Positions 1 to 57,809 of a DNA stretch of 57,809 nucleotides are shown one piece after another. The notes beneath the pieces were generated by a model. It was not told the DNA's origin. It saw only the letters and a program-made list of their open reading frames with translations, and made no database searches. The number at the start of each line of letters is the position of its first letter. Positions within the stretch are counted from its first letter, which is position 1. The translations under genes and the position numbers were made by a program. Location of the stretch: assembly GCA_949290395.1 (NCBI GenBank), contig CASERQ010000007.1, positions 1-57,809 of the forward strand, written 5' to 3'. This DNA comes from an uncultured bacterium. GTDB taxonomy: Bacteria; Bacillota_I; Bacilli_A; RFN20; CAG-826.

Positions 1-99
1 TATGGAAGTAGAAGCAAAAAGAATAAAAAACTAATAAATGATTTGGAGAAAGTAGTTGAAAGAGATATCACAGAAAATAAAAATAAATCCGAACAATAA
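1..99 (+). CDS. tnpA: IS607-type serine recombinase TnpA, C-terminal 32 residues (partial)
   Basis: Frame 1 is open from the first base to a TAA at 97-99 and reads YGSRSKKNKKLINDLEKVVE followed by a polar tail. A YGxRxxKNKK stretch near the end is typical of IS607 TnpA proteins, small serine recombinases that move the element. The coding end overlaps tnpB by 44 bases in another frame, as is common in this family. The catalytic serine and the DNA-binding domain would be upstream of the window. The identification rests on this short tail and the tnpB neighbour. Confidence 0.65.
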   Translation, partial: YGSRSKKNKKLINDLEKVVERDITENKNKSEQ

Positions 100-1342
100 G
101 CAAAAAACATATCTTTCAAAATGTTTTGGTTGCAAACGTTTAGCTTATAATTGGGGCGTTGAACAATATAACAAAGGTCTTGAAAAAGGCATTTTTAAAA
201 CCGGATATAACTTAAAGAAAGAATTCAATTCAATTAAGAAAACTATATTTCCGTTTGTTTATGAAGTTACTAAATACGCAACGCAACAGCCTTTTTTGCA
301 TCTCAATAAATCAATTAATGACAGTTGGAAAAACAGAAAGACAGGTGAAAAAGTTTCTTTGTCTTTTAAGAAAAAATCAACTCATGAAAGTTTTTATATA
401 GGTGGCGATCAAATTAAAATCGTCACAAAACCTACTTCAAATAAGCAGTATTTAAAGATTCCCTTATTAAAACAACCAATTAAATTAACGGAAAATTTGA
501 TTTTCAAAGGCAAGATTCTATCTTGTACTATTTCTCGCGATTATTCGCTTTATTATGTGTCATTTACGTTTTCTCTTTCAGAAGATGAACTATTTAAACG
601 AAAAGATAGATTGGTTAAAAAAACAAATAAAGCTGTTGGAATAGATTTAGGAATTAAATCAAATTTAACATTATCTGTGCCGATAAATATACATTTACCA
701 ATAAATATAAAAAAAGAAGATGAAAAACTTATTAAATTGGCTCGACAATTGGATAGAAAAGAACATCCAAGAACCAAGGGTGATTCTATCAAAAAGTCGA
801 AAAATTATATAAAAGCTTCTGCTCGTTTAGCTAAACAATATCTTCGAATTTCAAACATCAAAAAAGATTTTATTGAGAAGGTTTCTACTTTGATTGTTAA
901 AAACTTTGATTATGTTTGTATGGAAGACTTGAATGTTAAGGGGATGGTCAAAAATCATCATTTAGCAAAAGCTATAAGTAATTCTTCTTTCTATAAACTA
1001 AGGAATAGAATTAGTGAAAAATTAAATATGGTTGGGAAAACATTTATTTTGGCAGATAGATTTTTTGCTAGTTCTAAAATCTGCTCTTGCTGCGGTAATT
1101 ACAATTCCAACTTAAAACTCAAAGATCGTGTTTTTAATTGCGATTATTGTGAAGTGTCAATTGATCGCGATTTTAACGCAGCGACGAATTTACTTAAGCA
1201 TTTAATTAAAAAAATAGGTGGAGTTACCGCCGAATTTACGCTTGTGGACTTAACGGCTCTATCAAATGATTTTAACGCAAATCATTTGATAACTAGTAAG
1301 GTTGAAACAAGAAATCAATATAATTTTTATAGTTTTTTATAA
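56..1342 (+). CDS. tnpB: TnpB RNA-guided nuclease of an IS607-type element
   Basis: This 428-residue protein is a TnpB (OrfB) nuclease, the compact ancestor-type relative of Cas12 that cuts DNA guided by an RNA from the right end of its element. All three RuvC carboxylates are present: D197 in GIDLGIK, E290 in VCMEDLN and D372 in DRDFNAA. A CxxC...CxxC zinc ribbon lies between the second and third, so the enzyme looks intact. The start is TTG at 56: an in-frame TAG immediately precedes it and a GGAGA ribosome site lies about 8 bases upstream. The last 50 or so codons overlap a perfect hairpin that probably belongs to the guide RNA scaffold. Confidence 0.92.
   Translation: MKEISQKIKINPNNKQKTYLSKCFGCKRLAYNWGVEQYNKGLEKGIFKTGYNLKKEFNSIKKTIFPFVYEVTKYATQQPFLHLNKSINDSWKNRKTGEKVSLSFKKKSTHESFYIGGDQIKIVTKPTSNKQYLKIPLLKQPIKLTENLIFKGKILSCTISRDYSLYYVSFTFSLSEDELFKRKDRLVKKTNKAVGIDLGIKSNLTLSVPINIHLPINIKKEDEKLIKLARQLDRKEHPRTKGDSIKKSKNYIKASARLAKQYLRISNIKKDFIEKVSTLIVKNFDYVCMEDLNVKGMVKNHHLAKAISNSSFYKLRNRISEKLNMVGKTFILADRFFASSKICSCCGNYNSNLKLKDRVFNCDYCEVSIDRDFNAATNLLKHLIKKIGGVTAEFTLVDLTALSNDFNANHLITSKVETRNQYNFYSFL
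1261..1290 (+). ncRNA. Hairpin in the predicted TnpB guide-RNA (omega/reRNA) scaffold
   Basis: ATCAAATGATTT and AAATCATTTGAT pair perfectly over 12 bp around the 6-base loop TAACGC. It sits inside the 3' end of tnpB, 75 bp before the predicted right end. TnpB guide RNAs are known to be made from the 3' part of the gene and the element end, with the guide coming from flanking DNA. The full RNA boundaries cannot be fixed from sequence alone. A pure transposition-end palindrome is the alternative reading. Confidence 0.5.
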
Positions 1343-1548
1343 AAATTTGTAAGTTTGATATAACGGTTTTTATATTCTTCAATCCGTTTTTCAAGAACTG
1401 ACTTTGTTTCTTCAAGATTTTTGTGTGCGTTCCAAGTTAAAAACTTTGGTACATCTTCATTAGATGTCCAGTTTTTATAAATAGCGGGGGCGTCCTCTAT
1501 TACAAATTTTCTAAAATATAATCTAGGCGAAGTAAAGATTGCTTTCAT
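1327..1548 (-). pseudogene. GNAT (RimJ/RimL-type) acetyltransferase N-terminal fragment, interrupted by the IS607 element
   Basis: About 61 residues resemble the start of ribosomal-protein-type GNAT acetyltransferases: TSPRLYFRKF, a DAPAIYKNW helix and a W-N-A-H region before an EETKSVLEKRIEEYK helix. After residue 61 the family pattern stops and the frame runs into the insertion element, adding about 12 unrelated residues before a stop. The acetyl-CoA-binding core is missing, so the product should be inactive. The remaining part is expected on the other side of the element, outside this window. Confidence 0.7.
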
Positions 1549-1652
1549 GTTAATTACCGATAAAATTATACCAAAGATAAGTAGTAGAAAAGAAAGTTAT
1601 ATTCGTAAATAATTTTATGTGTTAAAAATAGGCCCTATTTTCACAATAAAAA

Positions 1653-1680
1653 TTGAAAACATAAGGTACTTTAATAATAT
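1653..1680 (+). promoter_or_regulatory. Promoter for the yesN-type operon
   Basis: TTGAAA (1653-1658) and TAATAT (1675-1680) are separated by 16 bp. Transcription would start near 1687, which argues for the ATG at 1713 rather than the ATG at 1683 as the start of the response regulator. Confidence 0.45.
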
Positions 1681-1712
1681 ATATGGCGAGAAAATTTGAT
1701 AAAATAATAAGC

Positions 1713-3302
1713 ATGTATAAAGTAATAATTGTAGATGATGAAAGCGTTGTAAGAGAGAGATTATATAATCAACTTCTTTATTTTTCTGATGATTTTGAAA
1801 TAGTTGGACAATTTGAAAATGGATATGATGCTTTATTAAGTGGCACACCATTAATGCCAGATTTATTAATCACTGATATTAAAATGCCTTATATTGATGG
1901 CATTGAACTTATTAAAAGAATGAAGCAAGAATTACCATTACTCCAAACCATTATTATTAGTGGGTTTGATAGTTTTGACTATGCTAAACAAGCTATATCT
2001 TTAGGCGTTATTGGTTATATTTCAAAACCAATTACAATAGATGAACTATCAGAGACAATTAAAAAAGCAAAAATTGCACTTGAAAAAAGGAATACTGTTG
2101 ATGAAAATCTTGAAGATCTTAAAAAGAGAGCTGATAGTGGTCTTAAGTTAATGCAAAATAATGATCTTTCTAAACTTATTACTTTAAAAGATATTCCTGA
2201 GAATTTTAAAGAAAAACTCAAAACTGATGAAATCAATCTAGATTATGAATATACAATTTTAGGAGCTGTTGATTTTGATGATGAAGTGACCCAAATTTCT
2301 TTTAATGAAATGGAACTCGTTAACTTCTATTTAGAAAAATATTTCGAAGAAGAATTTAAAGACACAAACCTTGATTATATTATTTTTGATAATGGCGAAG
2401 AATTTGGATTGTTCATGTTCTCAAACGAACCAATTCATAAAGAAAATCTTCAAGAAATTTTAGTTAGAATTTTAGCTAAAATTAAGCTTGGCTGTCATAC
2501 AAGCATGTCCATTGGTTTAAGTGAATTTAAACATAAAGATGAAAATAAGAGTTATCGTGAACTTTATCGTCACGCTTTAAGAACTTTAGAATATAGAACT
2601 GTTATTGGGCCAAATATTGTTATCTTCTTTGATGATATCAATAAAAACAAAACCACAACTGGTAAAGTAGATGAAAACGAATTTAAAAATATTACCTATG
2701 AAGTTTTATATGGAGAACTTGATGTTGCAAAAGAAAGAATTGAGAAGCTTTTAAAAACAATCACGACTGAAAACTTTAAAGAAACATATCTTTTCATTTT
2801 AAACAACCTTCTTGATTCACTTCTAAAAGCTTGTGTTAATTTACAAGCACTCTTTTTAAGATACATGACTTATGAAGAACTTTCTTTAAAGTTCCACTCA
2901 ATAAAAGTTAATGAACAACTTTTTGATTTTATCAATGGACTTGTAGATGAAATCGATAGAATTAATAAAGAAAGTAGACAAAGTGGAGTCGAATCTTCTT
3001 TTAGACAAATTCTTACTTTTATCGACAATAACTACGCAAAATCCGACCTTTCTTTAGAAGATGTTGCTAGTGAACTTAACTATTCAGTAAGTTATATAAG
3101 TGCGATTTTAAAAAAGAACAATACATCTTTCACTAAATATTTAACTGATGTCAGAATGGAGCAAGCTAAAGTCCTCTTAAGAAATCCAGATAATAAATTA
3201 TTAACTATAGCCACAAAAGTTGGCTATGATGATCCATATTATTTTTCACACTGTTTTAAGAAAAACACTGGAATCTCACCTGCTGAATATCGTAAAAAAT
3301 GA
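1713..3302 (+). CDS. AraC-family response regulator (YesN type)
   Basis: The 529-residue cytoplasmic regulator has an N-terminal receiver domain, with phosphoacceptor Asp55 in LLITDIKMP, a long middle region and a C-terminal AraC-type double helix-turn-helix ending in the YYFSHCFKKNTGISPAEY signature. The ATG at 1713 gives the usual receiver start MYKVIIVDDE; an in-frame ATG at 1683 would add ten residues but lies at the predicted -10 box. Its stop overlaps the start of the kinase gene (ATGA), so the two are translationally coupled. YesN/YesM pairs usually sense extracellular sugars. The target genes are not evident here. Confidence 0.9.
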   Translation: MYKVIIVDDESVVRERLYNQLLYFSDDFEIVGQFENGYDALLSGTPLMPDLLITDIKMPYIDGIELIKRMKQELPLLQTIIISGFDSFDYAKQAISLGVIGYISKPITIDELSETIKKAKIALEKRNTVDENLEDLKKRADSGLKLMQNNDLSKLITLKDIPENFKEKLKTDEINLDYEYTILGAVDFDDEVTQISFNEMELVNFYLEKYFEEEFKDTNLDYIIFDNGEEFGLFMFSNEPIHKENLQEILVRILAKIKLGCHTSMSIGLSEFKHKDENKSYRELYRHALRTLEYRTVIGPNIVIFFDDINKNKTTTGKVDENEFKNITYEVLYGELDVAKERIEKLLKTITTENFKETYLFILNNLLDSLLKACVNLQALFLRYMTYEELSLKFHSIKVNEQLFDFINGLVDEIDRINKESRQSGVESSFRQILTFIDNNYAKSDLSLEDVASELNYSVSYISAILKKNNTSFTKYLTDVRMEQAKVLLRNPDNKLLTIATKVGYDDPYYFSHCFKKNTGISPAEYRKK

Positions 3303-5014
3303 AAAACAGACATTTTTCAATTAGATTTAATTTAAGTTTTTATACAATTGTTTGCTTTTTTATTTTTCTTGCGACAATTTCTGGAATTGCTTCAGCAATT
3401 TATTCAACCTCAATTTCAAACATCATTGATAATCAAATTATTAACACTTCCAAGCAAGTTGTTTCTAACTATGAATTATATTTTACAAGTGCGATAGAAG
3501 TTTCTAATTCACTTCAAGCCAAACTTGATAATATGCTTGTTTTTGAAAATAAGCCTGCAGTTCAAAGTTATTTTGATGATGTTCGATTAATAAAAGGCGA
3601 AATTATTTCTATTTCTTTATATGATGAAGACGGGAATTATATCGTCGCAAATAGTGGATTTGATACTGAAGGAAAAGAAAATATTTATAATACTGATTCT
3701 TTCCAAAACGCAATCAATGAGCCATTAATTAATATTTTTAGTGCTGTTGAAGTTTCAGATAACCGCTACGCTTTCACTTTATCTAGAACATTATCTTTAA
3801 ATAGAGAAGGAAGAAGCGCTGTTGTTTTAATTGAATTTGATTTTACAAAAATTGTTCAACTAATTTATCAAAGTGATTTAGGTGAAAATGGACACATTTT
3901 AATTTATGACCGCGAATATAATGTTGTTTATTCTTCTGCACCAAGTTTTATCGAAGAAGATCTAAAAAGAGCCGAAGAACTTGTTTTAGGTACAGACAGC
4001 GTTTCAATAAATGGACAATATTTTAATTTATATATTTCAACTATTACACATACTGGTTGGACTGTTGCTGTTTTTACAAATAATTCTCAAGTTTATAATG
4101 CATTAACAAACTTTATTGTAATTGTTGTCATAATAACGATTCTTTTATCAATAGTTTATGCAATTATTGTTTATTACATTGTTAAACAAGTTACTTATCC
4201 TTTATATAGACTTCAAAGAGAAATGGATAAAGTCAGAGACTTAAACTATGAAGTTACAAGATCTAAAATTAGAAAAGGAAGTAAAGAAATTGTTCAACTT
4301 GATAATACTTTTAACGAAATGATGAAAAGAATTAGAGATCTTGCTTCTAAGATTGTTCAAGAACAAGAAAATCAAAGAAAGAGTGAACTTAAGGCCTTAC
4401 AAAATCAAATTAATCCTCACTTTTTATATAACACACTTGATTCAATTATCTATATGATTGATAAAGGCGAAAACAAAAAGGCAGAAGAAATGATTGTTGC
4501 TTTATCTAAGTTCTTTAGAATTTCTATCTCAAGAGGTAGAACAATTATTCCAATTGAGAAAGAGATTGAACACGTCAAAAACTATCTCTTAATTCAAAAA
4601 ATTAGATTTGGTGATGAATTTACTTATTCAATTGATGTTGATCCAGAGATTTATAATTACTATTCTATTAAACTTATTCTTCAACCTTTAGTTGAAAACG
4701 CAATAGAGCATGGTTTGAGTAAAAGTAATAAAGAAGGCGAAATTAAAATCAAAGGAAGAATTGATGATAAATTTATTATTTTAAGTGTATCTGATGATGG
4801 ATATGGAATAAGTGAAGAAAAACTTGAAGAGATTTATAAAAACTTACATGAAGAGAATGTCCATAAAGGTGTTGGCATTAAAAACGTCTACCAAAGAATT
4901 AAAATATATTATGGAGAGGAAGCTGATTTAAAGATTGAATCTATTCTTGATGAAGGTACAACAATCTCGATTTATATTCCAAAGGAGAAAGCAAAAAATT
5001 ATGAAGAGAAGTAG
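3299..5014 (+). CDS. Sensor histidine kinase (YesM/LytS-like)
   Basis: The 571-residue membrane kinase has an N-terminal membrane segment (about 12-35), an extracellular Cache-like sensing region, a second segment near residue 275-300, a HAMP linker, a His_kinase domain with phosphorylated His374 in NQINPHFLYNTL, and a C-terminal ATPase with the N box (QPLVENAIEHG) and G boxes. This is the normal YesM layout. It overlaps the regulator by four bases and the lipoprotein gene by fourteen, so the three form one operon and the lipoprotein may present ligand to the kinase. Confidence 0.9.
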   Translation: MKNRHFSIRFNLSFYTIVCFFIFLATISGIASAIYSTSISNIIDNQIINTSKQVVSNYELYFTSAIEVSNSLQAKLDNMLVFENKPAVQSYFDDVRLIKGEIISISLYDEDGNYIVANSGFDTEGKENIYNTDSFQNAINEPLINIFSAVEVSDNRYAFTLSRTLSLNREGRSAVVLIEFDFTKIVQLIYQSDLGENGHILIYDREYNVVYSSAPSFIEEDLKRAEELVLGTDSVSINGQYFNLYISTITHTGWTVAVFTNNSQVYNALTNFIVIVVIITILLSIVYAIIVYYIVKQVTYPLYRLQREMDKVRDLNYEVTRSKIRKGSKEIVQLDNTFNEMMKRIRDLASKIVQEQENQRKSELKALQNQINPHFLYNTLDSIIYMIDKGENKKAEEMIVALSKFFRISISRGRTIIPIEKEIEHVKNYLLIQKIRFGDEFTYSIDVDPEIYNYYSIKLILQPLVENAIEHGLSKSNKEGEIKIKGRIDDKFIILSVSDDGYGISEEKLEEIYKNLHEENVHKGVGIKNVYQRIKIYYGEEADLKIESILDEGTTISIYIPKEKAKNYEEK

Positions 5015-6032
5015 GTTTTGCAAGGTTTTTGCTGTTTTAGGCGCTATTTTTAGCTCTGCTTTAAGTTCTTGTTCTAATGGAAGTTTTCATATTTCTCTTT
5101 TTGTTTATACCAATAACGATACCTTTATGGCAAGTTTATCAAGTCAAATTCAAAATGTTTTATCTAAAGAATATGATCTTAGAGTTTATAATGGGGAAAG
5201 TTCACAAACTCTACAAAATGATCAAATTGTAAGCGAATTAAATGATGAAGAAAATAAATTTATGATTATTAACCTTGTTGATAGATTATCAGCTAAAACA
5301 ATTATTGAAAAAGCTAAACTTGATGAAACACCTATTATCTTTATTAATAGAGAGCCTTTAGAAAGAGATTTAGTTAATAATGATTTAGTTTATTATGTTG
5401 GATCAAAATACGAAAGTGAAGGTATCTTGCAAGGCGATATTGCAAACAAGTTTTTTGGTAGTTATCAAAATTTTTTAGAAAATTTTGATAAAAATAAAAA
5501 CAAGAAAGTTGATGTAATTCTTGTTAAAGGAGAGCAAACTCACCAAGATACTGAAAATAGAACTAAATATTCGGTTGAAAGACTTGAAGAACTTGGCTAT
5601 CAAGTGAACACTCTTGATACAAGATACTGTGATTGGAATAGAGAAAGCGCAAGAACTTATATTGCAGAAATTTATGAAGATTATCAAAACGATATTGATT
5701 TAATCTTTTCTAATAATGATGATATGGCTCTTGGAATTATTGATTATTTAAAAACATTAGATACTTATAAATCTAATTTACCTTTATATGAAGAATTTTT
5801 CCCTATAATTGGCGTTGACGCAACGGAGGTTGGACAAGAATCTGTTATGAATGATGAAATGTATGGGACAGTAAGAAATGATTTTGAAACCCAAGCTGAT
5901 ATTATTTATAAACTTGTGGATTTTATTATTAATGAAAGAGATTTATCTAAATTTCCTTATGTAATGGATGGGCCAAATTCATTCCATACTGATGGCATAG
6001 CAACAACTAAGGAAAATTTGCTTTCTTTATAA
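5001..6032 (+). CDS. Periplasmic-binding-type sugar-binding lipoprotein (MglB-like)
   Basis: A 343-residue lipoprotein with a short signal ending in the lipobox LSSC. The mature part has the two-lobe sugar-binding fold of galactose/ribose-binding proteins, including FSNNDDMALGIIDYL and PIIGVDATEVGQESV. A DKNKNKK segment could be a metal-binding loop as in galactose-binding protein, but this is uncertain. The start at 5001 follows an AAAGGAG ribosome site and the reading frame overlaps the kinase gene. No transporter genes lie beside it, so a sensory role with the YesM kinase is more likely than uptake; that role is inferred. Confidence 0.8.
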   Translation: MKRSRFCKVFAVLGAIFSSALSSCSNGSFHISLFVYTNNDTFMASLSSQIQNVLSKEYDLRVYNGESSQTLQNDQIVSELNDEENKFMIINLVDRLSAKTIIEKAKLDETPIIFINREPLERDLVNNDLVYYVGSKYESEGILQGDIANKFFGSYQNFLENFDKNKNKKVDVILVKGEQTHQDTENRTKYSVERLEELGYQVNTLDTRYCDWNRESARTYIAEIYEDYQNDIDLIFSNNDDMALGIIDYLKTLDTYKSNLPLYEEFFPIIGVDATEVGQESVMNDEMYGTVRNDFETQADIIYKLVDFIINERDLSKFPYVMDGPNSFHTDGIATTKENLLSL

Positions 6033-6077
6033 AAACCATGCAAATGTTAATTATTTTTTTAAAAAAGGAGATATATT

Positions 6078-8225
6078 ATGGACGTTATTTTAAGACTTGT
6101 AGAAGAATTAGGTATCGAAAAAAGGAAAATTGAAGCAGCTGTCAAACTTCTTGATGAAGGCAACACAATTCCTTTTATTGCTCGTTATAGAAAAGAAGTT
6201 ACCGGTAATTTAGACGATGCTGAACTTAGAAAACTTTCTGATAGATTAACCTATCTAAGAAATTTAAATGAAAGAATTGATACAGTTTTAAAATCTATTG
6301 AAGAGCAAGGTAAGTTAACTGATGAACTTAAGCATCAAATTGAAAATGTTAAAACATTAGCTGAACTTGAAGACTTATATCGCCCTTATAAACCTAAAAA
6401 GAAAACAAGAGGTAGCATTGCTAAAGAAAAAGGCCTTGAGCCACTTGCAAAAATTATTCTTGATGAAAACGTAAGTGTAAACCTTTACGAAGAAGCCAAG
6501 AAATATATCAATGAAGAGAAGAAAGTTTTAAGTGTTGAAGACGCAATAAATGGAGCAAAAGACATCGTCTCAGAAGTTATTAGTGATGACCCTTTAATTA
6601 GAAAGTTCATCAAAGATTTAATTTCTAAAAAAGGTATGATTCAATCGAAAGAAATTAAAAAAGATGAGAAAGATACCTATAAAATCTATGCTGATTATTC
6701 AGAAAGCGTTTCTTCTATTAAACCTCATAGATATTTAGCAATAAATAGAGGCGAAAACGAAAAATGTTTAAAAGTTAGTGTTGTTTATGATGATGATGAA
6801 GTCATCGCGTATATTCGAAAAAGATATAGCAAAAAGAAAGAATTTTTTGATATCTACACTGAAATTATCGCTGATTCTTTAAAGCGTTTAATTAAACCAA
6901 GCGTTGAAAACGAAATTAGAAATGATCTTTTTGATAGTGCTAGCGAAAAATCTTTTGAAGTTTTTAAAAAGAATCTTACAAGTTTACTCATGTATCCACC
7001 TTTAAAAAATAAAGATATTTTAGGCTTTGACCCAGGTTTTAGAACAGGTTGTAAATATGCTTTAATTGATAAACTTGGAAATCCAAACAAAAAGGTGATT
7101 GGTGTAAGTCATATAACTGCAAATTCTAAGGCTGAAGTTGAAGAAGCTAAAAAAAGACTTCTCCCAGTCTTAAAAAATAATCATATTGATTACATTGCTT
7201 TAGGAAATGGAACAGCAAGTAGAGAAAGCGAAGAAGTTTTATCTTCTTTAATTAAAGAAAATAATTTACCAACTAAGATTTATATTGTTAATGAAAGCGG
7301 AGCTAGTGTTTATAGTGCTTCAAAACTTGGCGAAGAAGAATTTCCAGATTTACCAGTTGAAAAAAGAAGTGCGATATCTCTTGCGAGAAGATTAATGGAT
7401 CCTTTAAGTGAACTTGTAAAAATTGATCCTAAATCAATTGGTGTTGGCCAATATCAACATGATTTAGACCAAAAAAGATTAGGTGAAGTCCTTGAAGGCG
7501 TCGTTGAAGATTGCGTTAATAATGTTGGTGTTAACTTAAATACAGCTAGTGTTTCTTTATTAAAGTACGTCTCTGGAATTAACAAAACCATTGCTCAAAA
7601 TATTTATAACTATAGAGAAAAGAATGGCGAGTTTAAAAATAGAGAAGAACTTAAAAAAGTTCCTAAACTTGGAGACAAAGCATTTGAACAATGTGCTGGT
7701 TTTTTAAGAATTGTTGATGGAGATGAGGCTCTTGATAATACTGGCGTTCACCCAGAAAGTTATAAGATTGCTAAAGAAATCATTAAAGAATGTAAAATTG
7801 ATTTAAAAAATGATGATGAAGAAACATTAAAGTTAAAATTATCATTATTTAATGAAAGTAAGTTTGCTCTTAAAAATGAAGTTGGCGAATTAACTTTAAA
7901 AGATATTATTAAAGAACTTGAAAAGCCAGGTAGAGATATAAGAGACGATGTAAAAATCGTTGAGCTTGATAACAACGTTAAATCAATTGAAGATTTAAAA
8001 GTTGGTATGATTTTAACAGGAACTGTTAGAAATATTGCTGATTTTGGAGCATTTGTTGATATTAATGTTCACCAAGATGGTTTAGTACATATTAGTGAAA
8101 TTTCTAACAAATATATTCGCCATCCAAGCGAAGTTCTTTCAATTAATGATATTGTAAAAGTTAAGGTAATTTCGGTTGACCCAGTTAGCAAAAGAATTGG
8201 ACTTTCTATCAAACAAGTAAAATAA
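6078..8225 (+). CDS. tex: Tex-family RNA-binding transcription accessory protein
   Basis: This 715-residue protein has the full Tex arrangement: N-terminal helical domain, YqgF-like core (LGFDPGFRTGCKYALID), helix-hairpin-helix repeats around SGINKTIAQNIYNYREKNG, and a C-terminal S1 domain (VGMILTGTVRNIADFGAFVD to KRIGLSIKQ). Tex is a conserved cytoplasmic nucleic-acid-binding protein linked to transcription. A strong AAAAAGGAG site precedes the ATG. It stands alone, between the sugar-sensor operon and the oxidative-stress genes. The length is normal for the family. Confidence 0.95.
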   Translation: MDVILRLVEELGIEKRKIEAAVKLLDEGNTIPFIARYRKEVTGNLDDAELRKLSDRLTYLRNLNERIDTVLKSIEEQGKLTDELKHQIENVKTLAELEDLYRPYKPKKKTRGSIAKEKGLEPLAKIILDENVSVNLYEEAKKYINEEKKVLSVEDAINGAKDIVSEVISDDPLIRKFIKDLISKKGMIQSKEIKKDEKDTYKIYADYSESVSSIKPHRYLAINRGENEKCLKVSVVYDDDEVIAYIRKRYSKKKEFFDIYTEIIADSLKRLIKPSVENEIRNDLFDSASEKSFEVFKKNLTSLLMYPPLKNKDILGFDPGFRTGCKYALIDKLGNPNKKVIGVSHITANSKAEVEEAKKRLLPVLKNNHIDYIALGNGTASRESEEVLSSLIKENNLPTKIYIVNESGASVYSASKLGEEEFPDLPVEKRSAISLARRLMDPLSELVKIDPKSIGVGQYQHDLDQKRLGEVLEGVVEDCVNNVGVNLNTASVSLLKYVSGINKTIAQNIYNYREKNGEFKNREELKKVPKLGDKAFEQCAGFLRIVDGDEALDNTGVHPESYKIAKEIIKECKIDLKNDDEETLKLKLSLFNESKFALKNEVGELTLKDIIKELEKPGRDIRDDVKIVELDNNVKSIEDLKVGMILTGTVRNIADFGAFVDINVHQDGLVHISEISNKYIRHPSEVLSINDIVKVKVISVDPVSKRIGLSIKQVK

Positions 8226-8311
8226 CTTATTGCAAAAAATTTGCATTAAGATTGAAAAATTAACTATCACTAACTAAACTATTTTTACTAGAATAAAGAA
8301 GGAGGAAGTTA

Positions 8312-8707
8312 GTGTATAGAGTAACTGAGCAAAGAAAAAGTATTGTTGATATTATTAAAAGATTAGGTCATTCAAACTTGAGTGAAATCTATAATGAATT
8401 ATCAAAAGAATACGATAAAATTGCTCTTTCAACGATATATCGCTCTCTAGAATCTTTAGAAGAACAAAAAGTAATTCGTAGATTGTCTTCTAAGTATGGT
8501 GAAGATTTCTATGAATATTTTGATCAAACTAAGCACGATCACTTTATTTGTTCTAAATGTGGCAAGATTTACGACATTCCAAAAACTAAACTCAGTTTAA
8601 AAAAACTCAAAGAAAATGGGTTTGAAGTTGAGGAAAGCACAACACTTATTTATGGAATTTGTAAAAATTGCTTAAATGAAACAAGTAAATGTCCTAGACA
8701 TTTATAA
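8312..8707 (+). CDS. Fur-family metalloregulator, PerR-like
   Basis: The 131-residue Fur-family repressor has a winged-helix DNA-binding half (STIYRSLESLEEQKVI) and a C-terminal metal/dimerisation half with HDHFICSKCGKIYDI. A second cysteine pair, CKNCLNETSKC, completes the structural zinc site. The start is GTG at 8312, seven bases after a GGAGGA ribosome site. The rubredoxin and rubrerythrin genes directly downstream are typical PerR targets in anaerobes, so a peroxide-sensing role is favoured over iron uptake control. No clear Per box was found upstream. Confidence 0.85.
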   Translation: MYRVTEQRKSIVDIIKRLGHSNLSEIYNELSKEYDKIALSTIYRSLESLEEQKVIRRLSSKYGEDFYEYFDQTKHDHFICSKCGKIYDIPKTKLSLKKLKENGFEVEESTTLIYGICKNCLNETSKCPRHL

Positions 8708-8722
8708 ATATAAGGAGGAATT

Positions 8723-8842
8723 ATGAAGAAATACTATTGCTTACTTTGTGGAATTGAATTCGAAAGTGCAGATGCTGATCCAGTATGCCCAGTTTGTGGT
8801 GCTACAGGTGAGAATTTACAAGAAGTTAAAGAAGAAAAATAA
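8723..8842 (+). CDS. Small rubredoxin-like iron protein (39 aa)
   Basis: The short gene follows a TAAGGAGGAA site and encodes MKKYYCLLCG...CPVCG with four cysteines in two CxxC knuckles (C6, C9, C22, C25), the FeS4 pattern of rubredoxin. At 39 residues it is shorter than ordinary rubredoxins (about 52), resembling the rubredoxin domain of rubrerythrin. Lying between perR and rubrerythrin, it probably passes electrons to rubrerythrin for peroxide reduction. The role follows from family and context. Confidence 0.8.
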   Translation: MKKYYCLLCGIEFESADADPVCPVCGATGENLQEVKEEK

Positions 8843-8867
8843 TAAAATAAGATAAAGGAGAATTAAA

Positions 8868-9410
8868 ATGGCAAATAAATACGCAGGTACATTAACCGAA
8901 AAGAATTTACAAACTGCTTTCGCAGGCGAATCACAAGCAAGAAATAAATATACATATTTTGCAAGTGTTGCTAAAAAAGAAGGCTATGAACAAATCGCAG
9001 CTATTTTCTTAGAAACAGCTGAGAATGAAAAAGAACACGCAAAATTGTGGTTCAAAGAGTTAGAAGGTATCGGAGATACAAAAGCTAACTTAAAAGCTGC
9101 AGCAGAAGGCGAAAACTATGAATGGACAACAATGTATAAAGAATTCGCTGAAGTTGCTGAAAAAGAAGGATTCAAAGAAGTCGCTGCTAAATTTAGATTA
9201 GTTGCTGATGTTGAAGCAAAACATGAAGAAAGATACAATAAACTCTTAAAAAATGTTGAACTTTGCGAGGTTTTCAAAAAAGATACAGGTATTACAATTT
9301 GGAAATGTAGAAATTGTGGATACATCTTTGTTGGAAAAGAAGCACCAAAAGTTTGCCCTTGCTGTGCACATCCACAAAGCTATTTCGAAGTTCACGCAGA
9401 AAATTATTAA
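8868..9410 (+). CDS. rbr: Rubrerythrin
   Basis: The 180-residue protein combines a ferritin-like four-helix diiron domain ([13 protein letters not shown]-type helix, [24 protein letters not shown]) with a C-terminal rubredoxin domain whose CRNCGYIF and [11 protein letters not shown] knuckles bind one iron. Rubrerythrins reduce hydrogen peroxide in the cytoplasm of anaerobes. The gene is third in the perR-rubredoxin-rubrerythrin unit and is followed by a strong terminator. Carboxylate and histidine ligands appear intact. Confidence 0.95.
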
Positions 9411-9434
9411 TAATAATTTAAAGGTAAAAATTAT

Positions 9435-9464
9435 GAGCCCTCTTAAATGAGGGCTCTTTTTTTC
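9435..9464 (+). terminator. Terminator after rubrerythrin
   Basis: GAGCCCTC and GAGGGCTC form an 8-bp stem around TTAAAT, followed by a run of T. Confidence 0.9.
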
Positions 9465-9587
9465 TTCTCATAAAAATATTAATTTCGTGTTAAGAAAATC
9501 TCTTTGAATATATTTTTATATCTTTTTATATGTGAAACTCACTTATCAACATAAAAAACAAAATAATTTTATTGAAGGGAGATTATT

Positions 9588-11312
9588 ATGAAATTTAGAC
9601 GTTTATTACTTGTGGCGTTACCGTCACTATTATTTGTTACTAGCTGTGATTCTTTAAGAGGAGGATTAACTCCAAAAGACATCGTAAAGATTGAAAAAAC
9701 AGGGGGAGATGAAAACAAAGATATCTTTACAGTAACTTATGATGATGGAAGTACATCAACATTTGAAATGCCTATTGAAGCAGAACTAGAGCCTGAACCT
9801 GTTACAAAAACATTTAAAGAAGCATTAGCTGATGTATCTGGAAGAATCAGTTTAAAAGGCACTTTAAAAGAATGGGCAGGAGATGAAACTGCTTTAGAGG
9901 GAGAGGGATTTGATACTTCAATAGACGTTAGCTTCACTGAAGATGCTTATTCCTATACTTCTTTAGACAGTATTGGCCAAGAAAATAGTGGAACAATATT
10001 TAAGATGGGTGATATGGCTGTTCAAGCTTCCATTAATCTTAAAAACGAACTTCAATTTACTCCAATGGTAGATGATGAAGATGTTGCCTATGACTGGTCT
10101 CATTATGAAAATCCATTTGGTGTGCTTTCAATTCATGATTTTGTTGAAAGTGAAACTCAACCTGGAGTGTTTAATTTTAGATTAGATGTTCCTGAAGTTA
10201 AGGAAGGCGCTAGAAACTTTATTGCTAGAGTTTCTAATTATTTATTCCCAGATTTAACATCTGCTGCATTAGTCTTTGAAAATGGCAAAATAACTAAAGT
10301 AACTGCAGAAACTCCTGTTTTTGAAACAATATTTGGTTTTGATAAGTATCAATTAACTCTTGATATAACTGGAGTTGGCTACGAAGTTGGCGATATTGCA
10401 TATCCAACACCAAAACCAACTTTAGAACATCATGATAAGTTAAGAGCTGCTTTAGATGAATTAAATAAAGAATCTTTTGCTGCTCATTATGAACAAATTA
10501 GTAAATCATATAGCGATGATCCTTGGGAAGAAGCTGATGTTTATTATAATGTCGACACTTATTTCACAAAGTATGTCGCATACCTTTTTGATAACGATTA
10601 TGAAGAAGGAAGCGGGGGAATTGTTGTTGACGGAGTTTTATATAATCTAACTTCTCCAGATGGAGAAACTTACGAAAGAAGTTACTATCCAGTCAGAGAT
10701 GACGAAGGAAAAACTTATCCAACTGCCGATGGTTATCGACCATTATTTAATTCAGTTGCTGCAGAACACTTTACGGTCATCGACGATAAACATTTTGAAA
10801 TCACTGGAAATTTTGCTGGTGCTGCAGCTTATTATTATGATGTTCTAGGTAATCCATATACTGTTCAATGTACAAGAACAACTATTGAGTTAGATGATAA
10901 TTATAAAGTCAAATCAATTGTTGCAACTGATGATTTATTTATGAGAGCAACAACAACTATAACTGCAATTGGTGAAGACGTTGTTTTACCATTTGATGTT
11001 AGTGAAGTCACTGTTCAAGAGGATCCATTTAAGGGATTCATCCATACTTATGAATGTTTAGAAGAAGATAAAGCAACTGTTGCAACCACAATTACTGTTG
11101 CATCATTAGAGGACGTTAAAGTTGATGGCGTTGCTGCAACCGACATCAGTTTTAACGGTGAAGATGAATTAACGTTCGCTGCTGGCGGATTAACTTATGA
11201 AATCTATTTATCCTCCTATAGCGGAACATATTCAATCTCTGTTGAAGGACCAAATGAATACTTTGAATATTATTCTTCATCAGAATACAGCGGCAACTTA
11301 AGAGTGCTTTAA
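9588..11312 (+). CDS. Large surface lipoprotein of unknown function
   Basis: The 574-residue protein starts with a lipoprotein signal ending in VTSCDS. Just after it comes a short TYDDGSTSTFEM motif, of a kind common in repeats of low-GC surface proteins. The rest is acidic and rich in aromatic residues, with no membrane segments and no catalytic motif I recognise. Two regions with VDTY/VSFTEDAYSYTS-like strands suggest repeated beta domains, as in binding lipoproteins. The gene is monocistronic, with its own terminator. It is probably anchored to the outer face of the membrane. The function is unknown. Confidence 0.75.
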   Translation: MKFRRLLLVALPSLLFVTSCDSLRGGLTPKDIVKIEKTGGDENKDIFTVTYDDGSTSTFEMPIEAELEPEPVTKTFKEALADVSGRISLKGTLKEWAGDETALEGEGFDTSIDVSFTEDAYSYTSLDSIGQENSGTIFKMGDMAVQASINLKNELQFTPMVDDEDVAYDWSHYENPFGVLSIHDFVESETQPGVFNFRLDVPEVKEGARNFIARVSNYLFPDLTSAALVFENGKITKVTAETPVFETIFGFDKYQLTLDITGVGYEVGDIAYPTPKPTLEHHDKLRAALDELNKESFAAHYEQISKSYSDDPWEEADVYYNVDTYFTKYVAYLFDNDYEEGSGGIVVDGVLYNLTSPDGETYERSYYPVRDDEGKTYPTADGYRPLFNSVAAEHFTVIDDKHFEITGNFAGAAAYYYDVLGNPYTVQCTRTTIELDDNYKVKSIVATDDLFMRATTTITAIGEDVVLPFDVSEVTVQEDPFKGFIHTYECLEEDKATVATTITVASLEDVKVDGVAATDISFNGEDELTFAAGGLTYEIYLSSYSGTYSISVEGPNEYFEYYSSSEYSGNLRVL

Positions 11313-11334
11313 GAATATAATAAGATTAATTAAT

Positions 11335-11362
11335 ATGAGGCGAAAAATTCGCCTCATATTTT
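11335..11362 (+). terminator. Terminator after the large lipoprotein gene
   Basis: ATGAGGCGAA and TTCGCCTCAT form a perfect 10-bp stem with a 3-base loop, followed by ATTTT. Confidence 0.85.
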
Positions 11363-11434
11363 AAAAAAGATAATTTTCTTAAGATTAAATCTTTCTCATA
11401 TTATAATTAAATCATTAAAGAGGATTTTAATTAT

Positions 11435-12307
11435 ATGAATGTTAAGTATGCTGTTATACCTTGCGCGGGTAAAGGAACAAGATTTTTACCTATTACAAAA
11501 GGTGTTGCTAAGGAAATGTGTCCAATTGTTGATAGACCAACATTAGATTACATTGTTGAAGAATGTTTGGATGCAGGAATTACGGATATTGTTTTTATTA
11601 TTTCTGAAGGAAAAGATGATATTAAAAAATATTATTCGTTAGATGAAGAATATGAAAAAGATTTAATTGATCATGGCAAAAAAGATTTTGCTGACTTAAT
11701 TCATAAAATTGCTACAAAAGCTAATTTTCATTATGTTATTCAACACGAACAACTTGGACTTGGTCACGCGGTTTTACAAGCAAAAGATGTTATTAAAGAT
11801 AATAACTTTGTTGTTTGCTGTGGTGACGATATTTGCACATATCAAGGTGACTCTCCAGTAAAACAACTTGTTAAAGCTTTTGAAAAAGTTGGTGGTAAAA
11901 CAATTGTTGGAGGACAAAAGGTAAAACACGAAAATATTGTTAAATATGGAGCAATGGGAGTTCAAAAACAACTCGATGAAAAAACTTACCTTCTTTCACA
12001 CATTGTTGAGAAACCAAAACTTGAAGAAGCTCCAAGTGATTTAGCTAGCTTAGGAAAATGGGTTTTTAATAGTAAAATCTTTGAAGAGTTAGATCATACT
12101 CCTAAAGGAGCAGGCGGCGAAATTCAATTAACAGATGCAATTGCTCAAATTATGAAGAAAGAAGAAGTTTACTATTATGATTTTGATGGCAAACGTTATG
12201 ATTGTGGCGATAAACTCGGCTATTTAGAAGCAATTATTGATGTTGCACTTTCTAGAGATGAGTTCAGAGAAGGTCTAATTAGACATATAAAATCACTTAA
12301 ATTCTAA
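11435..12307 (+). CDS. galU: UTP-glucose-1-phosphate uridylyltransferase
   Basis: This 290-residue cytoplasmic enzyme makes UDP-glucose from UTP and glucose-1-phosphate, the precursor for glycolipids and surface glycans. The nucleotide-binding signature AVIPCAGKGTRFLP is at the N-terminus, followed by KEMCPIVDRPTLDYIVEE, the CGDD metal site and the sugar-binding VEKP region. The length is typical. A Shine-Dalgarno AAAGAGGA precedes the ATG. The gene is not obviously co-transcribed with its neighbours, since the pst operon downstream has its own regulated promoter. Confidence 0.95.
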   Translation: MNVKYAVIPCAGKGTRFLPITKGVAKEMCPIVDRPTLDYIVEECLDAGITDIVFIISEGKDDIKKYYSLDEEYEKDLIDHGKKDFADLIHKIATKANFHYVIQHEQLGLGHAVLQAKDVIKDNNFVVCCGDDICTYQGDSPVKQLVKAFEKVGGKTIVGGQKVKHENIVKYGAMGVQKQLDEKTYLLSHIVEKPKLEEAPSDLASLGKWVFNSKIFEELDHTPKGAGGEIQLTDAIAQIMKKEEVYYYDFDGKRYDCGDKLGYLEAIIDVALSRDEFREGLIRHIKSLKF

Positions 12308-12332
12308 TATATAAAGAACTTTATTATTATTT

Positions 12333-12410
12333 AAATTGTAAAGATGATGTGATGTGAAAATTTACATTTTCTTTACAATTTTTTACATTTATATGATTTT
12401 TTCATAAATT
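12333..12410 (+). promoter_or_regulatory. Pho box and promoter of the pst operon
   Basis: Three direct TTTACA repeats start at 12361, 12372 and 12382, about one helical turn apart, as in PhoP/PhoB binding sites. The last can serve as -35, with TAAATT 17 bp downstream as -10. AAATTGTAAAG (12333-12343) is the exact inverse of CTTTACAATTT (12371-12381). The same arrangement precedes the Pit-type transporter at 46401-46457. The pst operon encodes its own PhoP/PhoR, so autoregulation under phosphate starvation is expected. Confidence 0.75.
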
Positions 12411-12447
12411 GACTTTAACTATAGTATTTAGCGTTAGGAGAAAAATT

Positions 12448-13419
12448 ATGAAAAGATTTTTATTACTTAGTAGTTTAGCACTCGTTGGCGCAGGCGTAAT
12501 TACATCTTGTGGAAATAGTGGTTTTGATGCTTCATCAAATATTACTTTATATTCAAGAGAAGCAGGAAGTGGAACAAGAGAATGTTTCTTTGAAGGTATT
12601 GGATATGGAGATGTCGCTAAAGAAGATAAATGGAATGCTGGTGTTAGTGTTCAAAGCGCAGCAAGCAATGGTGAAATCATGACAAAAGTTGGAACTGATG
12701 CAAGTGCTGTTGGATATTGTTCATTAGATTCTTTAAAAGATGGTGAAGGAATTAAAGCTTTAACTTTTGAAGGAGTTGAAGCTACAGAAGAAACAGCTGT
12801 TGATGGTTCTTATAAATTAAAAAGAAACTTTAACTATGTTGTTAGAGATAGTGCTGATGCAAGATATACATCCAATGAAGATTTAAAAGTTGCAAAAGAA
12901 GCTTTTGTTGCTTATATGACTGAATCAAAAGAAGGTTTACAAACAATCGCAGCAAATGGTGGAATTATCGATTCTAGTCGAATTACAGTTGCAAGTGCTA
13001 AATCATGGGCAGACATCGCTGAAGAAAAATTCCCTGAATTAGCTGAAATTGGTAATGTCACACTCTTAGCTTGTGGATCTACTTCAGTTGAAAAAGTTTT
13101 AAATGGTTTAGGCAGCCAATTCAAAACCTTAACTGGTGATAAAGTTACAGTTACTCCAAATCAATCTGGTAGTGGTGATGCTGTAACAGGTGTTACAGAA
13201 GGTAAAAACGGAACAATGTTTGATATTGGTTTCTTATCAAGAGAAATTAAAGAGGATGAAAAAGCATCTTTAGGTGAAGGAAATATCAATGGCGCAATCT
13301 GTATCGACGCTGTTGTCCCAATTGTTAACGAAGCAAATACAGTTTTAACAAATATTACTGCTGATCAACTCGCAAAAATCTATAAAGGTGAAATTAAAAC
13401 CTGGAGCGAACTCGCTTAA
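12448..13419 (+). CDS. pstS: Phosphate-binding lipoprotein PstS with permuted domain order
   Basis: The 323-residue lipoprotein (signal ending VITSCG) delivers phosphate to PstCA. Both phosphate-binding loops are present, but their order is reversed relative to ordinary PstS. Here the normally C-terminal part (SREAGSGTRECFFE, AVGYCSL, AFVAYMTES) comes first. The normally N-terminal part follows: GSTSVEKV, QSGSGDAVTGV, FDIGFLSREIK, ending with IYKGEIKTWSEL, which usually lies mid-protein. This looks like a circular permutation of the two-lobe fold. The start at 12448 follows TTAGGAG; an in-frame upstream TTG is unlikely. First gene of the Pho operon. Confidence 0.88.
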   Translation: MKRFLLLSSLALVGAGVITSCGNSGFDASSNITLYSREAGSGTRECFFEGIGYGDVAKEDKWNAGVSVQSAASNGEIMTKVGTDASAVGYCSLDSLKDGEGIKALTFEGVEATEETAVDGSYKLKRNFNYVVRDSADARYTSNEDLKVAKEAFVAYMTESKEGLQTIAANGGIIDSSRITVASAKSWADIAEEKFPELAEIGNVTLLACGSTSVEKVLNGLGSQFKTLTGDKVTVTPNQSGSGDAVTGVTEGKNGTMFDIGFLSREIKEDEKASLGEGNINGAICIDAVVPIVNEANTVLTNITADQLAKIYKGEIKTWSELA

Positions 13420-13436
13420 TTTCTAACTTTAGGAGT

Positions 13437-14495
13437 ATGGAAGTCGAATTAAAAAACGATACCATAATAGAAGAAAGAAATAAATTTAAGAGGAAGGACT
13501 TGATTGACAAGATTGTTCAATCAATCTTCCTCTTTATTGCTATAATCTCGGCTAGTTTTGTCGTTTTTATAGTTATTTTTATTATGGTAAAAGGTCTTGA
13601 ACCTTTCGTTGGGAATTATGCTCTTGTTGAAGGAGAAGTTGTTAGACAAGATTTAGGTCTATTTTTTACAAACCAAAGATGGCTTTATGATGGAACGGGC
13701 GGAATGTCTTATCTTCTTTTAACAACTCTTTATACAACATTATTATCTTTAATAATTAGTGTTCCAACATCTATTTTTACAGCCCTTTTTATTGTAAGAA
13801 TGTTACCTAAAAAATTAAAAAGCACTGTAAAAACTTGTGTTGAACTTTTATCTGCAATACCATCCGTTATTTATGGTATTTTTGGAATGGGAGTTATTTG
13901 TGTTTTGATAAATGGCCTTCCAATTCAAACAGCTGGTGGATCTTCAATTCTTGCCGCCGTTATAGTTTTAGCACTTATGTCGATTCCAACAATAACAATG
14001 GTATCAATAAATGCTTTAGAAGCTGTTGATCCTAGACTTATTAGTGCTTCAATTGCGCTTGGCGCAAGTAAAGCCCAAACAAACCTCAAAGTTGTTATTG
14101 CTTCTTCAAAAAGTGGCATTTTTGCAGGGATTATTCTTGGAGTAGGCCGTGCACTAGGTGAAGCAACTGCAGTTCAAATGGTTATTGGAAACAATTCACT
14201 TGGTACTGGTTTTTATAATATTTTTGGATCTGGCATGACTTTAACTAGTGCAATGCTTTCTGGAATTGGAGAAGCAAGCGGCATTAGATATGATGTTAGA
14301 TTCTCACTTGGTATTGTTCTTATTTTAGTAATTTTAGCTATTACATCTATTCTCAATTATGTGAAGTTAAGAATGGATACCATTAAAACTAAAAACTCAA
14401 CTGGCGTAATCCAAAAAGCAAAAGTCTTCTTTGGAAATGATATTGAATTTATAAAGGCTTGGATAAATGAAAAAGTTAGAAAATTTAAAAAATAG
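13437..14495 (+). CDS. pstC: Phosphate ABC transporter permease PstC
   Basis: The 352-residue inner-membrane permease has about six membrane spans and the ABC permease coupling region (SASIALGASKAQTNLKVVIASSKSGIFAGIILGVGRALGEA, split across residues 200-245). The AGGAG ribosome site is only one base from the ATG at 13437; a TTG at 13501 with GAGGAAGG upstream is a possible alternative start that would remove the charged N-tail. The gene lies 17 bases after pstS and overlaps pstA by 29 bases. It forms the PstCA channel. Confidence 0.93.
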   Translation: MEVELKNDTIIEERNKFKRKDLIDKIVQSIFLFIAIISASFVVFIVIFIMVKGLEPFVGNYALVEGEVVRQDLGLFFTNQRWLYDGTGGMSYLLLTTLYTTLLSLIISVPTSIFTALFIVRMLPKKLKSTVKTCVELLSAIPSVIYGIFGMGVICVLINGLPIQTAGGSSILAAVIVLALMSIPTITMVSINALEAVDPRLISASIALGASKAQTNLKVVIASSKSGIFAGIILGVGRALGEATAVQMVIGNNSLGTGFYNIFGSGMTLTSAMLSGIGEASGIRYDVRFSLGIVLILVILAITSILNYVKLRMDTIKTKNSTGVIQKAKVFFGNDIEFIKAWINEKVRKFKK

Positions 14496-15783
14496 TTTTA
14501 ATCTAGATAAGATTAAAAAACTTTTCACTTTTGATAAGACTTATAAAACTTTATCAAAAGAAGAAAAGAAAGTATTTATCAAAAGAAAAATTAAAGATGG
14601 AGTAACAAATGGTGGAACTGTTCTTTTTGGATTATTCACAGTTGCTATTCTTATCTGGATGGTTGTTTATATTTTTACAACGGGTTCTTCAACATTAAAC
14701 TGGGAATTTATAACAAGCGATTATACCCAACATACAGCAATGTTAAGATCGCCAGATGATTTAGATATTGGTGATGAAACGTTTGAAAACTCTGCAAATT
14801 CTGAATATTTTTCAGAATATTGGGGTGTTGGATTTAGAAATGGAACTGACAACTTACAGGATCCTGTTGTTTATATTGCTTATATTGAAGAGAACTCTCC
14901 ATTTAGTAAACTTGTAAATTATCAAGGTGAACTTGAACCTGTTGATCCAAGTTATTATTGTAGCTATATCTATCTTATTAATGGCGATGGAAGTGAAATC
15001 CAACTTAATAGTGGACAAGACACAGCAGAAGATTTTGCTGCTGCTTTAGATAAAGCAATAAAAATTGAATCAGCTAGTTTTCTCTCTCGTGGTGAAGGCA
15101 TTAGAGGTTCGCTTTTAACAACATTAATGTTAATTGGTTTTTCTTTACTTTTTGCTTTGCCTCTTGGCGTAGGTTCAGCCATTTATTTAGGAGTTTACGC
15201 AAAGAAAAATATTTTAACAAACTCAATTAGAACTTTGATCGATGTTACAAGTGGAATACCTTCTATTATTTTTGGATTAGCTGGCGCAATAATTTTTATT
15301 CCTTTTGTTAATTCGATGAGTGGAGGAACTGGAGGAAACATATTTACTGGGGCGTTAACTATGGCAATTATGCTTCTTCCAACTATTGTTAAAACTACTG
15401 AAGAAGCGATTAGAGTTATTCCAATGAGTTTAACGCAGGCTTCGCTTGCTCTAGGAGCAAGTAGGACGCAAACTACTTTTAAAGTAGTTTTACCAAACGC
15501 TTTACCTGGTATTTTAACTTCAACTCTTTTATCAATTGGAAGAATAATTGGAGAAAGCGCTGCACTTGTTTTTGCAATGGGTGCAACAATTGGAGACACA
15601 GCTTCATTAAATCAAGGCTATGCATCTTTAGCAGTCCATATTTATGTAATTCTTGCTGGAGAATCACCAAGATATGAAGCAGCTTGTGCAATCGCAATTA
15701 TTATTTTAGTTGTAGTTTTACTTCTTTCTTTACTCGTAAAACTTATCTCTTTAAGACTTAATAAATTTAAAGGAGCAAATTAA
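14467..15783 (+). CDS. pstA: Phosphate ABC transporter permease PstA with a large external insertion
   Basis: The C-terminal 250 residues are a normal PstA permease, with several spans and the coupling motif [19 protein letters not shown]. At 438 residues the protein is about 140 longer than usual. The extra length is a soluble, acidic segment (about residues 78-195) between the first membrane span and the permease core, predicted to face outside. That segment may contact the permuted PstS, which is inference. The start overlaps pstC; the stop is one base before pstB. Confidence 0.92.
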
Positions 15784-15784
15784 G

Positions 15785-16642
15785 ATGATTGAATTTGAAA
15801 ATTTAGATCAAAATCAAGAAAATGAAACAAAGGAGAATTTAAATGCTTCAAATACTCTTCTTGATGATGAAGAATTTAAAAATAAAGATAATATTGTTTT
15901 TTCGTGCCGTAATGTAAATCTATATTACGATAATGGCGAAAAACATTCCTTAAAAGATATCAATATTGATATTTTAAAGAACAAAGTCACTGCTTTTATT
16001 GGCCCATCAGGATGTGGAAAATCAACTTTACTTCGTTGTTTTGATAGAATGAATGACTTAATTGATGGTTGTAAAATTACTGGCGAAATCAAATATAATG
16101 GCAAAGGCATCAACGATATAAATACAATTTTATTAAGAACAAAAGTTGGTATGGTTTTCCAACAACCAAATCCATTCCCAATGTCTATTAGAAACAATAT
16201 TTGCTATGGTCCACGCTGTCAAGGTTTAAAAAATAAAGAAAAACTTAATGAAATTGTTGAAAGAAGTTTAAAAGATAGCGCGCTTTATGAAGAAGTTAGC
16301 GACAGACTTGATGCTAGTGGATTATCTTTAAGTGGCGGCCAACAACAAAGATTATGTATTGCTAGAGCTATTGCAATGTCGCCTGATGTTATCTTAATGG
16401 ATGAACCAACAAGCGCTCTTGATCCAATTGCTACTTTAAAAATTGAAGAATTAATTAAAGAACTTAAGAAAAAATATACAATTATTATAGTTACACACAA
16501 CATGCAACAAGCTGCAAGAATTAGTGATTACACCGCTTTCTTTATGCTTGGTGAACTTGTTGAATTTAATAAAACTGAAGAATTTTTTGCTCATCCAAAA
16601 GATAAAAGAAGTGAAGATTATATTACGGGGAGGTTCGGATGA
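15785..16642 (+). CDS. pstB: Phosphate ABC transporter ATPase PstB
   Basis: This 285-residue cytoplasmic ATPase powers PstCA. Walker A is GPSGCGKST, the Q-loop is QQPNPFPMS (the PstB-specific form), the signature is LSGGQQQR, Walker B is VILMDEPTS, and the switch His is in VTHNM. About 38 acidic, Asn-rich residues precede the ATPase core and are not part of the usual protein. An internal ATG at 15843 has a better ribosome site but is out of frame. The stop overlaps phoU (ATGA). Confidence 0.96.
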
Positions 16643-17289
16643 TGGATATCAGAGAAAAAATCAATTTAATCAATGTCAATTTGCTTAAAATGTTCGAATT
16701 GACAATCTCTTATTTAGACGATGCTTTTTCTTATTATGAAGATGAAAAAAATAGCAATGACAAGAATTTAATTAATGATGATTTAATCGATAAACTTGAA
16801 AGAGAAATTGAAGAAGACTGCTTACTAGTTATTTTAAAAGAGAGGCCTTTTGCAAGCGATTTAAGAAAAGTAACAGGTATTTTTAAACTTGTCGAAGATA
16901 TTGAAAGACTTGGAGATCATGCTGAAGACATCGCTTGGGTCAGCAAAAATTTATATAAAGCAAAAGAAGCTTATCGCTCTGAAAAAATTGGTCAAATAAT
17001 AAGCGTTGCTTTATCAATGGTAAAAGATTCTTATAAATCTTTAGCTACAAATAACAGTGAACTTGCGCTTGATGTAATTAAAAGAGACGACATAGTCGAT
17101 AAACTTTATCTCGAACTTCTTTCTGAAATCCCAGTTTATAAAGAAAAATATGCTTTAAATGATGGATATATCATTTATTCAACTTTACTTGTAAAGTATG
17201 TTGAAAGAATTGCCGACCACGCAAGCAACATTGCTGAATGGTCAGTTTATATTCAAAATGGTTATTATAAGGATAAAGTGATAATATGA
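16639..17289 (+). CDS. phoU: PhoU phosphate signalling protein
   Basis: The 216-residue all-helical protein carries the two repeated PhoU three-helix bundles, with metal-binding E/D motifs such as [18 protein letters not shown] and [17 protein letters not shown]. PhoU links the PstSCAB transporter to the PhoR kinase and represses the Pho response when phosphate is plentiful. It overlaps pstB upstream and the regulator gene downstream by four bases each. The length is normal. Confidence 0.95.
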
Positions 17290-17975
17290 TATGCATGAAT
17301 AAACCTTATCTTATTTATTCTTTAGAAGACGACACAAATATCTCTCACATAATTTCTCTTGCGCTTTCAAAGCAAGGTTATGAGATTAAATGTTTTCATA
17401 ACTATGCTGATTTTAAAGTCACATTTAAAAATGAAAAACCTAATATGATCCTTCTTGACCTCATGCTTCCTGATGCAAAAGGGGAGGACATTTTAAAAGA
17501 GATTAGAAGTGATGAAAGTAATGATTATATCCAAATTATCATTATTAGTGCTAAAAATCTTACGATAAATAAGGTCGATGGTTTAGATCTTGGGGCTGAT
17601 GATTATATCGCTAAACCTTTTGATATTCTTGAACTTATTAGTAGAGTTAATGCTAGAGCTAGAAGACAAATCAAAAAAGAAAATAAATCACTTAGAAATA
17701 TAACTTATAATCCTCTTAAAAAAATCTTCATGCTTGATGATCAAATGATTCATTTTACAAATAGTGAATTTAGAATTTTCAAATTACTTTTTGATAGAAT
17801 TGGCGAGCCAGTAACCCGCGAAGAATTTTTTGAAGAAATTTGGGGAAACGAAAGAGTCTTTGAAACAAGAATTCTTGATATGCACATCAAAGAGATCAGA
17901 AGAAAGATTGGCAAAGAAAATGCTGATCTTGTTGAAACTCTATATGGAGTTGGCTATAAATTAAAAAATGAATAA
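17286..17975 (+). CDS. phoP: OmpR-family response regulator, PhoP/PhoB type
   Basis: The 229-residue regulator has a receiver domain (phosphoacceptor Asp58 in LLDLMLPD; conserved Lys in DDYIAKPFD) and a C-terminal winged helix with VETLYGVGYKLK. Its place between phoU and a PAS-containing kinase identifies it as the Pho regulator. The ATG at 17286 overlaps phoU; the alternative ATG at 17295 gives a slightly more usual N-terminus. It presumably binds the TTTACA repeats upstream of pstS and the Pit-type gene. Confidence 0.93.
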   Translation: MICMNKPYLIYSLEDDTNISHIISLALSKQGYEIKCFHNYADFKVTFKNEKPNMILLDLMLPDAKGEDILKEIRSDESNDYIQIIIISAKNLTINKVDGLDLGADDYIAKPFDILELISRVNARARRQIKKENKSLRNITYNPLKKIFMLDDQMIHFTNSEFRIFKLLFDRIGEPVTREEFFEEIWGNERVFETRILDMHIKEIRRKIGKENADLVETLYGVGYKLKNE

Positions 17976-19662
17976 AAAGACCGTTATAATCGATTTTTTA
18001 TTTGTTTTATTTTTAAGTTTAATTGTTTTAGTAACTTCTTTTTCTATCTCTTTTGTGATCTCAAGTAACGAAGCAAGAGACACATTAAAAACATATGGAA
18101 GTAATATTGTTTTAAATCTTGAAGAAAATAATGATTTTAATGTAATTGAAGATAAATATTCTGAAATTTTAAATTTAAGAGTAACTATTTTTAATAAAGA
18201 TGCTGATGTATTACTTGAAATTAATAATGATGATAAAGTAGCAGCCAATGAAGATAGATATAACGAACTCGTTAATAACGTTAATAATTATTACTATAAA
18301 GATTCGATGACGATGAATTATAGTGTTTTATATTATGTAACTGAAGCTGATAATTATTTTGTGCGTGTTGGATTGCCTCGTTCAACTATTGAAAGCACAT
18401 CATTTTATATCTTGATAATTGGAACTATTATTCTTGTTTTGATTGTTCTTTTATATGGATTTTTAAAATATCGTTATTATAAAAAAGGACTTCTTGTTTT
18501 AAAAAATAATGTTAAAGAGTTAGAGAATATTGCTGGACTTGATTACGATTTATCAACTGATGATGGTTATAAAATTATTGACCAAACTTTAACAAAAACA
18601 AGTAATGTTATTAAAAGCCAAGTTGAAAATTTTAAGTCAGAAAAAAGAAAAACTGATTACATTTTGGATTCGATTGAAGAAGGCTTTATTGTATTAGACG
18701 GCGAACAAAATTGTATCTTAATAAATAAGTTTGCTCTTGATAAATTAAATCTTGAAAAAGAAAATATTTTAAATAAAAGTTTTCATAATTTAGCTTTAGG
18801 AGATGAATTAAATAATGCAGTTTTGCAGGCTTTTTCAAAAAATTCATTCGTTTTTGACAAGGAAATTGGTGGAAAAATTTATGAATTTTTGCTTACAAAA
18901 ATTAATTTAAGTTGGATAAAAACTAGTTCAGAAAACGCTATTGGAATTGTCTTTTTTGATGTTACTCAAGAAAGATTAAATGAAAAAATAAGACGTGAAT
19001 TTTTCCAAAATGCATCCCATGAATTAAAGACTCCTTTAACAACAATTATTGGTTATGAAGAGATGATTGAAAACGGAATGATTGAAGAAAAAGATGAGCT
19101 AAAAAGAGCTAGAGAAGCAATCATTAAAGAAAGCAAAAGAATGGAATCGGTAATCGAAGACATGCTCGCTCTTTCTTCACTTGAATATAGAATGTCAAAC
19201 GAAAAAGCAGTTGAGTTTGATGCTTCGGTCGCACTAAAAGATATCGTGAATTCCTTGGAATATTTAATTAGCGAAAAAGACATTACATGTAATGTTAAAG
19301 TTTCGAAAGTTAATCTAAAAATGGTTTTAAAAGACTACGATAGACTTGTAAGAAATCTTTTAAGTAACGCCATCAAATATAACAAAGAACATGGTGGAAA
19401 AATCTGGGTTAAACTAACTAAAAATTATTTAAGTGTAAAAGATAATGGAATCGGAATTGATGAAAAAGATCAAGCTCGAATTTTTGAGCGTTTTTATCGC
19501 GTAGATAAAGGTAGAAGTAGAGAAGCTGGCGGAACAGGTTTAGGACTTGCAATTGTAAAGCATATTTGTCTAAATTATGGTTTTAAAATCGAGATAAAAT
19601 CTAAGCTTATGGAAGGTAGCGAATTTACAGTTTATTTTGCTCAAGAAGATGAGTCGAAATAA
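17968..19662 (+). CDS. phoR: Phosphate-regulon sensor kinase PhoR
   Basis: The 564-residue membrane kinase has two membrane segments (about 8-32 and 147-168) bracketing an external domain, a linker, a PAS domain (about 228-335), the phosphorylated His351 in NASHELKTPL, and a C-terminal ATPase with N box (NLLSNAIKYN), DNGIGI and GTGLGLAI motifs. This is the usual PhoR layout. It overlaps phoP by eight bases and ends the Pho operon. Signal input from PstSCAB-PhoU is expected. Confidence 0.94.
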   Translation: MNKKTVIIDFLFVLFLSLIVLVTSFSISFVISSNEARDTLKTYGSNIVLNLEENNDFNVIEDKYSEILNLRVTIFNKDADVLLEINNDDKVAANEDRYNELVNNVNNYYYKDSMTMNYSVLYYVTEADNYFVRVGLPRSTIESTSFYILIIGTIILVLIVLLYGFLKYRYYKKGLLVLKNNVKELENIAGLDYDLSTDDGYKIIDQTLTKTSNVIKSQVENFKSEKRKTDYILDSIEEGFIVLDGEQNCILINKFALDKLNLEKENILNKSFHNLALGDELNNAVLQAFSKNSFVFDKEIGGKIYEFLLTKINLSWIKTSSENAIGIVFFDVTQERLNEKIRREFFQNASHELKTPLTTIIGYEEMIENGMIEEKDELKRAREAIIKESKRMESVIEDMLALSSLEYRMSNEKAVEFDASVALKDIVNSLEYLISEKDITCNVKVSKVNLKMVLKDYDRLVRNLLSNAIKYNKEHGGKIWVKLTKNYLSVKDNGIGIDEKDQARIFERFYRVDKGRSREAGGTGLGLAIVKHICLNYGFKIEIKSKLMEGSEFTVYFAQEDESK

Positions 19663-19685
19663 CCCTCATTTTTCTACAAAAATAT

Positions 19686-19780
19686 TTGACTTAACTACGT
19701 TAAAAACTATATAATTGTCAAGACACTAATCTAGAAAATTAAAGTCCCGGTAAGATTTTAAATTTTAGGAGGATAGTGAA
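19686..19780 (+). promoter_or_regulatory. Promoter and 5' leader of rplM-rpsI
   Basis: TTGACT (19686-19691) and TATAAT (19710-19715), 18 bp apart, start a leader of about 60 bases ending in AGGAGGATAG before the rplM ATG. Low-GC Gram-positives often carry an L13 autoregulatory leader here. The segment around AAAGTCCCGG could be part of one, but I cannot confirm the fold. Confidence 0.65.
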
Positions 19781-20239
19781 ATGAACAGAGAAACAACAAG
19801 TCTTAAAAAAGAAGAAATTGTTCGTAAATGGTATGTCGTAGATGCAACTGACAAACCTTTAGGAAGATTAGCAAGTGAAATTGCAGTACATTTAATGGGT
19901 AAAGAAAAACCAAGTTGGACCCCAAATCAAGATTGTGGCGATTACATTATCGTTATCAATTGCGAAAAGGTTAAAATTAACGGAACAAATAAGCCATTAA
20001 ACAAAAAGTATTATAACGCTAGTGGTTATAATGGTGGTCTCCGTGTAAGAACCTTAAAGGAAATGCTTGAAAAATACCCAGTAGAACTTTTCGAAAGAGT
20101 TGTTTGGGGCATGCTCCCAAAAGGAAGACTCGGAAGACAAATGTACAAAAAATTATTTGTCTATGTTGGTGCTGAACACAAACATGCTGCTCAAAACCCA
20201 GAAGTCTTAACTTTCAAAAGTTTAGGAGGTAATAACTAA
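19781..20239 (+). CDS. rplM: Large-subunit ribosomal protein L13 (uL13)
   Basis: This 152-residue protein of the 50S subunit shows the L13 signature: [18 protein letters not shown], the [18 protein letters not shown] strand pair and [20 protein letters not shown]. The last base is shared with the first base of rpsI, the usual bacterial pairing. A strong AGGAGG ribosome site precedes the ATG. Confidence 0.98.
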
Positions 20240-20634
20240 TGGCTACAAAAATTAAAACTTTCTACGGAACAGGTAGAAGAAAATCTAGTGTCGCTAAAGT
20301 TTATGTAAAACCAGGAAAAGGAAGCATTACAATCAATGGTCTTGATGTTAAAGCTTATTTCCCATTTGAAACATTAGTTATCGATTTAAAACAACCTCTT
20401 GCAATCCTTGGCGTAGAAGCTAAGTACGATGTTGACGCTCATGTTTCCGGTGGAGGTTACACTGGACAATCAGGTGCAGTGAGACTTGGAATCGCTAGAG
20501 CTTTACTTGAAGCTGGCGAAGACAGAAAAGCTTTAAAAGTTGCTGGTATGTTAACCAGAAACCCAAGAGCAAAAGAAAGAAAGAAATACGGTCTCAAAAA
20601 AGCAAGAAGAGCACCACAATTCTCAAAACGTTAA
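20239..20634 (+). CDS. rpsI: Small-subunit ribosomal protein S9 (uS9)
   Basis: This 131-residue 30S protein starts with [20 protein letters not shown] and ends in the conserved basic tail [12 protein letters not shown] that reaches the P-site tRNA. The [16 protein letters not shown] core is intact. It directly follows rplM and is closed by a terminator. Confidence 0.98.
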
Positions 20635-20661
20635 TCAGTTTTATCGTTCAAGAGAAATTCA

Positions 20662-20690
20662 GATCACTCTTTATGGGTGGTCTTTTTTTA
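20662..20690 (+). terminator. Terminator after rpsI
   Basis: GATCACTC and GGGTGGTC pair as RNA (two G-U pairs) around a short TTTAT loop, followed by seven T. Confidence 0.85.
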
Positions 20691-20774
20691 TGGGATACTC
20701 GGGATAAAAACGAAATATAATTTTTGATAATTACAATTTGGTTAAAAATTATCTTAAGACCCTTTAAAAAGTAA

Positions 20775-21002
20775 GGGATTGTTAAAGTTAGTAATGGATT
20801 TGATGAATTTATGATTTATGATATGGAAAAAACAGTAGTAGATATAATAAGTTATAGGGAAAAAATTGGTATAGAGGAAACAAAAGAAGTTCTAATTAAT
20901 TATTTAAGTAAAAAAGATAGAAATATAAATAAGTTAATGGTATATGCCAAAATTTTGGGTCAAGAACAGATTTTAAAGACATATCTAGAGGTTTTAACTT
21001 GA
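20775..21002 (+). pseudogene. Remnant of an AbiEi-type (type IV) antitoxin, C-terminal part
   Basis: The frame runs from just after a stop at 20772-20774 to a TGA at 21000-21002. It resembles the C-terminal end of AbiEi-family antitoxin/regulator proteins: MIYDMEKTVVDIISYREKIG, then EVLINYLSKKDRNINKL, MVYAKILGQ and KTYLEVL. The N-terminal winged helix and the linker are missing, and no AbiEii nucleotidyltransferase toxin gene follows. A 63-residue ORF from the ATG at 20811 could be translated but has no ribosome site. I read it as a decayed toxin-antitoxin or phage-defence locus. Confidence 0.7.
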
Positions 21003-21150
21003 TGTTTGGTTTTTAGTGAACCTAAATTAAAGAGTTTTTCCAAAGGAAGTCATTGGAGGAAAGCGACCTGTTCAATTTGGCTTTCCCTCTCAGTAATTCT
21101 CATTCTCTTCTTGCTTAACTAAACTCCTAAAATATATAATTCAAGTGATT
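21003..21150 (+). promoter_or_regulatory. Short hairpin and promoter before the acyltransferase gene
   Basis: GGAAAGC and GCTTTCC (about 21058-21086) can pair around a 14-base loop, of unknown role. Near the end TTGCTT (21111-21116) and TATAAT (21135-21140), 18 bp apart, form a promoter. Transcription would start within a few bases of the ATG at 21151, and there is no Shine-Dalgarno sequence, so the acyltransferase message is probably leaderless. Confidence 0.5.
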
Positions 21151-22422
21151 ATGAAAAAAACATTAGAAGAAAAATTACATTCAAAGAAAATCAAAAGACC
21201 AAACAAATTTATTTATAACTTTTTAGGTTATTTTTGGAAATTTACCGTTGCTAAAAAATACCATATTAATGCTACTTTTATAGATGATCCACGAAAAGAA
21301 AAAGGTGCTTATGTGCTTTTAAGTAACCACGCAAGTAGAATGGATTATATTTTTACTGCAGTTCCATTATTACCTCAAACATTTAATTTTGTTGTTGGTT
21401 ATAATGAATTTTTTAGAAGTCATCTTCATGGAATTTTTTCTTTATTACATGAAATTCCTAAGAAAAACTTTACTCCTGATATGTACTCCGTAATTGAAAT
21501 GAAGAGAGTTATAAATAAAGGAGGAAGATTGACTTTGTTTCCTGAAGGCATGTCTTCAATAAGTGGAGGAAGTCAACCTGTTGCTCTAGGAACAGCTAAA
21601 CTCTTAAAATTTTTAAACGTTCCTGTTTATTTATCAAATATTAAAGGAGCTTATCTTGTTTCTCCTAAATTTAATCTTAAAGAAAGAAAAGGAAAAGTAA
21701 ATATCTCGTTTAAGAAACTTTTTAGCGTTGATGATTTAAGGAATTTAGGTGAAGACGAAATTACTAAAATTTTAAATACTGAAATTAGAATGGATGATTA
21801 TGCTTATAACGAAAAAGCACAAATCGTTTATAAAAGCGACTCTATTGCAGAAAATATTCATCAACTCCTTTATAAATGTCCAAAATGTGGCGCAGAGTTT
21901 GAAAATATTGATGGCGCTAATTTTATAGAATGCAAAGCTTGTCATAATAAAGTTTATATTGATAATACTTATAAATTAAAAGCTGATGAAAATTCAATTA
22001 CGTTAAAAAACCCAAAAGTGTGGTTCGATTATGAACGTGAAGAAGTTAAAAAAGAAATTGAGAATCCTAATTTTGAGTTGAAAGAAGAAGTTGAAATTGG
22101 CTTTTTACCAAAATATAAATATCTTAAACATCAAGCGACTAGTTTGATTGAAGGAAGTGGTATTTTAAAAATAAACCATCAAGGAATTTTCTTTGATGGG
22201 ACAAGAAATGGCAAACCATTTTCATTCACTTTAACTTTAAGCGAAACCCCAACTTATGGAATGTGTACTGATGCAAGTCGATTCTATACATTCTTAAAAG
22301 GTGAATTCATAGAATTTTATCCAAAAAGAGATTCAGTTATTAAATGGCTTTTAGTGACGGAAGAGCTCCATAGAATGCATGGTGGAAAGTGGAGAGATTA
22401 CTCTTATTATGAAGAAAAATAA
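21151..22422 (+). CDS. PlsC-like phospholipid acyltransferase with zinc-ribbon C-terminal region
   Basis: The N-terminal 220 residues are a 1-acylglycerol-3-phosphate acyltransferase domain: the catalytic box is LSNHASRMDY (HxxxxD variant) and the acceptor box is LTLFPEGMSS. A C-terminal half of about 190 residues follows, opening with a CxxC...CxxC zinc ribbon (KCPKCGAEF, ECKACHNKV); this part is not found in ordinary PlsC. The enzyme should acylate a phospholipid precursor at the inner membrane face. A GTG at 21145 could add two residues; the ATG at 21151 is favoured. The gene overlaps the next one by 14 bases. Confidence 0.82.
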   Translation: MKKTLEEKLHSKKIKRPNKFIYNFLGYFWKFTVAKKYHINATFIDDPRKEKGAYVLLSNHASRMDYIFTAVPLLPQTFNFVVGYNEFFRSHLHGIFSLLHEIPKKNFTPDMYSVIEMKRVINKGGRLTLFPEGMSSISGGSQPVALGTAKLLKFLNVPVYLSNIKGAYLVSPKFNLKERKGKVNISFKKLFSVDDLRNLGEDEITKILNTEIRMDDYAYNEKAQIVYKSDSIAENIHQLLYKCPKCGAEFENIDGANFIECKACHNKVYIDNTYKLKADENSITLKNPKVWFDYEREEVKKEIENPNFELKEEVEIGFLPKYKYLKHQATSLIEGSGILKINHQGIFFDGTRNGKPFSFTLTLSETPTYGMCTDASRFYTFLKGEFIEFYPKRDSVIKWLLVTEELHRMHGGKWRDYSYYEEK

Positions 22423-23128
22423 TTTAGAGTTTATTAGAACATATAACGAACTTGATGCTTTAATAGGTGAAAAATTTAATAGAGAAAACGATGATTCATC
22501 AATCTATTTTCTTATTAATAAATATAGAAGAAGTAAAGTTGAAAAAGAAAGAATTTATTCAAATAAGCTTGATTCTGCAAGGAAAATTCGTAATTTAATG
22601 GTTCATGAATCGGGAATAATTGATGAACTTTTTGATGTTAGTGATGAAGTTGTTTTGTTTTTAAAAGAACTTATAACTTATTTAAGAAACCCTCTAAGAG
22701 CAAAAGATGTTATGACGCCTTTAAGATCGATTACGTATGGTAAAGAAGAAGATCTTGTTGCTGATTTAATCAAAAAAGGTGTTGATGAAGGCATTAGTAA
22801 CTTGCCTATTTTAAATGATAAAAATGAAGTTATTGGTATTTTAAACAGCGATGTTTTACTTTTACTCTTTTTAAATAATGTTCATCTGGACCGAAAAACT
22901 AAAGTTAAAGAAATAAAAGGATATATCTCATTACAAAGTCAGATTAACTTACGTTTCATGTTTGTTACAACCGATTATGAAATTGATGTATTAAATGATT
23001 ATTTTGCTTACTCAAAAGAACAATACAAAAAGCGTCTTCCTATTATTTTTGTAAGTGTAAATGGGAAAGCAGATTCGTCGCTTTTAGGTATCATTTCTCC
23101 TATAGATTTAATTATTAAAAATGAGTAA
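22409..23128 (+). CDS. CBS-domain protein of unknown role
   Basis: The 239-residue soluble protein has an N-terminal helical segment (RTYNELDALIGEKFNREN, then a VEKERIYSNKLDSARKIRNLM helix and HESGII) that resembles a HEPN-type fold. Two CBS repeats follow (KDVMTPLRSITYGKEED to [10 protein letters not shown], then the second to LGIISPIDLII). CBS pairs sense adenine nucleotides. The ATG at 22409 overlaps the acyltransferase gene, suggesting coupling and perhaps regulation of lipid synthesis; both points are inference. Confidence 0.7.
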   Translation: MKKNNLEFIRTYNELDALIGEKFNRENDDSSIYFLINKYRRSKVEKERIYSNKLDSARKIRNLMVHESGIIDELFDVSDEVVLFLKELITYLRNPLRAKDVMTPLRSITYGKEEDLVADLIKKGVDEGISNLPILNDKNEVIGILNSDVLLLLFLNNVHLDRKTKVKEIKGYISLQSQINLRFMFVTTDYEIDVLNDYFAYSKEQYKKRLPIIFVSVNGKADSSLLGIISPIDLIIKNE

Positions 23129-23132
23129 AACC

Positions 23133-23166
23133 TTGCAAAACTCAAGTATTTTCTTGAGTTTTGCAA
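23133..23166. repeat. Dispersed palindromic repeat, copy A
   Basis: TTGCAAAACTCAAG and CTTGAGTTTTGCAA form a perfect 14-bp stem with a 6-base loop, preceded by AAAACC straight after the stop codon. Related copies lie at 46347-46390 and, truncated, at 48204-48222. There is no T-run, so it is not a normal terminator. Confidence 0.55.
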
Positions 23167-23185
23167 ACTTTATATAAGATTTAAT

Positions 23186-23214
23186 TAGACAAAATAGTCT
23201 ATAAACTTTATAAT
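23186..23214 (+). promoter_or_regulatory. tRNA-Leu promoter
   Basis: TAGACA (23186-23191) and TATAAT (23209-23214) are 17 bp apart, just upstream of the tRNA. Confidence 0.6.
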
Positions 23215-23225
23215 AGTTTTGCTTT

Positions 23226-23310
23226 GCAGATATGATGAAACTGGTAGACATGCAAGACTTAGAATCTTGTGCTTCACGGCGTAGGGGTTCGACTCCCCTT
23301 ATCTGCACCA
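23226..23310 (+). tRNA. tRNA-Leu (anticodon UAG)
   Basis: The sequence folds as a class II tRNA: acceptor GCAGATA/TATCTGC, anticodon stem CAAGA/TCTTG around loop CTTAGAA (anticodon TAG), extra arm TGCTTCACGGCG, T-loop TTCGACT, and an encoded CCA end. Confidence 0.95.
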
Positions 23311-23323
23311 GAAAGTGAGTTAG

Positions 23324-23350
23324 ACGTCTTTATTAAAAGACGTTTTTTAT
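23324..23350 (+). terminator. Terminator after tRNA-Leu
   Basis: ACGTCTTT and AAAGACGT pair around ATTA, followed by a T-run. Confidence 0.8.
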
Positions 23351-23354
23351 TTAA

Positions 23355-23382
23355 AAAAACTCGTCACATGTGACGAGTAAAA
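23355..23382 (-). terminator. Terminator of the DUF308 membrane-protein gene
   Basis: A perfect 20-base palindrome (ACTCGTCACATGTGACGAGT, 23359-23378) is flanked by A-runs that read as T-runs on the minus strand. It therefore ends transcription coming from the convergent membrane-protein gene. Confidence 0.8.
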
Positions 23383-23410
23383 AATGTTTTATTTGCTAAA
23401 AAAACTTTTT

Positions 23411-23941
23411 TTATTTTTTACTAATTTGGACGATTGTAACAATTAAAGTGTAGACACCATAAAGCGCAACAACTACACCAAATGCAATCCAGCAATATTC
23501 AGACATTTCTGGAATGCCAATGAATAAGCCGCCAACTGTAACAAGAATTGCGCCAATAATAAGTTCTACGATTCCATTATTTGTTTTTCCAAGAGCAAGT
23601 CTTACAATTCCATCAAGAATTAAAAGTGCACCAAGGACAATTAAGGAAACATAGATAAAGTTACGAATTATCATTAAAAGTGGAATGTAATCGACCATTG
23701 TGGCGATACCAACACCAATTAAGATGCCACCAAAAACGCCATAAGGCATGATAAATGATTTAGTGTCATAGACACTTCTAAAAAGTAAGAAAGCGCCTAA
23801 AACAAGAAATGCAATTCCAACGACATACTTAATGAAATCTGTGTTAATAACAGCACAGGCAATTAAAACACCAACAATAATTACAATAACGCTTTGAACA
23901 ATCTTTAAAGCAGCTGATTTCGAAACTTTTGTATTTGCCAT
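23411..23941 (-). CDS. DUF308/HdeD-like membrane protein
   Basis: The 176-residue protein is almost entirely made of six hydrophobic segments joined by short loops, with Gly-rich spans such as GVFGGILIGVGIATM and LIIGAILVTVGGLFIG. This is the HdeD/DUF308 pattern, whose members are small stress-linked or uncharacterised membrane proteins. An AAGGAAAAGG ribosome site precedes the ATG. It is monocistronic and convergent with tRNA-Leu. No catalytic motif is visible. Confidence 0.75.
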   Translation of the reverse strand: MANTKVSKSAALKIVQSVIVIIVGVLIACAVINTDFIKYVVGIAFLVLGAFLLFRSVYDTKSFIMPYGVFGGILIGVGIATMVDYIPLLMIIRNFIYVSLIVLGALLILDGIVRLALGKTNNGIVELIIGAILVTVGGLFIGIPEMSEYCWIAFGVVVALYGVYTLIVTIVQISKK

Positions 23942-24076
23942 TTTTCCTTTTCCTTTCTATTAAAATTATAGTTTATTAAAAAAAGTAAACAATTTAAAAA
24001 AGGCGAATTTCTTCTTTTATTAACAAAGTTAATCAAAATAATAGATAAAATGCTTTCAAAAAGTATAATTAAAGAT

Positions 24077-25000
24077 ATGTATAAGAATTCTGTTATTAAA
24101 GCAATTGGGGAAACGCCTCTTGTAAGATTAAGTAATATTGAAAAACACTTTAATTTAACTTTTAATCTTTATGCTAAACTTGAAAGATCAAATCCAAGCG
24201 GAAGCGTTAAAGATAGAGCGGCTTATTTTATTATTAAAGATGCTTTTGAAAGAAAAGAAATTGATCAAGATTCTATTGTTATTGAAGCAACTAGCGGAAA
24301 TATGGGAATTTCTCTTTCAATGATTTGTGCATCTTTTAATTTAAAATGCATTATTTGTATGCCTGAAAATGCTTCGGTAGAAAGAGTTAAGATGATGAAA
24401 GCTTATGGAGCCAAAGTCATATTAACCCCCAAAGAAGAAGGGATGGCAGGAAGCGTTAAAAAAGCGGAAGAACTTGGAAAGAAATATAAAAATTCTTTTT
24501 TAGCCCATCAATTTGAAAATAAAAGTAATGTTAAAGCACATTATGAAACAACCTCTTGGGAAATTTTAAAAGATCTTGAAGGTAAAGTTGATGTTTTTAT
24601 GGCAGGCGTTGGAACAAGTGGAACATTAATTGGAAACGCTAAAAGATTTAAAGAATTTAATAAAGACATCGAAATAATTGGAGTTGAGCCTTTTTCTTCC
24701 CCGCTTTTAACAAAAGGAACAAGCGGAGCTCACCTTATTCAGGGACTCGGTCCTAATTTCTTACCAACAATTTATGAAAAAGATTTAGTAGATAGAGTAA
24801 TTGATATAAAAAATGAAGAAGCTTATGAAGGAGCAAGAGAGTTAGCAAAACTTGAGGGTTTACTTTGTGGAATTTCTTCAGGGGCTGCTTTAAAAGGCGC
24901 ATTAAAATTAGATAAAGATAAGTACAAAAATAAAAACGTAGTTATTATTTTACCAGACAATGGGGAAAGATATTTGAGTGTAGATAACCTTTATGAATGA
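24077..25000 (+). CDS. cysK: Cysteine synthase (O-acetylserine sulfhydrylase)
   Basis: This 307-residue PLP enzyme makes cysteine from O-acetylserine and sulfide. The PLP lysine is in [12 protein letters not shown], the Asn/Thr site in [10 protein letters not shown], the phosphate loop in [10 protein letters not shown], and the substrate region ends in [14 protein letters not shown]. The frame is open from an ATG at 24050, but TATAAT at 24064-24069 makes the ATG at 24077 ([18 protein letters not shown], the normal family start) more likely and nearly leaderless. It overlaps cysE by eight bases. Confidence 0.92.
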
Positions 25001-25796
25001 TAGAACAATAGACGCTTTATACGAGTCAATGAAGCAAAATAAAAACAAGAATGACTGGATGACTCTTGATAGAGATGAACTCATAAAATTTTATAAAAAC
25101 ATAAGAACTGCAATGTTTTTAGATTTTTATAGTGAAAATTTTTCAAAAAGTGATATCGATAAATATATTGATAAAAGTGTCTTAAATTTAAAATTAGCTT
25201 TTAAAGATAATTATTTAGAGTTCAAGGATAAGCTTAAAATTTTTTATGATAAACTACCTGAAATAAGAGAAAAGTTACTTCTTGATATTAAAGCTATCTA
25301 TGATGGCGATCCAGCTTGCGATAGTTATGTAGAAGTAGTTACAGCTTACCCAGGATTTTTAGCAATAAGCGCTTATCGTATTGCTCATGAATTTTATTTA
25401 TTAGGATTAAATTTTCCTGCAAGAGTTTTAACAGAATATGCTCATACAAGAACTGGTATAGATATAAATCCAGGCGCTACGATTGGAAAATTTTTCTTTA
25501 TTGATCATGGAACTGGAATTGTAATTGGTGAAACTACAATAATTGGTGATAACGTTAAGATTTATCAAGGAGTTACTTTAGGAGCTCTTTCTTTAAAAGA
25601 AGGACATTCATTAAATGGAGTTAAAAGACATCCAACAATTGAAAATAATGTAACTATTTATAGTGGTGCTTCAATTTTAGGCGGAAATACTGTAATTGGA
25701 GAAAATTCCATTATTGGTAGTAATGTTTTTATTGTAAAAAGTGTTGCTAAAAATACAATTGTTAAAAATAAATATACTGAAGAATCCAAAAATTAG
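24993..25796 (+). CDS. cysE: Serine O-acetyltransferase
   Basis: The 267-residue enzyme acetylates serine with acetyl-CoA, supplying CysK. It has a helical N-terminal domain followed by the left-handed beta-helix of hexapeptide repeats ([42 protein letters not shown], split). The HxxGVVIGE-type active-site segment is present with catalytic His. The C-terminus ends near KNTIVKNKY, close to normal. It overlaps cysK, so the two probably work as the cysteine synthase complex. Confidence 0.94.
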
Positions 25797-25813
25797 TGTA
25801 TTTAATTTAAAAG

Positions 25814-25996
25814 TATAATTTCGTAAAACTTCGCTTTTTGAGTGAATTCAACCCGCACTTAAAAAGCGGAGCAACGTTTTATAAAAAGTTTATCTTTGAG
25901 TAAAAGGTGGCGAAAATAAAGTCCAACTTTAAATTAGCTACCTTAAAAACATTTTCATTCATTAATCTTTTATAATTATTGGATTAATGAATGAAA
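25814..25996 (+). ncRNA. Candidate structured RNA of unknown class (three hairpins)
   Basis: A TATAAT box (25814-25819) is followed by three consecutive foldable units. The first pairs TAAAAC/GTTTTA, CGCTTTTT/AAAAAGCG and AGTG/CACT (25824-25881). The second pairs AAGGTGGC/GCTACCTT with an inner TAAAGT/ACTTTA stem (25904-25944). The third is a perfect 15-bp stem (25953-25967 with 25982-25996). There is no ORF and no T-run. It matches no riboswitch, 6S, SRP or RNase P motif I can recall. It may be a small RNA or the relic of a mobile-element end. Confidence 0.35.
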
Positions 25997-26040
25997 CTTT
26001 AGATCCATGTATAGACAATTTAACTTAGGTTATATTTAAG

Positions 26041-26067
26041 TAAAAAAAATAGGACCTCTCTGTCCTA
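26041..26067 (-). terminator. Terminator of the Ile-Val-Thr tRNA operon
   Basis: On the minus strand TAGGAC and GTCCTA pair around AGAGAG and are followed by eight T. Confidence 0.85.
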
Positions 26068-26116
26068 CCCGATATATTTGAACGAATATTTTTAGAATAT
26101 TCGATTTTCTTAAGTT

Positions 26117-26192
<76 letters not shown>

Positions 26193-26201
26193 ATTTGTTT
26201 T

Positions 26202-26276
26202 TGGTGGGCGTTATTAGATTCGGACTAATGACCTTTTCCGTGTGAAGGAAACGCTCTCCCGCTGAGCTAAACACCC
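26202..26276 (-). tRNA. tRNA-Val (anticodon CAC)
   Basis: On the minus strand the acceptor is GGGTGTT/AACGCCC with encoded CCA. The anticodon stem TTTCC/GGAAA encloses TTCACAC, giving anticodon CAC (Val, GUG codons). This is a less common anticodon in small AT-rich genomes, where UAC normally suffices. Confidence 0.88.
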
Positions 26277-26303
26277 AGAATAACGCTCATAGTATATGTA
26301 AGA

Positions 26304-26380
<77 letters not shown>

Positions 26381-26383
26381 ACA

Positions 26384-26439
26384 TAAGCGCTTTCGAATTG
26401 CGCTTAATAAATATACAATAAAGTTGTGATTTAAATCAA
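26384..26439 (-). promoter_or_regulatory. Promoter and leader hairpin of the Ile-Val-Thr tRNA operon
   Basis: On the minus strand TTGATT (26434-26439) and TATATT (26410-26415) are 18 bp apart. A leader stem, TAAGCGC/GCGCTTA (26384-26390 with 26400-26406), lies just before tRNA-Ile. Confidence 0.65.
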
Positions 26440-26474
26440 GAATAATTTGTAAAAAAATAGAGATAAATGTTGAA

Positions 26475-28004
26475 TTAGTTTGTTTCGCTTTGATTTGTTA
26501 AGTCTTGTTGACAGGTTTTTTCTTCAAGTTTCTTGCCATCTTCTTCTAGTTTTATAAGTTTTGAATGTGGTCTATAAATGAAGATTAAGTAGCCACCAAC
26601 TAGGATTACACACGCAAAAAGCCATGCGAAAGGATCTGCTAAACAAGTTGTGATGAAAGAAGCAGGGTTTGCGTAGAGATCAATTGAGGTTGAAATTGTA
26701 TCAACAAAAATATAAGGACCAAATGAACATAAAAGTGTTCTAGCGACAAGTTCACCAACGCCAGCAAGTAATGTAATTAAAGGTTTCTCTAAACCTTGAA
26801 TTGAACATCTCATAATAAACAAAGTACCTAAAAGTGGGAAGAATGGAACAGTGCAGAATATACAGATTTGCCCTAAATATGCGGCTTTTTCACTGATATT
26901 TTCGACTGGATAGAAAAGTTTCATGTATGTGTTATCAATCATTAAAAGTAAAGCAAGCGAGAAAAGGAAAACATACATAATGAGCATAATAATTAAAGAA
27001 GTATTAATGCCTTTTCTTATTCTTTTATATTTACTTGCACCTAAGTTTTGACCACAGAATGATAACATAGCTGTTCCAAGAGCGTTTAATGGTGTCATCA
27101 AAAAGTTAGAAATTTTATTTGCAGCACCATAAGCAAGTTGGGCAGGTCCATTATCAATAACAACGCCAGCTAAAGTTGTATCAAACTTGATGATGGTAGA
27201 TTGAAGAGTGATTAAACCAATTGCAAGAATAGAAAATTGAAGTGCAAGTGGCAAACCTAGTTTAAGATGTTCGTAATAGAATTTGCCGCTAATTTTAAAA
27301 TCTTCTTTTTTAAATCTTAAATAAGGATATTTAATAAACGTATAAATGTAACAAAGTATTGCAGAAATCGCTTGAGCTAAAATAGTAGCAATTGCTGCGC
27401 CAGCTACACCCCATTTAAAAACAATAATAAATAAAAGATCTAAGCCGACATTTAAAATAGTAGAAGTAATTAAAAAGATAAGAGGAGTAAGTGAATCACC
27501 TAAAGAACGTAATAAAGAAACAATTTGGTTATATGCAACTTGGCAAATAATTCCTAAAAATATAACAAAAATATAGGTCTTTGCTGCTACATAAGTGGCG
27601 CCGCCTGTTGCTTCGCTTAAACCAACAAGAGATAAAAGAGGATCGATTAAACAAATTGAAAGAATTGTTAGAAATACTGAAATAAAAAATCCAAGAATAA
27701 TTTGAGCTAAAAATGATTTTCTGACATTATCTAAATCATTTTTTCCTTTATAAGAAGAAGATATAACACTAAACCCTGCCGAGCAGCCGAATGCAAATTG
27801 AAGAACAATATAAGTTAATGAACCAACATCATTAACGCCATTTACTTCATTTGGAGTTAAATTTTGTCCGACTATGATGGCGTCAGTTAAAGAATAAAAT
27901 TGTTGAAAAATATATGAAATAAGAATTGGTATCATGAATACAAGAATTACTTTATATATTTTTCCTTGTGTTAAATCTACAGGCTTAAAAAGTTTAGCTA
28001 GCAT
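26475..28004 (-). CDS. MATE-family multidrug/organic cation antiporter
   Basis: The 509-residue membrane protein shows about twelve spans in two homologous halves, each starting with MATE-like motifs (MIPILISYIFQQFYSLTDAIIVGQ; second half PLALQFSILAIGLITLQS and GAANKISNFLMTPLNALG, each split). MATE proteins export cationic drugs or metabolites using sodium or proton gradients. The C-terminal tail is charged and extends about 30 residues past the usual end. A GAGGAG ribosome site precedes the ATG. It is transcribed toward the tRNA operon but appears to be separate. Confidence 0.88.
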   Translation of the reverse strand: MLAKLFKPVDLTQGKIYKVILVFMIPILISYIFQQFYSLTDAIIVGQNLTPNEVNGVNDVGSLTYIVLQFAFGCSAGFSVISSSYKGKNDLDNVRKSFLAQIILGFFISVFLTILSICLIDPLLSLVGLSEATGGATYVAAKTYIFVIFLGIICQVAYNQIVSLLRSLGDSLTPLIFLITSTILNVGLDLLFIIVFKWGVAGAAIATILAQAISAILCYIYTFIKYPYLRFKKEDFKISGKFYYEHLKLGLPLALQFSILAIGLITLQSTIIKFDTTLAGVVIDNGPAQLAYGAANKISNFLMTPLNALGTAMLSFCGQNLGASKYKRIRKGINTSLIIMLIMYVFLFSLALLLMIDNTYMKLFYPVENISEKAAYLGQICIFCTVPFFPLLGTLFIMRCSIQGLEKPLITLLAGVGELVARTLLCSFGPYIFVDTISTSIDLYANPASFITTCLADPFAWLFACVILVGGYLIFIYRPHSKLIKLEEDGKKLEEKTCQQDLTNQSETN

Positions 28005-28189
28005 AAATTTCTCCTCAAACGCGATAATTAAATCACATATTAAATTAGATGTTAATATTGAAATTAAAGAAATTTTTAAGAAATTTTAGTAGAAGATAAT
28101 TACTATAAATTTAAGAAGCGATACAAAATAAAAACACTTTAAAAATAACTTATTTTTAGAAAATACCTTAGTTTTGCATACTTTTTCAA

Positions 28190-28325
28190 AAGAAAAAGAG
28201 ACTTTTTAGTCTCTATATAGTGCTAGACTTCTTTGGATTTAACCGCAGCCATTAAGAATTTATCCTAACCTGTGTCGTGTAAAACAATTAAATCCTATAC
28301 CTAAACTATATAGTATAAAGAATAA
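28190..28325 (-). ncRNA. Candidate structured RNA with terminator, unknown class
   Basis: On the minus strand a stem of ACTATATAG repeats encloses an internal loop, then GGATTTAA/TTAAATCC (8 bp, perfect), then a terminal hairpin TTAGGA/TCTTAA nested in CAG/CTG. A terminator (AGAGACT/AGTCTCT plus T-run, 28197-28214) closes the unit. Length is about 110 bases. It lacks the conserved SRP loop and is too short for ordinary 6S RNA or tmRNA. The promoter is unclear. Confidence 0.4.
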
Positions 28326-28489
28326 TTTACAAGCGACTTGCTTCATTATTTACAATAAATTTACTTTTATAAAAGTTTTATTTACATTTGAAAGATAAAT
28401 AACGTCTTGTCATTTAAAATTATAAAAATCGGTTGACAAGCCTTTTTATTAGGCCTTTTAATTAAAGATAGTTCGGAGGCACGTTCGCT
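28326..28489 (+). promoter_or_regulatory. Promoter of the ECF S-component/kinase unit
   Basis: TTGACA (28433-28438) and TTTAAT (28457-28462) are 18 bp apart, with a small inverted repeat AAGCCT/AGGCCTT in the spacer that may be an operator. GGAGG precedes the ATG by ten bases. Upstream (28326-28432) is plain AT-rich DNA with no feature I can support. Confidence 0.55.
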
Positions 28490-29137
28490 ATGACTAAAAT
28501 ACAAAAACAAATAACAAAAATATGCTTAGCTGCTTTATTTTTAGCTTTAGGTTGGTTAATGCCAACATTAACAGGGCAAATTCCAGAATTTGGTAATATG
28601 TTTTGCCCAATGCATTTACCAGTAATGCTTTGTGGATTTATTTTAGGACCAGCTTATGGAGCCTTAATTGGGTTTATTACTCCACTTACAAGATCATTAA
28701 TTTTTGGAATGCCACCTATTATGCCAACTGCTCTTTCAATGGCTTTTGAACTTTTAACTTATGGATTCTTATGTGGCGCTATTTTCTATTTATTAAATAA
28801 ATATGCTAAAAAAATTCCTACAATTGCTACAGTTTATATTGCTTTAGTTAGTGCAATGATTGTTGGAAGACTTGTTTGGGGTTTTGTAAACTGCATGATT
28901 CTACTTTCGATGGGTCAAGGTTCAAAATTTACTGGAATTTATTTCTTAACCGAAGCTTTTGCAAACGCCTGGCCAGGAATTTTAATTCAACTTGTTGTTG
29001 TTCCAGCTATATTTGAACTCTTATATACACAAAAATTATTAACAAACTTACTTCCAGATTATGCAAAGATTTTTAAAGGAAAAAGATTTAACAAAGATAA
29101 TAACGATAATCAACAACCTGTTAGCGAAACAAACTAG
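28490..29137 (+). CDS. ECF transporter substrate-binding (S) component
   Basis: The 215-residue protein has about six membrane spans and the ECF S-component pattern: KICLAALFLALGWLMPTL with an AxxLA-type surface, GNMFCPMHLPVMLCGFILG, and GALIGFITPLTRSLIFGMPP. S components bind a vitamin or precursor and use a shared ATPase module encoded elsewhere. The substrate cannot be read from the sequence. The kinase gene starting inside its 3' end suggests that the imported molecule is phosphorylated. The last 25 residues are charged, low-complexity and overlap the kinase frame. Confidence 0.82.
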   Translation: MTKIQKQITKICLAALFLALGWLMPTLTGQIPEFGNMFCPMHLPVMLCGFILGPAYGALIGFITPLTRSLIFGMPPIMPTALSMAFELLTYGFLCGAIFYLLNKYAKKIPTIATVYIALVSAMIVGRLVWGFVNCMILLSMGQGSKFTGIYFLTEAFANAWPGILIQLVVVPAIFELLYTQKLLTNLLPDYAKIFKGKRFNKDNNDNQQPVSETN

Positions 29138-29636
29138 TGTAGTAGTTGCACTAGATGGGATGTGTACAAGTGGAAAATCTACATTGGCTGATGAACTTAG
29201 CCAATTTTTTGATACTCGAATAATTCATGTCGACGATTTTTATCTTCCACGAGGCACAAGAGATTTAAGCGTTTCTAATGATGGAAATATTAATTTAGAA
29301 AGATTAAAAGAAGAAATAATTGATAAATTAAACAACAATTCTTTAATTTATCGTAAATTTTCTTGTAAAGAACAAAAAATAAATGAAGAAGTGAGTTTAG
29401 TTAAAACAAAGCTTACCATTATTGAGGGAAGCTATTCTTTAAATCCTTATTTTGGTCATTACTATGATCTTTCTATATTTATGAAAATTGATATAGAAAC
29501 ACAACTTGAAAGACTCAAAATTCGTAATAAAGATAATTTTGAGGACTTTGTTAATAGATGGATTGTTCTCGAAAATAGATACAACAAACAATATAAAATT
29601 GAAGAAAAAGCCGATTTGATTATTGTAAACGATTAA
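29061..29636 (+). CDS. Uridine-kinase-like P-loop kinase
   Basis: The 191-residue cytoplasmic kinase has a Walker A GMCTSGKST, the HVDDFYLPR motif typical of uridine/pantothenate-type kinases and a lid region with RLKIRNKDNFEDF. Small-molecule phosphorylation is certain in type, but the substrate is not. The ATG at 29061 lies inside the S-component gene and reads its last 77 bases in another frame, without a ribosome site. The N-terminus LTKIITIINNLLAKQTSVVVALDG aligns well with kinases of this family, which supports the long overlap. Confidence 0.78.
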   Translation: MQRFLKEKDLTKIITIINNLLAKQTSVVVALDGMCTSGKSTLADELSQFFDTRIIHVDDFYLPRGTRDLSVSNDGNINLERLKEEIIDKLNNNSLIYRKFSCKEQKINEEVSLVKTKLTIIEGSYSLNPYFGHYYDLSIFMKIDIETQLERLKIRNKDNFEDFVNRWIVLENRYNKQYKIEEKADLIIVND

Positions 29637-29648
29637 TCTACTTTCATT

Positions 29649-29744
29649 CGAAAGAGTTTTTTATTATATACAAAACTAAATTTATAGAAAATGTAAATTT
29701 AAATACTTTCGTATATTGCTTTATAGGTTTCGAATATGTATGAT
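29649..29744 (+). promoter_or_regulatory. Promoter and DeoR-type operator sites of the tim-larA-nagB operon
   Basis: TTGCTT (29716-29721) and TATGAT (29739-29744), 17 bp apart, carry GTTTCGAA inside the spacer. CTTTCG (29706-29711) and CGAAAG (29649-29654, within CATTCGAAAG) lie upstream. The same hexamer occurs at the promoters of tauE, deoR and the LacX-like gene. Confidence 0.55.
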
Positions 29745-29769
29745 TTAAGTAAATGTAAGGGCTTTCACA

Positions 29770-30582
29770 GTGAAAAAAATTTACTTAAATCTTAAAAGAT
29801 TTGATATACCAAAAAGTTTCGGTGGTATAAGCAAATTAGAAAAAAACGAAACATTCGGATCTTATGTAACAGAAGGCATTGAAAAAATGAACCTTTCTTT
29901 ACCTGTTACAATCTATTTTCAAGAGTCTAATCTTTTACCTGCTTTAAGTGTAAACGACAAGGTTAGAATTGGTTGCCAAAGTGTACACTACGAAGATGTT
30001 AGTGTCGGTGGCAATTTTGGTGCGTTCACAACATTTAGAACCGCAAAAGCAATGAAAGGAATCGGAGTAACCGATACAATTATTGGCCACTGCGAAGAAA
30101 GAAAACACTTAACTCACCTTTTATCGCTTGGTGGAAATGGTGGCGACATCAATAAAGTTCTTAATGAAGAAATCAAAAGAGCTCAAGAAGCAGGATTAGA
30201 AGTTCTTTATTGTATTGGCGAAAAAGCTGAAGAACAAGACCACAAATACGATGTTTTAAGACATCAACTTGAAGTTGGATTAAACGGAGTTGATATTTCA
30301 AAAGTAACAATAGCTTATGAACCTGTTTGGGCTATTGGACCAGGAAAAGTACCTCCTGGAAGAGAATATATTGAAGACATCGCTCGTTTTATAAAAAGCG
30401 TTGTAAATATCCCTGTCGTATATGGTGGTGGATTAAAAATGGAAAATGCTGAAATGATTGCTTCAATTCCTGAAGTTGACGGTGGATTAATCGCATTAAC
30501 AAAATTTGGTGCTGATTTTGGATTCACACTTGTTGATTTTGAAGAAATCGTTAAGACATATGAGAAAGGATTAAAGAAATGA
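29770..30582 (+). CDS. Triose-phosphate-isomerase-like sugar isomerase
   Basis: The 270-residue cytoplasmic protein is a TIM relative with the catalytic set kept: N7 and K9 in YLNLKRF, H107 in IIGHCEER, E184 in AYEPVWAIG. The phosphate-binding parts are altered: the usual YGGS is YGGG, and the GG of the last loop is replaced in DGGLIALTKF (237-246). It belongs to a TIM-like side branch, probably isomerising another phosphorylated keto/aldo sugar. The start is GTG at 29770 after GTAAGGG. It overlaps the LarA-like gene by four bases and opens the operon. Confidence 0.82.
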   Translation: MKKIYLNLKRFDIPKSFGGISKLEKNETFGSYVTEGIEKMNLSLPVTIYFQESNLLPALSVNDKVRIGCQSVHYEDVSVGGNFGAFTTFRTAKAMKGIGVTDTIIGHCEERKHLTHLLSLGGNGGDINKVLNEEIKRAQEAGLEVLYCIGEKAEEQDHKYDVLRHQLEVGLNGVDISKVTIAYEPVWAIGPGKVPPGREYIEDIARFIKSVVNIPVVYGGGLKMENAEMIASIPEVDGGLIALTKFGADFGFTLVDFEEIVKTYEKGLKK

Positions 30583-32012
30583 AAGTAAATTTAGAGTATG
30601 GCGATGGCCAAGTCTTAGTCGAAGTACCAGAAGGTAGTGATGTATTTGAAACTGGCGTCACCGTTAAAGACCCTGAAGGAATCAAAGACGTTAAAAAAGC
30701 AACTTTAGATGCAATTTTACATCCACTCGATATGAAACCAATTAGTGAATTGGTTCATAAAGGAAGCAAAGTTACAATTGTTTTCCCTGATAAAGTTAAG
30801 GGCGGATTCCAAGATGATTCACACCGTAAAACAACAATCCCTCTATTAATTGAAGAATGTAAAAAATATGGAGTCGAAGAAAAAGATTTCTTACTCATTT
30901 GTTCAAACGGACTTCATAGAAAAAATAAGCCAGAAGAAATTAGAAGAATTTTAGGTGATGAAATCTTTGATAGATTCTGGGACAAAGGTCAAATTATTAA
31001 TCACGATAGTGAAGATTGGGATCATCTCGTAGATTGTGGATTTGAACCAAAATATAACGCAAAAGTTGTCATGAACAAATATGTTTATGATAGCGATATC
31101 TGTTTCTTAATTGGACATGCTCAAGGTAACCCATATGGTGGATATAGTGGTGGTTATAAACACTGTGCTACTGGTATCTCAAACTGGGAATGTATCTCTG
31201 CTCACCACTGTCCAGCAGTCATGCATAGAGATGATTTCGTCCCTGTTACATCACATTCATTAATGAGAAAGAAATTTGATGCAATTGGTGAATGGATGGA
31301 ACATTCAATGGGCAAGAAATTCTTCTGTGTTGATGCAGTTTTAGATTCATTCTCACATCAAATCGCAGTATTTGCTGGTGAAGCTCATAGAGTTCAAGAA
31401 GAAAGCTGGAAAATAGCTGATAAGAGAACTTATGTCAAATGGGCAAAGAAAAAATATGATGTTATTATCTTTGGTTTACCAAATGATTTCCAATATGGAA
31501 CAAGACAAGGAAGAAACCCAATTCTTGTTGAACAAGCTATCTCTGCTCAAGTCGTTAGATTAAAGAGAGTTATGGCTGATAACCCTGTAATTATTGCTTT
31601 ATCTCAATGTGATGGAGACTTCGGCGATGAAGAATTCCCAGCAATGATTGACGTCTATAATTACTTTGAAAAACATGGTAATACTCTTCCAGAAATTGAA
31701 GACTATTATAAATCAATGGATGTACCAAAATATGTTGAGCTTTATCGTCATCATTATGCATTCCATCCATATCATGCTTTCTCAATGATCTCCTGCGCAC
31801 ATATTGCAGAAAGAGATTGTAAAGCAATTTATATCGTAGGTGCTAAAGATCCAGGAACCGCAAGAGGAATGGGCATGAAAACAAGAAGCACAGTCATGGA
31901 AGCTTATGAAGATGCAAAGAAATATGTTGGAGATCATCCAAATGTCCTTGTCCTTCCTATGACTTTCAAGAGACCATCAGTACATCTTTGTATGGAGGAT
32001 GATAAAGAATGA
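30579..32012 (+). CDS. LarA-like (nickel-pincer lactate racemase family, DUF2088) protein
   Basis: The 477-residue protein has the LarA two-domain layout: N-terminal DUF2088 part with GLHRKNKPEE (H113, like LarA H108), then GGYSGGYKHCATGIS (K194, like the cofactor lysine K184) and a His pair ISAHH (H210, like H200). The position of LarA H174 appears to be Asn here. LarA proteins racemise or epimerise 2-hydroxy acids using a nickel pincer cofactor made by LarB, LarC and LarE; none of these is in the window. It probably acts on a sugar acid. The stop overlaps the next gene. Confidence 0.8.
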   Translation: MKVNLEYGDGQVLVEVPEGSDVFETGVTVKDPEGIKDVKKATLDAILHPLDMKPISELVHKGSKVTIVFPDKVKGGFQDDSHRKTTIPLLIEECKKYGVEEKDFLLICSNGLHRKNKPEEIRRILGDEIFDRFWDKGQIINHDSEDWDHLVDCGFEPKYNAKVVMNKYVYDSDICFLIGHAQGNPYGGYSGGYKHCATGISNWECISAHHCPAVMHRDDFVPVTSHSLMRKKFDAIGEWMEHSMGKKFFCVDAVLDSFSHQIAVFAGEAHRVQEESWKIADKRTYVKWAKKKYDVIIFGLPNDFQYGTRQGRNPILVEQAISAQVVRLKRVMADNPVIIALSQCDGDFGDEEFPAMIDVYNYFEKHGNTLPEIEDYYKSMDVPKYVELYRHHYAFHPYHAFSMISCAHIAERDCKAIYIVGAKDPGTARGMGMKTRSTVMEAYEDAKKYVGDHPNVLVLPMTFKRPSVHLCMEDDKE

Positions 32013-32830
32013 TGAAAGAAGAAATTCTCCACATTAAAGGAGAAGATATCAAAAAAGGTAAAATTCCTGTTGATATCTATAAAGATAAAGAAGGCGCATT
32101 TTCTGGAATGGCTGATATGATGGTTGAAGCTATCAAAGAAAATAACGCAAAACATAAAAGAACATTATTTATTTGTCCATTAGGACCAATTGGTCAATAT
32201 AAATACTTTGCAAAGAGAGTAAATGAAGAAAGAATTTCCTTAAAAGATGTTACTTTCATCAATATGGACGAATATATGCTTGATGATAAAACAATCTGTG
32301 GAACAGATTATAAATTATCATTCAAGAAAACTATGTATGAACTTTGCTATAATAAAATAGACAAAGATCTTATAATGCCAGAAAGTCAAAGAATCTTCCC
32401 TACTTTAGATAATGCTGATTATATCGATGAAGTTATAAAAGATCATGGCGGAGTCGATGTTTGTTTTGGTGGAATTGGGATTACTGGTCATATGGCCTTC
32501 AATGAACCACCAGAACCAGGTGAAAAAGTTGATGAAGAAGAATTTGTAAAATCAAGAACAAGAGTTGTTAAAATCTCTAGAGAAACAAGAGTTGTTAATT
32601 CATTTGATGATTTTGATGGCGCTTACCCACTTGTTCCTGAATATGCTGTTACAATAGGCTTAAAAGAAATTCTTGAAAGCAAAAAAGTCAGATTATTCTG
32701 CTTTAGACCATGGCATAAATTCGTCGTTAGACGTGCTGCTTTTGGAGAATGTAGTATCGATTTCCCAGCTTCATTACTCCAAAAACATCCTGATGCAAGG
32801 ATAGGAATCAGCGAAGAACTCGCTGAGTAG
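32009..32830 (+). CDS. NagB-like glucosamine-6-phosphate deaminase/isomerase family protein
   Basis: The 273-residue protein keeps NagB landmarks: FINMDEYML (catalytic base Asp), and GITGHMAFNEPPEP with H161 and E166. The ring-opening Asp next to the His (GNDGH in NagB) is Thr159 here, so the substrate or reaction probably differs from glucosamine-6-phosphate deamination. It sits between the LarA-like and ABC transporter genes. ATG at 32009 overlaps the previous stop; the ATG three bases later is equally possible. Confidence 0.82.
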   Translation: MMKEEILHIKGEDIKKGKIPVDIYKDKEGAFSGMADMMVEAIKENNAKHKRTLFICPLGPIGQYKYFAKRVNEERISLKDVTFINMDEYMLDDKTICGTDYKLSFKKTMYELCYNKIDKDLIMPESQRIFPTLDNADYIDEVIKDHGGVDVCFGGIGITGHMAFNEPPEPGEKVDEEEFVKSRTRVVKISRETRVVNSFDDFDGAYPLVPEYAVTIGLKEILESKKVRLFCFRPWHKFVVRRAAFGECSIDFPASLLQKHPDARIGISEELAE

Positions 32831-32839
32831 GAGAAATAT

Positions 32840-33784
32840 ATGAAGGAAAAAACATCGTTTAAGGACAAAATGAAGGTGTTCAAAGAAAAAATTACACCAA
32901 AATTTGTCAAAGACTATTATCAAAAGAAAGAGGATGAAATTGCAGCAGTCGATTTAGCTAATCTTTCTAAACCAGTTAACGATGCTGCTACTAGTGGTCC
33001 TAAGAAAATGAAAGATTTTTCTATTTGGCCAGGTTGGAAGTCAGCATTAGTAGGTCTTGGTGGCGTTATATTCATCATTGCTATTTGGTGGATTTATGCG
33101 GCTGTTTGTGAAGCGACCGGAAAAACTTCTTTCCTTTCTTCACCAATTGCTGTTTGTGAAGCTTTTTATAATCAAGCAATCGTAACGAGTAATCTTTGGA
33201 CTCATTTAGGATACTCTTTACAAAGAATCATTGTTGGTTATTTAATTGCTTTAGTTGCGTCAATTCCTGTTGGCTTCTTGATGGCTTGGTATAAACCAGT
33301 CAGAGCATTCTTAGATCCATTTATTCAATTCTTAAGATGTGTTCCACCAATTGCTTATGTTCCAGTTGTTGTTGCACTTTTTGGAACAAATGAATCATCA
33401 AAATATTTCATTATTTTCTTAGCTGTTTTCTTAACAATGACTGTTACTATTTATCAAGGTGTTAAGAATGTTGATTTAACTCTTGTTAAAGCAGCTTATA
33501 CATTTGGCGCTAGAGATCGTAACTTATTCATGGGCGTTATCGTTCCAAGCGCATTCCCATTTATCTTAACTGCTATGAGATTAGGTATTGGTGCTGCTAT
33601 GACAACACTTGTTGCTTCCGAACTTACTGGTACCGCCTATGGTCTTGGTGCATTTATTAATAGCCAAGGTGGTCAATTAATTATGGACAACTGTATCATG
33701 GGTATTCTCGTTTTAGGTATATTCGGTATTGTTTTCGATAAAGGTTTACTTGCTTTCGAAAAACGTATTACTAGATGGAAATAA
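32840..33784 (+). CDS. ABC transporter permease, NitT/TauT (SsuC-like) type
   Basis: The 314-residue permease has about 60 cytoplasmic N-terminal residues, then six spans and the coupling motif AAYTFGARDRNLFMGVIVPSAFP, with LRCVPPIAYVPVVVALFG typical of the nitrate/taurine/sulfonate family. It imports an organic anion or small polar compound with the ATPase and lipoprotein downstream. An AGTAGGAGAAA ribosome site precedes the ATG. Substrate is unknown. Confidence 0.9.
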   Translation: MKEKTSFKDKMKVFKEKITPKFVKDYYQKKEDEIAAVDLANLSKPVNDAATSGPKKMKDFSIWPGWKSALVGLGGVIFIIAIWWIYAAVCEATGKTSFLSSPIAVCEAFYNQAIVTSNLWTHLGYSLQRIIVGYLIALVASIPVGFLMAWYKPVRAFLDPFIQFLRCVPPIAYVPVVVALFGTNESSKYFIIFLAVFLTMTVTIYQGVKNVDLTLVKAAYTFGARDRNLFMGVIVPSAFPFILTAMRLGIGAAMTTLVASELTGTAYGLGAFINSQGGQLIMDNCIMGILVLGIFGIVFDKGLLAFEKRITRWK

Positions 33785-33798
33785 GGAGTGACTAAAAT

Positions 33799-34707
33799 AT
33801 GGAAAACAAAGGAAAAGTTGTTATTAAAATTGATAACGTTAAAAAGATTTACCATGTTGAAAATGGTGATGATGTAGTTGCTCTTAACGGTGTTAATCTT
33901 GAAATTAGAGAAAACGAATTTATTTGTGTTGTCGGCCCATCAGGATGTGGTAAAACAACTCTCTTAAATATTATTGGCGGACTTGAACAACCAACAGAAG
34001 GCCAAGCAACAATTCATGATCGTCCAATTCTTGGACCTGGTCCTGATAGAGGAATTATTTTCCAACAATATGCTTTATTCCCATGGCTTACTGTTAAAAA
34101 GAATGTCATGTACTCAACAAAATTTATTAAACATGAAGTTCCCGTAATGGAAAAGAATCCAGAAACAGGCAAATTTGAGCCAGTATATACTACCGACGGA
34201 AATGGTAATAAAGTGCCTCAAATGAAAACTGTTAAATATACAAAAGCTGAAAGAGAGGCTATCGCCAAAAAATACATTGACATGGTTCAATTGAGTGCAT
34301 TTGAAAACAAGTATCCAAAAGAACTCTCTGGTGGTATGAAACAAAGAGTCGCTATCGCTAGAGGCTATGCTCTTAACTCTGATGTTTTATTACTTGATGA
34401 ACCATTTGGTGCTCTCGATGCTCAAACAAGATCTCAACTTCAAGAAGATTTATTGAGAACTTGGGAAAAAGAAAGAAAAACATGTTTCTTTATTACTCAC
34501 GATGTTGATGAATGTGTCTTGCTTGCTTCAAGAGTTATTATCATGAGCGCTAGACCAGGACAAGTTAAAGAAATTATTGATATTGATTTACCTTATCCGC
34601 GTTCACAAGCTACTAAACTTGATCCTAAATTCCAAGAATATAGAAATCACATTTGGGATGTCGTTTATAAAATGTATGTTAGTAGCGGAAGCATTAACAA
34701 CAAATAG
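33799..34707 (+). CDS. ABC transporter ATPase, NitT/TauT (SsuB-like) type, with insertion
   Basis: The 302-residue ATPase has Walker [11 protein letters not shown]-loop [12 protein letters not shown], signature LSGGMKQR, Walker [12 protein letters not shown] and the switch His in FITHD. About 40 extra residues ([19 protein letters not shown] and more, about 113-152) lie in the helical subdomain before the signature, where ordinary members have a short link. Otherwise the length is typical. It follows the permease by 14 bases. Confidence 0.92.
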
Positions 34708-34772
34708 GTTTATACAAATTTAAAATTTGTGAAATATAATTTAATTTTTTAAAAAAAGGAGTAAAAATAAAA

Positions 34773-35876
34773 ATGAAAAAATTAAAATTATTTGGTTTAT
34801 TAGGTGCTGTCGCAGCGCTTGGTGTAATGGCAACATCTGTTACAAGCTGTGGTGGCGATGATAACACAGTTCGTTTAGGTTTACACTTAAACTTCGGTGC
34901 AGGCGCTGGTTATAGTGCTATTCAACAAGGTTACTTTGAAGAAGAAGGTGTTACAATTCAACAACAAACAGGTCAAGGGCCAGCATTAGCAGCTTCTTTA
35001 GTTTCTGGACAACTTGATGTTTCTTTCATGGGAAATGGTGTTGCTTGGAATTACTTCACTGAAAGACAAGAAATCACTTTAGTTGCTCTCGATAACTTAA
35101 CTAACGATGATAAATTAATCGCTAGCAAACAAGGCAAAGGTAAAGAGTTAACAATTGATTCTTCTGTTGAAGATCTTGCTAACGCATTAAGAGGAGCAAA
35201 AGTTGCTCTTGACTTGGATGCTACACCTAGAGCTTTCTTTACAAGTTTATTAACTGAAATTAATAAATCATTAGATGCTTCTGAAAAAATTTGGTTCCAA
35301 GATGTTGCTGAAAATAAAATCCCAGCAGGACTTGAAAATTATGACCCAGCTAATATGATTAATGTTAGCACAGCAACTAATGCTAACGTTGGTGTTGCAA
35401 TGCAAAATCATGAATATGATTTCTGTGTTGCTTTCGCACCTGTTTCTACAACTCTTATCAAAGATACAGCTAACTTCACAATGGTTGCTTCAACATTAAC
35501 ACATATGCCAGACAGCTATACACCATCAACATGGGCTGTTAATACTGCATGGCTTGAAACTCATGAAGAATTATTTGCTAAATTCATGAGAGGCCTTGTT
35601 AAAGGTATGAATTTCAGACGTGATAATCCAGTTCAATCTGAAAAAGATGTTGAAACATTAACCGCAGGTTCTTTCAAAGCAACAGGCGCTGTTGACATTG
35701 CTGAATGGTTAGGCGCTGAAGAACAACTTGAATTACTTGAAAGTGGCGACGCTATGAAGTATGTTGAAAATATCAGAGCTTCACAAACTTCAGAAGAAAT
35801 GTCTGATAAAGTTACAGCAGAAGACGCAGCTGATTTCTCTTATTTAAAAACAGCTTGTGAATCTTTAGTAGATTAA
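34773..35876 (+). CDS. NitT/TauT-family substrate-binding lipoprotein
   Basis: The 367-residue protein has a signal ending in VTSCGG and the two-lobe fold of NMT1/SsuA-like binding proteins (VRLGLHLNFGAGAGYSAIQQGYFEEEGV, split; LVSGQLDVSFMGNG). These proteins bind sulfonates, nitrate, thiamine precursors or aromatic acids. It supplies the permease and ATPase just upstream. A strong AAAAAAGGAG site precedes the ATG, and a terminator follows, ending the operon that begins with the TIM-like gene. Confidence 0.9.
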   Translation: MKKLKLFGLLGAVAALGVMATSVTSCGGDDNTVRLGLHLNFGAGAGYSAIQQGYFEEEGVTIQQQTGQGPALAASLVSGQLDVSFMGNGVAWNYFTERQEITLVALDNLTNDDKLIASKQGKGKELTIDSSVEDLANALRGAKVALDLDATPRAFFTSLLTEINKSLDASEKIWFQDVAENKIPAGLENYDPANMINVSTATNANVGVAMQNHEYDFCVAFAPVSTTLIKDTANFTMVASTLTHMPDSYTPSTWAVNTAWLETHEELFAKFMRGLVKGMNFRRDNPVQSEKDVETLTAGSFKATGAVDIAEWLGAEEQLELLESGDAMKYVENIRASQTSEEMSDKVTAEDAADFSYLKTACESLVD

Positions 35877-35901
35877 TTAAATAATTTAATTAGCAATAAT
35901 C

Positions 35902-35927
35902 GGAAGGCTTAAACGCCTTCCTTTTTA
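35902..35927 (+). terminator. Terminator of the tim-larA-nagB-ABC operon
   Basis: GGAAGGC and GCCTTCC pair around TTAAAC, followed by five T. Confidence 0.9.
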
Positions 35928-36095
35928 TATGCGCATAATAAGATTGTATTTCATTCCATTCTTTTTTATTCAGAGTTATTTAAACGTTTCATATTTAACT
36001 TATGAAACTATGTAAAATAAGTTTTAATTAGATGAAGATAAATCGCCTCCTTTATATATACAAAGTAGGTAATTGTAAAATAAATGAAATAAAGA

Positions 36096-36125
36096 CAAAA
36101 AAATCGCCATTTTGTGGCGATTTTG
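36096..36125 (-). terminator. Terminator of the TauE/SafE gene
   Basis: AAATCGCCA and TGGCGATTT form a 9-bp stem around a 5-base loop. On the minus strand it is followed by a T-run. Confidence 0.85.
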
Positions 36126-36148
36126 TTTTTATTTACAGTTTTTACTTA

Positions 36149-36997
36149 TTAAATAAGAGTAAGCGAAGAATTAATAATGAGGTAAATATTAATAGCGATA
36201 ATTGCAACAGTTGTGGCCATATAAACTATTTGGACGCCCTTGTTTGACATCTTCTTATTAAGCCATGTTCCAAGTAAAGAACCAATAATTGAAATAGGAA
36301 CTAAGATAATAAGAAAAATCCACCATGATTGATCAGCAGCAGTTGGAAGTTGATCAATTGTAAATAAAGTAACAAATGTTCCATCAATTCCAGCCATAAC
36401 TATCTTAGAAAGTTGAGAGAAGATAATTGTGATAAGAGAATTGATTGCGGCTTGTTTCATGCTCATTCCAAAGAATAAAAGTAATACAGCAACGTTGATT
36501 GGACCTCCACCAATTCCTAAGAAAGTTGAACAAATTCCAAGGAAGATGCCAATTACGATAGTTACAATAAAGTTATTGATATGCATAACTTTGCCTTTTG
36601 GAAGGAAAATTTGCATATAAATTAAAACAAAGATTAATAAAGCAATTAAAATTGCTGATTGGATTATGATTAAAACATCTTTATTTGAGGCATCTTTTAC
36701 AAACTGGAATAAAAATTGACCAATTACGCCACCAACAACAGCACCAATTCCAAGATAAACTGCTGTTTTCCAGTTTTCAATTTTGCTTTTTGAAGCGATG
36801 TGACGAATGATAGATGTGGAAGTTCCAAAAACAACGCACATTGTTGAAATCATATTAGTGATTTCTGGGGTTGAAAAATAACCGAAAGCATCTAGTACAG
36901 GTCTAATAATAACCCCTCCACCTATACCAGCAATAGCGCCAATAATAGAAGCTATTATGACGACTAAAGGAAAAATAAAATAATAAACCATATTCAT
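36149..36997 (-). CDS. TauE/SafE-family anion exporter
   Basis: The 282-residue membrane protein has about eight spans and the two TauE/SafE family repeats (IIGAIAGIGGGVIIRPVL; FLGICSTFLGIGGGPINVAV). Members export sulfite, sulfoacetate or other small organosulfonates. Its presence next to a NitT/TauT importer is a hint, not proof, that the pathway handles a sulfonated compound. A CATTCGAAAG site lies between the predicted -35 and -10, so it probably belongs to the DeoR regulon. Confidence 0.88.
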   Translation of the reverse strand: MNMVYYFIFPLVVIIASIIGAIAGIGGGVIIRPVLDAFGYFSTPEITNMISTMCVVFGTSTSIIRHIASKSKIENWKTAVYLGIGAVVGGVIGQFLFQFVKDASNKDVLIIIQSAILIALLIFVLIYMQIFLPKGKVMHINNFIVTIVIGIFLGICSTFLGIGGGPINVAVLLLFFGMSMKQAAINSLITIIFSQLSKIVMAGIDGTFVTLFTIDQLPTAADQSWWIFLIILVPISIIGSLLGTWLNKKMSNKGVQIVYMATTVAIIAINIYLIINSSLTLI

Positions 36998-37006
36998 ATT
37001 TTAGAC

Positions 37007-37135
37007 CATTCGAAAGCATTATTAAAGAATGTATTATTTATAAATAAATAATACATTCCATAATTTATGAAACGAAACTATAAACTATTAAAAGTTTCGT
37101 TTCGATTTGCAAAACGAAAGTTTTTATAGTATAAT
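37007..37135. promoter_or_regulatory. Divergent tauE/deoR control region with palindromes
   Basis: A 14-bp perfect inverted repeat (37027-37040/37045-37058) lies centrally. On the deoR side GAAACGAAACT (37069-37079) and AGTTTCGTTTC (37093-37103) form an 11-bp inverted repeat just before TTGCAA (37107-37112), with CGAAAG (37115-37120) in the 17-bp spacer and TATAAT at 37130-37135. On the tauE side CGAAAG (37011-37016) lies in CATTCGAAAG. These look like DeoR binding sites. Confidence 0.65.
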
Positions 37136-37153
37136 TTCCTTAGGAGATTTAAA

Positions 37154-37909
37154 ATGAAAATAAATAAAAGACAAGGAGAAATAGTAGAATTAGTAGATAA
37201 TGAAAATCAAGTAACAGTCAAAGAATTATCAAAAAAACTCGGAGTTAGCGAGGTTACAATCAGAAAAGATTTAGATATTTTAAGTGAATATGGCATTTTA
37301 ATTCGTCATCATGGATATGCTTTAAAAAAGAATACTGCAGATATTACGAATCGTCTTTCAATCAATTACGAAACGAAATGTCATATTGCCAAAAAAGCAA
37401 ATTCATTAATAGGTTTTAATGAAACGGTTTTGATAGCTGGAGGTTCAACTTGCGCCCTTCTTGCAGAAGAAATTGTTAAGACAAAACCAAGCGTCACAAT
37501 TATTACCAACTCAATTTATATAGCCGAACACGTTTCTAAAATTGGAAATAATAAGATAATTTTATTAGGCGGGGAATATCAAGCAGACGCTCAAGTTATG
37601 GTTGGACCACTTGTTAGATCTTCAGTTAGACAATATTATGTTGATAAAATCTTCCTTGGAACTGATGGATTTGAAAAGAATGTTGGCTTTATGGGAAGTG
37701 ACGTTTTAAGAACTGAAGCTGTTAAAAACATGGCAGAAAGCGCAAGAAACATCATCATAATTACTGATTCTTCGAAGTTTTCAAAAAGAGGTCTTTTAGT
37801 ACAATTCACACAAAAAGAACCTTCTAGGATTATTACAGATACAAAATTACCAGTTGAATACCAAGAATTCTTTAGTTCAATTGGCGTGCCATTAACTCTT
37901 GTTGATTAA
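37154..37909 (+). CDS. DeoR-family transcriptional regulator
   Basis: The 251-residue regulator has the N-terminal DeoR winged helix (RQGEIVELVDNENQVTVKEL, SEVTIRKDLDILSEYGILIRHHG split) and the C-terminal sugar-phosphate-sensing domain (GSTCALLAEEIV, TDGFEKNVGFMGSD). DeoR proteins repress sugar catabolic genes and respond to a phosphorylated intermediate. The surrounding genes and recurring CGAAAG sites make it the likely local regulator, including of itself. Its stop overlaps the convergent LacX-like gene by four bases. Confidence 0.9.
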   Translation: MKINKRQGEIVELVDNENQVTVKELSKKLGVSEVTIRKDLDILSEYGILIRHHGYALKKNTADITNRLSINYETKCHIAKKANSLIGFNETVLIAGGSTCALLAEEIVKTKPSVTIITNSIYIAEHVSKIGNNKIILLGGEYQADAQVMVGPLVRSSVRQYYVDKIFLGTDGFEKNVGFMGSDVLRTEAVKNMAESARNIIIITDSSKFSKRGLLVQFTQKEPSRIITDTKLPVEYQEFFSSIGVPLTLVD

Positions 37910-38748
37910 TCTATATTTTTAAATGTTAAAGAGTAAGAGAATGACTTAGTTTCATTCTCTTTTAATTTATTTATAGCAATTCTTTGAGAAAGATCTTTGC
38001 TTTCTTCTATATAGTTAGAAATTCCCCACCGTGGTTCAACACAAACAAAGTCTCCTTTATTTGGATTTGACCAGATTGCAAAATAAGGAGCGTCAAATTC
38101 ATAATTTACTGTAATATTTTTAACGCCTGTATAAAGTTCAAGGTTTTCTTTTTTACCACTAAAAACAAAAGTGTCTCTTTTTTTGAAAGAATCTTTTTTA
38201 AGATTAACGCAGTTCATTAAAATATTATCTTTGTTATTTTGTTCAATAAACCCGCTAATTAAAGGTAAAAATTGATAATCTTTATCAAAATTAATTAAAC
38301 CATTATAGCTATAAGCTCTTATTCCAGTGTGACTCCCATAAGAGAAATATATTTCTTTATTATCGATATTTTTAATTTCAGAAGTCACAAGAAGTTTATT
38401 TTTGATAAGTTTATAAGTTAAAGAAAATTCAAATTTAAAAGGATATTCTAAAAGAGTATTTTCATTAGATCTTGTTGATAATTTTAAAGTCGAATCATCA
38501 ATTTTATTGACACTTAAAAGAGTTGAACGGATAAAACCATGTCTCATTTTTAAGTTGAATTCTTTGTTTTCGTATTTAAATTTTCCAGCACCTATCAAAG
38601 GGAAAATTTGAACATCTTGAAATGGCCAGGAACCTTCTTCAACTTGATAAAGTAATTCGTCATTAGTTTCTTTAAAAATGATTGAAGTTAAGACAGCGCC
38701 CTGTGGATTAATACTTACTTTTAAAAATTCATTTTCGATCTTTTCCAT
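37906..38748 (-). CDS. Aldose 1-epimerase family protein (LacX-like)
   Basis: The 280-residue protein follows the galactose mutarotase fold: NPQGAVLTSIIFKE at the start, PLIGAGKFKYENKEF, MRHGFIRSTL with the catalytic-type His, a second His in SYGSHTGIRAY and an acidic residue near VCVEPRWG. LacX-type members convert sugar anomers or hexose-6-phosphates. A GGAGTT ribosome site precedes the ATG. It is divergent from nagA and convergent with deoR, in the same putative regulon. Confidence 0.87.
   Translation of the reverse strand: MEKIENEFLKVSINPQGAVLTSIIFKETNDELLYQVEEGSWPFQDVQIFPLIGAGKFKYENKEFNLKMRHGFIRSTLLSVNKIDDSTLKLSTRSNENTLLEYPFKFEFSLTYKLIKNKLLVTSEIKNIDNKEIYFSYGSHTGIRAYSYNGLINFDKDYQFLPLISGFIEQNNKDNILMNCVNLKKDSFKKRDTFVFSGKKENLELYTGVKNITVNYEFDAPYFAIWSNPNKGDFVCVEPRWGISNYIEESKDLSQRIAINKLKENETKSFSYSLTFKNID
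37936..37966 (+). terminator. Terminator of deoR, inside the 3' end of the convergent LacX-like gene
   Basis: AGAGAATGA and TCATTCTCT pair around CTTAGTT and are followed by TTTAATTT. The stem is inside codons of the minus-strand gene. Confidence 0.65.
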
Positions 38749-38865
38749 ACATAACTCCTAAGCTTTCTAACGAAAGAAAGCAATAATCTTTAGGTCTTGA
38801 AACACGTTATTTTAAGACATATCTATGATATAATTTTAGTTAAATAAGGAAGCTTTTTAAACAAA
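38749..38865. promoter_or_regulatory. Divergent LacX-like/nagA control region
   Basis: The palindrome-like GCTTTCTAACGAAAGAAAGC (38762-38781) contains CGAAAG and lies on the LacX side. For nagA an extended -10 TGATATAAT (38826-38834) is clear; no good -35 was found. Confidence 0.5.
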
Positions 38866-39993
38866 ATGAAAAAAGAATTTAAAAATATTAAAACTTTGAC
38901 CGAACATGGTTATATTAATGCTGATTTAGTTGTTGAAGACGGAAAATTTCTTTCTATAAAAGAAACAAAATCAAGTGACAAAACAAATGAAGGAAAAATA
39001 ATTATTCCTGGATTTATTGACGAACACACTCATGGTGCAGATGGGTTAGATTTTACAACTGTTAAATCCATTGAAGAAATCGAGAAAATATTAGATTTTT
39101 ATGCAAAGCATGGTGTTACTAGTGTTTTACCAACTTTACTCACTGAACGCGATGAAGTTGTTTTTAAACAACTTGAATTGATCTATCAAGCAAGTTTAAG
39201 AAATCCAATGATTAAAGGAATTCATATGGAAGGTCCTTTCCTTTGTAAAGAATATAAAGGTGCACAACTTGAAAGTTGTTTACAAACACCAACTCCAGAA
39301 AAATCTAAGATTTTTATTGAAAAATCACATGGTCTTTTAAAATTAATGACTATTGCTCCAGAAAATGAAGGCAGTGAAGAAACTATCAAATATTTAACTG
39401 AACATGGAGTAAGAGTTACATTAGGACACAGCGCAGCTGATTTTGATGATACGACAAAAGCTTTAAAAAGTGGCGCATGTTGTATGACTCACCTTTTTAA
39501 TGCGATGAAAGGAATCCATCAACATACCCCATCTATTTGCTCTGCTGGTTTATATTATGATGATTTTTATACTGAAGTTATTTTAGATGGAATTCATGTA
39601 CATTCTGAAATGGTAGAGTTCATTAGAAGAATTAAAGGAAATGATAGAGTAATTGGAATTACAGATTCTCTAATGGCTGCAGGTTTACCTGATGGGAATT
39701 ACTTTATTGGCGAAACTCCAATAACCGTGAAAAATCATGACTGTGTTATCACAGAGACTGGAGTTAGAGCCGGATCAACTCTTGACATGAAACGTGCATT
39801 CGATAATGTTAAGAAGTTCACAAATATTGATGATTTAGAAGCAAGTAAAATTTGCTCTTTAAATTCAGCCAAGATGCTTGGACTTGACGATAAAGTAGGG
39901 TCAATTAAAGAAGGCAAAAACGCCGATTTCATAGTGCTTAATAGCAACTATGAAATCGAGGAAGTTTATATAAATGGAGAAAGAAAAGCATGA
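38866..39993 (+). CDS. nagA: N-acetylglucosamine-6-phosphate deacetylase (NagA family)
   Basis: The 375-residue amidohydrolase has the metal-site motif GFIDEHTHGADG, GIHMEGPFL (metal Glu), LGHSAAD and THLFNAMKGIHQHTP (His ligands), and the catalytic Asp in GITDSLMAAGL. It removes acetate from an N-acetyl amino sugar 6-phosphate. The length is normal. It overlaps the phosphofructokinase gene by four bases. The sequence does not tell GlcNAc from GalNAc or a modified sugar. Confidence 0.93.
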   Translation: MKKEFKNIKTLTEHGYINADLVVEDGKFLSIKETKSSDKTNEGKIIIPGFIDEHTHGADGLDFTTVKSIEEIEKILDFYAKHGVTSVLPTLLTERDEVVFKQLELIYQASLRNPMIKGIHMEGPFLCKEYKGAQLESCLQTPTPEKSKIFIEKSHGLLKLMTIAPENEGSEETIKYLTEHGVRVTLGHSAADFDDTTKALKSGACCMTHLFNAMKGIHQHTPSICSAGLYYDDFYTEVILDGIHVHSEMVEFIRRIKGNDRVIGITDSLMAAGLPDGNYFIGETPITVKNHDCVITETGVRAGSTLDMKRAFDNVKKFTNIDDLEASKICSLNSAKMLGLDDKVGSIKEGKNADFIVLNSNYEIEEVYINGERKA

Positions 39994-41150
39994 TGAAAAA
40001 CGTAATTATTGCTCATGGTGGAGCACCAACTGCAGTTATTAACGCTTCTTTATATGGAGCAATTAAAGAATTAAAAGAAAGTGGATTTGATGGTAAAATC
40101 TTTGCTCCAAGATTTGGTAGCGATGGTTTGTACAATGAAGATTTCATTGATTTAACCAACCTTACTGATGAAGAACTTGAAATTTTAAAGGAAACTCCAG
40201 GGAGTGCAATCGGTTCTTCTAGATTCCCTCTTTATGAAAAAGAATATCGTCATATTGTTGGTGTTTTAATTAAACATAATATTGGGTATGTTCTTTTCAC
40301 GGGTGGAAATGGAACAATGGATACCATTGGAAACATTTACAAATACGCTAAAGAAAGAGGAGTTGATGTAACCTGTGTTGGAATTCCAAAGACAATTGAT
40401 AACGATATTGGTGTGACTGATCACGCTCCAGGATTTGCAAGTTGCGCAAAATATATTGCAAATACAGTTTCTTTCTGTGCCCAAGATGTTAAAGGCCTTC
40501 CAATTCATGTTTCCGTAATTGAAGTTATGGGAAGAAACGCTGGATGGCTTGCAGCAAGTAGTGCTTTAGCTAGAAAGAAAAAGGGTGATGCACCTCATTT
40601 AATTTATTTCCCAGAAATTCCTTTTGATGAAAATGAATTCATTGAAGACGTCAAAAAATGTTGGGAAAAAAGACATGGTGTTGTGGTTGTCGCTAGCGAG
40701 GGATTAAAATACGCTGATGGTACACCAATTGTTAAGCCAATATTTAAAACAGAAAGAGCGACTTATTTTGGTGATGTTTCAACACACTTAGCAACCTTAA
40801 TTATTGAAAAACTTGGTATTAAAGCAAGAAGTGAGAAACCTGGCCTTATTTGTAGATGTGATAGAAGTCTTGTTTCTAAAGTTGATCAAGAAGAAGCCAT
40901 TTTAATGGGCAGAACTTCTATGAAAGCCGCATTAAACCATACAAATGGGGTTATGGCTGGTTTAAAAAGAATTTCTACCAAACCATATAAAGTAGAACCA
41001 ATTTTAATTCCAATTGAGAAAGTCATGATGACAGAAGCAACTTTCCCATTGAAATATATTAAAGATAAGCATGATGTTACTGATGAATTCATCGAATGGC
41101 TCAAACCACTTGTTGATGAAGTTCCTGATAGTATCACATTCTTAGATTAA
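39990..41150 (+). CDS. 6-phosphofructokinase, pyrophosphate-dependent type
   Basis: The 386-residue enzyme has the PFK fold with GGAPTAVINASL at the start and the catalytic PKTIDNDI (133-140). ATP enzymes have Gly where this has Lys134 (PGTIDND), so PPi is the probable phosphoryl donor. The nucleotide loop is GGNGTMDT, and MGRNAGWLA and ICRCDRS contribute substrate residues. It may act on fructose-6-phosphate or a related ketose phosphate. ATG at 39990 overlaps the nagA stop; the ATG at 39993 is equally possible. Confidence 0.88.
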   Translation: MMKNVIIAHGGAPTAVINASLYGAIKELKESGFDGKIFAPRFGSDGLYNEDFIDLTNLTDEELEILKETPGSAIGSSRFPLYEKEYRHIVGVLIKHNIGYVLFTGGNGTMDTIGNIYKYAKERGVDVTCVGIPKTIDNDIGVTDHAPGFASCAKYIANTVSFCAQDVKGLPIHVSVIEVMGRNAGWLAASSALARKKKGDAPHLIYFPEIPFDENEFIEDVKKCWEKRHGVVVVASEGLKYADGTPIVKPIFKTERATYFGDVSTHLATLIIEKLGIKARSEKPGLICRCDRSLVSKVDQEEAILMGRTSMKAALNHTNGVMAGLKRISTKPYKVEPILIPIEKVMMTEATFPLKYIKDKHDVTDEFIEWLKPLVDEVPDSITFLD

Positions 41151-41171
41151 TTAAATGGAAGAAGGAAAAAA

Positions 41172-42008
41172 ATGAAAAAAGTAGTTGTTATTACAGGTGG
41201 CGGAAGCGGAATGGGACTTGCCACCATTAAAGAATTAGGTAAAGATTACACCCTTATTATTACTGGAAGAACAGTTTCTAAACTTGTAAAAGCAAGCGAA
41301 GAATATACAAAAGAAGGCTATGAAATTTATCCTTTTGCATGTGATGTTTCTAAAAAAGATGAAGTTTTAAAGTTGGCGGAATTTGCAAAAAGTAAAGGCG
41401 ATGTTGTCGCTTTAATTCATGCAGCTGGTGTTTCTCCACACATGGGGAATGCAGAATCTATTATCAAGATTAATGCACTTGGAACTCACCTTGTTGACCA
41501 AGCTTTTAAAGATATCATGAATGAAGGAAGCGTCATTTTAAATGTTTCTTCTATGGCAGCTTATATGCTTCCTAATATGTTACTTCCAAGAAAACACTAT
41601 ACTAAAATTTTTGAAAATGAAGCCAAATTTGTTGAGAAATTAGTCAAAAAGTCTAGAATGTTCGGAAGCAAAATGGAAACAAGCCTTGCTTATCCAATCT
41701 CTAAAAACTTTGTTTGCTGGTACACAAAAAGAGTTGCTAAAGATATGTATAAAAAAGGCATTAGAGTTATCTCAGTTTCTCCAGGAAACTTTGAAACACC
41801 AATGGGAGAACTTGAGAGCGCTCAAGGCAAAGCTTTCCTTAAAAACGGAGCAATTCAAAGATTTGGAAAGGTCGAAGAAATCGCTTTGCTCTTTAAATAT
41901 TTAATTGATCCAAGACTTGGATATTTAACAGGTGAAGACATCATTTGCGATGGTGGATGTATTGGTTCATTAAATTCATTCTCTAAAAAAGAACAAAAGA
42001 ATTTCTAA
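41172..42008 (+). CDS. Short-chain dehydrogenase/reductase (SDR)
   Basis: This 278-residue NAD(P)-dependent oxidoreductase has the cofactor motif TGGGSGMG, a DV pair in FACDVSKKD, an NVSS strand with catalytic Ser, and a Tyr in SLAYPISKNF with the catalytic Lys four residues on (YxxxK). Compared with most SDRs, it has an insertion of about 35 residues between Ser and Tyr (PNMLLPRKHYTKIFENEAKF). It follows the PFK gene in the same operon. Substrate is unknown but probably a sugar or sugar acid. Confidence 0.85.
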   Translation: MKKVVVITGGGSGMGLATIKELGKDYTLIITGRTVSKLVKASEEYTKEGYEIYPFACDVSKKDEVLKLAEFAKSKGDVVALIHAAGVSPHMGNAESIIKINALGTHLVDQAFKDIMNEGSVILNVSSMAAYMLPNMLLPRKHYTKIFENEAKFVEKLVKKSRMFGSKMETSLAYPISKNFVCWYTKRVAKDMYKKGIRVISVSPGNFETPMGELESAQGKAFLKNGAIQRFGKVEEIALLFKYLIDPRLGYLTGEDIICDGGCIGSLNSFSKKEQKNF

Positions 42009-42023
42009 TTAAAAAGCAAAAAT

Positions 42024-42060
42024 AAAAGTGTTCCTGGAATGTACTTAGGAACACTTTTAA
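42024..42060 (+). terminator. Terminator after the SDR gene
   Basis: AAAAGTGTTCCT and AGGAACACTTTT form a perfect 12-bp stem around an 11-base loop, followed by AATTT. It could also serve the minus-strand gene. Confidence 0.75.
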
Positions 42061-42136
42061 TTTACAAAAATTAGATTTAATTTAACAAAATAGTTGAAAT
42101 TTGCAAGTTTTTTGAAAAATTTTATATATAATAAGA

Positions 42137-42580
42137 TTAATATACTACGACTTTTTTGTTTTCTTTTATTAACTTAATAATAATCATAGCCATAAGAGCT
42201 GTTAAAACTAAAATCGTAATTAAATTAAGTATTAATCCTAAAATCCAGTTTGATGAGATGACATCTAAAAATATTGTATATGCGATCATTAGCGCTAAAG
42301 AAACTGAAAATAAAATTAAGCCGAATTTAATAAAATTAAATTTAAAAATAGTTAACCAGTAAGCTAAGCCAAATAAAACAAAACTAACTAGTAAAGGAAG
42401 CACACAATAAAGCATTACTGTATCAGGTGCTATAACAAATCCTTGTCCATATGGAGTATGTGGACTTGGGATAGAATTTGGGAAAGCCGCATAGATAGCA
42501 CATAAAATCCCGGCTACTGACAAAACTAATACTAATAAATATTTAAGACTTGATTTAAATACCTTCATAAAAAGCTTCAC
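42137..42580 (-). CDS. Small membrane protein of unknown function
   Basis: The 147-residue protein has four hydrophobic segments separated by short loops, with an external-looking loop NSIPSPHTPYGQGFVI after the first. No family signature is recognised. No ribosome site is obvious; the ATG follows ATGAAGGT-like codons of its own N-terminus. It lies alone between the SDR and aldolase genes. Length and topology are all I can support. Confidence 0.6.
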   Translation of the reverse strand: MKLFMKVFKSSLKYLLVLVLSVAGILCAIYAAFPNSIPSPHTPYGQGFVIAPDTVMLYCVLPLLVSFVLFGLAYWLTIFKFNFIKFGLILFSVSLALMIAYTIFLDVISSNWILGLILNLITILVLTALMAMIIIKLIKENKKVVVY

Positions 42581-42655
42581 GAATTTATGATATCAAAGTA
42601 AAAAACGCTTTTCATTTTTTTTTTATAAAATGTGGATATAAAAAATTTGCAAATA

Positions 42656-42690
42656 AAAACCTGGTTCAAGGAGCAGCGAACCAGGTTTTT
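42656..42690 (-). terminator. Terminator of the aldolase gene
   Basis: AAAACCTGGTTC and GAACCAGGTTTT form a perfect 12-bp stem around a 10-base loop, flanked by T-runs on the minus strand. Confidence 0.85.
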
Positions 42691-42704
42691 GCGTTTAGAA
42701 AGAA

Positions 42705-43808
42705 TTATTTTTTATAAATATAATAGGCATCGCCAACGCAGCCAAACTCAACATTTGCTGTTAAAACGATTTCTTTAACCGCTTTTTCCATTAATGGAAT
42801 GAGGTCCTTAATTTCGCCTGTAATTCCTTTATTGGTTTCAAGTTCATTAATATAATCTTTTAAATAATACCTATATTCAAATGAATCTCTCTTTTCAACC
42901 ATTAAAGGATAAACTTTTGAACCTTCCTTCTTTTCTGGATGGGCTTCGAACCATTCTAATATGTTTCTTGTGGTTGCAAGTCTAATATCGGTATCCATGT
43001 TGATTTTTGAAATACCAGAAGGAATAACTTCTTTTAATTGTTCAACTGGAATACCATGTCCATGGACATTTCCACCAAGAGAATTAATTTCATTAACAAT
43101 ATATTGAGGGACTAAACTTGATCCATGGGAAACTAAAACAGCATCAATTCCTTCGTGAGCCATGTTTTCCATAGTAGCAATAGCGATTTCTTTTCTTAAT
43201 TTTACGTTGTCGCCTTTAACAGCGCCATGTTTTGTTCCATAAGAAATAGCTAATAAATCAACTCCAGTTTTCTTTAAGAAATCAACTGCAGTCATTGGGT
43301 TTGTGTAAGTAGAAGAAGCAGCAAAAACGTGATCTTCAACACCTGCTAAAACACCAAGTTCAGCTTCAACTGATGCATCATGTTTATGAGCATATTGAGC
43401 AACTTTTTTAGCAAGAGCGACGTTTTCTTCATATTCAAGTGCACTTCCGTCGATCATTACGCTATTAAAACCAGCGTTAATACAAATTTTACATGTTTCA
43501 AAACTTCTACCATGATCTAAGTGAAGTGAAACTGGAATGAATGTTTTTTCAGCTAATTTTTTGACATAAGCAGCAATTCTTTTTGCACCAAGTTTCTTTT
43601 CTTCAATTGTTCCGTGTAAAAAGTCTGGATTTCCACCAATGAACGCAAGTCCTGGTTCAGCAACTTGAATGATAGCAGCACAACGTAATTCTTCGCAAGC
43701 TTCAATTATGGCTTTTGCTTGGCAAAGAGCATTGACATTAAAAGCACCATGAGCAAATTTATGATCACGTGCATATCTTAAAATATCTTTTGATTTTATG
43801 TATGGCAT
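42705..43808 (-). CDS. Class II ketose-bisphosphate aldolase (fructose/tagatose-bisphosphate type)
   Basis: The 367-residue zinc aldolase has HLDHG (metal and catalytic region), EAELGVLAG, AISYGTKHG, VLVSHGSSLVPQY and KINMDTDIR, the full class II set. It cleaves a ketose-1,6-bisphosphate into two trioses. At 367 residues it is longer than short tagatose-type enzymes and nearer to the class IIA length. Together with the PFK and TIM-like genes it could close a sugar pathway; whether it is the housekeeping aldolase is open. AGGAGGCC precedes the ATG. Confidence 0.92.
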   Translation of the reverse strand: MPYIKSKDILRYARDHKFAHGAFNVNALCQAKAIIEACEELRCAAIIQVAEPGLAFIGGNPDFLHGTIEEKKLGAKRIAAYVKKLAEKTFIPVSLHLDHGRSFETCKICINAGFNSVMIDGSALEYEENVALAKKVAQYAHKHDASVEAELGVLAGVEDHVFAASSTYTNPMTAVDFLKKTGVDLLAISYGTKHGAVKGDNVKLRKEIAIATMENMAHEGIDAVLVSHGSSLVPQYIVNEINSLGGNVHGHGIPVEQLKEVIPSGISKINMDTDIRLATTRNILEWFEAHPEKKEGSKVYPLMVEKRDSFEYRYYLKDYINELETNKGITGEIKDLIPLMEKAVKEIVLTANVEFGCVGDAYYIYKK

Positions 43809-43932
43809 GATAAGGCCTCCTGTGGTTTTATTATCTAATATTAAATGAGGCTTTTCTATTAAAAAAACTAAGTTTTTATCTAAATTTTCCTATTTTCTTA
43901 CATATATAATGGAAAAGTGTTTCACATGAAAG

Positions 43933-43966
43933 AAAATAAAAACCCTTATTGAACGAGCAATAAGGG
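43933..43966 (-). terminator. Terminator of tRNA-His
   Basis: On the minus strand CCCTTATTG and CAATAAGGG form a 9-bp stem, followed by TTTTTATTTT. Confidence 0.88.
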
Positions 43967-43979
43967 ATAAGTTTTAGTC

Positions 43980-44056
43980 TGGGGCGAAATACCGGGATCG
44001 AACCGGTGCATGCTTGGTTCACAGCCAAGTGAGTTAACCACTTCTCCAATTTCGCC
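43980..44056 (-). tRNA. tRNA-His (anticodon GUG)
   Basis: On the minus strand the acceptor is GGCGAAAT/ATTTCGCC, so the extra 5' G (G-1) pairs with C73, the tRNA-His identity mark. The anticodon stem CTTGG/CCAAG encloses CTGTGAA (anticodon GTG). CCA is encoded. Confidence 0.95.
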
Positions 44057-44068
44057 AAATGCTTGATA

Positions 44069-44098
44069 ATTATAAACTTATTAGCTAGTTTCTGTCAA
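44069..44098 (-). promoter_or_regulatory. tRNA-His promoter
   Basis: On the minus strand TTGACA (44093-44098) and TATAAT (44069-44074) are 18 bp apart, divergent from the clpB promoter. Confidence 0.75.
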
Positions 44099-44130
44099 AC
44101 TAATTTTATTTAAATATTAGCAATCTCCAC

Positions 44131-44158
44131 TTGACAGTGCTAAAAGTATTAATATAAT
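44131..44158 (+). promoter_or_regulatory. clpB promoter
   Basis: TTGACA (44131-44136) and TATAAT (44153-44158) are 16 bp apart. AGTGCTAA at 44136-44143 is an additional half of the CIRCE sequence. Confidence 0.8.
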
Positions 44159-44162
44159 ATAA

Positions 44163-44189
44163 TTAGCACTCTGAAATGATGAGTGCTAA
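44163..44189 (+). promoter_or_regulatory. CIRCE operator (HrcA site)
   Basis: TTAGCACTC and GAGTGCTAA flank exactly nine bases, a perfect CIRCE. It overlaps the expected transcription start of clpB, so HrcA should repress clpB in the absence of heat stress. Confidence 0.95.
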
Positions 44190-44203
44190 TAAAGGAGGTA
44201 ATT

Positions 44204-46318
44204 ATGAATCAATATCAAGGTCCAGAAGATTACTCACAAGATGAAAATATTTTAGCAAAGTTTGGTAGGAATATTACTGAACTTGTAAAAACGAATAAAA
44301 TCGATCCAGTTATTGGACGTGATGATGAAATTAGAAAAATCATCACTATTTTAGCAAGGAAAACAAAAAATAACGTTATTTTACTTGGTGAACCAGGTGT
44401 AGGTAAAACTGCAATTATTGAAGGTCTTGCTCAACGTATAGCAAAAAACGATGTCCCACAAACGTTAAAAGATAAAGAAATCTTTGAACTTGATATGGGT
44501 GCTTTGGTTGCGGGTGCAAAATATCAAGGTGAATTCGAGGAAAGACTAAAAGCTGTTTTAAACAAAATCAAAGATAGTAATCATAAAATTATTATGTTTA
44601 TTGATGAAATTCATCTTATCGTTGGCGCTGGTAGAAATAGTGGAGCATTAGATGCCTCAAATATGCTTAAACCAATGCTAGCTAGAGGCGACATCGACTG
44701 TATTGGTGCGACAACTTTAAAAGAATATCAACAATATATAGAAAAAGATCGTGCTTTAGAAAGAAGATTCCAACCTGTCATGGTTCTTGAACCAACAAAA
44801 GAAGACACATTATCCATATTAAGAGGATTAAAGGATAGATTTGAATCTCATCATGGTGTTCATATTACAGATAACGCCCTTGTTGCTGCAGTAAATTATT
44901 CAACAAGATACATAACAAACAGATTTTTACCAGATAAAGCTATTGATCTTGTTGATGAAGCTTGCGCTGAAACTCGTGTTGAAATTGAATCTATGCCAAG
45001 CGAATTAGACGATGTTTCTCGTAAAATTAGACAGCTTGAAATTGAAAGAATGGCTCTAAAGCAAGAAAAAGATGAACAATCTAAAGTCCGTCTTGAAAAA
45101 CTCGAAGAAGAACTTAATTCTTTAAATAATGAAGCAGCCGAACTTACAAAAAAATGGCAAAAAGAAAAAGCTGAAATTGTTGAAGTGAAAGAATTAAAGT
45201 CAAAACTAGATGACCTTAACTTCAAACTTCAAAAATCTTTTAATGAAGGTGACTATAAGAGAGCAAGTGAAATTCAATATAGAGAAATTCCTTCTGTAAA
45301 AGATAGAATTGAACAAATTGAAAAGAGCGAAAAAGAGCATAAGATCTTAAGTGACGTCATCACTGAAGAAAATATTGCTTCAATTGTTTCAAAAATGACT
45401 AATATTCCAGTTAGCAGAATTACAAAAGGCGAAAAAGAAAGAGTTTTAAATCTTGAAGAACAACTTTCAAAAAGAGTTATTGGACAAGAAAAAGCAATAA
45501 AACTTATAAGTGATGCAATCATTAGACAAAGAGCTGGAATTAATGATCCAAACCGTCCAATAGGCTCTTTCTTGTTCCTCGGCCCAACAGGCGTTGGTAA
45601 AACAGAAGTAGCAAAGGCCCTTGCTGAAGCATTATTTGATAGCGATCAACATATTATTCGTATTGATATGAGTGAATATATGGAAAAATATAGTGTTTCA
45701 CGTTTAATCGGTGCCGCTCCAGGCTATATTGGTTATGAAGAAGGCGGTCAACTTACTGAACCTGTAAGACACAACCCTTATTCAATTGTTCTTTTTGATG
45801 AAATTGAAAAAGCTGCTCCTGACGTTTTAAATTTATTACTTCAAATAATGGATGATGGTAGACTTACTGACGCTCAAGGTCGTTTATGTGATTTTAAAAA
45901 TACAGTTATCATTATGACAAGTAATATCGGAAGTGAAGAAATTTTATCAGGACACAAGGAGCTTGTTGAATCTATCCTTCATAGAACTTTTAAACCAGAA
46001 TTTTTAAATAGAATTGATGAAATTATTTACTTCAATAGTCTTAATAAAGAGGTTCAATTAAAGATTGTTGATAAGATGTTAAATGATTTAAAGGCAAGGT
46101 TATTAAGCGAATATTATGTTATTGATTTTGATGAATCGGTTAAACATTATGTACTTGATAGCGCGTTCTCTCCAGAATTTGGTGCACGTCCTTTAAAGAG
46201 ATTCATTCAACATAATATTGAAACAGTACTAGCTAAAATGATTATCGAACAAAGTCTTAAAACTGGTAAAAAATATATAGTTTCTTACAATAAAGAAGAA
46301 GGATTGAAAGTAAACTAA
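44204..46318 (+). CDS. clpB: ClpB disaggregase lacking the N-terminal domain
   Basis: The 704-residue AAA+ chaperone resolubilises aggregates with DnaK. It has NBD1 (Walker [16 protein letters not shown]), a coiled-coil middle domain (about 370-500) and NBD2 ([17 protein letters not shown]) ending in a ClpB-type small domain. There is no ClpP-binding loop. The substrate-binding N-domain of about 150 residues is absent; the protein begins just before NBD1, as in several Mollicutes. The ATG at 44204 follows AAAGGAGG, so this is not an annotation artefact. CIRCE controls it. Confidence 0.93.
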
Positions 46319-46346
46319 AAGGAAGCGAGAACTCGCTTCCTTTTTT
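46319..46346 (+). terminator. Terminator after clpB
   Basis: GGAAGCGAG and CTCGCTTCC form a 9-bp stem with a two-base AA loop, followed by six T. Confidence 0.9.
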
Positions 46347-46390
46347 AAAACCTTGCAAATCTTAAGTATTTTTCTTGAAATAGTGTGCAA
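46347..46390. repeat. Dispersed palindromic repeat, copy B
   Basis: AAAACCTTGCAAATCTTAAG, then TATTTTTCTTGA and TGTGCAA, follow the clpB terminator. The layout equals copy A at 23127-23166 with several changes that weaken the stem. Confidence 0.5.
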
Positions 46391-46400
46391 AAGACAAATT

Positions 46401-46477
46401 AAATTGTAAAGAAACTAGTGGTTTAGAGGGAAATTTCTTTACATTTTCTTTACAATTGAAAAATATTTTTCTATTAT
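46401..46477 (+). promoter_or_regulatory. Pho box and promoter of the Pit-type phosphate transporter
   Basis: TTTACA repeats at 46438 and 46449 (11-bp period); the second is 17 bp before TATTAT (46472-46477) and thus occupies the -35 position. AAATTGTAAAG (46401-46411) inversely matches CTTTACAATT (46448-46457). The arrangement repeats that of the pst promoter, so both are probably PhoP targets. The ATG follows the -10 by six bases: leaderless. Confidence 0.72.
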
Positions 46478-46483
46478 TTTTTC

Positions 46484-47566
46484 ATGAATTTTGGGGCGAT
46501 TATTTCTCTTTATGGAGAATTTCCAATGCTTATTATTGCAACAATCCTTGTATTAGGAGTAATTTTTATTAACGGTTGGACCGATGCTCCTAATGCTATC
46601 GCAACTTGTATATCCACTAGATGTATTAAACCTAAAGCCGCCATTTTAATGGCAGCTTTTTTTAATTTTCTAGGTGTTTTAACCATGTTCTTTATATCAA
46701 AACAAACCGCACAAACAATTTCAGACATGGTTGATTTTGGAACAAATTATGCGGTTGCTTTAGATGCGTTATGTGCAGGAATGGTTGGCGTAATAGTTTG
46801 GGGAGTTTTAGCATGGTGGTTTGGGATTCCAAGTAGTGAATCTCATGCTCTTATAGCAGGTATTACAGGTGCTGGACTTGCAGCAATAACGATGGGGCTT
46901 GATGCAACGATTGAATTTGGACCAACTTCAAGTTGGGCTTTAACGATTTATGGACTTGTACTTAGTTGTTTCTTTGGCTTCTTTGTTGGTTTTGGTTTGA
47001 CGAAACTGATAGAAGTTTTATGTAGAAAAGTAAATAGAAATAAGGCAAGACCATTTTTTAAACATGCTGAAGTAGTAAGTGGCGCAGCAATGGCTTATGT
47101 TCATGGCGCTCAAGATGGTTTGAAATTTATTGGTGTTTTATTTTTAGCAATTGAACTTGCGGCAAAAGCAAAAGACCCTGCTTCAACCATTGCTTTAAGT
47201 AATGATTCTAGTTTATGGTGGCTTGCTATTGTTGTTGCCTTGATCATGGGGCTTGGAACATCGATTGGTGGCTATAAAATCATTAAAAAAGTAGGTATGG
47301 GAATGGCAAATCTTGAACCATATCAAGGTTTTGTTACTGATTCTACAAGCGCAATTGGTATTTTGCTTTCAACTTTATTTGGTTTACCAGTTTCGACAAC
47401 TCAGGTAAAAACAGTTTCAATACTTGGGGTTGGTGCAACAAAAGGTATTAAAAAGGTTAAATGGTCAATAGCAAAAGAAATGGTTTTAACTTGGTTATTT
47501 ACTTTCCCAGGGTGTGGAATTATAGGATACGTAATAGCGTTAATCTTTATAGCTATCTTTAAATAG
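46484..47566 (+). CDS. pit: Inorganic phosphate transporter, Pit family
   Basis: The 360-residue permease has about ten spans and the two Pit repeats with GWTDAPNAIATCIS and, in the second half, SGAAMAYVHGAQDGLK, plus SSESHALIAG and GLPVSTTQVKTVSILGVG. It moves phosphate (or metal-phosphate) with a proton or sodium ion. It has no Shine-Dalgarno sequence. The PhoU-like gene follows within 12 bases. Pho-box control suggests use in phosphate starvation, unusual for a low-affinity Pit. Confidence 0.92.
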   Translation: MNFGAIISLYGEFPMLIIATILVLGVIFINGWTDAPNAIATCISTRCIKPKAAILMAAFFNFLGVLTMFFISKQTAQTISDMVDFGTNYAVALDALCAGMVGVIVWGVLAWWFGIPSSESHALIAGITGAGLAAITMGLDATIEFGPTSSWALTIYGLVLSCFFGFFVGFGLTKLIEVLCRKVNRNKARPFFKHAEVVSGAAMAYVHGAQDGLKFIGVLFLAIELAAKAKDPASTIALSNDSSLWWLAIVVALIMGLGTSIGGYKIIKKVGMGMANLEPYQGFVTDSTSAIGILLSTLFGLPVSTTQVKTVSILGVGATKGIKKVKWSIAKEMVLTWLFTFPGCGIIGYVIALIFIAIFK

Positions 47567-47577
47567 AGGTGATAAAT

Positions 47578-48204
47578 ATGTTTGGTAGAAAGAAAAACAA
47601 TTATTTTTATGAATCGTTTGAGACCCTTTGTTCTTATGCAATTAAAGAAATTGATGTTTTAAAAGAAGGACTTGAAAATTTTAGTAATGACAAACTTGTT
47701 GAACTTAAAAATAATGTTCATACAATTGAACACGATGCTGATGTAAAAAAGAAAGAAATCGAAGAAAAGCTTGCAAAAGAATTTATTACTCCAATTGATA
47801 GAGAAGATATTTTTGTTCTTTTAGATAATATCGATGATTTATGCGATGCTATCGAAGAAATTTCTTTTAAGTTATATATTAGAAACTATCAAAGTTTACC
47901 AAGTAAAACTCCACTTTTTGTTGAAGAAAGTAGAAAAGCAATTTTTGCAGTATATGATGTTTTAAAAAATTTTGAACATATTAATGATAAGACAATCATG
48001 GATCCTTTAATTTCAAATGTTTTAGATATTGAAGAATCCGTTGATAAAATTTATGAATTGTATGTTCATAATTTATATCTTGAAAACAAAGATTACGATT
48101 ATATTAGACTTGGTGAAAGAGTTTACTCTTATTTTGAATATGTAACCGATAAATGTCGTGATATTTGTAAAACAGTTTTAATAATAATGTATAAAAATTT
48201 ATAA
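47578..48204 (+). CDS. DUF47/PhoU-like partner of the Pit transporter
   Basis: The 208-residue all-helical protein resembles the DUF47 (TIGR00153-type) PhoU relatives that accompany Pit genes: KNNVHTIEHDADVKKKEIEEK and ITPIDREDIFVLLDNIDDLCDAIEE (split). It probably modulates the transporter on the inner membrane face. The ATG at 47578 follows AGAGGTG. Forward terminator lies at 48232-48262, shared with the convergent superoxide reductase gene. Confidence 0.9.
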   Translation: MFGRKKNNYFYESFETLCSYAIKEIDVLKEGLENFSNDKLVELKNNVHTIEHDADVKKKEIEEKLAKEFITPIDREDIFVLLDNIDDLCDAIEEISFKLYIRNYQSLPSKTPLFVEESRKAIFAVYDVLKNFEHINDKTIMDPLISNVLDIEESVDKIYELYVHNLYLENKDYDYIRLGERVYSYFEYVTDKCRDICKTVLIIMYKNL

Positions 48205-48222
48205 AAACCTTGCAAATCTCAA
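48204..48222. repeat. Dispersed repeat, truncated copy C
   Basis: AAAACCTTGCAAATCTCAA follows the stop of the DUF47 gene and matches the first 19 bases of copies A and B (23127 and 46347), without the inverted second half. Confidence 0.4.
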
Positions 48223-48231
48223 TTAAAAACC

Positions 48232-48262
48232 AAAAAGCGCTCGAAAAAAACGAGCGCTTTTT
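48232..48262. terminator. Bidirectional terminator, pit operon and superoxide reductase
   Basis: AAAAAGCGCTCG and CGAGCGCTTTTT form a 12-bp stem with a 7-base loop, suitable in both directions between convergent genes. Confidence 0.9.
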
Positions 48263-48284
48263 AGGTAACTAAATATATAAAATA

Positions 48285-48671
48285 TTAAAGTTCTTTAACC
48301 CAGAGTCCATGTAAGTTGCAGTACTCATAGACTCTTAATGCTCTTTCATCATCTCCAAGAGTAAATGTATGTTCTGGAGCATCTGTGAAAGCAAAGTCAT
48401 GTCTTCTTACTTCTTTATCAGTAACTAAAATAACAAAAGAAATGTGATGAGCTTCTGTCATTGGGTGAGCAACGCTTCCAACTTGAACATGAACTTTATT
48501 TCCCTCAACTGTAACTGCAGGAACGTGTTTTTCTAAAGCTGCATCTGTTGTATTTGCTGTTAAAGCAGTCATTTCTTCTCCGCAGCACATTGTTGGACAA
48601 CCATGTGTTCCAGGGAATCTTTCAACGATTTTTCCACATTTTTTACAAATAAGTAAATTGATATCTGCCAT
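48285..48671 (-). CDS. Desulfoferrodoxin-type superoxide reductase
   Basis: The 128-residue protein has an N-terminal desulforedoxin FeS4 domain (CKKCGKIVERFPGTHGCPTMCC split; two CxxC-type pairs) and a C-terminal SOR domain with the four His (EKHVP, AHPMTEAHH and LHG) and Cys (EYCNLHG) ligands of the catalytic iron. It reduces superoxide to peroxide, which rubrerythrin can remove. A strong AAAGGAG site precedes the ATG. Confidence 0.95.
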   Translation of the reverse strand: MADINLLICKKCGKIVERFPGTHGCPTMCCGEEMTALTANTTDAALEKHVPAVTVEGNKVHVQVGSVAHPMTEAHHISFVILVTDKEVRRHDFAFTDAPEHTFTLGDDERALRVYEYCNLHGLWVKEL

Positions 48672-48747
48672 TTTAATCTCCTTTATATCTATATTTATAT
48701 TTTATGTTTTTTTCAAAAAATTGCCATCACTATGCTAGACTAAATGT

Positions 48748-49434
48748 ATGAATTCATATGAAGAACTTTTAAATAATCTTGAAAGCAAAGAAAAAACTAA
48801 ATCAGCTGAATTTTTTGGTTCAATTTTAAACTTATCTAAACCACTAAAAGTTTATGGACTTTATTCGAAAGAAATTAAAGATCTTATCAAAAAATATAAA
48901 GATATCGATCTTTCTTTATTTGAATTAAATAAGATTTATGAAGTTAATTTTTTATATTTTTCAATTGCACTTAAAAGAATAACGACAATTGATGACCAAA
49001 TTGATTTTATATTTAAAAACAAGGATGCATTAGTTTCTTGGGCGATAACAGATTCAACATATCAATATTTAAAAATCAAAACTTTTGAAGAAGCAAAACC
49101 TATTATTAATGTTTTTCTAAATAGTAAAGATGAATTTCTAATCAGATATGGTTATTTAATTCTTTTTATGTTTTTAAAAGATGAAGAAAATCTGAACTAC
49201 ATGTTTAATTTATTTAAAAATTCTGAATATTTTTATGTAGAAATGGTTGAAGCCTGGGTTCTTTCTTATCTTTATATATATTTTCCAAAAGAAACTCTAA
49301 ATTATTTAGAAAATTCTGAATTAAGTTTATCGATAAAAACAAAAACTATTAGGAAGGTTTTAGACTCGTATCGAGTAAGCAAAGAAAACAAAGATTTAAT
49401 CAAAGAATATCGAAACAAAATCAAAAATAATTAA
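48748..49434 (+). CDS. AlkD-like DNA alkylation repair protein
   Basis: The 228-residue all-helical protein resembles HEAT-repeat 3-methyladenine glycosylases of the AlkD family: VSWAITDSTYQYL, FLIRYGYLILFMFL, FYVEMVEAWVLSYLYIYFP, and the end motif RKVLDSYRVSKENKDLIKEY (split). AlkD excises alkylated purines. The catalytic residues differ among distant members, so activity is not certain. TGCTAGACT at 48733-48741 is an extended -10 box that puts transcription start at the ATG: leaderless. Confidence 0.85.
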   Translation: MNSYEELLNNLESKEKTKSAEFFGSILNLSKPLKVYGLYSKEIKDLIKKYKDIDLSLFELNKIYEVNFLYFSIALKRITTIDDQIDFIFKNKDALVSWAITDSTYQYLKIKTFEEAKPIINVFLNSKDEFLIRYGYLILFMFLKDEENLNYMFNLFKNSEYFYVEMVEAWVLSYLYIYFPKETLNYLENSELSLSIKTKTIRKVLDSYRVSKENKDLIKEYRNKIKNN

Positions 49435-49480
49435 CATAAATTTCTTGAGCCTTTTTTATTAATAACGTTCTTATATTTGC

Positions 49481-49510
49481 TATAATTTAAGGCGAAAGGT
49501 TGAGAGAAAT
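49481..49510 (+). promoter_or_regulatory. Promoter of the flavodiiron-protein operon
   Basis: An extended -10 (TGCTATAAT, 49478-49486) precedes an AAAGGTTGAGAG ribosome site and the ATG at 49511. No clear -35 was found. Confidence 0.5.
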
Positions 49511-51331
49511 ATGATATATAAAAATCGTGAAGTTTGTAAAGATACCTATTATGTAGGTGGTAGTGATAGAAGACTTGCTCTTTTTGAAAATATTTATCCT
49601 TTAGAAAATGGAGCAAGCTATAATTCTTATATCATTTTAGATGAAAAAACATGTGTTTTAGATGGCGTTGATCATAGTGTCAGAGACATCTATATTGATA
49701 AAGTTAAAGCTGCATTAAATGGAAGAAAATTAGATTATTTAATCATTCAACACATGGAACCTGACCATGCTTGCTGTTTAAAAGATTTAATTGCTGTTTA
49801 TCCTGATTTAACTGTTGTTCTAAACAGTAAAACTTGGGAAATGTTTAAAAACTTTAATGAAGGTGTTGAAGTTAAAAACGTCAAGATTGTTCAAGAAATG
49901 GATACATTATCCCTTGGCAAACACACTTTAGTATTTGTATTTGCACCAATGGTCCACTGGCCAGAAGTTATGGTCACTTATGATGCTTATACAAAAACAT
50001 TATTCAGTGCTGACGCTTTTGGAACTTTTGGAGCATTAAGTGGCAATCTTTTTGCAGATAGAGTTAAATTTGAAAAAGAATTTGAAGATGAAGCTAGAAG
50101 ATATTACACAAATATTGTTGGAAAATATGGAACTCAAGTTCAAGCTATCTTAAAGAAAGCAGCAACTATTGAAATTGAAAATATTTGCCCATTACATGGA
50201 CCAATCTGGAGACAAGATTTAAATTATTTAATTGATCTTTATGATAAATGGTCAAGATATGAACCTGAAGTTAATGGCGCTTTAATTGTTTATGGAAGCG
50301 TTTATGGACATAGCGAAGTTGCTGCTAACATTATCGCTGACAATTTATCTGAACTCGGTTTAAAAGAAATTGCTTTATATGATGCAAGTAAAACAGATAA
50401 ATCTTATTTAGTAGCAGAAGCATTTAAGTATTCACACTTAATAATTTGTGCTTCCACATATAATATGGGAATTTTCACGCCTGTTGAAGAATTCTTGCTT
50501 GACTTAAAATATCACAACTTACAAAACAGAAAATTTGCTGTTGTTGAAAATGGTAGTTGGGCACCAAATAGTGGTGGTTTAGTTGTAAAAATATTAGGCG
50601 ACTTAAAAGATTTTGAGCAAATTGGTGAAAAAGTTACATTTAAGAGCAGCGTGAAAACTAATGACGCAACTAAACTCGATGAATTGTCAAAACAAATTTT
50701 TGATACAATTCCACAAAGAAAAGAAAGTGATAACCCATTATTTAATCTAACTTATGGATTATTTGCTTTATCTACATTTGATGGTAAAAAACAAAATGCT
50801 TGTATCATTAATACCGTTAACCAAGTTGCTAATAACCCAGATCGTATTATGATTTGCGTTAATAAAGCTAACTACACAGCTAATGTTATAAAAGAGACCA
50901 AAAAAGCAAACATTAATGTTTTAACAAAACATACTCCATTCTCACTTTTTAAGCGCTTCGGATTCCAAAGTGGTGCTAGTGTTGATAAATTCCAATGTTT
51001 TGAAGACTTTAAGATTGCTAAAAATGGAATCGCATATTTAACAAAATACGCCAATGCTTATATTTCTTTAGATGTTGTTGAAACTTTAGATTTAGGAACT
51101 CACTATGGATTTATTTGCACTATAAGTGAAATGAAAACTTTAAATTCTGATACAAGTTTAACTTACGATTATTACATGAAAAACATTAAACCTATTCCAC
51201 CAAAGACAAATAAAAAGGTTGGATGGATTTGCAAAATCTGCGGATATGTTTATGAAGGCGAAGATTTACCAAAAGATTTTATCTGCCCAATTTGTAAACA
51301 TGGCGTAGATGACTTTGAAAGATTGAAATAG
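49511..51331 (+). CDS. Four-domain flavodiiron protein (diiron, flavodoxin, flavin reductase, rubredoxin)
   Basis: The 606-residue protein reduces oxygen or nitric oxide. Domains in order: a metallo-beta-lactamase-type diiron core (ligands in QHMEPDH, MVHWPEV, SADAFG and CPLHG; residues 1-250), flavodoxin (YGSVYGHSEVAANI, 258-395), a flavin-reductase-like domain (about 405-550) and rubredoxin (CKICGYVYEG...CPICKHG, 555-606). The fusion carries its whole electron path, so it needs only NAD(P)H or a reductase. All ligands are present. It overlaps the oxidative-stress theme at 8.3-9.4 kb. Confidence 0.93.
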   Translation: MIYKNREVCKDTYYVGGSDRRLALFENIYPLENGASYNSYIILDEKTCVLDGVDHSVRDIYIDKVKAALNGRKLDYLIIQHMEPDHACCLKDLIAVYPDLTVVLNSKTWEMFKNFNEGVEVKNVKIVQEMDTLSLGKHTLVFVFAPMVHWPEVMVTYDAYTKTLFSADAFGTFGALSGNLFADRVKFEKEFEDEARRYYTNIVGKYGTQVQAILKKAATIEIENICPLHGPIWRQDLNYLIDLYDKWSRYEPEVNGALIVYGSVYGHSEVAANIIADNLSELGLKEIALYDASKTDKSYLVAEAFKYSHLIICASTYNMGIFTPVEEFLLDLKYHNLQNRKFAVVENGSWAPNSGGLVVKILGDLKDFEQIGEKVTFKSSVKTNDATKLDELSKQIFDTIPQRKESDNPLFNLTYGLFALSTFDGKKQNACIINTVNQVANNPDRIMICVNKANYTANVIKETKKANINVLTKHTPFSLFKRFGFQSGASVDKFQCFEDFKIAKNGIAYLTKYANAYISLDVVETLDLGTHYGFICTISEMKTLNSDTSLTYDYYMKNIKPIPPKTNKKVGWICKICGYVYEGEDLPKDFICPICKHGVDDFERLK

Positions 51332-51333
51332 TT

Positions 51334-51681
51334 ATGGAAGAAAAGAAAGAAAAATTATCATTTAACGAATACCAAAAGCATGCTTATAACCTCATAAGTG
51401 AAGATGGAAAAAAAGACATGATCACAAACGGGGTTTTGGGTCTTGCTGGAGAAAGCGGAGAATGCTGCGATATCGTTAAGAAATATAAATATCAAGGACA
51501 CGAACTCGATAAAGAACATCTTAAAGATGAACTCGGAGATGTTCTTTGGTATGTCGCAGAAACTGCTAGTGGACTTGGAATAACTTTAGAAGAAGTTGCT
51601 CAATATAATTTAGATAAATTACATAAAAGATATCACGGAGAAACTTTTCATAAAGAAGATAGTATAAATAGAAAAAAGTAA
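51334..51681 (+). CDS. MazG-like nucleotide pyrophosphohydrolase
   Basis: The 115-residue protein has the MazG EExxE-like metal site (LGLAGESGECCDIVKKYKYQ, then HLKDELGDVLWYVAETASG). MazG proteins hydrolyse nucleoside triphosphates, often aberrant ones. It lies 2 bases after the flavodiiron gene and just before the glpA-like gene without ribosome sites of its own, so it is co-transcribed. Its exact substrate is unknown. Confidence 0.9.
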   Translation: MEEKKEKLSFNEYQKHAYNLISEDGKKDMITNGVLGLAGESGECCDIVKKYKYQGHELDKEHLKDELGDVLWYVAETASGLGITLEEVAQYNLDKLHKRYHGETFHKEDSINRKK

Positions 51682-51686
51682 ATTTT

Positions 51687-53132
51687 ATGAATTCAAACTT
51701 TAGATACGATGTTTTAATCATTGGAGGAGGAGTGATAGGAACTTCTATTGCTCGTTATTTATCACGCTATAATCTTAAACTTGCTCTACTTGAAAAACAT
51801 AATGATGTTGGGGATGAGGCAAGCGGAGCAAATAGTGGAATAATGCATAGTGGTTATGATCCGCTTCCTGGCACAAAAAAAGCTTACTTTAATGTGCTTG
51901 GAAATAAGATGATTGAAACAGTATCTAAAGAACTTGATGTTAGTTTTAAACGAATTGGTTCATTAACTATTTCTTTAAGTGAAGAAGACGACAAGACTTT
52001 AGTTGAGCTTGCTAAAAGAGCAAAAGAAAACGGAGTTGAAGTCGAACTTTTGTCAAAAGCAGAAACCTTAAAAATTGAACCTAATTTAACCAAGGATGTC
52101 CGCGGAGCTTTATTTGCTAAAAGCGCTGGCGTTGTTTCTCCTTTTGCACTCAACGTTAATTTAATGGAGAACGCAATGGATAATGGGGCGAAACTTTTTT
52201 TAAATAGCGAAGTTGTAAAAATAGAAAAAATAGGCGAGATTTACAAGGTTTTTACGAAAAACGCACACGTTTTTGACTGCAAAGCACTCATAAATGCTGC
52301 AGGTGTATATAGCGATGAAATCGTTAAAATGCTTGAAACTCCTAATTTTAAAATTACTCCTAGAAAAGGCGAATATTATGTTTTAGATCATTTTGATAAT
52401 GAGTTTTTAAAGCACACTATTTTTATGTGCCCAACAAAAGTTGGAAAAGGAGTTTTGATTTCACAAACCGCTAGTGGAAATTATCTTGTTGGACCAAGCA
52501 ATGATCCATCATCAAAAGAAGATAATTCAACTGACTCTTTAACTTTATCCGAAATTAAAAAGATTGCTCAAAGAATTTGCCCTGCCTTGCCATTTGACGA
52601 AAACATTAGACAATTTAGTGGAATTAGACCAAATAACGACATTGATGATTTTATTATTGAAGAAAGTAAAGTTAACGATAATTTCTTTATAGTTGGCGGA
52701 ATCATGTCTCCTGGTTTAGCATCTTCATTAGCAATAGGGGAATATGTTTCTGATTTAGTAGCTAAAAAATTGAATTTAACCAAAAATGAAAAATTTAATC
52801 CTACCATTAGAAAACATCTTTCCTTAGGTAAATTAGGAAAAGAAAAATTCAATGAATTAATTAAAGAAAATCCATTATATGGGAGAATGGTTTGTCGCTG
52901 CGAAAAGGTAAGTGAAGCTGAAATTATGGATTCCATTAACCGTAATTGTGGCGCACATACTATAAAAGGCGTTAAAAAAAGAGTACGTCCAGGATTTGGA
53001 AAGTGCCAAGGAACATTCTGTGAAAGCGAAGTTTTAAAGATTCTAGCTCGTGAATTAAAATGTGATTTAAGCGATATTTGTTATAGTGATTTAGGAACAA
53101 ATGTTGTTTTGAAGTCAACAAAAGGTGAATAA
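51687..53132 (+). CDS. glpA: FAD-dependent glycerol-3-phosphate dehydrogenase (GlpA-like, anaerobic type)
   Basis: The 481-residue flavoprotein oxidises glycerol-3-phosphate to DHAP. FAD site DVLIIGGGVIGTSIARYL is at the N-terminus, followed by a DAO domain (GANSGIMHSGYD). A C-terminal BFD-like [2Fe-2S] region has CRCEKVSEAEI and CQGTFCES. It pairs with the next two genes, a common three-gene set in anaerobes that replaces GlpABC. It lacks a ribosome site and probably relies on coupling. Confidence 0.9.
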   Translation: MNSNFRYDVLIIGGGVIGTSIARYLSRYNLKLALLEKHNDVGDEASGANSGIMHSGYDPLPGTKKAYFNVLGNKMIETVSKELDVSFKRIGSLTISLSEEDDKTLVELAKRAKENGVEVELLSKAETLKIEPNLTKDVRGALFAKSAGVVSPFALNVNLMENAMDNGAKLFLNSEVVKIEKIGEIYKVFTKNAHVFDCKALINAAGVYSDEIVKMLETPNFKITPRKGEYYVLDHFDNEFLKHTIFMCPTKVGKGVLISQTASGNYLVGPSNDPSSKEDNSTDSLTLSEIKKIAQRICPALPFDENIRQFSGIRPNNDIDDFIIEESKVNDNFFIVGGIMSPGLASSLAIGEYVSDLVAKKLNLTKNEKFNPTIRKHLSLGKLGKEKFNELIKENPLYGRMVCRCEKVSEAEIMDSINRNCGAHTIKGVKKRVRPGFGKCQGTFCESEVLKILARELKCDLSDICYSDLGTNVVLKSTKGE

Positions 53133-53133
53133 G

Positions 53134-54387
53134 ATGAGAGAAATTGATCTTGTGATTGTTGGTGGAGGAAGTGCTGGGCTTGCTAGTGCGGTGAGCGCTT
53201 TTGATAATGGAATTAAGAACATTTTAATTGTTGAAAGAAACGGCAGTCTTGGTGGAATTTTAAATCAATGTATTCATCCTGGCTTTGGTCTACATAGATT
53301 TAACGAAGAATTAACTGGGCCAGAATATGCTCATAAATATATTGAAGAAGTTGAAAAAAGAAAGATAAATTATCTTTTAAATACCCAAGTTATTGGGATG
53401 AACAAAGAAAAAATCGTTACAATTGTTAATAAAAACGGAATTGAAGACATAAAAGCTAAAGCAATAATTTTTGCTGCGGGATGTAATGAAAGAACAAGAG
53501 GGCAAATTTCTACACCTGGCTATAGGCCAAAAGGCGTTTATACAGCTGGACTCGCGCAAAGATATTTAAACATTGAAGGACGTCTTGTTGGTAAGAAAGT
53601 CTATATTTTAGGGAGTGGCGATATTGGGCTTATTATGGCTCGAAGAATGACTCTTGAAGGAGCAGAAGTTCTTGGAGTTAGTGAGATTATGCCTTATTCA
53701 AATGGATTAAAAAGAAACATTGCTCAATGTTTAAACGATTTTAATATCCCTTTAAGACTTTCTAATACAGTAACTAATATTTTTGGTAAGGATCGTTTAG
53801 AAGCAATTGAAATAAGTGATGTTGATGAAAATTTAAGGCCAATTAAAGGCACAGAAAAAAGAATTGAGTGCGACACACTTTTACTAAGTGTTGGACTTTA
53901 TCCTTTTAATTCATTATTAAAGAGCGTTGGTTGTAAGGTAAATAAGGAAACTAAAGGAAGTCTTGTTGATCAAAATCTTGAAACAAGTATTGAAGGAATT
54001 TTTTCAACAGGAAACGTCTTGCACGTTCATGACCTTGTAGATTTTGTTAGTGAAGAAAGTGAAAGAGCGGGTTTAAACGCTGCAAATTATATTCTAGGAA
54101 AAAGGAAAGAAGTCAAAGAAATTATTGAAGTAGCTCACTCTACGAACGTTGGTTATACCGTTCCAGGAATCATTAAATATTATAGTGAACCATTAGATAT
54201 TACCTTCTCTTTTAGAGTTAGAAAAAATATCAAAAAAGCAACTTTAAACTTTAAAAACCCTGCAAAAGTCCTATATTCTACTAAAAAATTTAATTTAATT
54301 CCTGCAGAAATGATTAAGATAACTATTAAAAATTTAGATTTAGCTGATACTAAAAATCTTATTTTAGAGGTAATTGAAGATGAGTAA
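53134..54387 (+). CDS. FAD/NAD-dependent oxidoreductase, partner of the GlpA-like dehydrogenase
   Basis: The 417-residue flavoprotein has FAD (LVIVGGGSAGLASAVSAF) and NAD (KVYILGSGDIGLIMARRM) sites, and CNERTRGQI resembles opine/sarcosine oxidase alpha-type subunits. Neighbouring GlpA and DUF1667 proteins form a frequent anaerobic glycerol-3-phosphate dehydrogenase set, where this unit probably passes electrons to NAD. The ATG at 53134 follows AAAGGTG; a GTG at 53125 is also in frame. Overlaps DUF1667 by eight bases. Confidence 0.88.
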   Translation: MREIDLVIVGGGSAGLASAVSAFDNGIKNILIVERNGSLGGILNQCIHPGFGLHRFNEELTGPEYAHKYIEEVEKRKINYLLNTQVIGMNKEKIVTIVNKNGIEDIKAKAIIFAAGCNERTRGQISTPGYRPKGVYTAGLAQRYLNIEGRLVGKKVYILGSGDIGLIMARRMTLEGAEVLGVSEIMPYSNGLKRNIAQCLNDFNIPLRLSNTVTNIFGKDRLEAIEISDVDENLRPIKGTEKRIECDTLLLSVGLYPFNSLLKSVGCKVNKETKGSLVDQNLETSIEGIFSTGNVLHVHDLVDFVSEESERAGLNAANYILGKRKEVKEIIEVAHSTNVGYTVPGIIKYYSEPLDITFSFRVRKNIKKATLNFKNPAKVLYSTKKFNLIPAEMIKITIKNLDLADTKNLILEVIEDE

Positions 54388-54718
54388 AACTTTGACTTGC
54401 ATTGTTTGTCCTAATGGTTGTGAACTCCATGTAGATGGCGAAAATATCTCAGGATATAAATGTCCAAGAGGGTTAAATTATGCAAAAGAAGAGCTTTTTG
54501 CTCCTAAAAGAATGGTCACATCTTCTGTTAAAATCACGGGATTGGATGAAGTTTGCCCTGTTAAAACATCATCTAATGTACCAAAAGAAAAAATGTTTGA
54601 AGTTATTAAAGAAATTAATAAAGTTAGTTTGAAAAGACCAATTAAATATCATCAAATTATTATCAAAAATGTTCTTGGATTAGGGGTAGATATCATAAGC
54701 ACAAAGGAGTTTGATTAG
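54380..54718 (+). CDS. DUF1667 protein (third subunit of the glycerol-3-phosphate oxidation set)
   Basis: The 112-residue protein opens with CIVCPNGCELHVDGENISGY and CPRGLNYAKEEL; the three or four cysteines can bind an iron-sulfur or zinc centre. DUF1667 regularly follows GlpA- and GlpB-like flavoproteins in anaerobes, and its biochemical job is not settled. ATG at 54380 overlaps the previous gene. A later part, EVCPVKTSSNVPKEKM, is the conserved C-terminal segment. Confidence 0.85.
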   Translation: MSKTLTCIVCPNGCELHVDGENISGYKCPRGLNYAKEELFAPKRMVTSSVKITGLDEVCPVKTSSNVPKEKMFEVIKEINKVSLKRPIKYHQIIIKNVLGLGVDIISTKEFD

Positions 54719-54719
54719 C

Positions 54720-55856
54720 TTGGCGACAGTTTTAAAATTTCTTGATGAGGTAAAAAACAAGAGTTTTAAAGAAGAACCTTTAACAGAGGGGGATATTATT
54801 GTTGGTTCGTTATTTTCATATGCTTCATTTGAGATAACTGATGAATATAAAAAATATAAATTGAATGAAAAAACATGCAAAGTTTCTCATTTTAATAAAC
54901 CTGAAATTTTGGATAAGATGAGCAAAAACTATCTCGTTCCTAAAGAATTTAAAAAGTTTTTGGAACCAGTTTTAGGCTTTAAAAGATATAAAAACCTGCA
55001 AATCGGTTATATAAAAAATTATTTTGAAAAGAATGACCCAATGCAGTTTTTTACTTTTACAATCTTTACAAATAACTATAATGTTATCTTTTTTAGGGGA
55101 ACTGACTTATCGCTTTTAGGATGGCAAGAAAACTTTAATATGGTTTTAGAAGATTCAATACCTTCTTGGGACGCGGCTTTAAATTATGTTAAAGAAATTG
55201 CTTCGTTGAATGATAGACCAATTGTAATTGCTGGTCACTCAAAAGGCGGGAATCTAGCTTATTATGCTTATTTTAATTTGCCAAAAGAAATTAAAGACAG
55301 GGTCTTTAAAGTATATAACCTTGATGGGCCTGCCTTTTTTAAAGAAGAGTTTAAAGTAGACGAAGAAGAATTTGGAAAGAAAGTTTTCAAGTTTGTTGCG
55401 GAAGATGATATTGTTGGAATTCTATTTGAAAGAACAAATGCTTATATTCCAATTGATACTAAAAAAAGAGGAGTTAATGCTCATGATCTTTTAAATTGGA
55501 AGTTTTCTAAAGAAAGCGGATATCGTTTATTAAAAAGAAAAAAAGATATCACTTTGACGGCGAAAACGTTTCAAATCACCCAAAACATTTGGTTAAACAA
55601 ACTTTCAAAGAGCGAAATGAAAGATCTTATTGATTTTATTGTTAGTATTGCAACATGCAATCAAATGCAAGACTTACTTGCCTTGAAGTTTGATATTATT
55701 AAAGCTAGAAAAGTTTATCTAGATGAAATTTCAAATTACGATACAGATAAAAAAGAAAATCTAAAAAGAATCAGTAAAGATTTAGTTAAAACTTTCTTTA
55801 CAGTTTTATTACATATAAATGATTATAACTATGATGGAACGAGGAAAAGCGAATGA
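54720..55856 (+). CDS. DUF2974/Mbeg1-like alpha/beta hydrolase
   Basis: The 378-residue soluble protein has the nucleophile elbow GHSKGG after PIVIAG, an upstream oxyanion-type strand VIFFRGTD, and a later Asp/His pair (VAEDDIVGILF, NAHDLLNW). This is the lipase-like fold of the DUF2974 family. The start is TTG at 54720, ten bases after AAGGAG; the TTG at 54711 is too close. It overlaps glpK by four bases, so it may release glycerol or fatty acids from a lipid, as a suggestion from context. Confidence 0.82.
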   Translation: MATVLKFLDEVKNKSFKEEPLTEGDIIVGSLFSYASFEITDEYKKYKLNEKTCKVSHFNKPEILDKMSKNYLVPKEFKKFLEPVLGFKRYKNLQIGYIKNYFEKNDPMQFFTFTIFTNNYNVIFFRGTDLSLLGWQENFNMVLEDSIPSWDAALNYVKEIASLNDRPIVIAGHSKGGNLAYYAYFNLPKEIKDRVFKVYNLDGPAFFKEEFKVDEEEFGKKVFKFVAEDDIVGILFERTNAYIPIDTKKRGVNAHDLLNWKFSKESGYRLLKRKKDITLTAKTFQITQNIWLNKLSKSEMKDLIDFIVSIATCNQMQDLLALKFDIIKARKVYLDEISNYDTDKKENLKRISKDLVKTFFTVLLHINDYNYDGTRKSE

Positions 55857-57331
55857 GTGAAAAGTATATTTTAGTTGTCGATCAAGGAACAACATCATCT
55901 AGAGCAATTATTTTTAATCATAACGAAGAAATAATCTATAAATCCCAACAAGAAATAGAGTGCTTTTTTCCGCATGATGGTTGGGTTGAACAAAATGCGC
56001 TTGATATATACGCAAGTGTTTTAAATGTTATTAATGATGCTCTTTTAAAAACTAATCTTACTTTTAAAGATATTGATTCTCTTGGAATCACTAACCAAAG
56101 AGAAACGACAATCGTTTGGGACAAAAATACTGGGATGCCAGTTTATAATGCAATTGTTTGGCAATCTAGACAAAGTGCAGATATTTGTGCCAAGCGGAAA
56201 GTTTACGAGAAATTAGTTCATGAAAAAACTGGTTTATTGATAAATCCTTATTTTAGTGCATCTAAAATTAGGTTTATTCTTGATGCTATTCCTAACGGCC
56301 AAGAAAGAGCTGAAAAAGGCGAACTCCTATTTGGAACGGTCGACACTTGGTTAATGTATAAATTATCGAAAGGAAATATTTTTAAAACAGATTATACAAA
56401 TGCTTGCCGTTCAATGTTCTTTAATTTACATACATTTGAATATGATGATGAATTATTAAAACTTTTTAGTATTCCTAGAAAAATGCTTCCTGAAGTTTAT
56501 CCTTCTTCTTACTTTTTTGGTACAGCCATTGCTTTAGATGAAAATTTAAAAATTAGAGCAGTAGCAGGAGACCAACAAGCAGCACTTTTTGGGCAAAACT
56601 GTTTTGAAAAAGGTGAGTGCAAAAATACATATGGCACTGGTTGCTTTATGCTTATGAATATTGGTGAAGAACCTATATTAAGTGAAAACGGACTCATAAC
56701 TACAATTGGCTGTTCAATTGATGAAAAAAGAGTTTATGCTCTTGAAGGAAGTGTTTTTATCGGTGGAGCTTGCATTCAATGGTTAAGAGATCAAATGAGA
56801 ATGATTAAAACGGCTAGTGAAAGTGAAAATTATGCAAAGCGTGTAAAAGACTCTGATGGTGTTTATGTTGTTCCGGCTTTTGTTGGATTAGGTGCTCCAT
56901 ATTGGGATGATGACTGTCGTGGGGCGGTTTTTGGTTTAACAAGAAGCACAACAAAAGAACATTTTATAAGAGCGACTTTAAATTCGATTGCTTTACAAAC
57001 AAAAGATGTTATTAAAGTAATGGAAAAAGAGGCAAATATGAAAATTAAAGTGTTAAAAGTTGATGGCGGAGCCACCGCTAATAATTATTTAATGCAATTT
57101 CAAAGTGATATTTTAAAAGCCAAACTTATTTTGCCTTATTGTTTAGAAACTACAGCATTAGGCGCTTGTTATTTAGCTGGTTTAAATAGTGGTTATTTTA
57201 AAAGCGTCGAAGAAATCAAAGCTATTCATAAAAACAAAAAAGAATTTAAACCACTTATGAAATCTAGCGAAATTAAATTTATTGATAAGAAGTGGAAAAC
57301 AGCGATTAAAGCCACAAGAACGTTCAAATAA
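55853..57331 (+). CDS. glpK: Glycerol kinase
   Basis: The 492-residue FGGY kinase phosphorylates glycerol with ATP. N-terminal VVDQGTTSSRAIIF, FFPHDGWVEQN, NQRETTIVWD, and the C-terminal GVYVVPAFVGLGAPYW and KVDGGATANNYLMQF motifs are all present, at normal length. Its product is the substrate of the GlpA-like dehydrogenase upstream, so the operon makes DHAP from glycerol. No glpF facilitator gene is nearby. Confidence 0.96.
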   Translation: MSEKYILVVDQGTTSSRAIIFNHNEEIIYKSQQEIECFFPHDGWVEQNALDIYASVLNVINDALLKTNLTFKDIDSLGITNQRETTIVWDKNTGMPVYNAIVWQSRQSADICAKRKVYEKLVHEKTGLLINPYFSASKIRFILDAIPNGQERAEKGELLFGTVDTWLMYKLSKGNIFKTDYTNACRSMFFNLHTFEYDDELLKLFSIPRKMLPEVYPSSYFFGTAIALDENLKIRAVAGDQQAALFGQNCFEKGECKNTYGTGCFMLMNIGEEPILSENGLITTIGCSIDEKRVYALEGSVFIGGACIQWLRDQMRMIKTASESENYAKRVKDSDGVYVVPAFVGLGAPYWDDDCRGAVFGLTRSTTKEHFIRATLNSIALQTKDVIKVMEKEANMKIKVLKVDGGATANNYLMQFQSDILKAKLILPYCLETTALGACYLAGLNSGYFKSVEEIKAIHKNKKEFKPLMKSSEIKFIDKKWKTAIKATRTFK

Positions 57332-57383
57332 TGATGTGTGGAAAATTAGTGTCCTTTTTACACACACAAAAAATTAAGTTTTA

Positions 57384-57410
57384 CTGGATCTTCTTGATCC
57401 AGTTTTTTAT
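57384..57410 (+). terminator. Terminator after glpK
   Basis: CTGGATC and GATCCAG pair around TTCTT, followed by six T. Confidence 0.85.
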
Positions 57411-57586
57411 TAATGAAATACCTGAGCTTAAGGAGAAGTCTGTTAGCGCAAGCATATTATCTTTATATATAAAATAGATTTCATTGATGGCGAAAATATT
57501 TGTAAAAATTTTAAATTTCTGCTTGAACTAGGTATAGCCTCTGGTATATCATATTAAAGTTGTCGCAAGTTTTTACTAAAACAACC
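57411..57586. other. AT-rich intergenic DNA without recognisable features
   Basis: No ORF with a ribosome site, no strong repeat and no tRNA could be supported in this stretch between the glpK terminator and the palindrome before the rRNA promoter. Confidence 0.5.
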
Positions 57587-57610
57587 TTTTATAGAATATA
57601 TTCTATAAAA
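57587..57610. promoter_or_regulatory. Perfect 24-base palindrome before the rRNA promoter
   Basis: TTTTATAGAATA and TATTCTATAAAA meet without a loop, 16 bases upstream of the -35 box. An operator or an UP-element-like sequence is possible. Confidence 0.5.
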
Positions 57611-57626
57611 AAAGTTAAAAATATTG

Positions 57627-57655
57627 TTGACACAATACTGTCGCTTTGATATTAT
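57627..57655 (+). promoter_or_regulatory. Promoter of an rRNA operon
   Basis: TTGACA (57627-57632) and TATTAT (57650-57655) are 17 bp apart. The strong -35 and the downstream leader (TTTGAAAACTAAATAGATG) fit an rRNA transcription unit. Confidence 0.75.
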
Positions 57656-57661
57656 ATATAA

Positions 57662-57809
57662 GCACCTTGCGAGTAAATTAAATTCGCATTAAGATTGGTA
57701 GAACCGATAGGTGCAAGAGATCTTTGAAAACTAAATAGATGTACAAACAAACAACGTCAATTTATTAAGGAAACCAAAATTTATATTCGTCAGAATATTT
57801 TGAACTAGA
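57662..57809 (+). other. rRNA precursor leader (16S gene expected beyond the window)
   Basis: The leader has a GCACCT/AGGTGC stem (57662-57667 and about 57709-57714) and a segment around GATCTTTGAAAACTAAATAG resembling the conserved box that precedes 16S in low-GC Gram-positives. The 16S 5' sequence is not yet reached at the last base, so the assignment is by context. Confidence 0.6.

Follow-up and report, generated by a model that had tools for sequence, protein, structure and literature searches.

The 57,809-nucleotide stretch analysed here (the window) contains a gene cluster that looks like a second sugar-breakdown enzyme set, adapted to sugars with a non-phosphate acidic group that is probably sulfur-based and centred on an enzyme with a nickel cofactor. 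We give roughly even odds (about 0.5) to the reading that the cluster carries out EMP-like catabolism of sugars whose last carbon bears a non-phosphate anionic group, most likely a sulfo group.

Gene content and arrangement

The genes named in an earlier note on this DNA proved to be real open reading frames, located as below, and matched the families it had assigned.

29637..29769, +, TIM-LarA operon promoter region; its three CGAAA/TTTCG boxes are a candidate DeoR operator
29770..30582, +, TIM-like isomerase (PF00121, 117 bits)
30579..32012, +, single-His LarA-like NPN enzyme (Lar_N PF09861, 118 bits)
32009..32830, +, NagB-like isomerase (TIGR00502, 101 bits)
32840..33784, +, ABC permease, TauC/SsuC type
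33799..34707, +, ABC ATPase, nitrate/taurine (Ssu/Tau) type
34773..35876, +, lipoprotein substrate-binding protein, NMT1/SsuA fold (weak NMT1/SsuA-type match)
36149..36997, -, exporter of the TauE/SafE family (PF01925), oriented divergently from deoR
37095..37119, no strand, candidate DeoR operator TTTCGTTTCGATTTGCAAAACGAAA in the tauE-deoR intergenic region
37154..37909, +, DeoR-family regulator, YciT/AgaR-like (under the YciT and AgaR cut-offs)
37906..38748, -, LacX-like aldose 1-epimerase (mutarotase)
38866..39993, +, NagA-like deacetylase (NagA TIGR00221, over cut-off)
39990..41150, +, PPi-type PFK (PRK14072, over cut-off)
41172..42008, +, SDR oxidoreductase
42705..43808, -, class II ketose-bisphosphate aldolase

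The TIM-like, LarA-like and NagB-like genes and those of the TauT-type ABC importer form one operon (29770-35876), which is adjoined by the TauE, DeoR, LacX-like, NagA, PFK and class II aldolase genes (36149-43808). Overlaps of 4 bp at TIM/LarA, LarA/NagB and NagA/PFK fit co-translation. The NagB-like score lies well under the 236.9-bit cut-off for NagB equivalogs, while the TauE protein, at 124.5 bits against a gathering score of 32.6, belongs to its family. The window aldolase is ~60% identical to an aldolase within the LarA operon of relatives L027/L028. The SDR, which had been counted as a pathway member, is missing from the cluster of a close relative (L024) and is probably not core. The statement that no sugar kinase is present holds near the cluster but not for the whole window, where a glycerol-kinase-like gene lies at 55853-57331.

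Conservation of the cluster

Across the genome collection the gene set recurs around 251 relatives of LarA. We inspected the neighbourhoods of 80 of these loci, from several phyla and with 63 outside the genus of the window, and counted neighbours by tblastn; ORF calling undercounted TIM, which was displaced by antisense ORFs in some loci. A TIM-like gene adjoined LarA in 75/80 loci (58/63 outside the genus), followed in frequency by PFK (46/80; 33/63), NagB-like (41/80; 24/63), NagA (37/80; 23/63), aldolase (37/80; 33/63), EPIM (29/80; 14/63) and TauE (29/80; 14/63). The earlier note had asked for such a search, taking a lack of co-occurrence as grounds for dropping its proposal; the families in fact co-occur across Bacillota and other phyla. 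Gene order and strand differ among lineages, as they might in a chance neighbourhood of unrelated genes, but such an origin is barely credible given the TIM adjacency and the repeated co-occurrence of PFK, NagA, NagB-like and aldolase genes in several phyla. A search for plasmid carriage gave no match.

Loci of relatives also encode PGI-, ManA- or FucI-type isomerases, and PF02952 proteins are present only in L073, L074 and L108. The three full-length loci without TIM (L059, L069, L093) instead carry TauE and a member of the sulfolactaldehyde/tartronate-semialdehyde reductase family of dehydrogenases, which occurs in none of the TIM loci (Fisher p=1.2e-4). The Dielma locus uses a PTS, which counts against the proposed pathway, as a PTS normally supplies a phosphorylated sugar.

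Loss of phosphate-binding residues

Judged from alignments, the TIM-, NagA-, NagB- and PFK-like enzymes of the cluster, and the PGI-like enzymes of relatives, have kept their catalytic residues and uniformly lost those that bind phosphate. In the TIM-like protein of the window the catalytic Lys, His and Glu are intact and the phosphate gripper (Ser211, Gly232-Gly233) is replaced; across the family, S211->G and G233->L were each found in 54/54 members, all of which retain H95 and E165. The NagB-like protein keeps D72, H143 and E148 and has lost the phosphate loop, R172 and K208, with D141 changed to T. In its family the loop is deleted in 44/45, R172 is D, G or N in 42/45 and K208 is His in 43/45, with D72 and H143 retained in 45/45. 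The PFK family has His in place of the 6-phosphate residue R162 (46/46) and Leu or Ile in place of H249, and the NagA-like proteins have intact metal and catalytic motifs with the phosphate-binding Arg changed to His in 38/39 members. In the PGI-like proteins SGTTT has become [DN]F[NAE]T[LVI] (13/13).

The canonical TPI and PFKs of the host retain their phosphate-binding residues; the TPI (L115), encoded next to phosphoglycerate kinase, has the phosphate motifs YGGSV and VGGASL as read from its translation. A second NagB in L054 likewise retains the phosphate loop. The class II aldolase keeps the Arg residues that we take to be its 6-phosphate ligands, and this counts against the proposed pathway. 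Catabolism of GlcNAc-6-phosphate calls for a NagA and a NagB with intact phosphate-binding residues, and the cluster encodes no such pair. With these residues gone from the NagA-, NagB-, PFK- and TIM-like proteins alike, the hexosamine-type route suggested earlier is unsupported as a plain 6-phosphate pathway. The combination of missing phosphate ligands and retained catalysis in several enzymes of one cluster is a simple comparative signature that can flag glycolysis-like pathways for non-phosphate sugars.

Transport and regulation

CGAAA/TTTCG boxes were strongly enriched upstream of TIM (48 vs 3.7 expected) and of deoR (66 vs 3.1 expected), and not in control regions (2 vs 0.9 and 5 vs 3.3 expected). 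These boxes, in front of the TIM operon and between tauE and deoR, support putative DeoR control of a catabolic operon, and the earlier idea of a DeoR-controlled system ending in trioses gains by them. For a predicted model of the window substrate-binding protein, SsuA and TauA ranked first, tied with NrtA/CmpA; the closest solved relative of the L112 substrate-binding protein is TauA. Loci of relatives encode an SsuA-family substrate-binding protein, an MCP-SsuA chemoreceptor fusion and TauE. The importer, the chemoreceptor fusion, the repeated TauE exporters and the DeoR-type boxes point to a sulfur-containing sugar, in keeping with the sulfonated or acidic substrate hinted at earlier.

TauE and the NMT1 fold are broad families, and the structural tie of SsuA with NrtA/CmpA counts, with them, against a sulfur substrate. 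The presence of TauE beside LarA in only 14 of the 63 loci outside the genus also counts against a sulfo group.

The LarA-like enzyme and its cofactor

The LarA-like protein is a member of the single-histidine nickel-pincer (NPN) subfamily, for which structures appeared in 2025 (LarASp, PDB 9q3k/9q2u; LarABw, PDB 9q3j; Gatreddi et al. 2025). It is homologous over its full length (603 bits), has Asn at the position of the catalytic His174 and retains the equivalents of H108, K184 and H200; H113, N184, K194, H210, Y306 and H399 are shared with the subfamily. N184, H113, K194 and H210 were kept in 83/84 and 84/84 family members. It differs from LarASp in having Q305 at the position of the ligand-contact His306; the genus of the window has Gln here (20/84 sequences).

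The subfamily and its glycolysis-like neighbours, which the window locus shares, have been published (PMC12393405, PMC12611868), so that the cluster is not undescribed in that respect. Those papers contain neither a pathway, nor a sulfur link, nor the loss of phosphate sites; the neighbours found here are enzymes without phosphate sites, accompanied by sulfur-type transport, and phosphate-site loss with catalysis kept is new relative to them.

Unlike the published cases, the host has no LarB, LarC or LarE over cut-off in its own genome, nor do its congeners, so the source of the NPN cofactor is unexplained. LarC is present in 14/23 other hosts, in some clustered with LarA. The genes immediately upstream (28490-29636) encode an ECF S component and a kinase, and in the genus this pair is conserved together with TIM-LarA. 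Salvage of NPN by this pair matched LarC absence only partially in 50 genomes, the pairs occurring also in LarC-positive genomes and missing from several LarC-negative ones, and we keep it only as a lead.

Proposed pathway

The genes present, their conservation, the altered residues and the operator boxes lead us to infer a substrate, an order of steps and a set of products. The sugar would enter through the Ssu/Tau-type ABC importer, and several modules would converge on one ketose: N-acetylhexosamine forms by way of the mutarotase and then NagA and the NagB-like enzyme, and other forms, in relatives, by PGI-, ManA- or FucI-type isomerases. The PPi-type PFK would phosphorylate the 6-sulfo-ketose at C1, and the class II aldolase would cleave the product, giving a C3-sulfo aldehyde (sulfolactaldehyde or a sulfate-ester analogue) alongside DHAP, which would pass into glycolysis. 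The sulfo-bearing C3 fragment may be isomerised by the TIM-like enzyme and then undergo a further hidden-redox step, a putative reaction, on the single-histidine LarA-like NPN enzyme, with TauE/SafE exporting a C3-sulfo compound or sulfite/sulfate. DeoR would repress the operon and tauE. Such an assignment makes the function of the orphan LarA-like family directly testable.

It is rather doubtful that the LarA-like enzyme, with the TIM-like enzyme or the sulfolactaldehyde-reductase-type dehydrogenase, frees the C3 sulfo group without oxygen or glycyl radicals and that TauE exports the sulfite; the NPN cofactor is known to take up sulfite as an adduct (PMC12611868). If true, C-S (or C-O-S) bonds would here be cleaved in a new way, and NPN would have its first role outside epimerases. 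The proposed pathway as a whole would assign a function to an orphan subfamily of nickel enzymes whose structures are solved but which lacks a substrate, and bacteria of gut, digester and sediment would gain an anaerobic route for breaking down sulfosugars.

Alternative substrates

The same pathway logic would apply to a sulfate ester, such as GlcNAc-6-sulfate, Glc-6-sulfate or Man-6-sulfate from mucins and sulfated glycans, with glyceraldehyde-3-sulfate as the C3 fragment and sulfate released at the end. NagA and NagB need an N-acetylated amino sugar and 6-sulfonated GlcNAc is not known to us in abundance, which speaks for sulfate esters; the NagA/NagB, PGI- and ManA-like modules suit the common 6-O-sulfated sugars, and Ssu/Tau-type importers accept sulfate esters in some bacteria. 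SGSH_C-type sulfatases occur in L075, L106 and L113, the last also with a radical-SAM/SPASM protein next to LarA and LarC, but this is just 3/80 loci, and the sulfatase link to the cluster is weak. A sulfatase, moreover, normally strips the group ahead of catabolism, the minimal loci with the sulfolactaldehyde-reductase-type dehydrogenase suit C3-sulfonates better. A literature search on sulfate-ester intermediates turned up nothing. We regard the ester as a tentative possibility. A carboxylate is unlikely: uronic or N-acetylhexosaminuronic acids would be split into tartronate semialdehyde and DHAP, the TIM-like enzyme would turn the former into hydroxypyruvate, and LarA would act on a 2-hydroxy acid. 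Such acids are the normal LarA substrates (PMC11770544), the dehydrogenase of the TIM-less loci scores slightly higher with tartronate-semialdehyde reductase models than with the sulfolactaldehyde model, and a xylose-isomerase-like protein adjoins LarA in L084; yet the TauE exporters and Ssu/Tau-type importers would be left unexplained, and LarASp, whose active site is very different, does not racemise lactate (PMC12393405).

We think it equally improbable that the cluster breaks down phosphorylated amino sugars or hexoses in the ordinary way and that the LarA-like enzyme works on a phosphosugar, the guess made by those who solved LarASp. In its favour are their published analysis of neighbours and the C9 phosphosugar (about 316 Da) that was modelled as ligand. 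The window NagA does exceed the NagA equivalog cut-off and the host has no other NagB, but five enzyme families have uniformly lost phosphate-binding residues that canonical copies retain, and the cluster lacks a GlcNAc kinase or PTS.

Comparison with known pathways

EMP-like catabolism of a sulfo sugar has its nearest model in sulfo-EMP2 (SqvD, SqiK, SqiA), which uses a PF00365 kinase, a PF01116 aldolase and a PF02952 isomerase (PMC9594981). The window cluster has both the PF00365 sugar-1-kinase (PfkA family) and the PF01116 class II aldolase, which speaks for the proposed pathway. No SqvD (PF02952) isomerase was found among its ORFs, SqvD-family proteins being confined to some relatives, nor were a YihQ sulfoquinovosidase or SqvB (DUF4867) seen in it. 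A Gfo/Idh/MocA protein of L054 (f55) was considered as a GH188 sulfoquinovosidase and rejected, no GH188 chain being among its solved relatives. That no sulfoquinovosidase was seen in the window cluster counts against the proposed pathway. The cluster adds TIM-, LarA-, NagA- and NagB-like enzymes to sulfo-EMP2, and relatives add the PGI-like isomerase. With GlcNAc/GalNAc catabolism (Nag/Aga) it shares NagA, a NagB-like protein, PFK, aldolase and a DeoR/AgaR-like regulator, and differs in its lost phosphate-binding residues, the replaced NagB D141, the lack of a PTS or kinase and the addition of LarA and TauE. Known sulfoglycolysis, too, has ABC importers and permeases of the TauE type (PMC9594981, PMC8873060).

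Gene cluster and its putative regulation

The open reading frames of the window and their family matches placed all of the genes named by the earlier note where it had put them. The operon opens with overlapping genes, and a palindrome lies further downstream:

29770-30582, plus strand: TIM-like gene, 4-bp overlap with the LarA-like gene
30579-32012, plus strand: LarA-like gene, 4-bp overlap with the NagB-like gene
32009-32830, plus strand: NagB-like gene, running into the permease, ATPase and lipoprotein binding protein genes
37095-37119: palindrome TTTCGTTT-N9-AAACGAAA between tauE and deoR, candidate DeoR operator

TauE (minus strand) and DeoR (plus strand) form a divergent pair. Beyond it come an aldose epimerase, NagA and PFK genes that overlap by 4 bp, an SDR and then, on the minus strand, a class II aldolase. 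At 1.37 Mb, the genome of the host is placed among those of small-genome uncultured Bacilli.

Within loci of the host's genus, TTTCG/CGAAA boxes numbered 48 upstream of TIM (3.7 expected) and 66 upstream of DeoR (3.1 expected), with 2 (0.9 expected) and 5 (3.3 expected) in control regions; these counts are not independent, since the loci are related and L026, L050 and L051 have one intergenic stretch common to TIM and DeoR. From the boxes upstream of both genes and the palindrome, TauE is likely co-regulated with the operon.

Translations read only by eye indicated a Pst-PhoU-two-component phosphate uptake set (12409-19662), a Pit-like transporter standing apart from it and paired with a PhoU-like protein (46484-48204), downstream FAD-dependent glycerol-3-phosphate-dehydrogenase-like genes with a glycerol-kinase-like gene (51687-57331) and, at the edge of the window, an ORF resembling TnpB/IS605-type transposases (56-1342).

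Conservation across genomes

Close LarA orthologues were present in 8 of 296 genomes of the class, over three families. The genome collection held 251 LarA relatives, and 80 loci were retrieved and read, from Bacilli, Clostridia, Lachnospiraceae, Spirochaetes, Anaerolineae and one Endozoicomonas bin. By tblastn, TIM-like genes adjoin LarA in 75 of these; PFK (46), NagB-like (41), NagA and aldolase (37 each), epimerase and TauE (29 each) and PGI-like (13) genes lie near it, all counts being depressed by partial contigs. Gene order differs between loci, that of Lachnospiraceae being LacI-PFK-TIM-LarA-NagB-NagA-aldolase-permease-ATPase-SBP-histidine kinase-response regulator. The neighbourhood search proposed by the earlier note thus found the families recurring together and, with the boxes upstream of TIM and DeoR, bears out its DeoR-linked catabolic system as a real and conserved cluster.

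MCRA-family (PF06100) and TetR-like genes lie directly 3' of LarA in two Spirochaetales bins (L083 and L087, 12180-13970 in each). In Lacrimispora amygdalina (L113, 2949-14729), two sulfatases, ketohexokinase-like, LarC and radical-SAM/SPASM genes flank FBA-TIM-LarA.

Loss of phosphate-binding residues

The principal new result of the analysis is the loss of phosphate-binding residues in alignments. Residue roles are those established for E. coli NagB, TIM, PfkA and NagA and for Bacillus PGI; E. coli NagB, TpiA and PfkA served as reference sequences. The TIM-like proteins retain the catalytic Lys, His95 and Glu165, while Ser211 is replaced by Gly (54/54), Gly232 by Ala (49/54) and Gly233 by Leu (54/54), with a new Arg or Lys near the altered site in 52 of 54. 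The NagB-like proteins retain Asp72, His143 and Glu148; among 45 rows, one of them the canonical NagB of locus L054, the GG(T) phosphate loop is deleted in 44, Arg172 is Asp, Gly or Asn in 42, Lys208 is His in 43 and Asp141 is Thr or Asn in all. In PFK, Arg162 is His and His249 is Leu or Ile in 46 of 46, and the PPi-type Lys124 is retained (alignment numbering is one higher than quoted here). NagA-like proteins keep their metal and catalytic motifs, with the phosphate Arg changed to His in 38 of 39. The SGTTT phosphate loop of the PGI-like proteins of relatives reads [DN]F[NAE]T[LVI] in 13 of 13, catalytic residues being retained.

As controls, a second TPI and two further PFKs of the host have their phosphate residues intact, and the second NagB of L054 has its phosphate loop. 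The class II aldolase retains its C1-phosphate site, as expected if PFK phosphorylates C1. The simplest reading, which is well supported by the comparison (probability about 0.8), is that the terminal group of the sugar would be something other than phosphate.

Identity of the terminal group

TauC is the closest family to the window permease. Relatives carry TauE, binding proteins of the SsuA family and a methyl-accepting chemotaxis protein with a fused SsuA-type domain; among solved structures, the one nearest to the L112 binding protein is TauA. The predicted model of the window binding protein (pLDDT 90) aligned best with SsuA, over 289 residues at Z 21.6 and an rmsd of 3.9 A; NrtA and CmpA came close behind at Z 20.1, so the ligand is not settled by the fold alone. 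Genes of the TauE type were counted in 29 of 80 loci overall and 14 of 63 outside the genus; permeases of this type are known from sulfoglycolysis as well as from the metabolism of C2-sulfonates (PMC8873060). The sulfoglycolytic sulfo-EMP2 route combines a PF00365 kinase, a PF01116 aldolase and a PF02952 isomerase (PMC9594981); proteins of the PF02952 family adjoin TIM-LarA in L108 and lie within the clusters of L073 and L074. A sulfur-based terminal group, either a sulfonate or a sulfate ester, is moderately supported.

LarA-like protein and its cofactor

The window LarA-like protein matched LarASp (9q2u/9q3k) over its full length at 603 bits, and LarABw (9q3j) also full-length. This subfamily has Asn at the catalytic His174 and lacks lactate racemisation, its carbohydrate role being the authors' guess (PMC12393405, PMC12611868). 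The lysine of the nickel-pincer cofactor (NPN) and the nickel histidine are invariant in 84 LarA sequences, and Asn184 is present in 83. At the LarASp ligand-contact position His306, the genus has Gln305 (20 of 84 sequences; window loop YGTRQGRNP).

LarC was found neither in the window's genome nor in relatives of the class bearing close orthologues; LarE was below cut-off in 16 of 16 genomes examined, and LarB in 16 of 16 LarC-less hosts. Other hosts have LarB, LarC and LarE, in some adjoining LarA. With the residues that bind NPN invariant, hosts that have no LarC presumably acquire the cofactor by another route. In the host genome itself these residues are all kept, and LarB, LarC and LarE were undetected there and in congeners.

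Directly 5' of the operon (28490-29636) lie an ECF transporter S component and an overlapping P-loop nucleoside-kinase-like gene. Within the genus they are conserved alongside the operon, and they also occur near LarA in L071 and L097. They are possibly a cofactor or vitamin salvage pair; checked as an NPN salvage pair, they fit only in part.

Three full-length loci are without TIM (L059, L069 and L093). Each has TauE, a Tau-type or TRAP importer, and a dehydrogenase of the tartronate-semialdehyde/hydroxyisobutyrate/sulfolactaldehyde reductase family, which is absent from all 75 TIM-bearing loci (Fisher p=1.2e-4). These three loci suggest that LarA acts at the C3 level, with TIM and the dehydrogenase as alternative suppliers.
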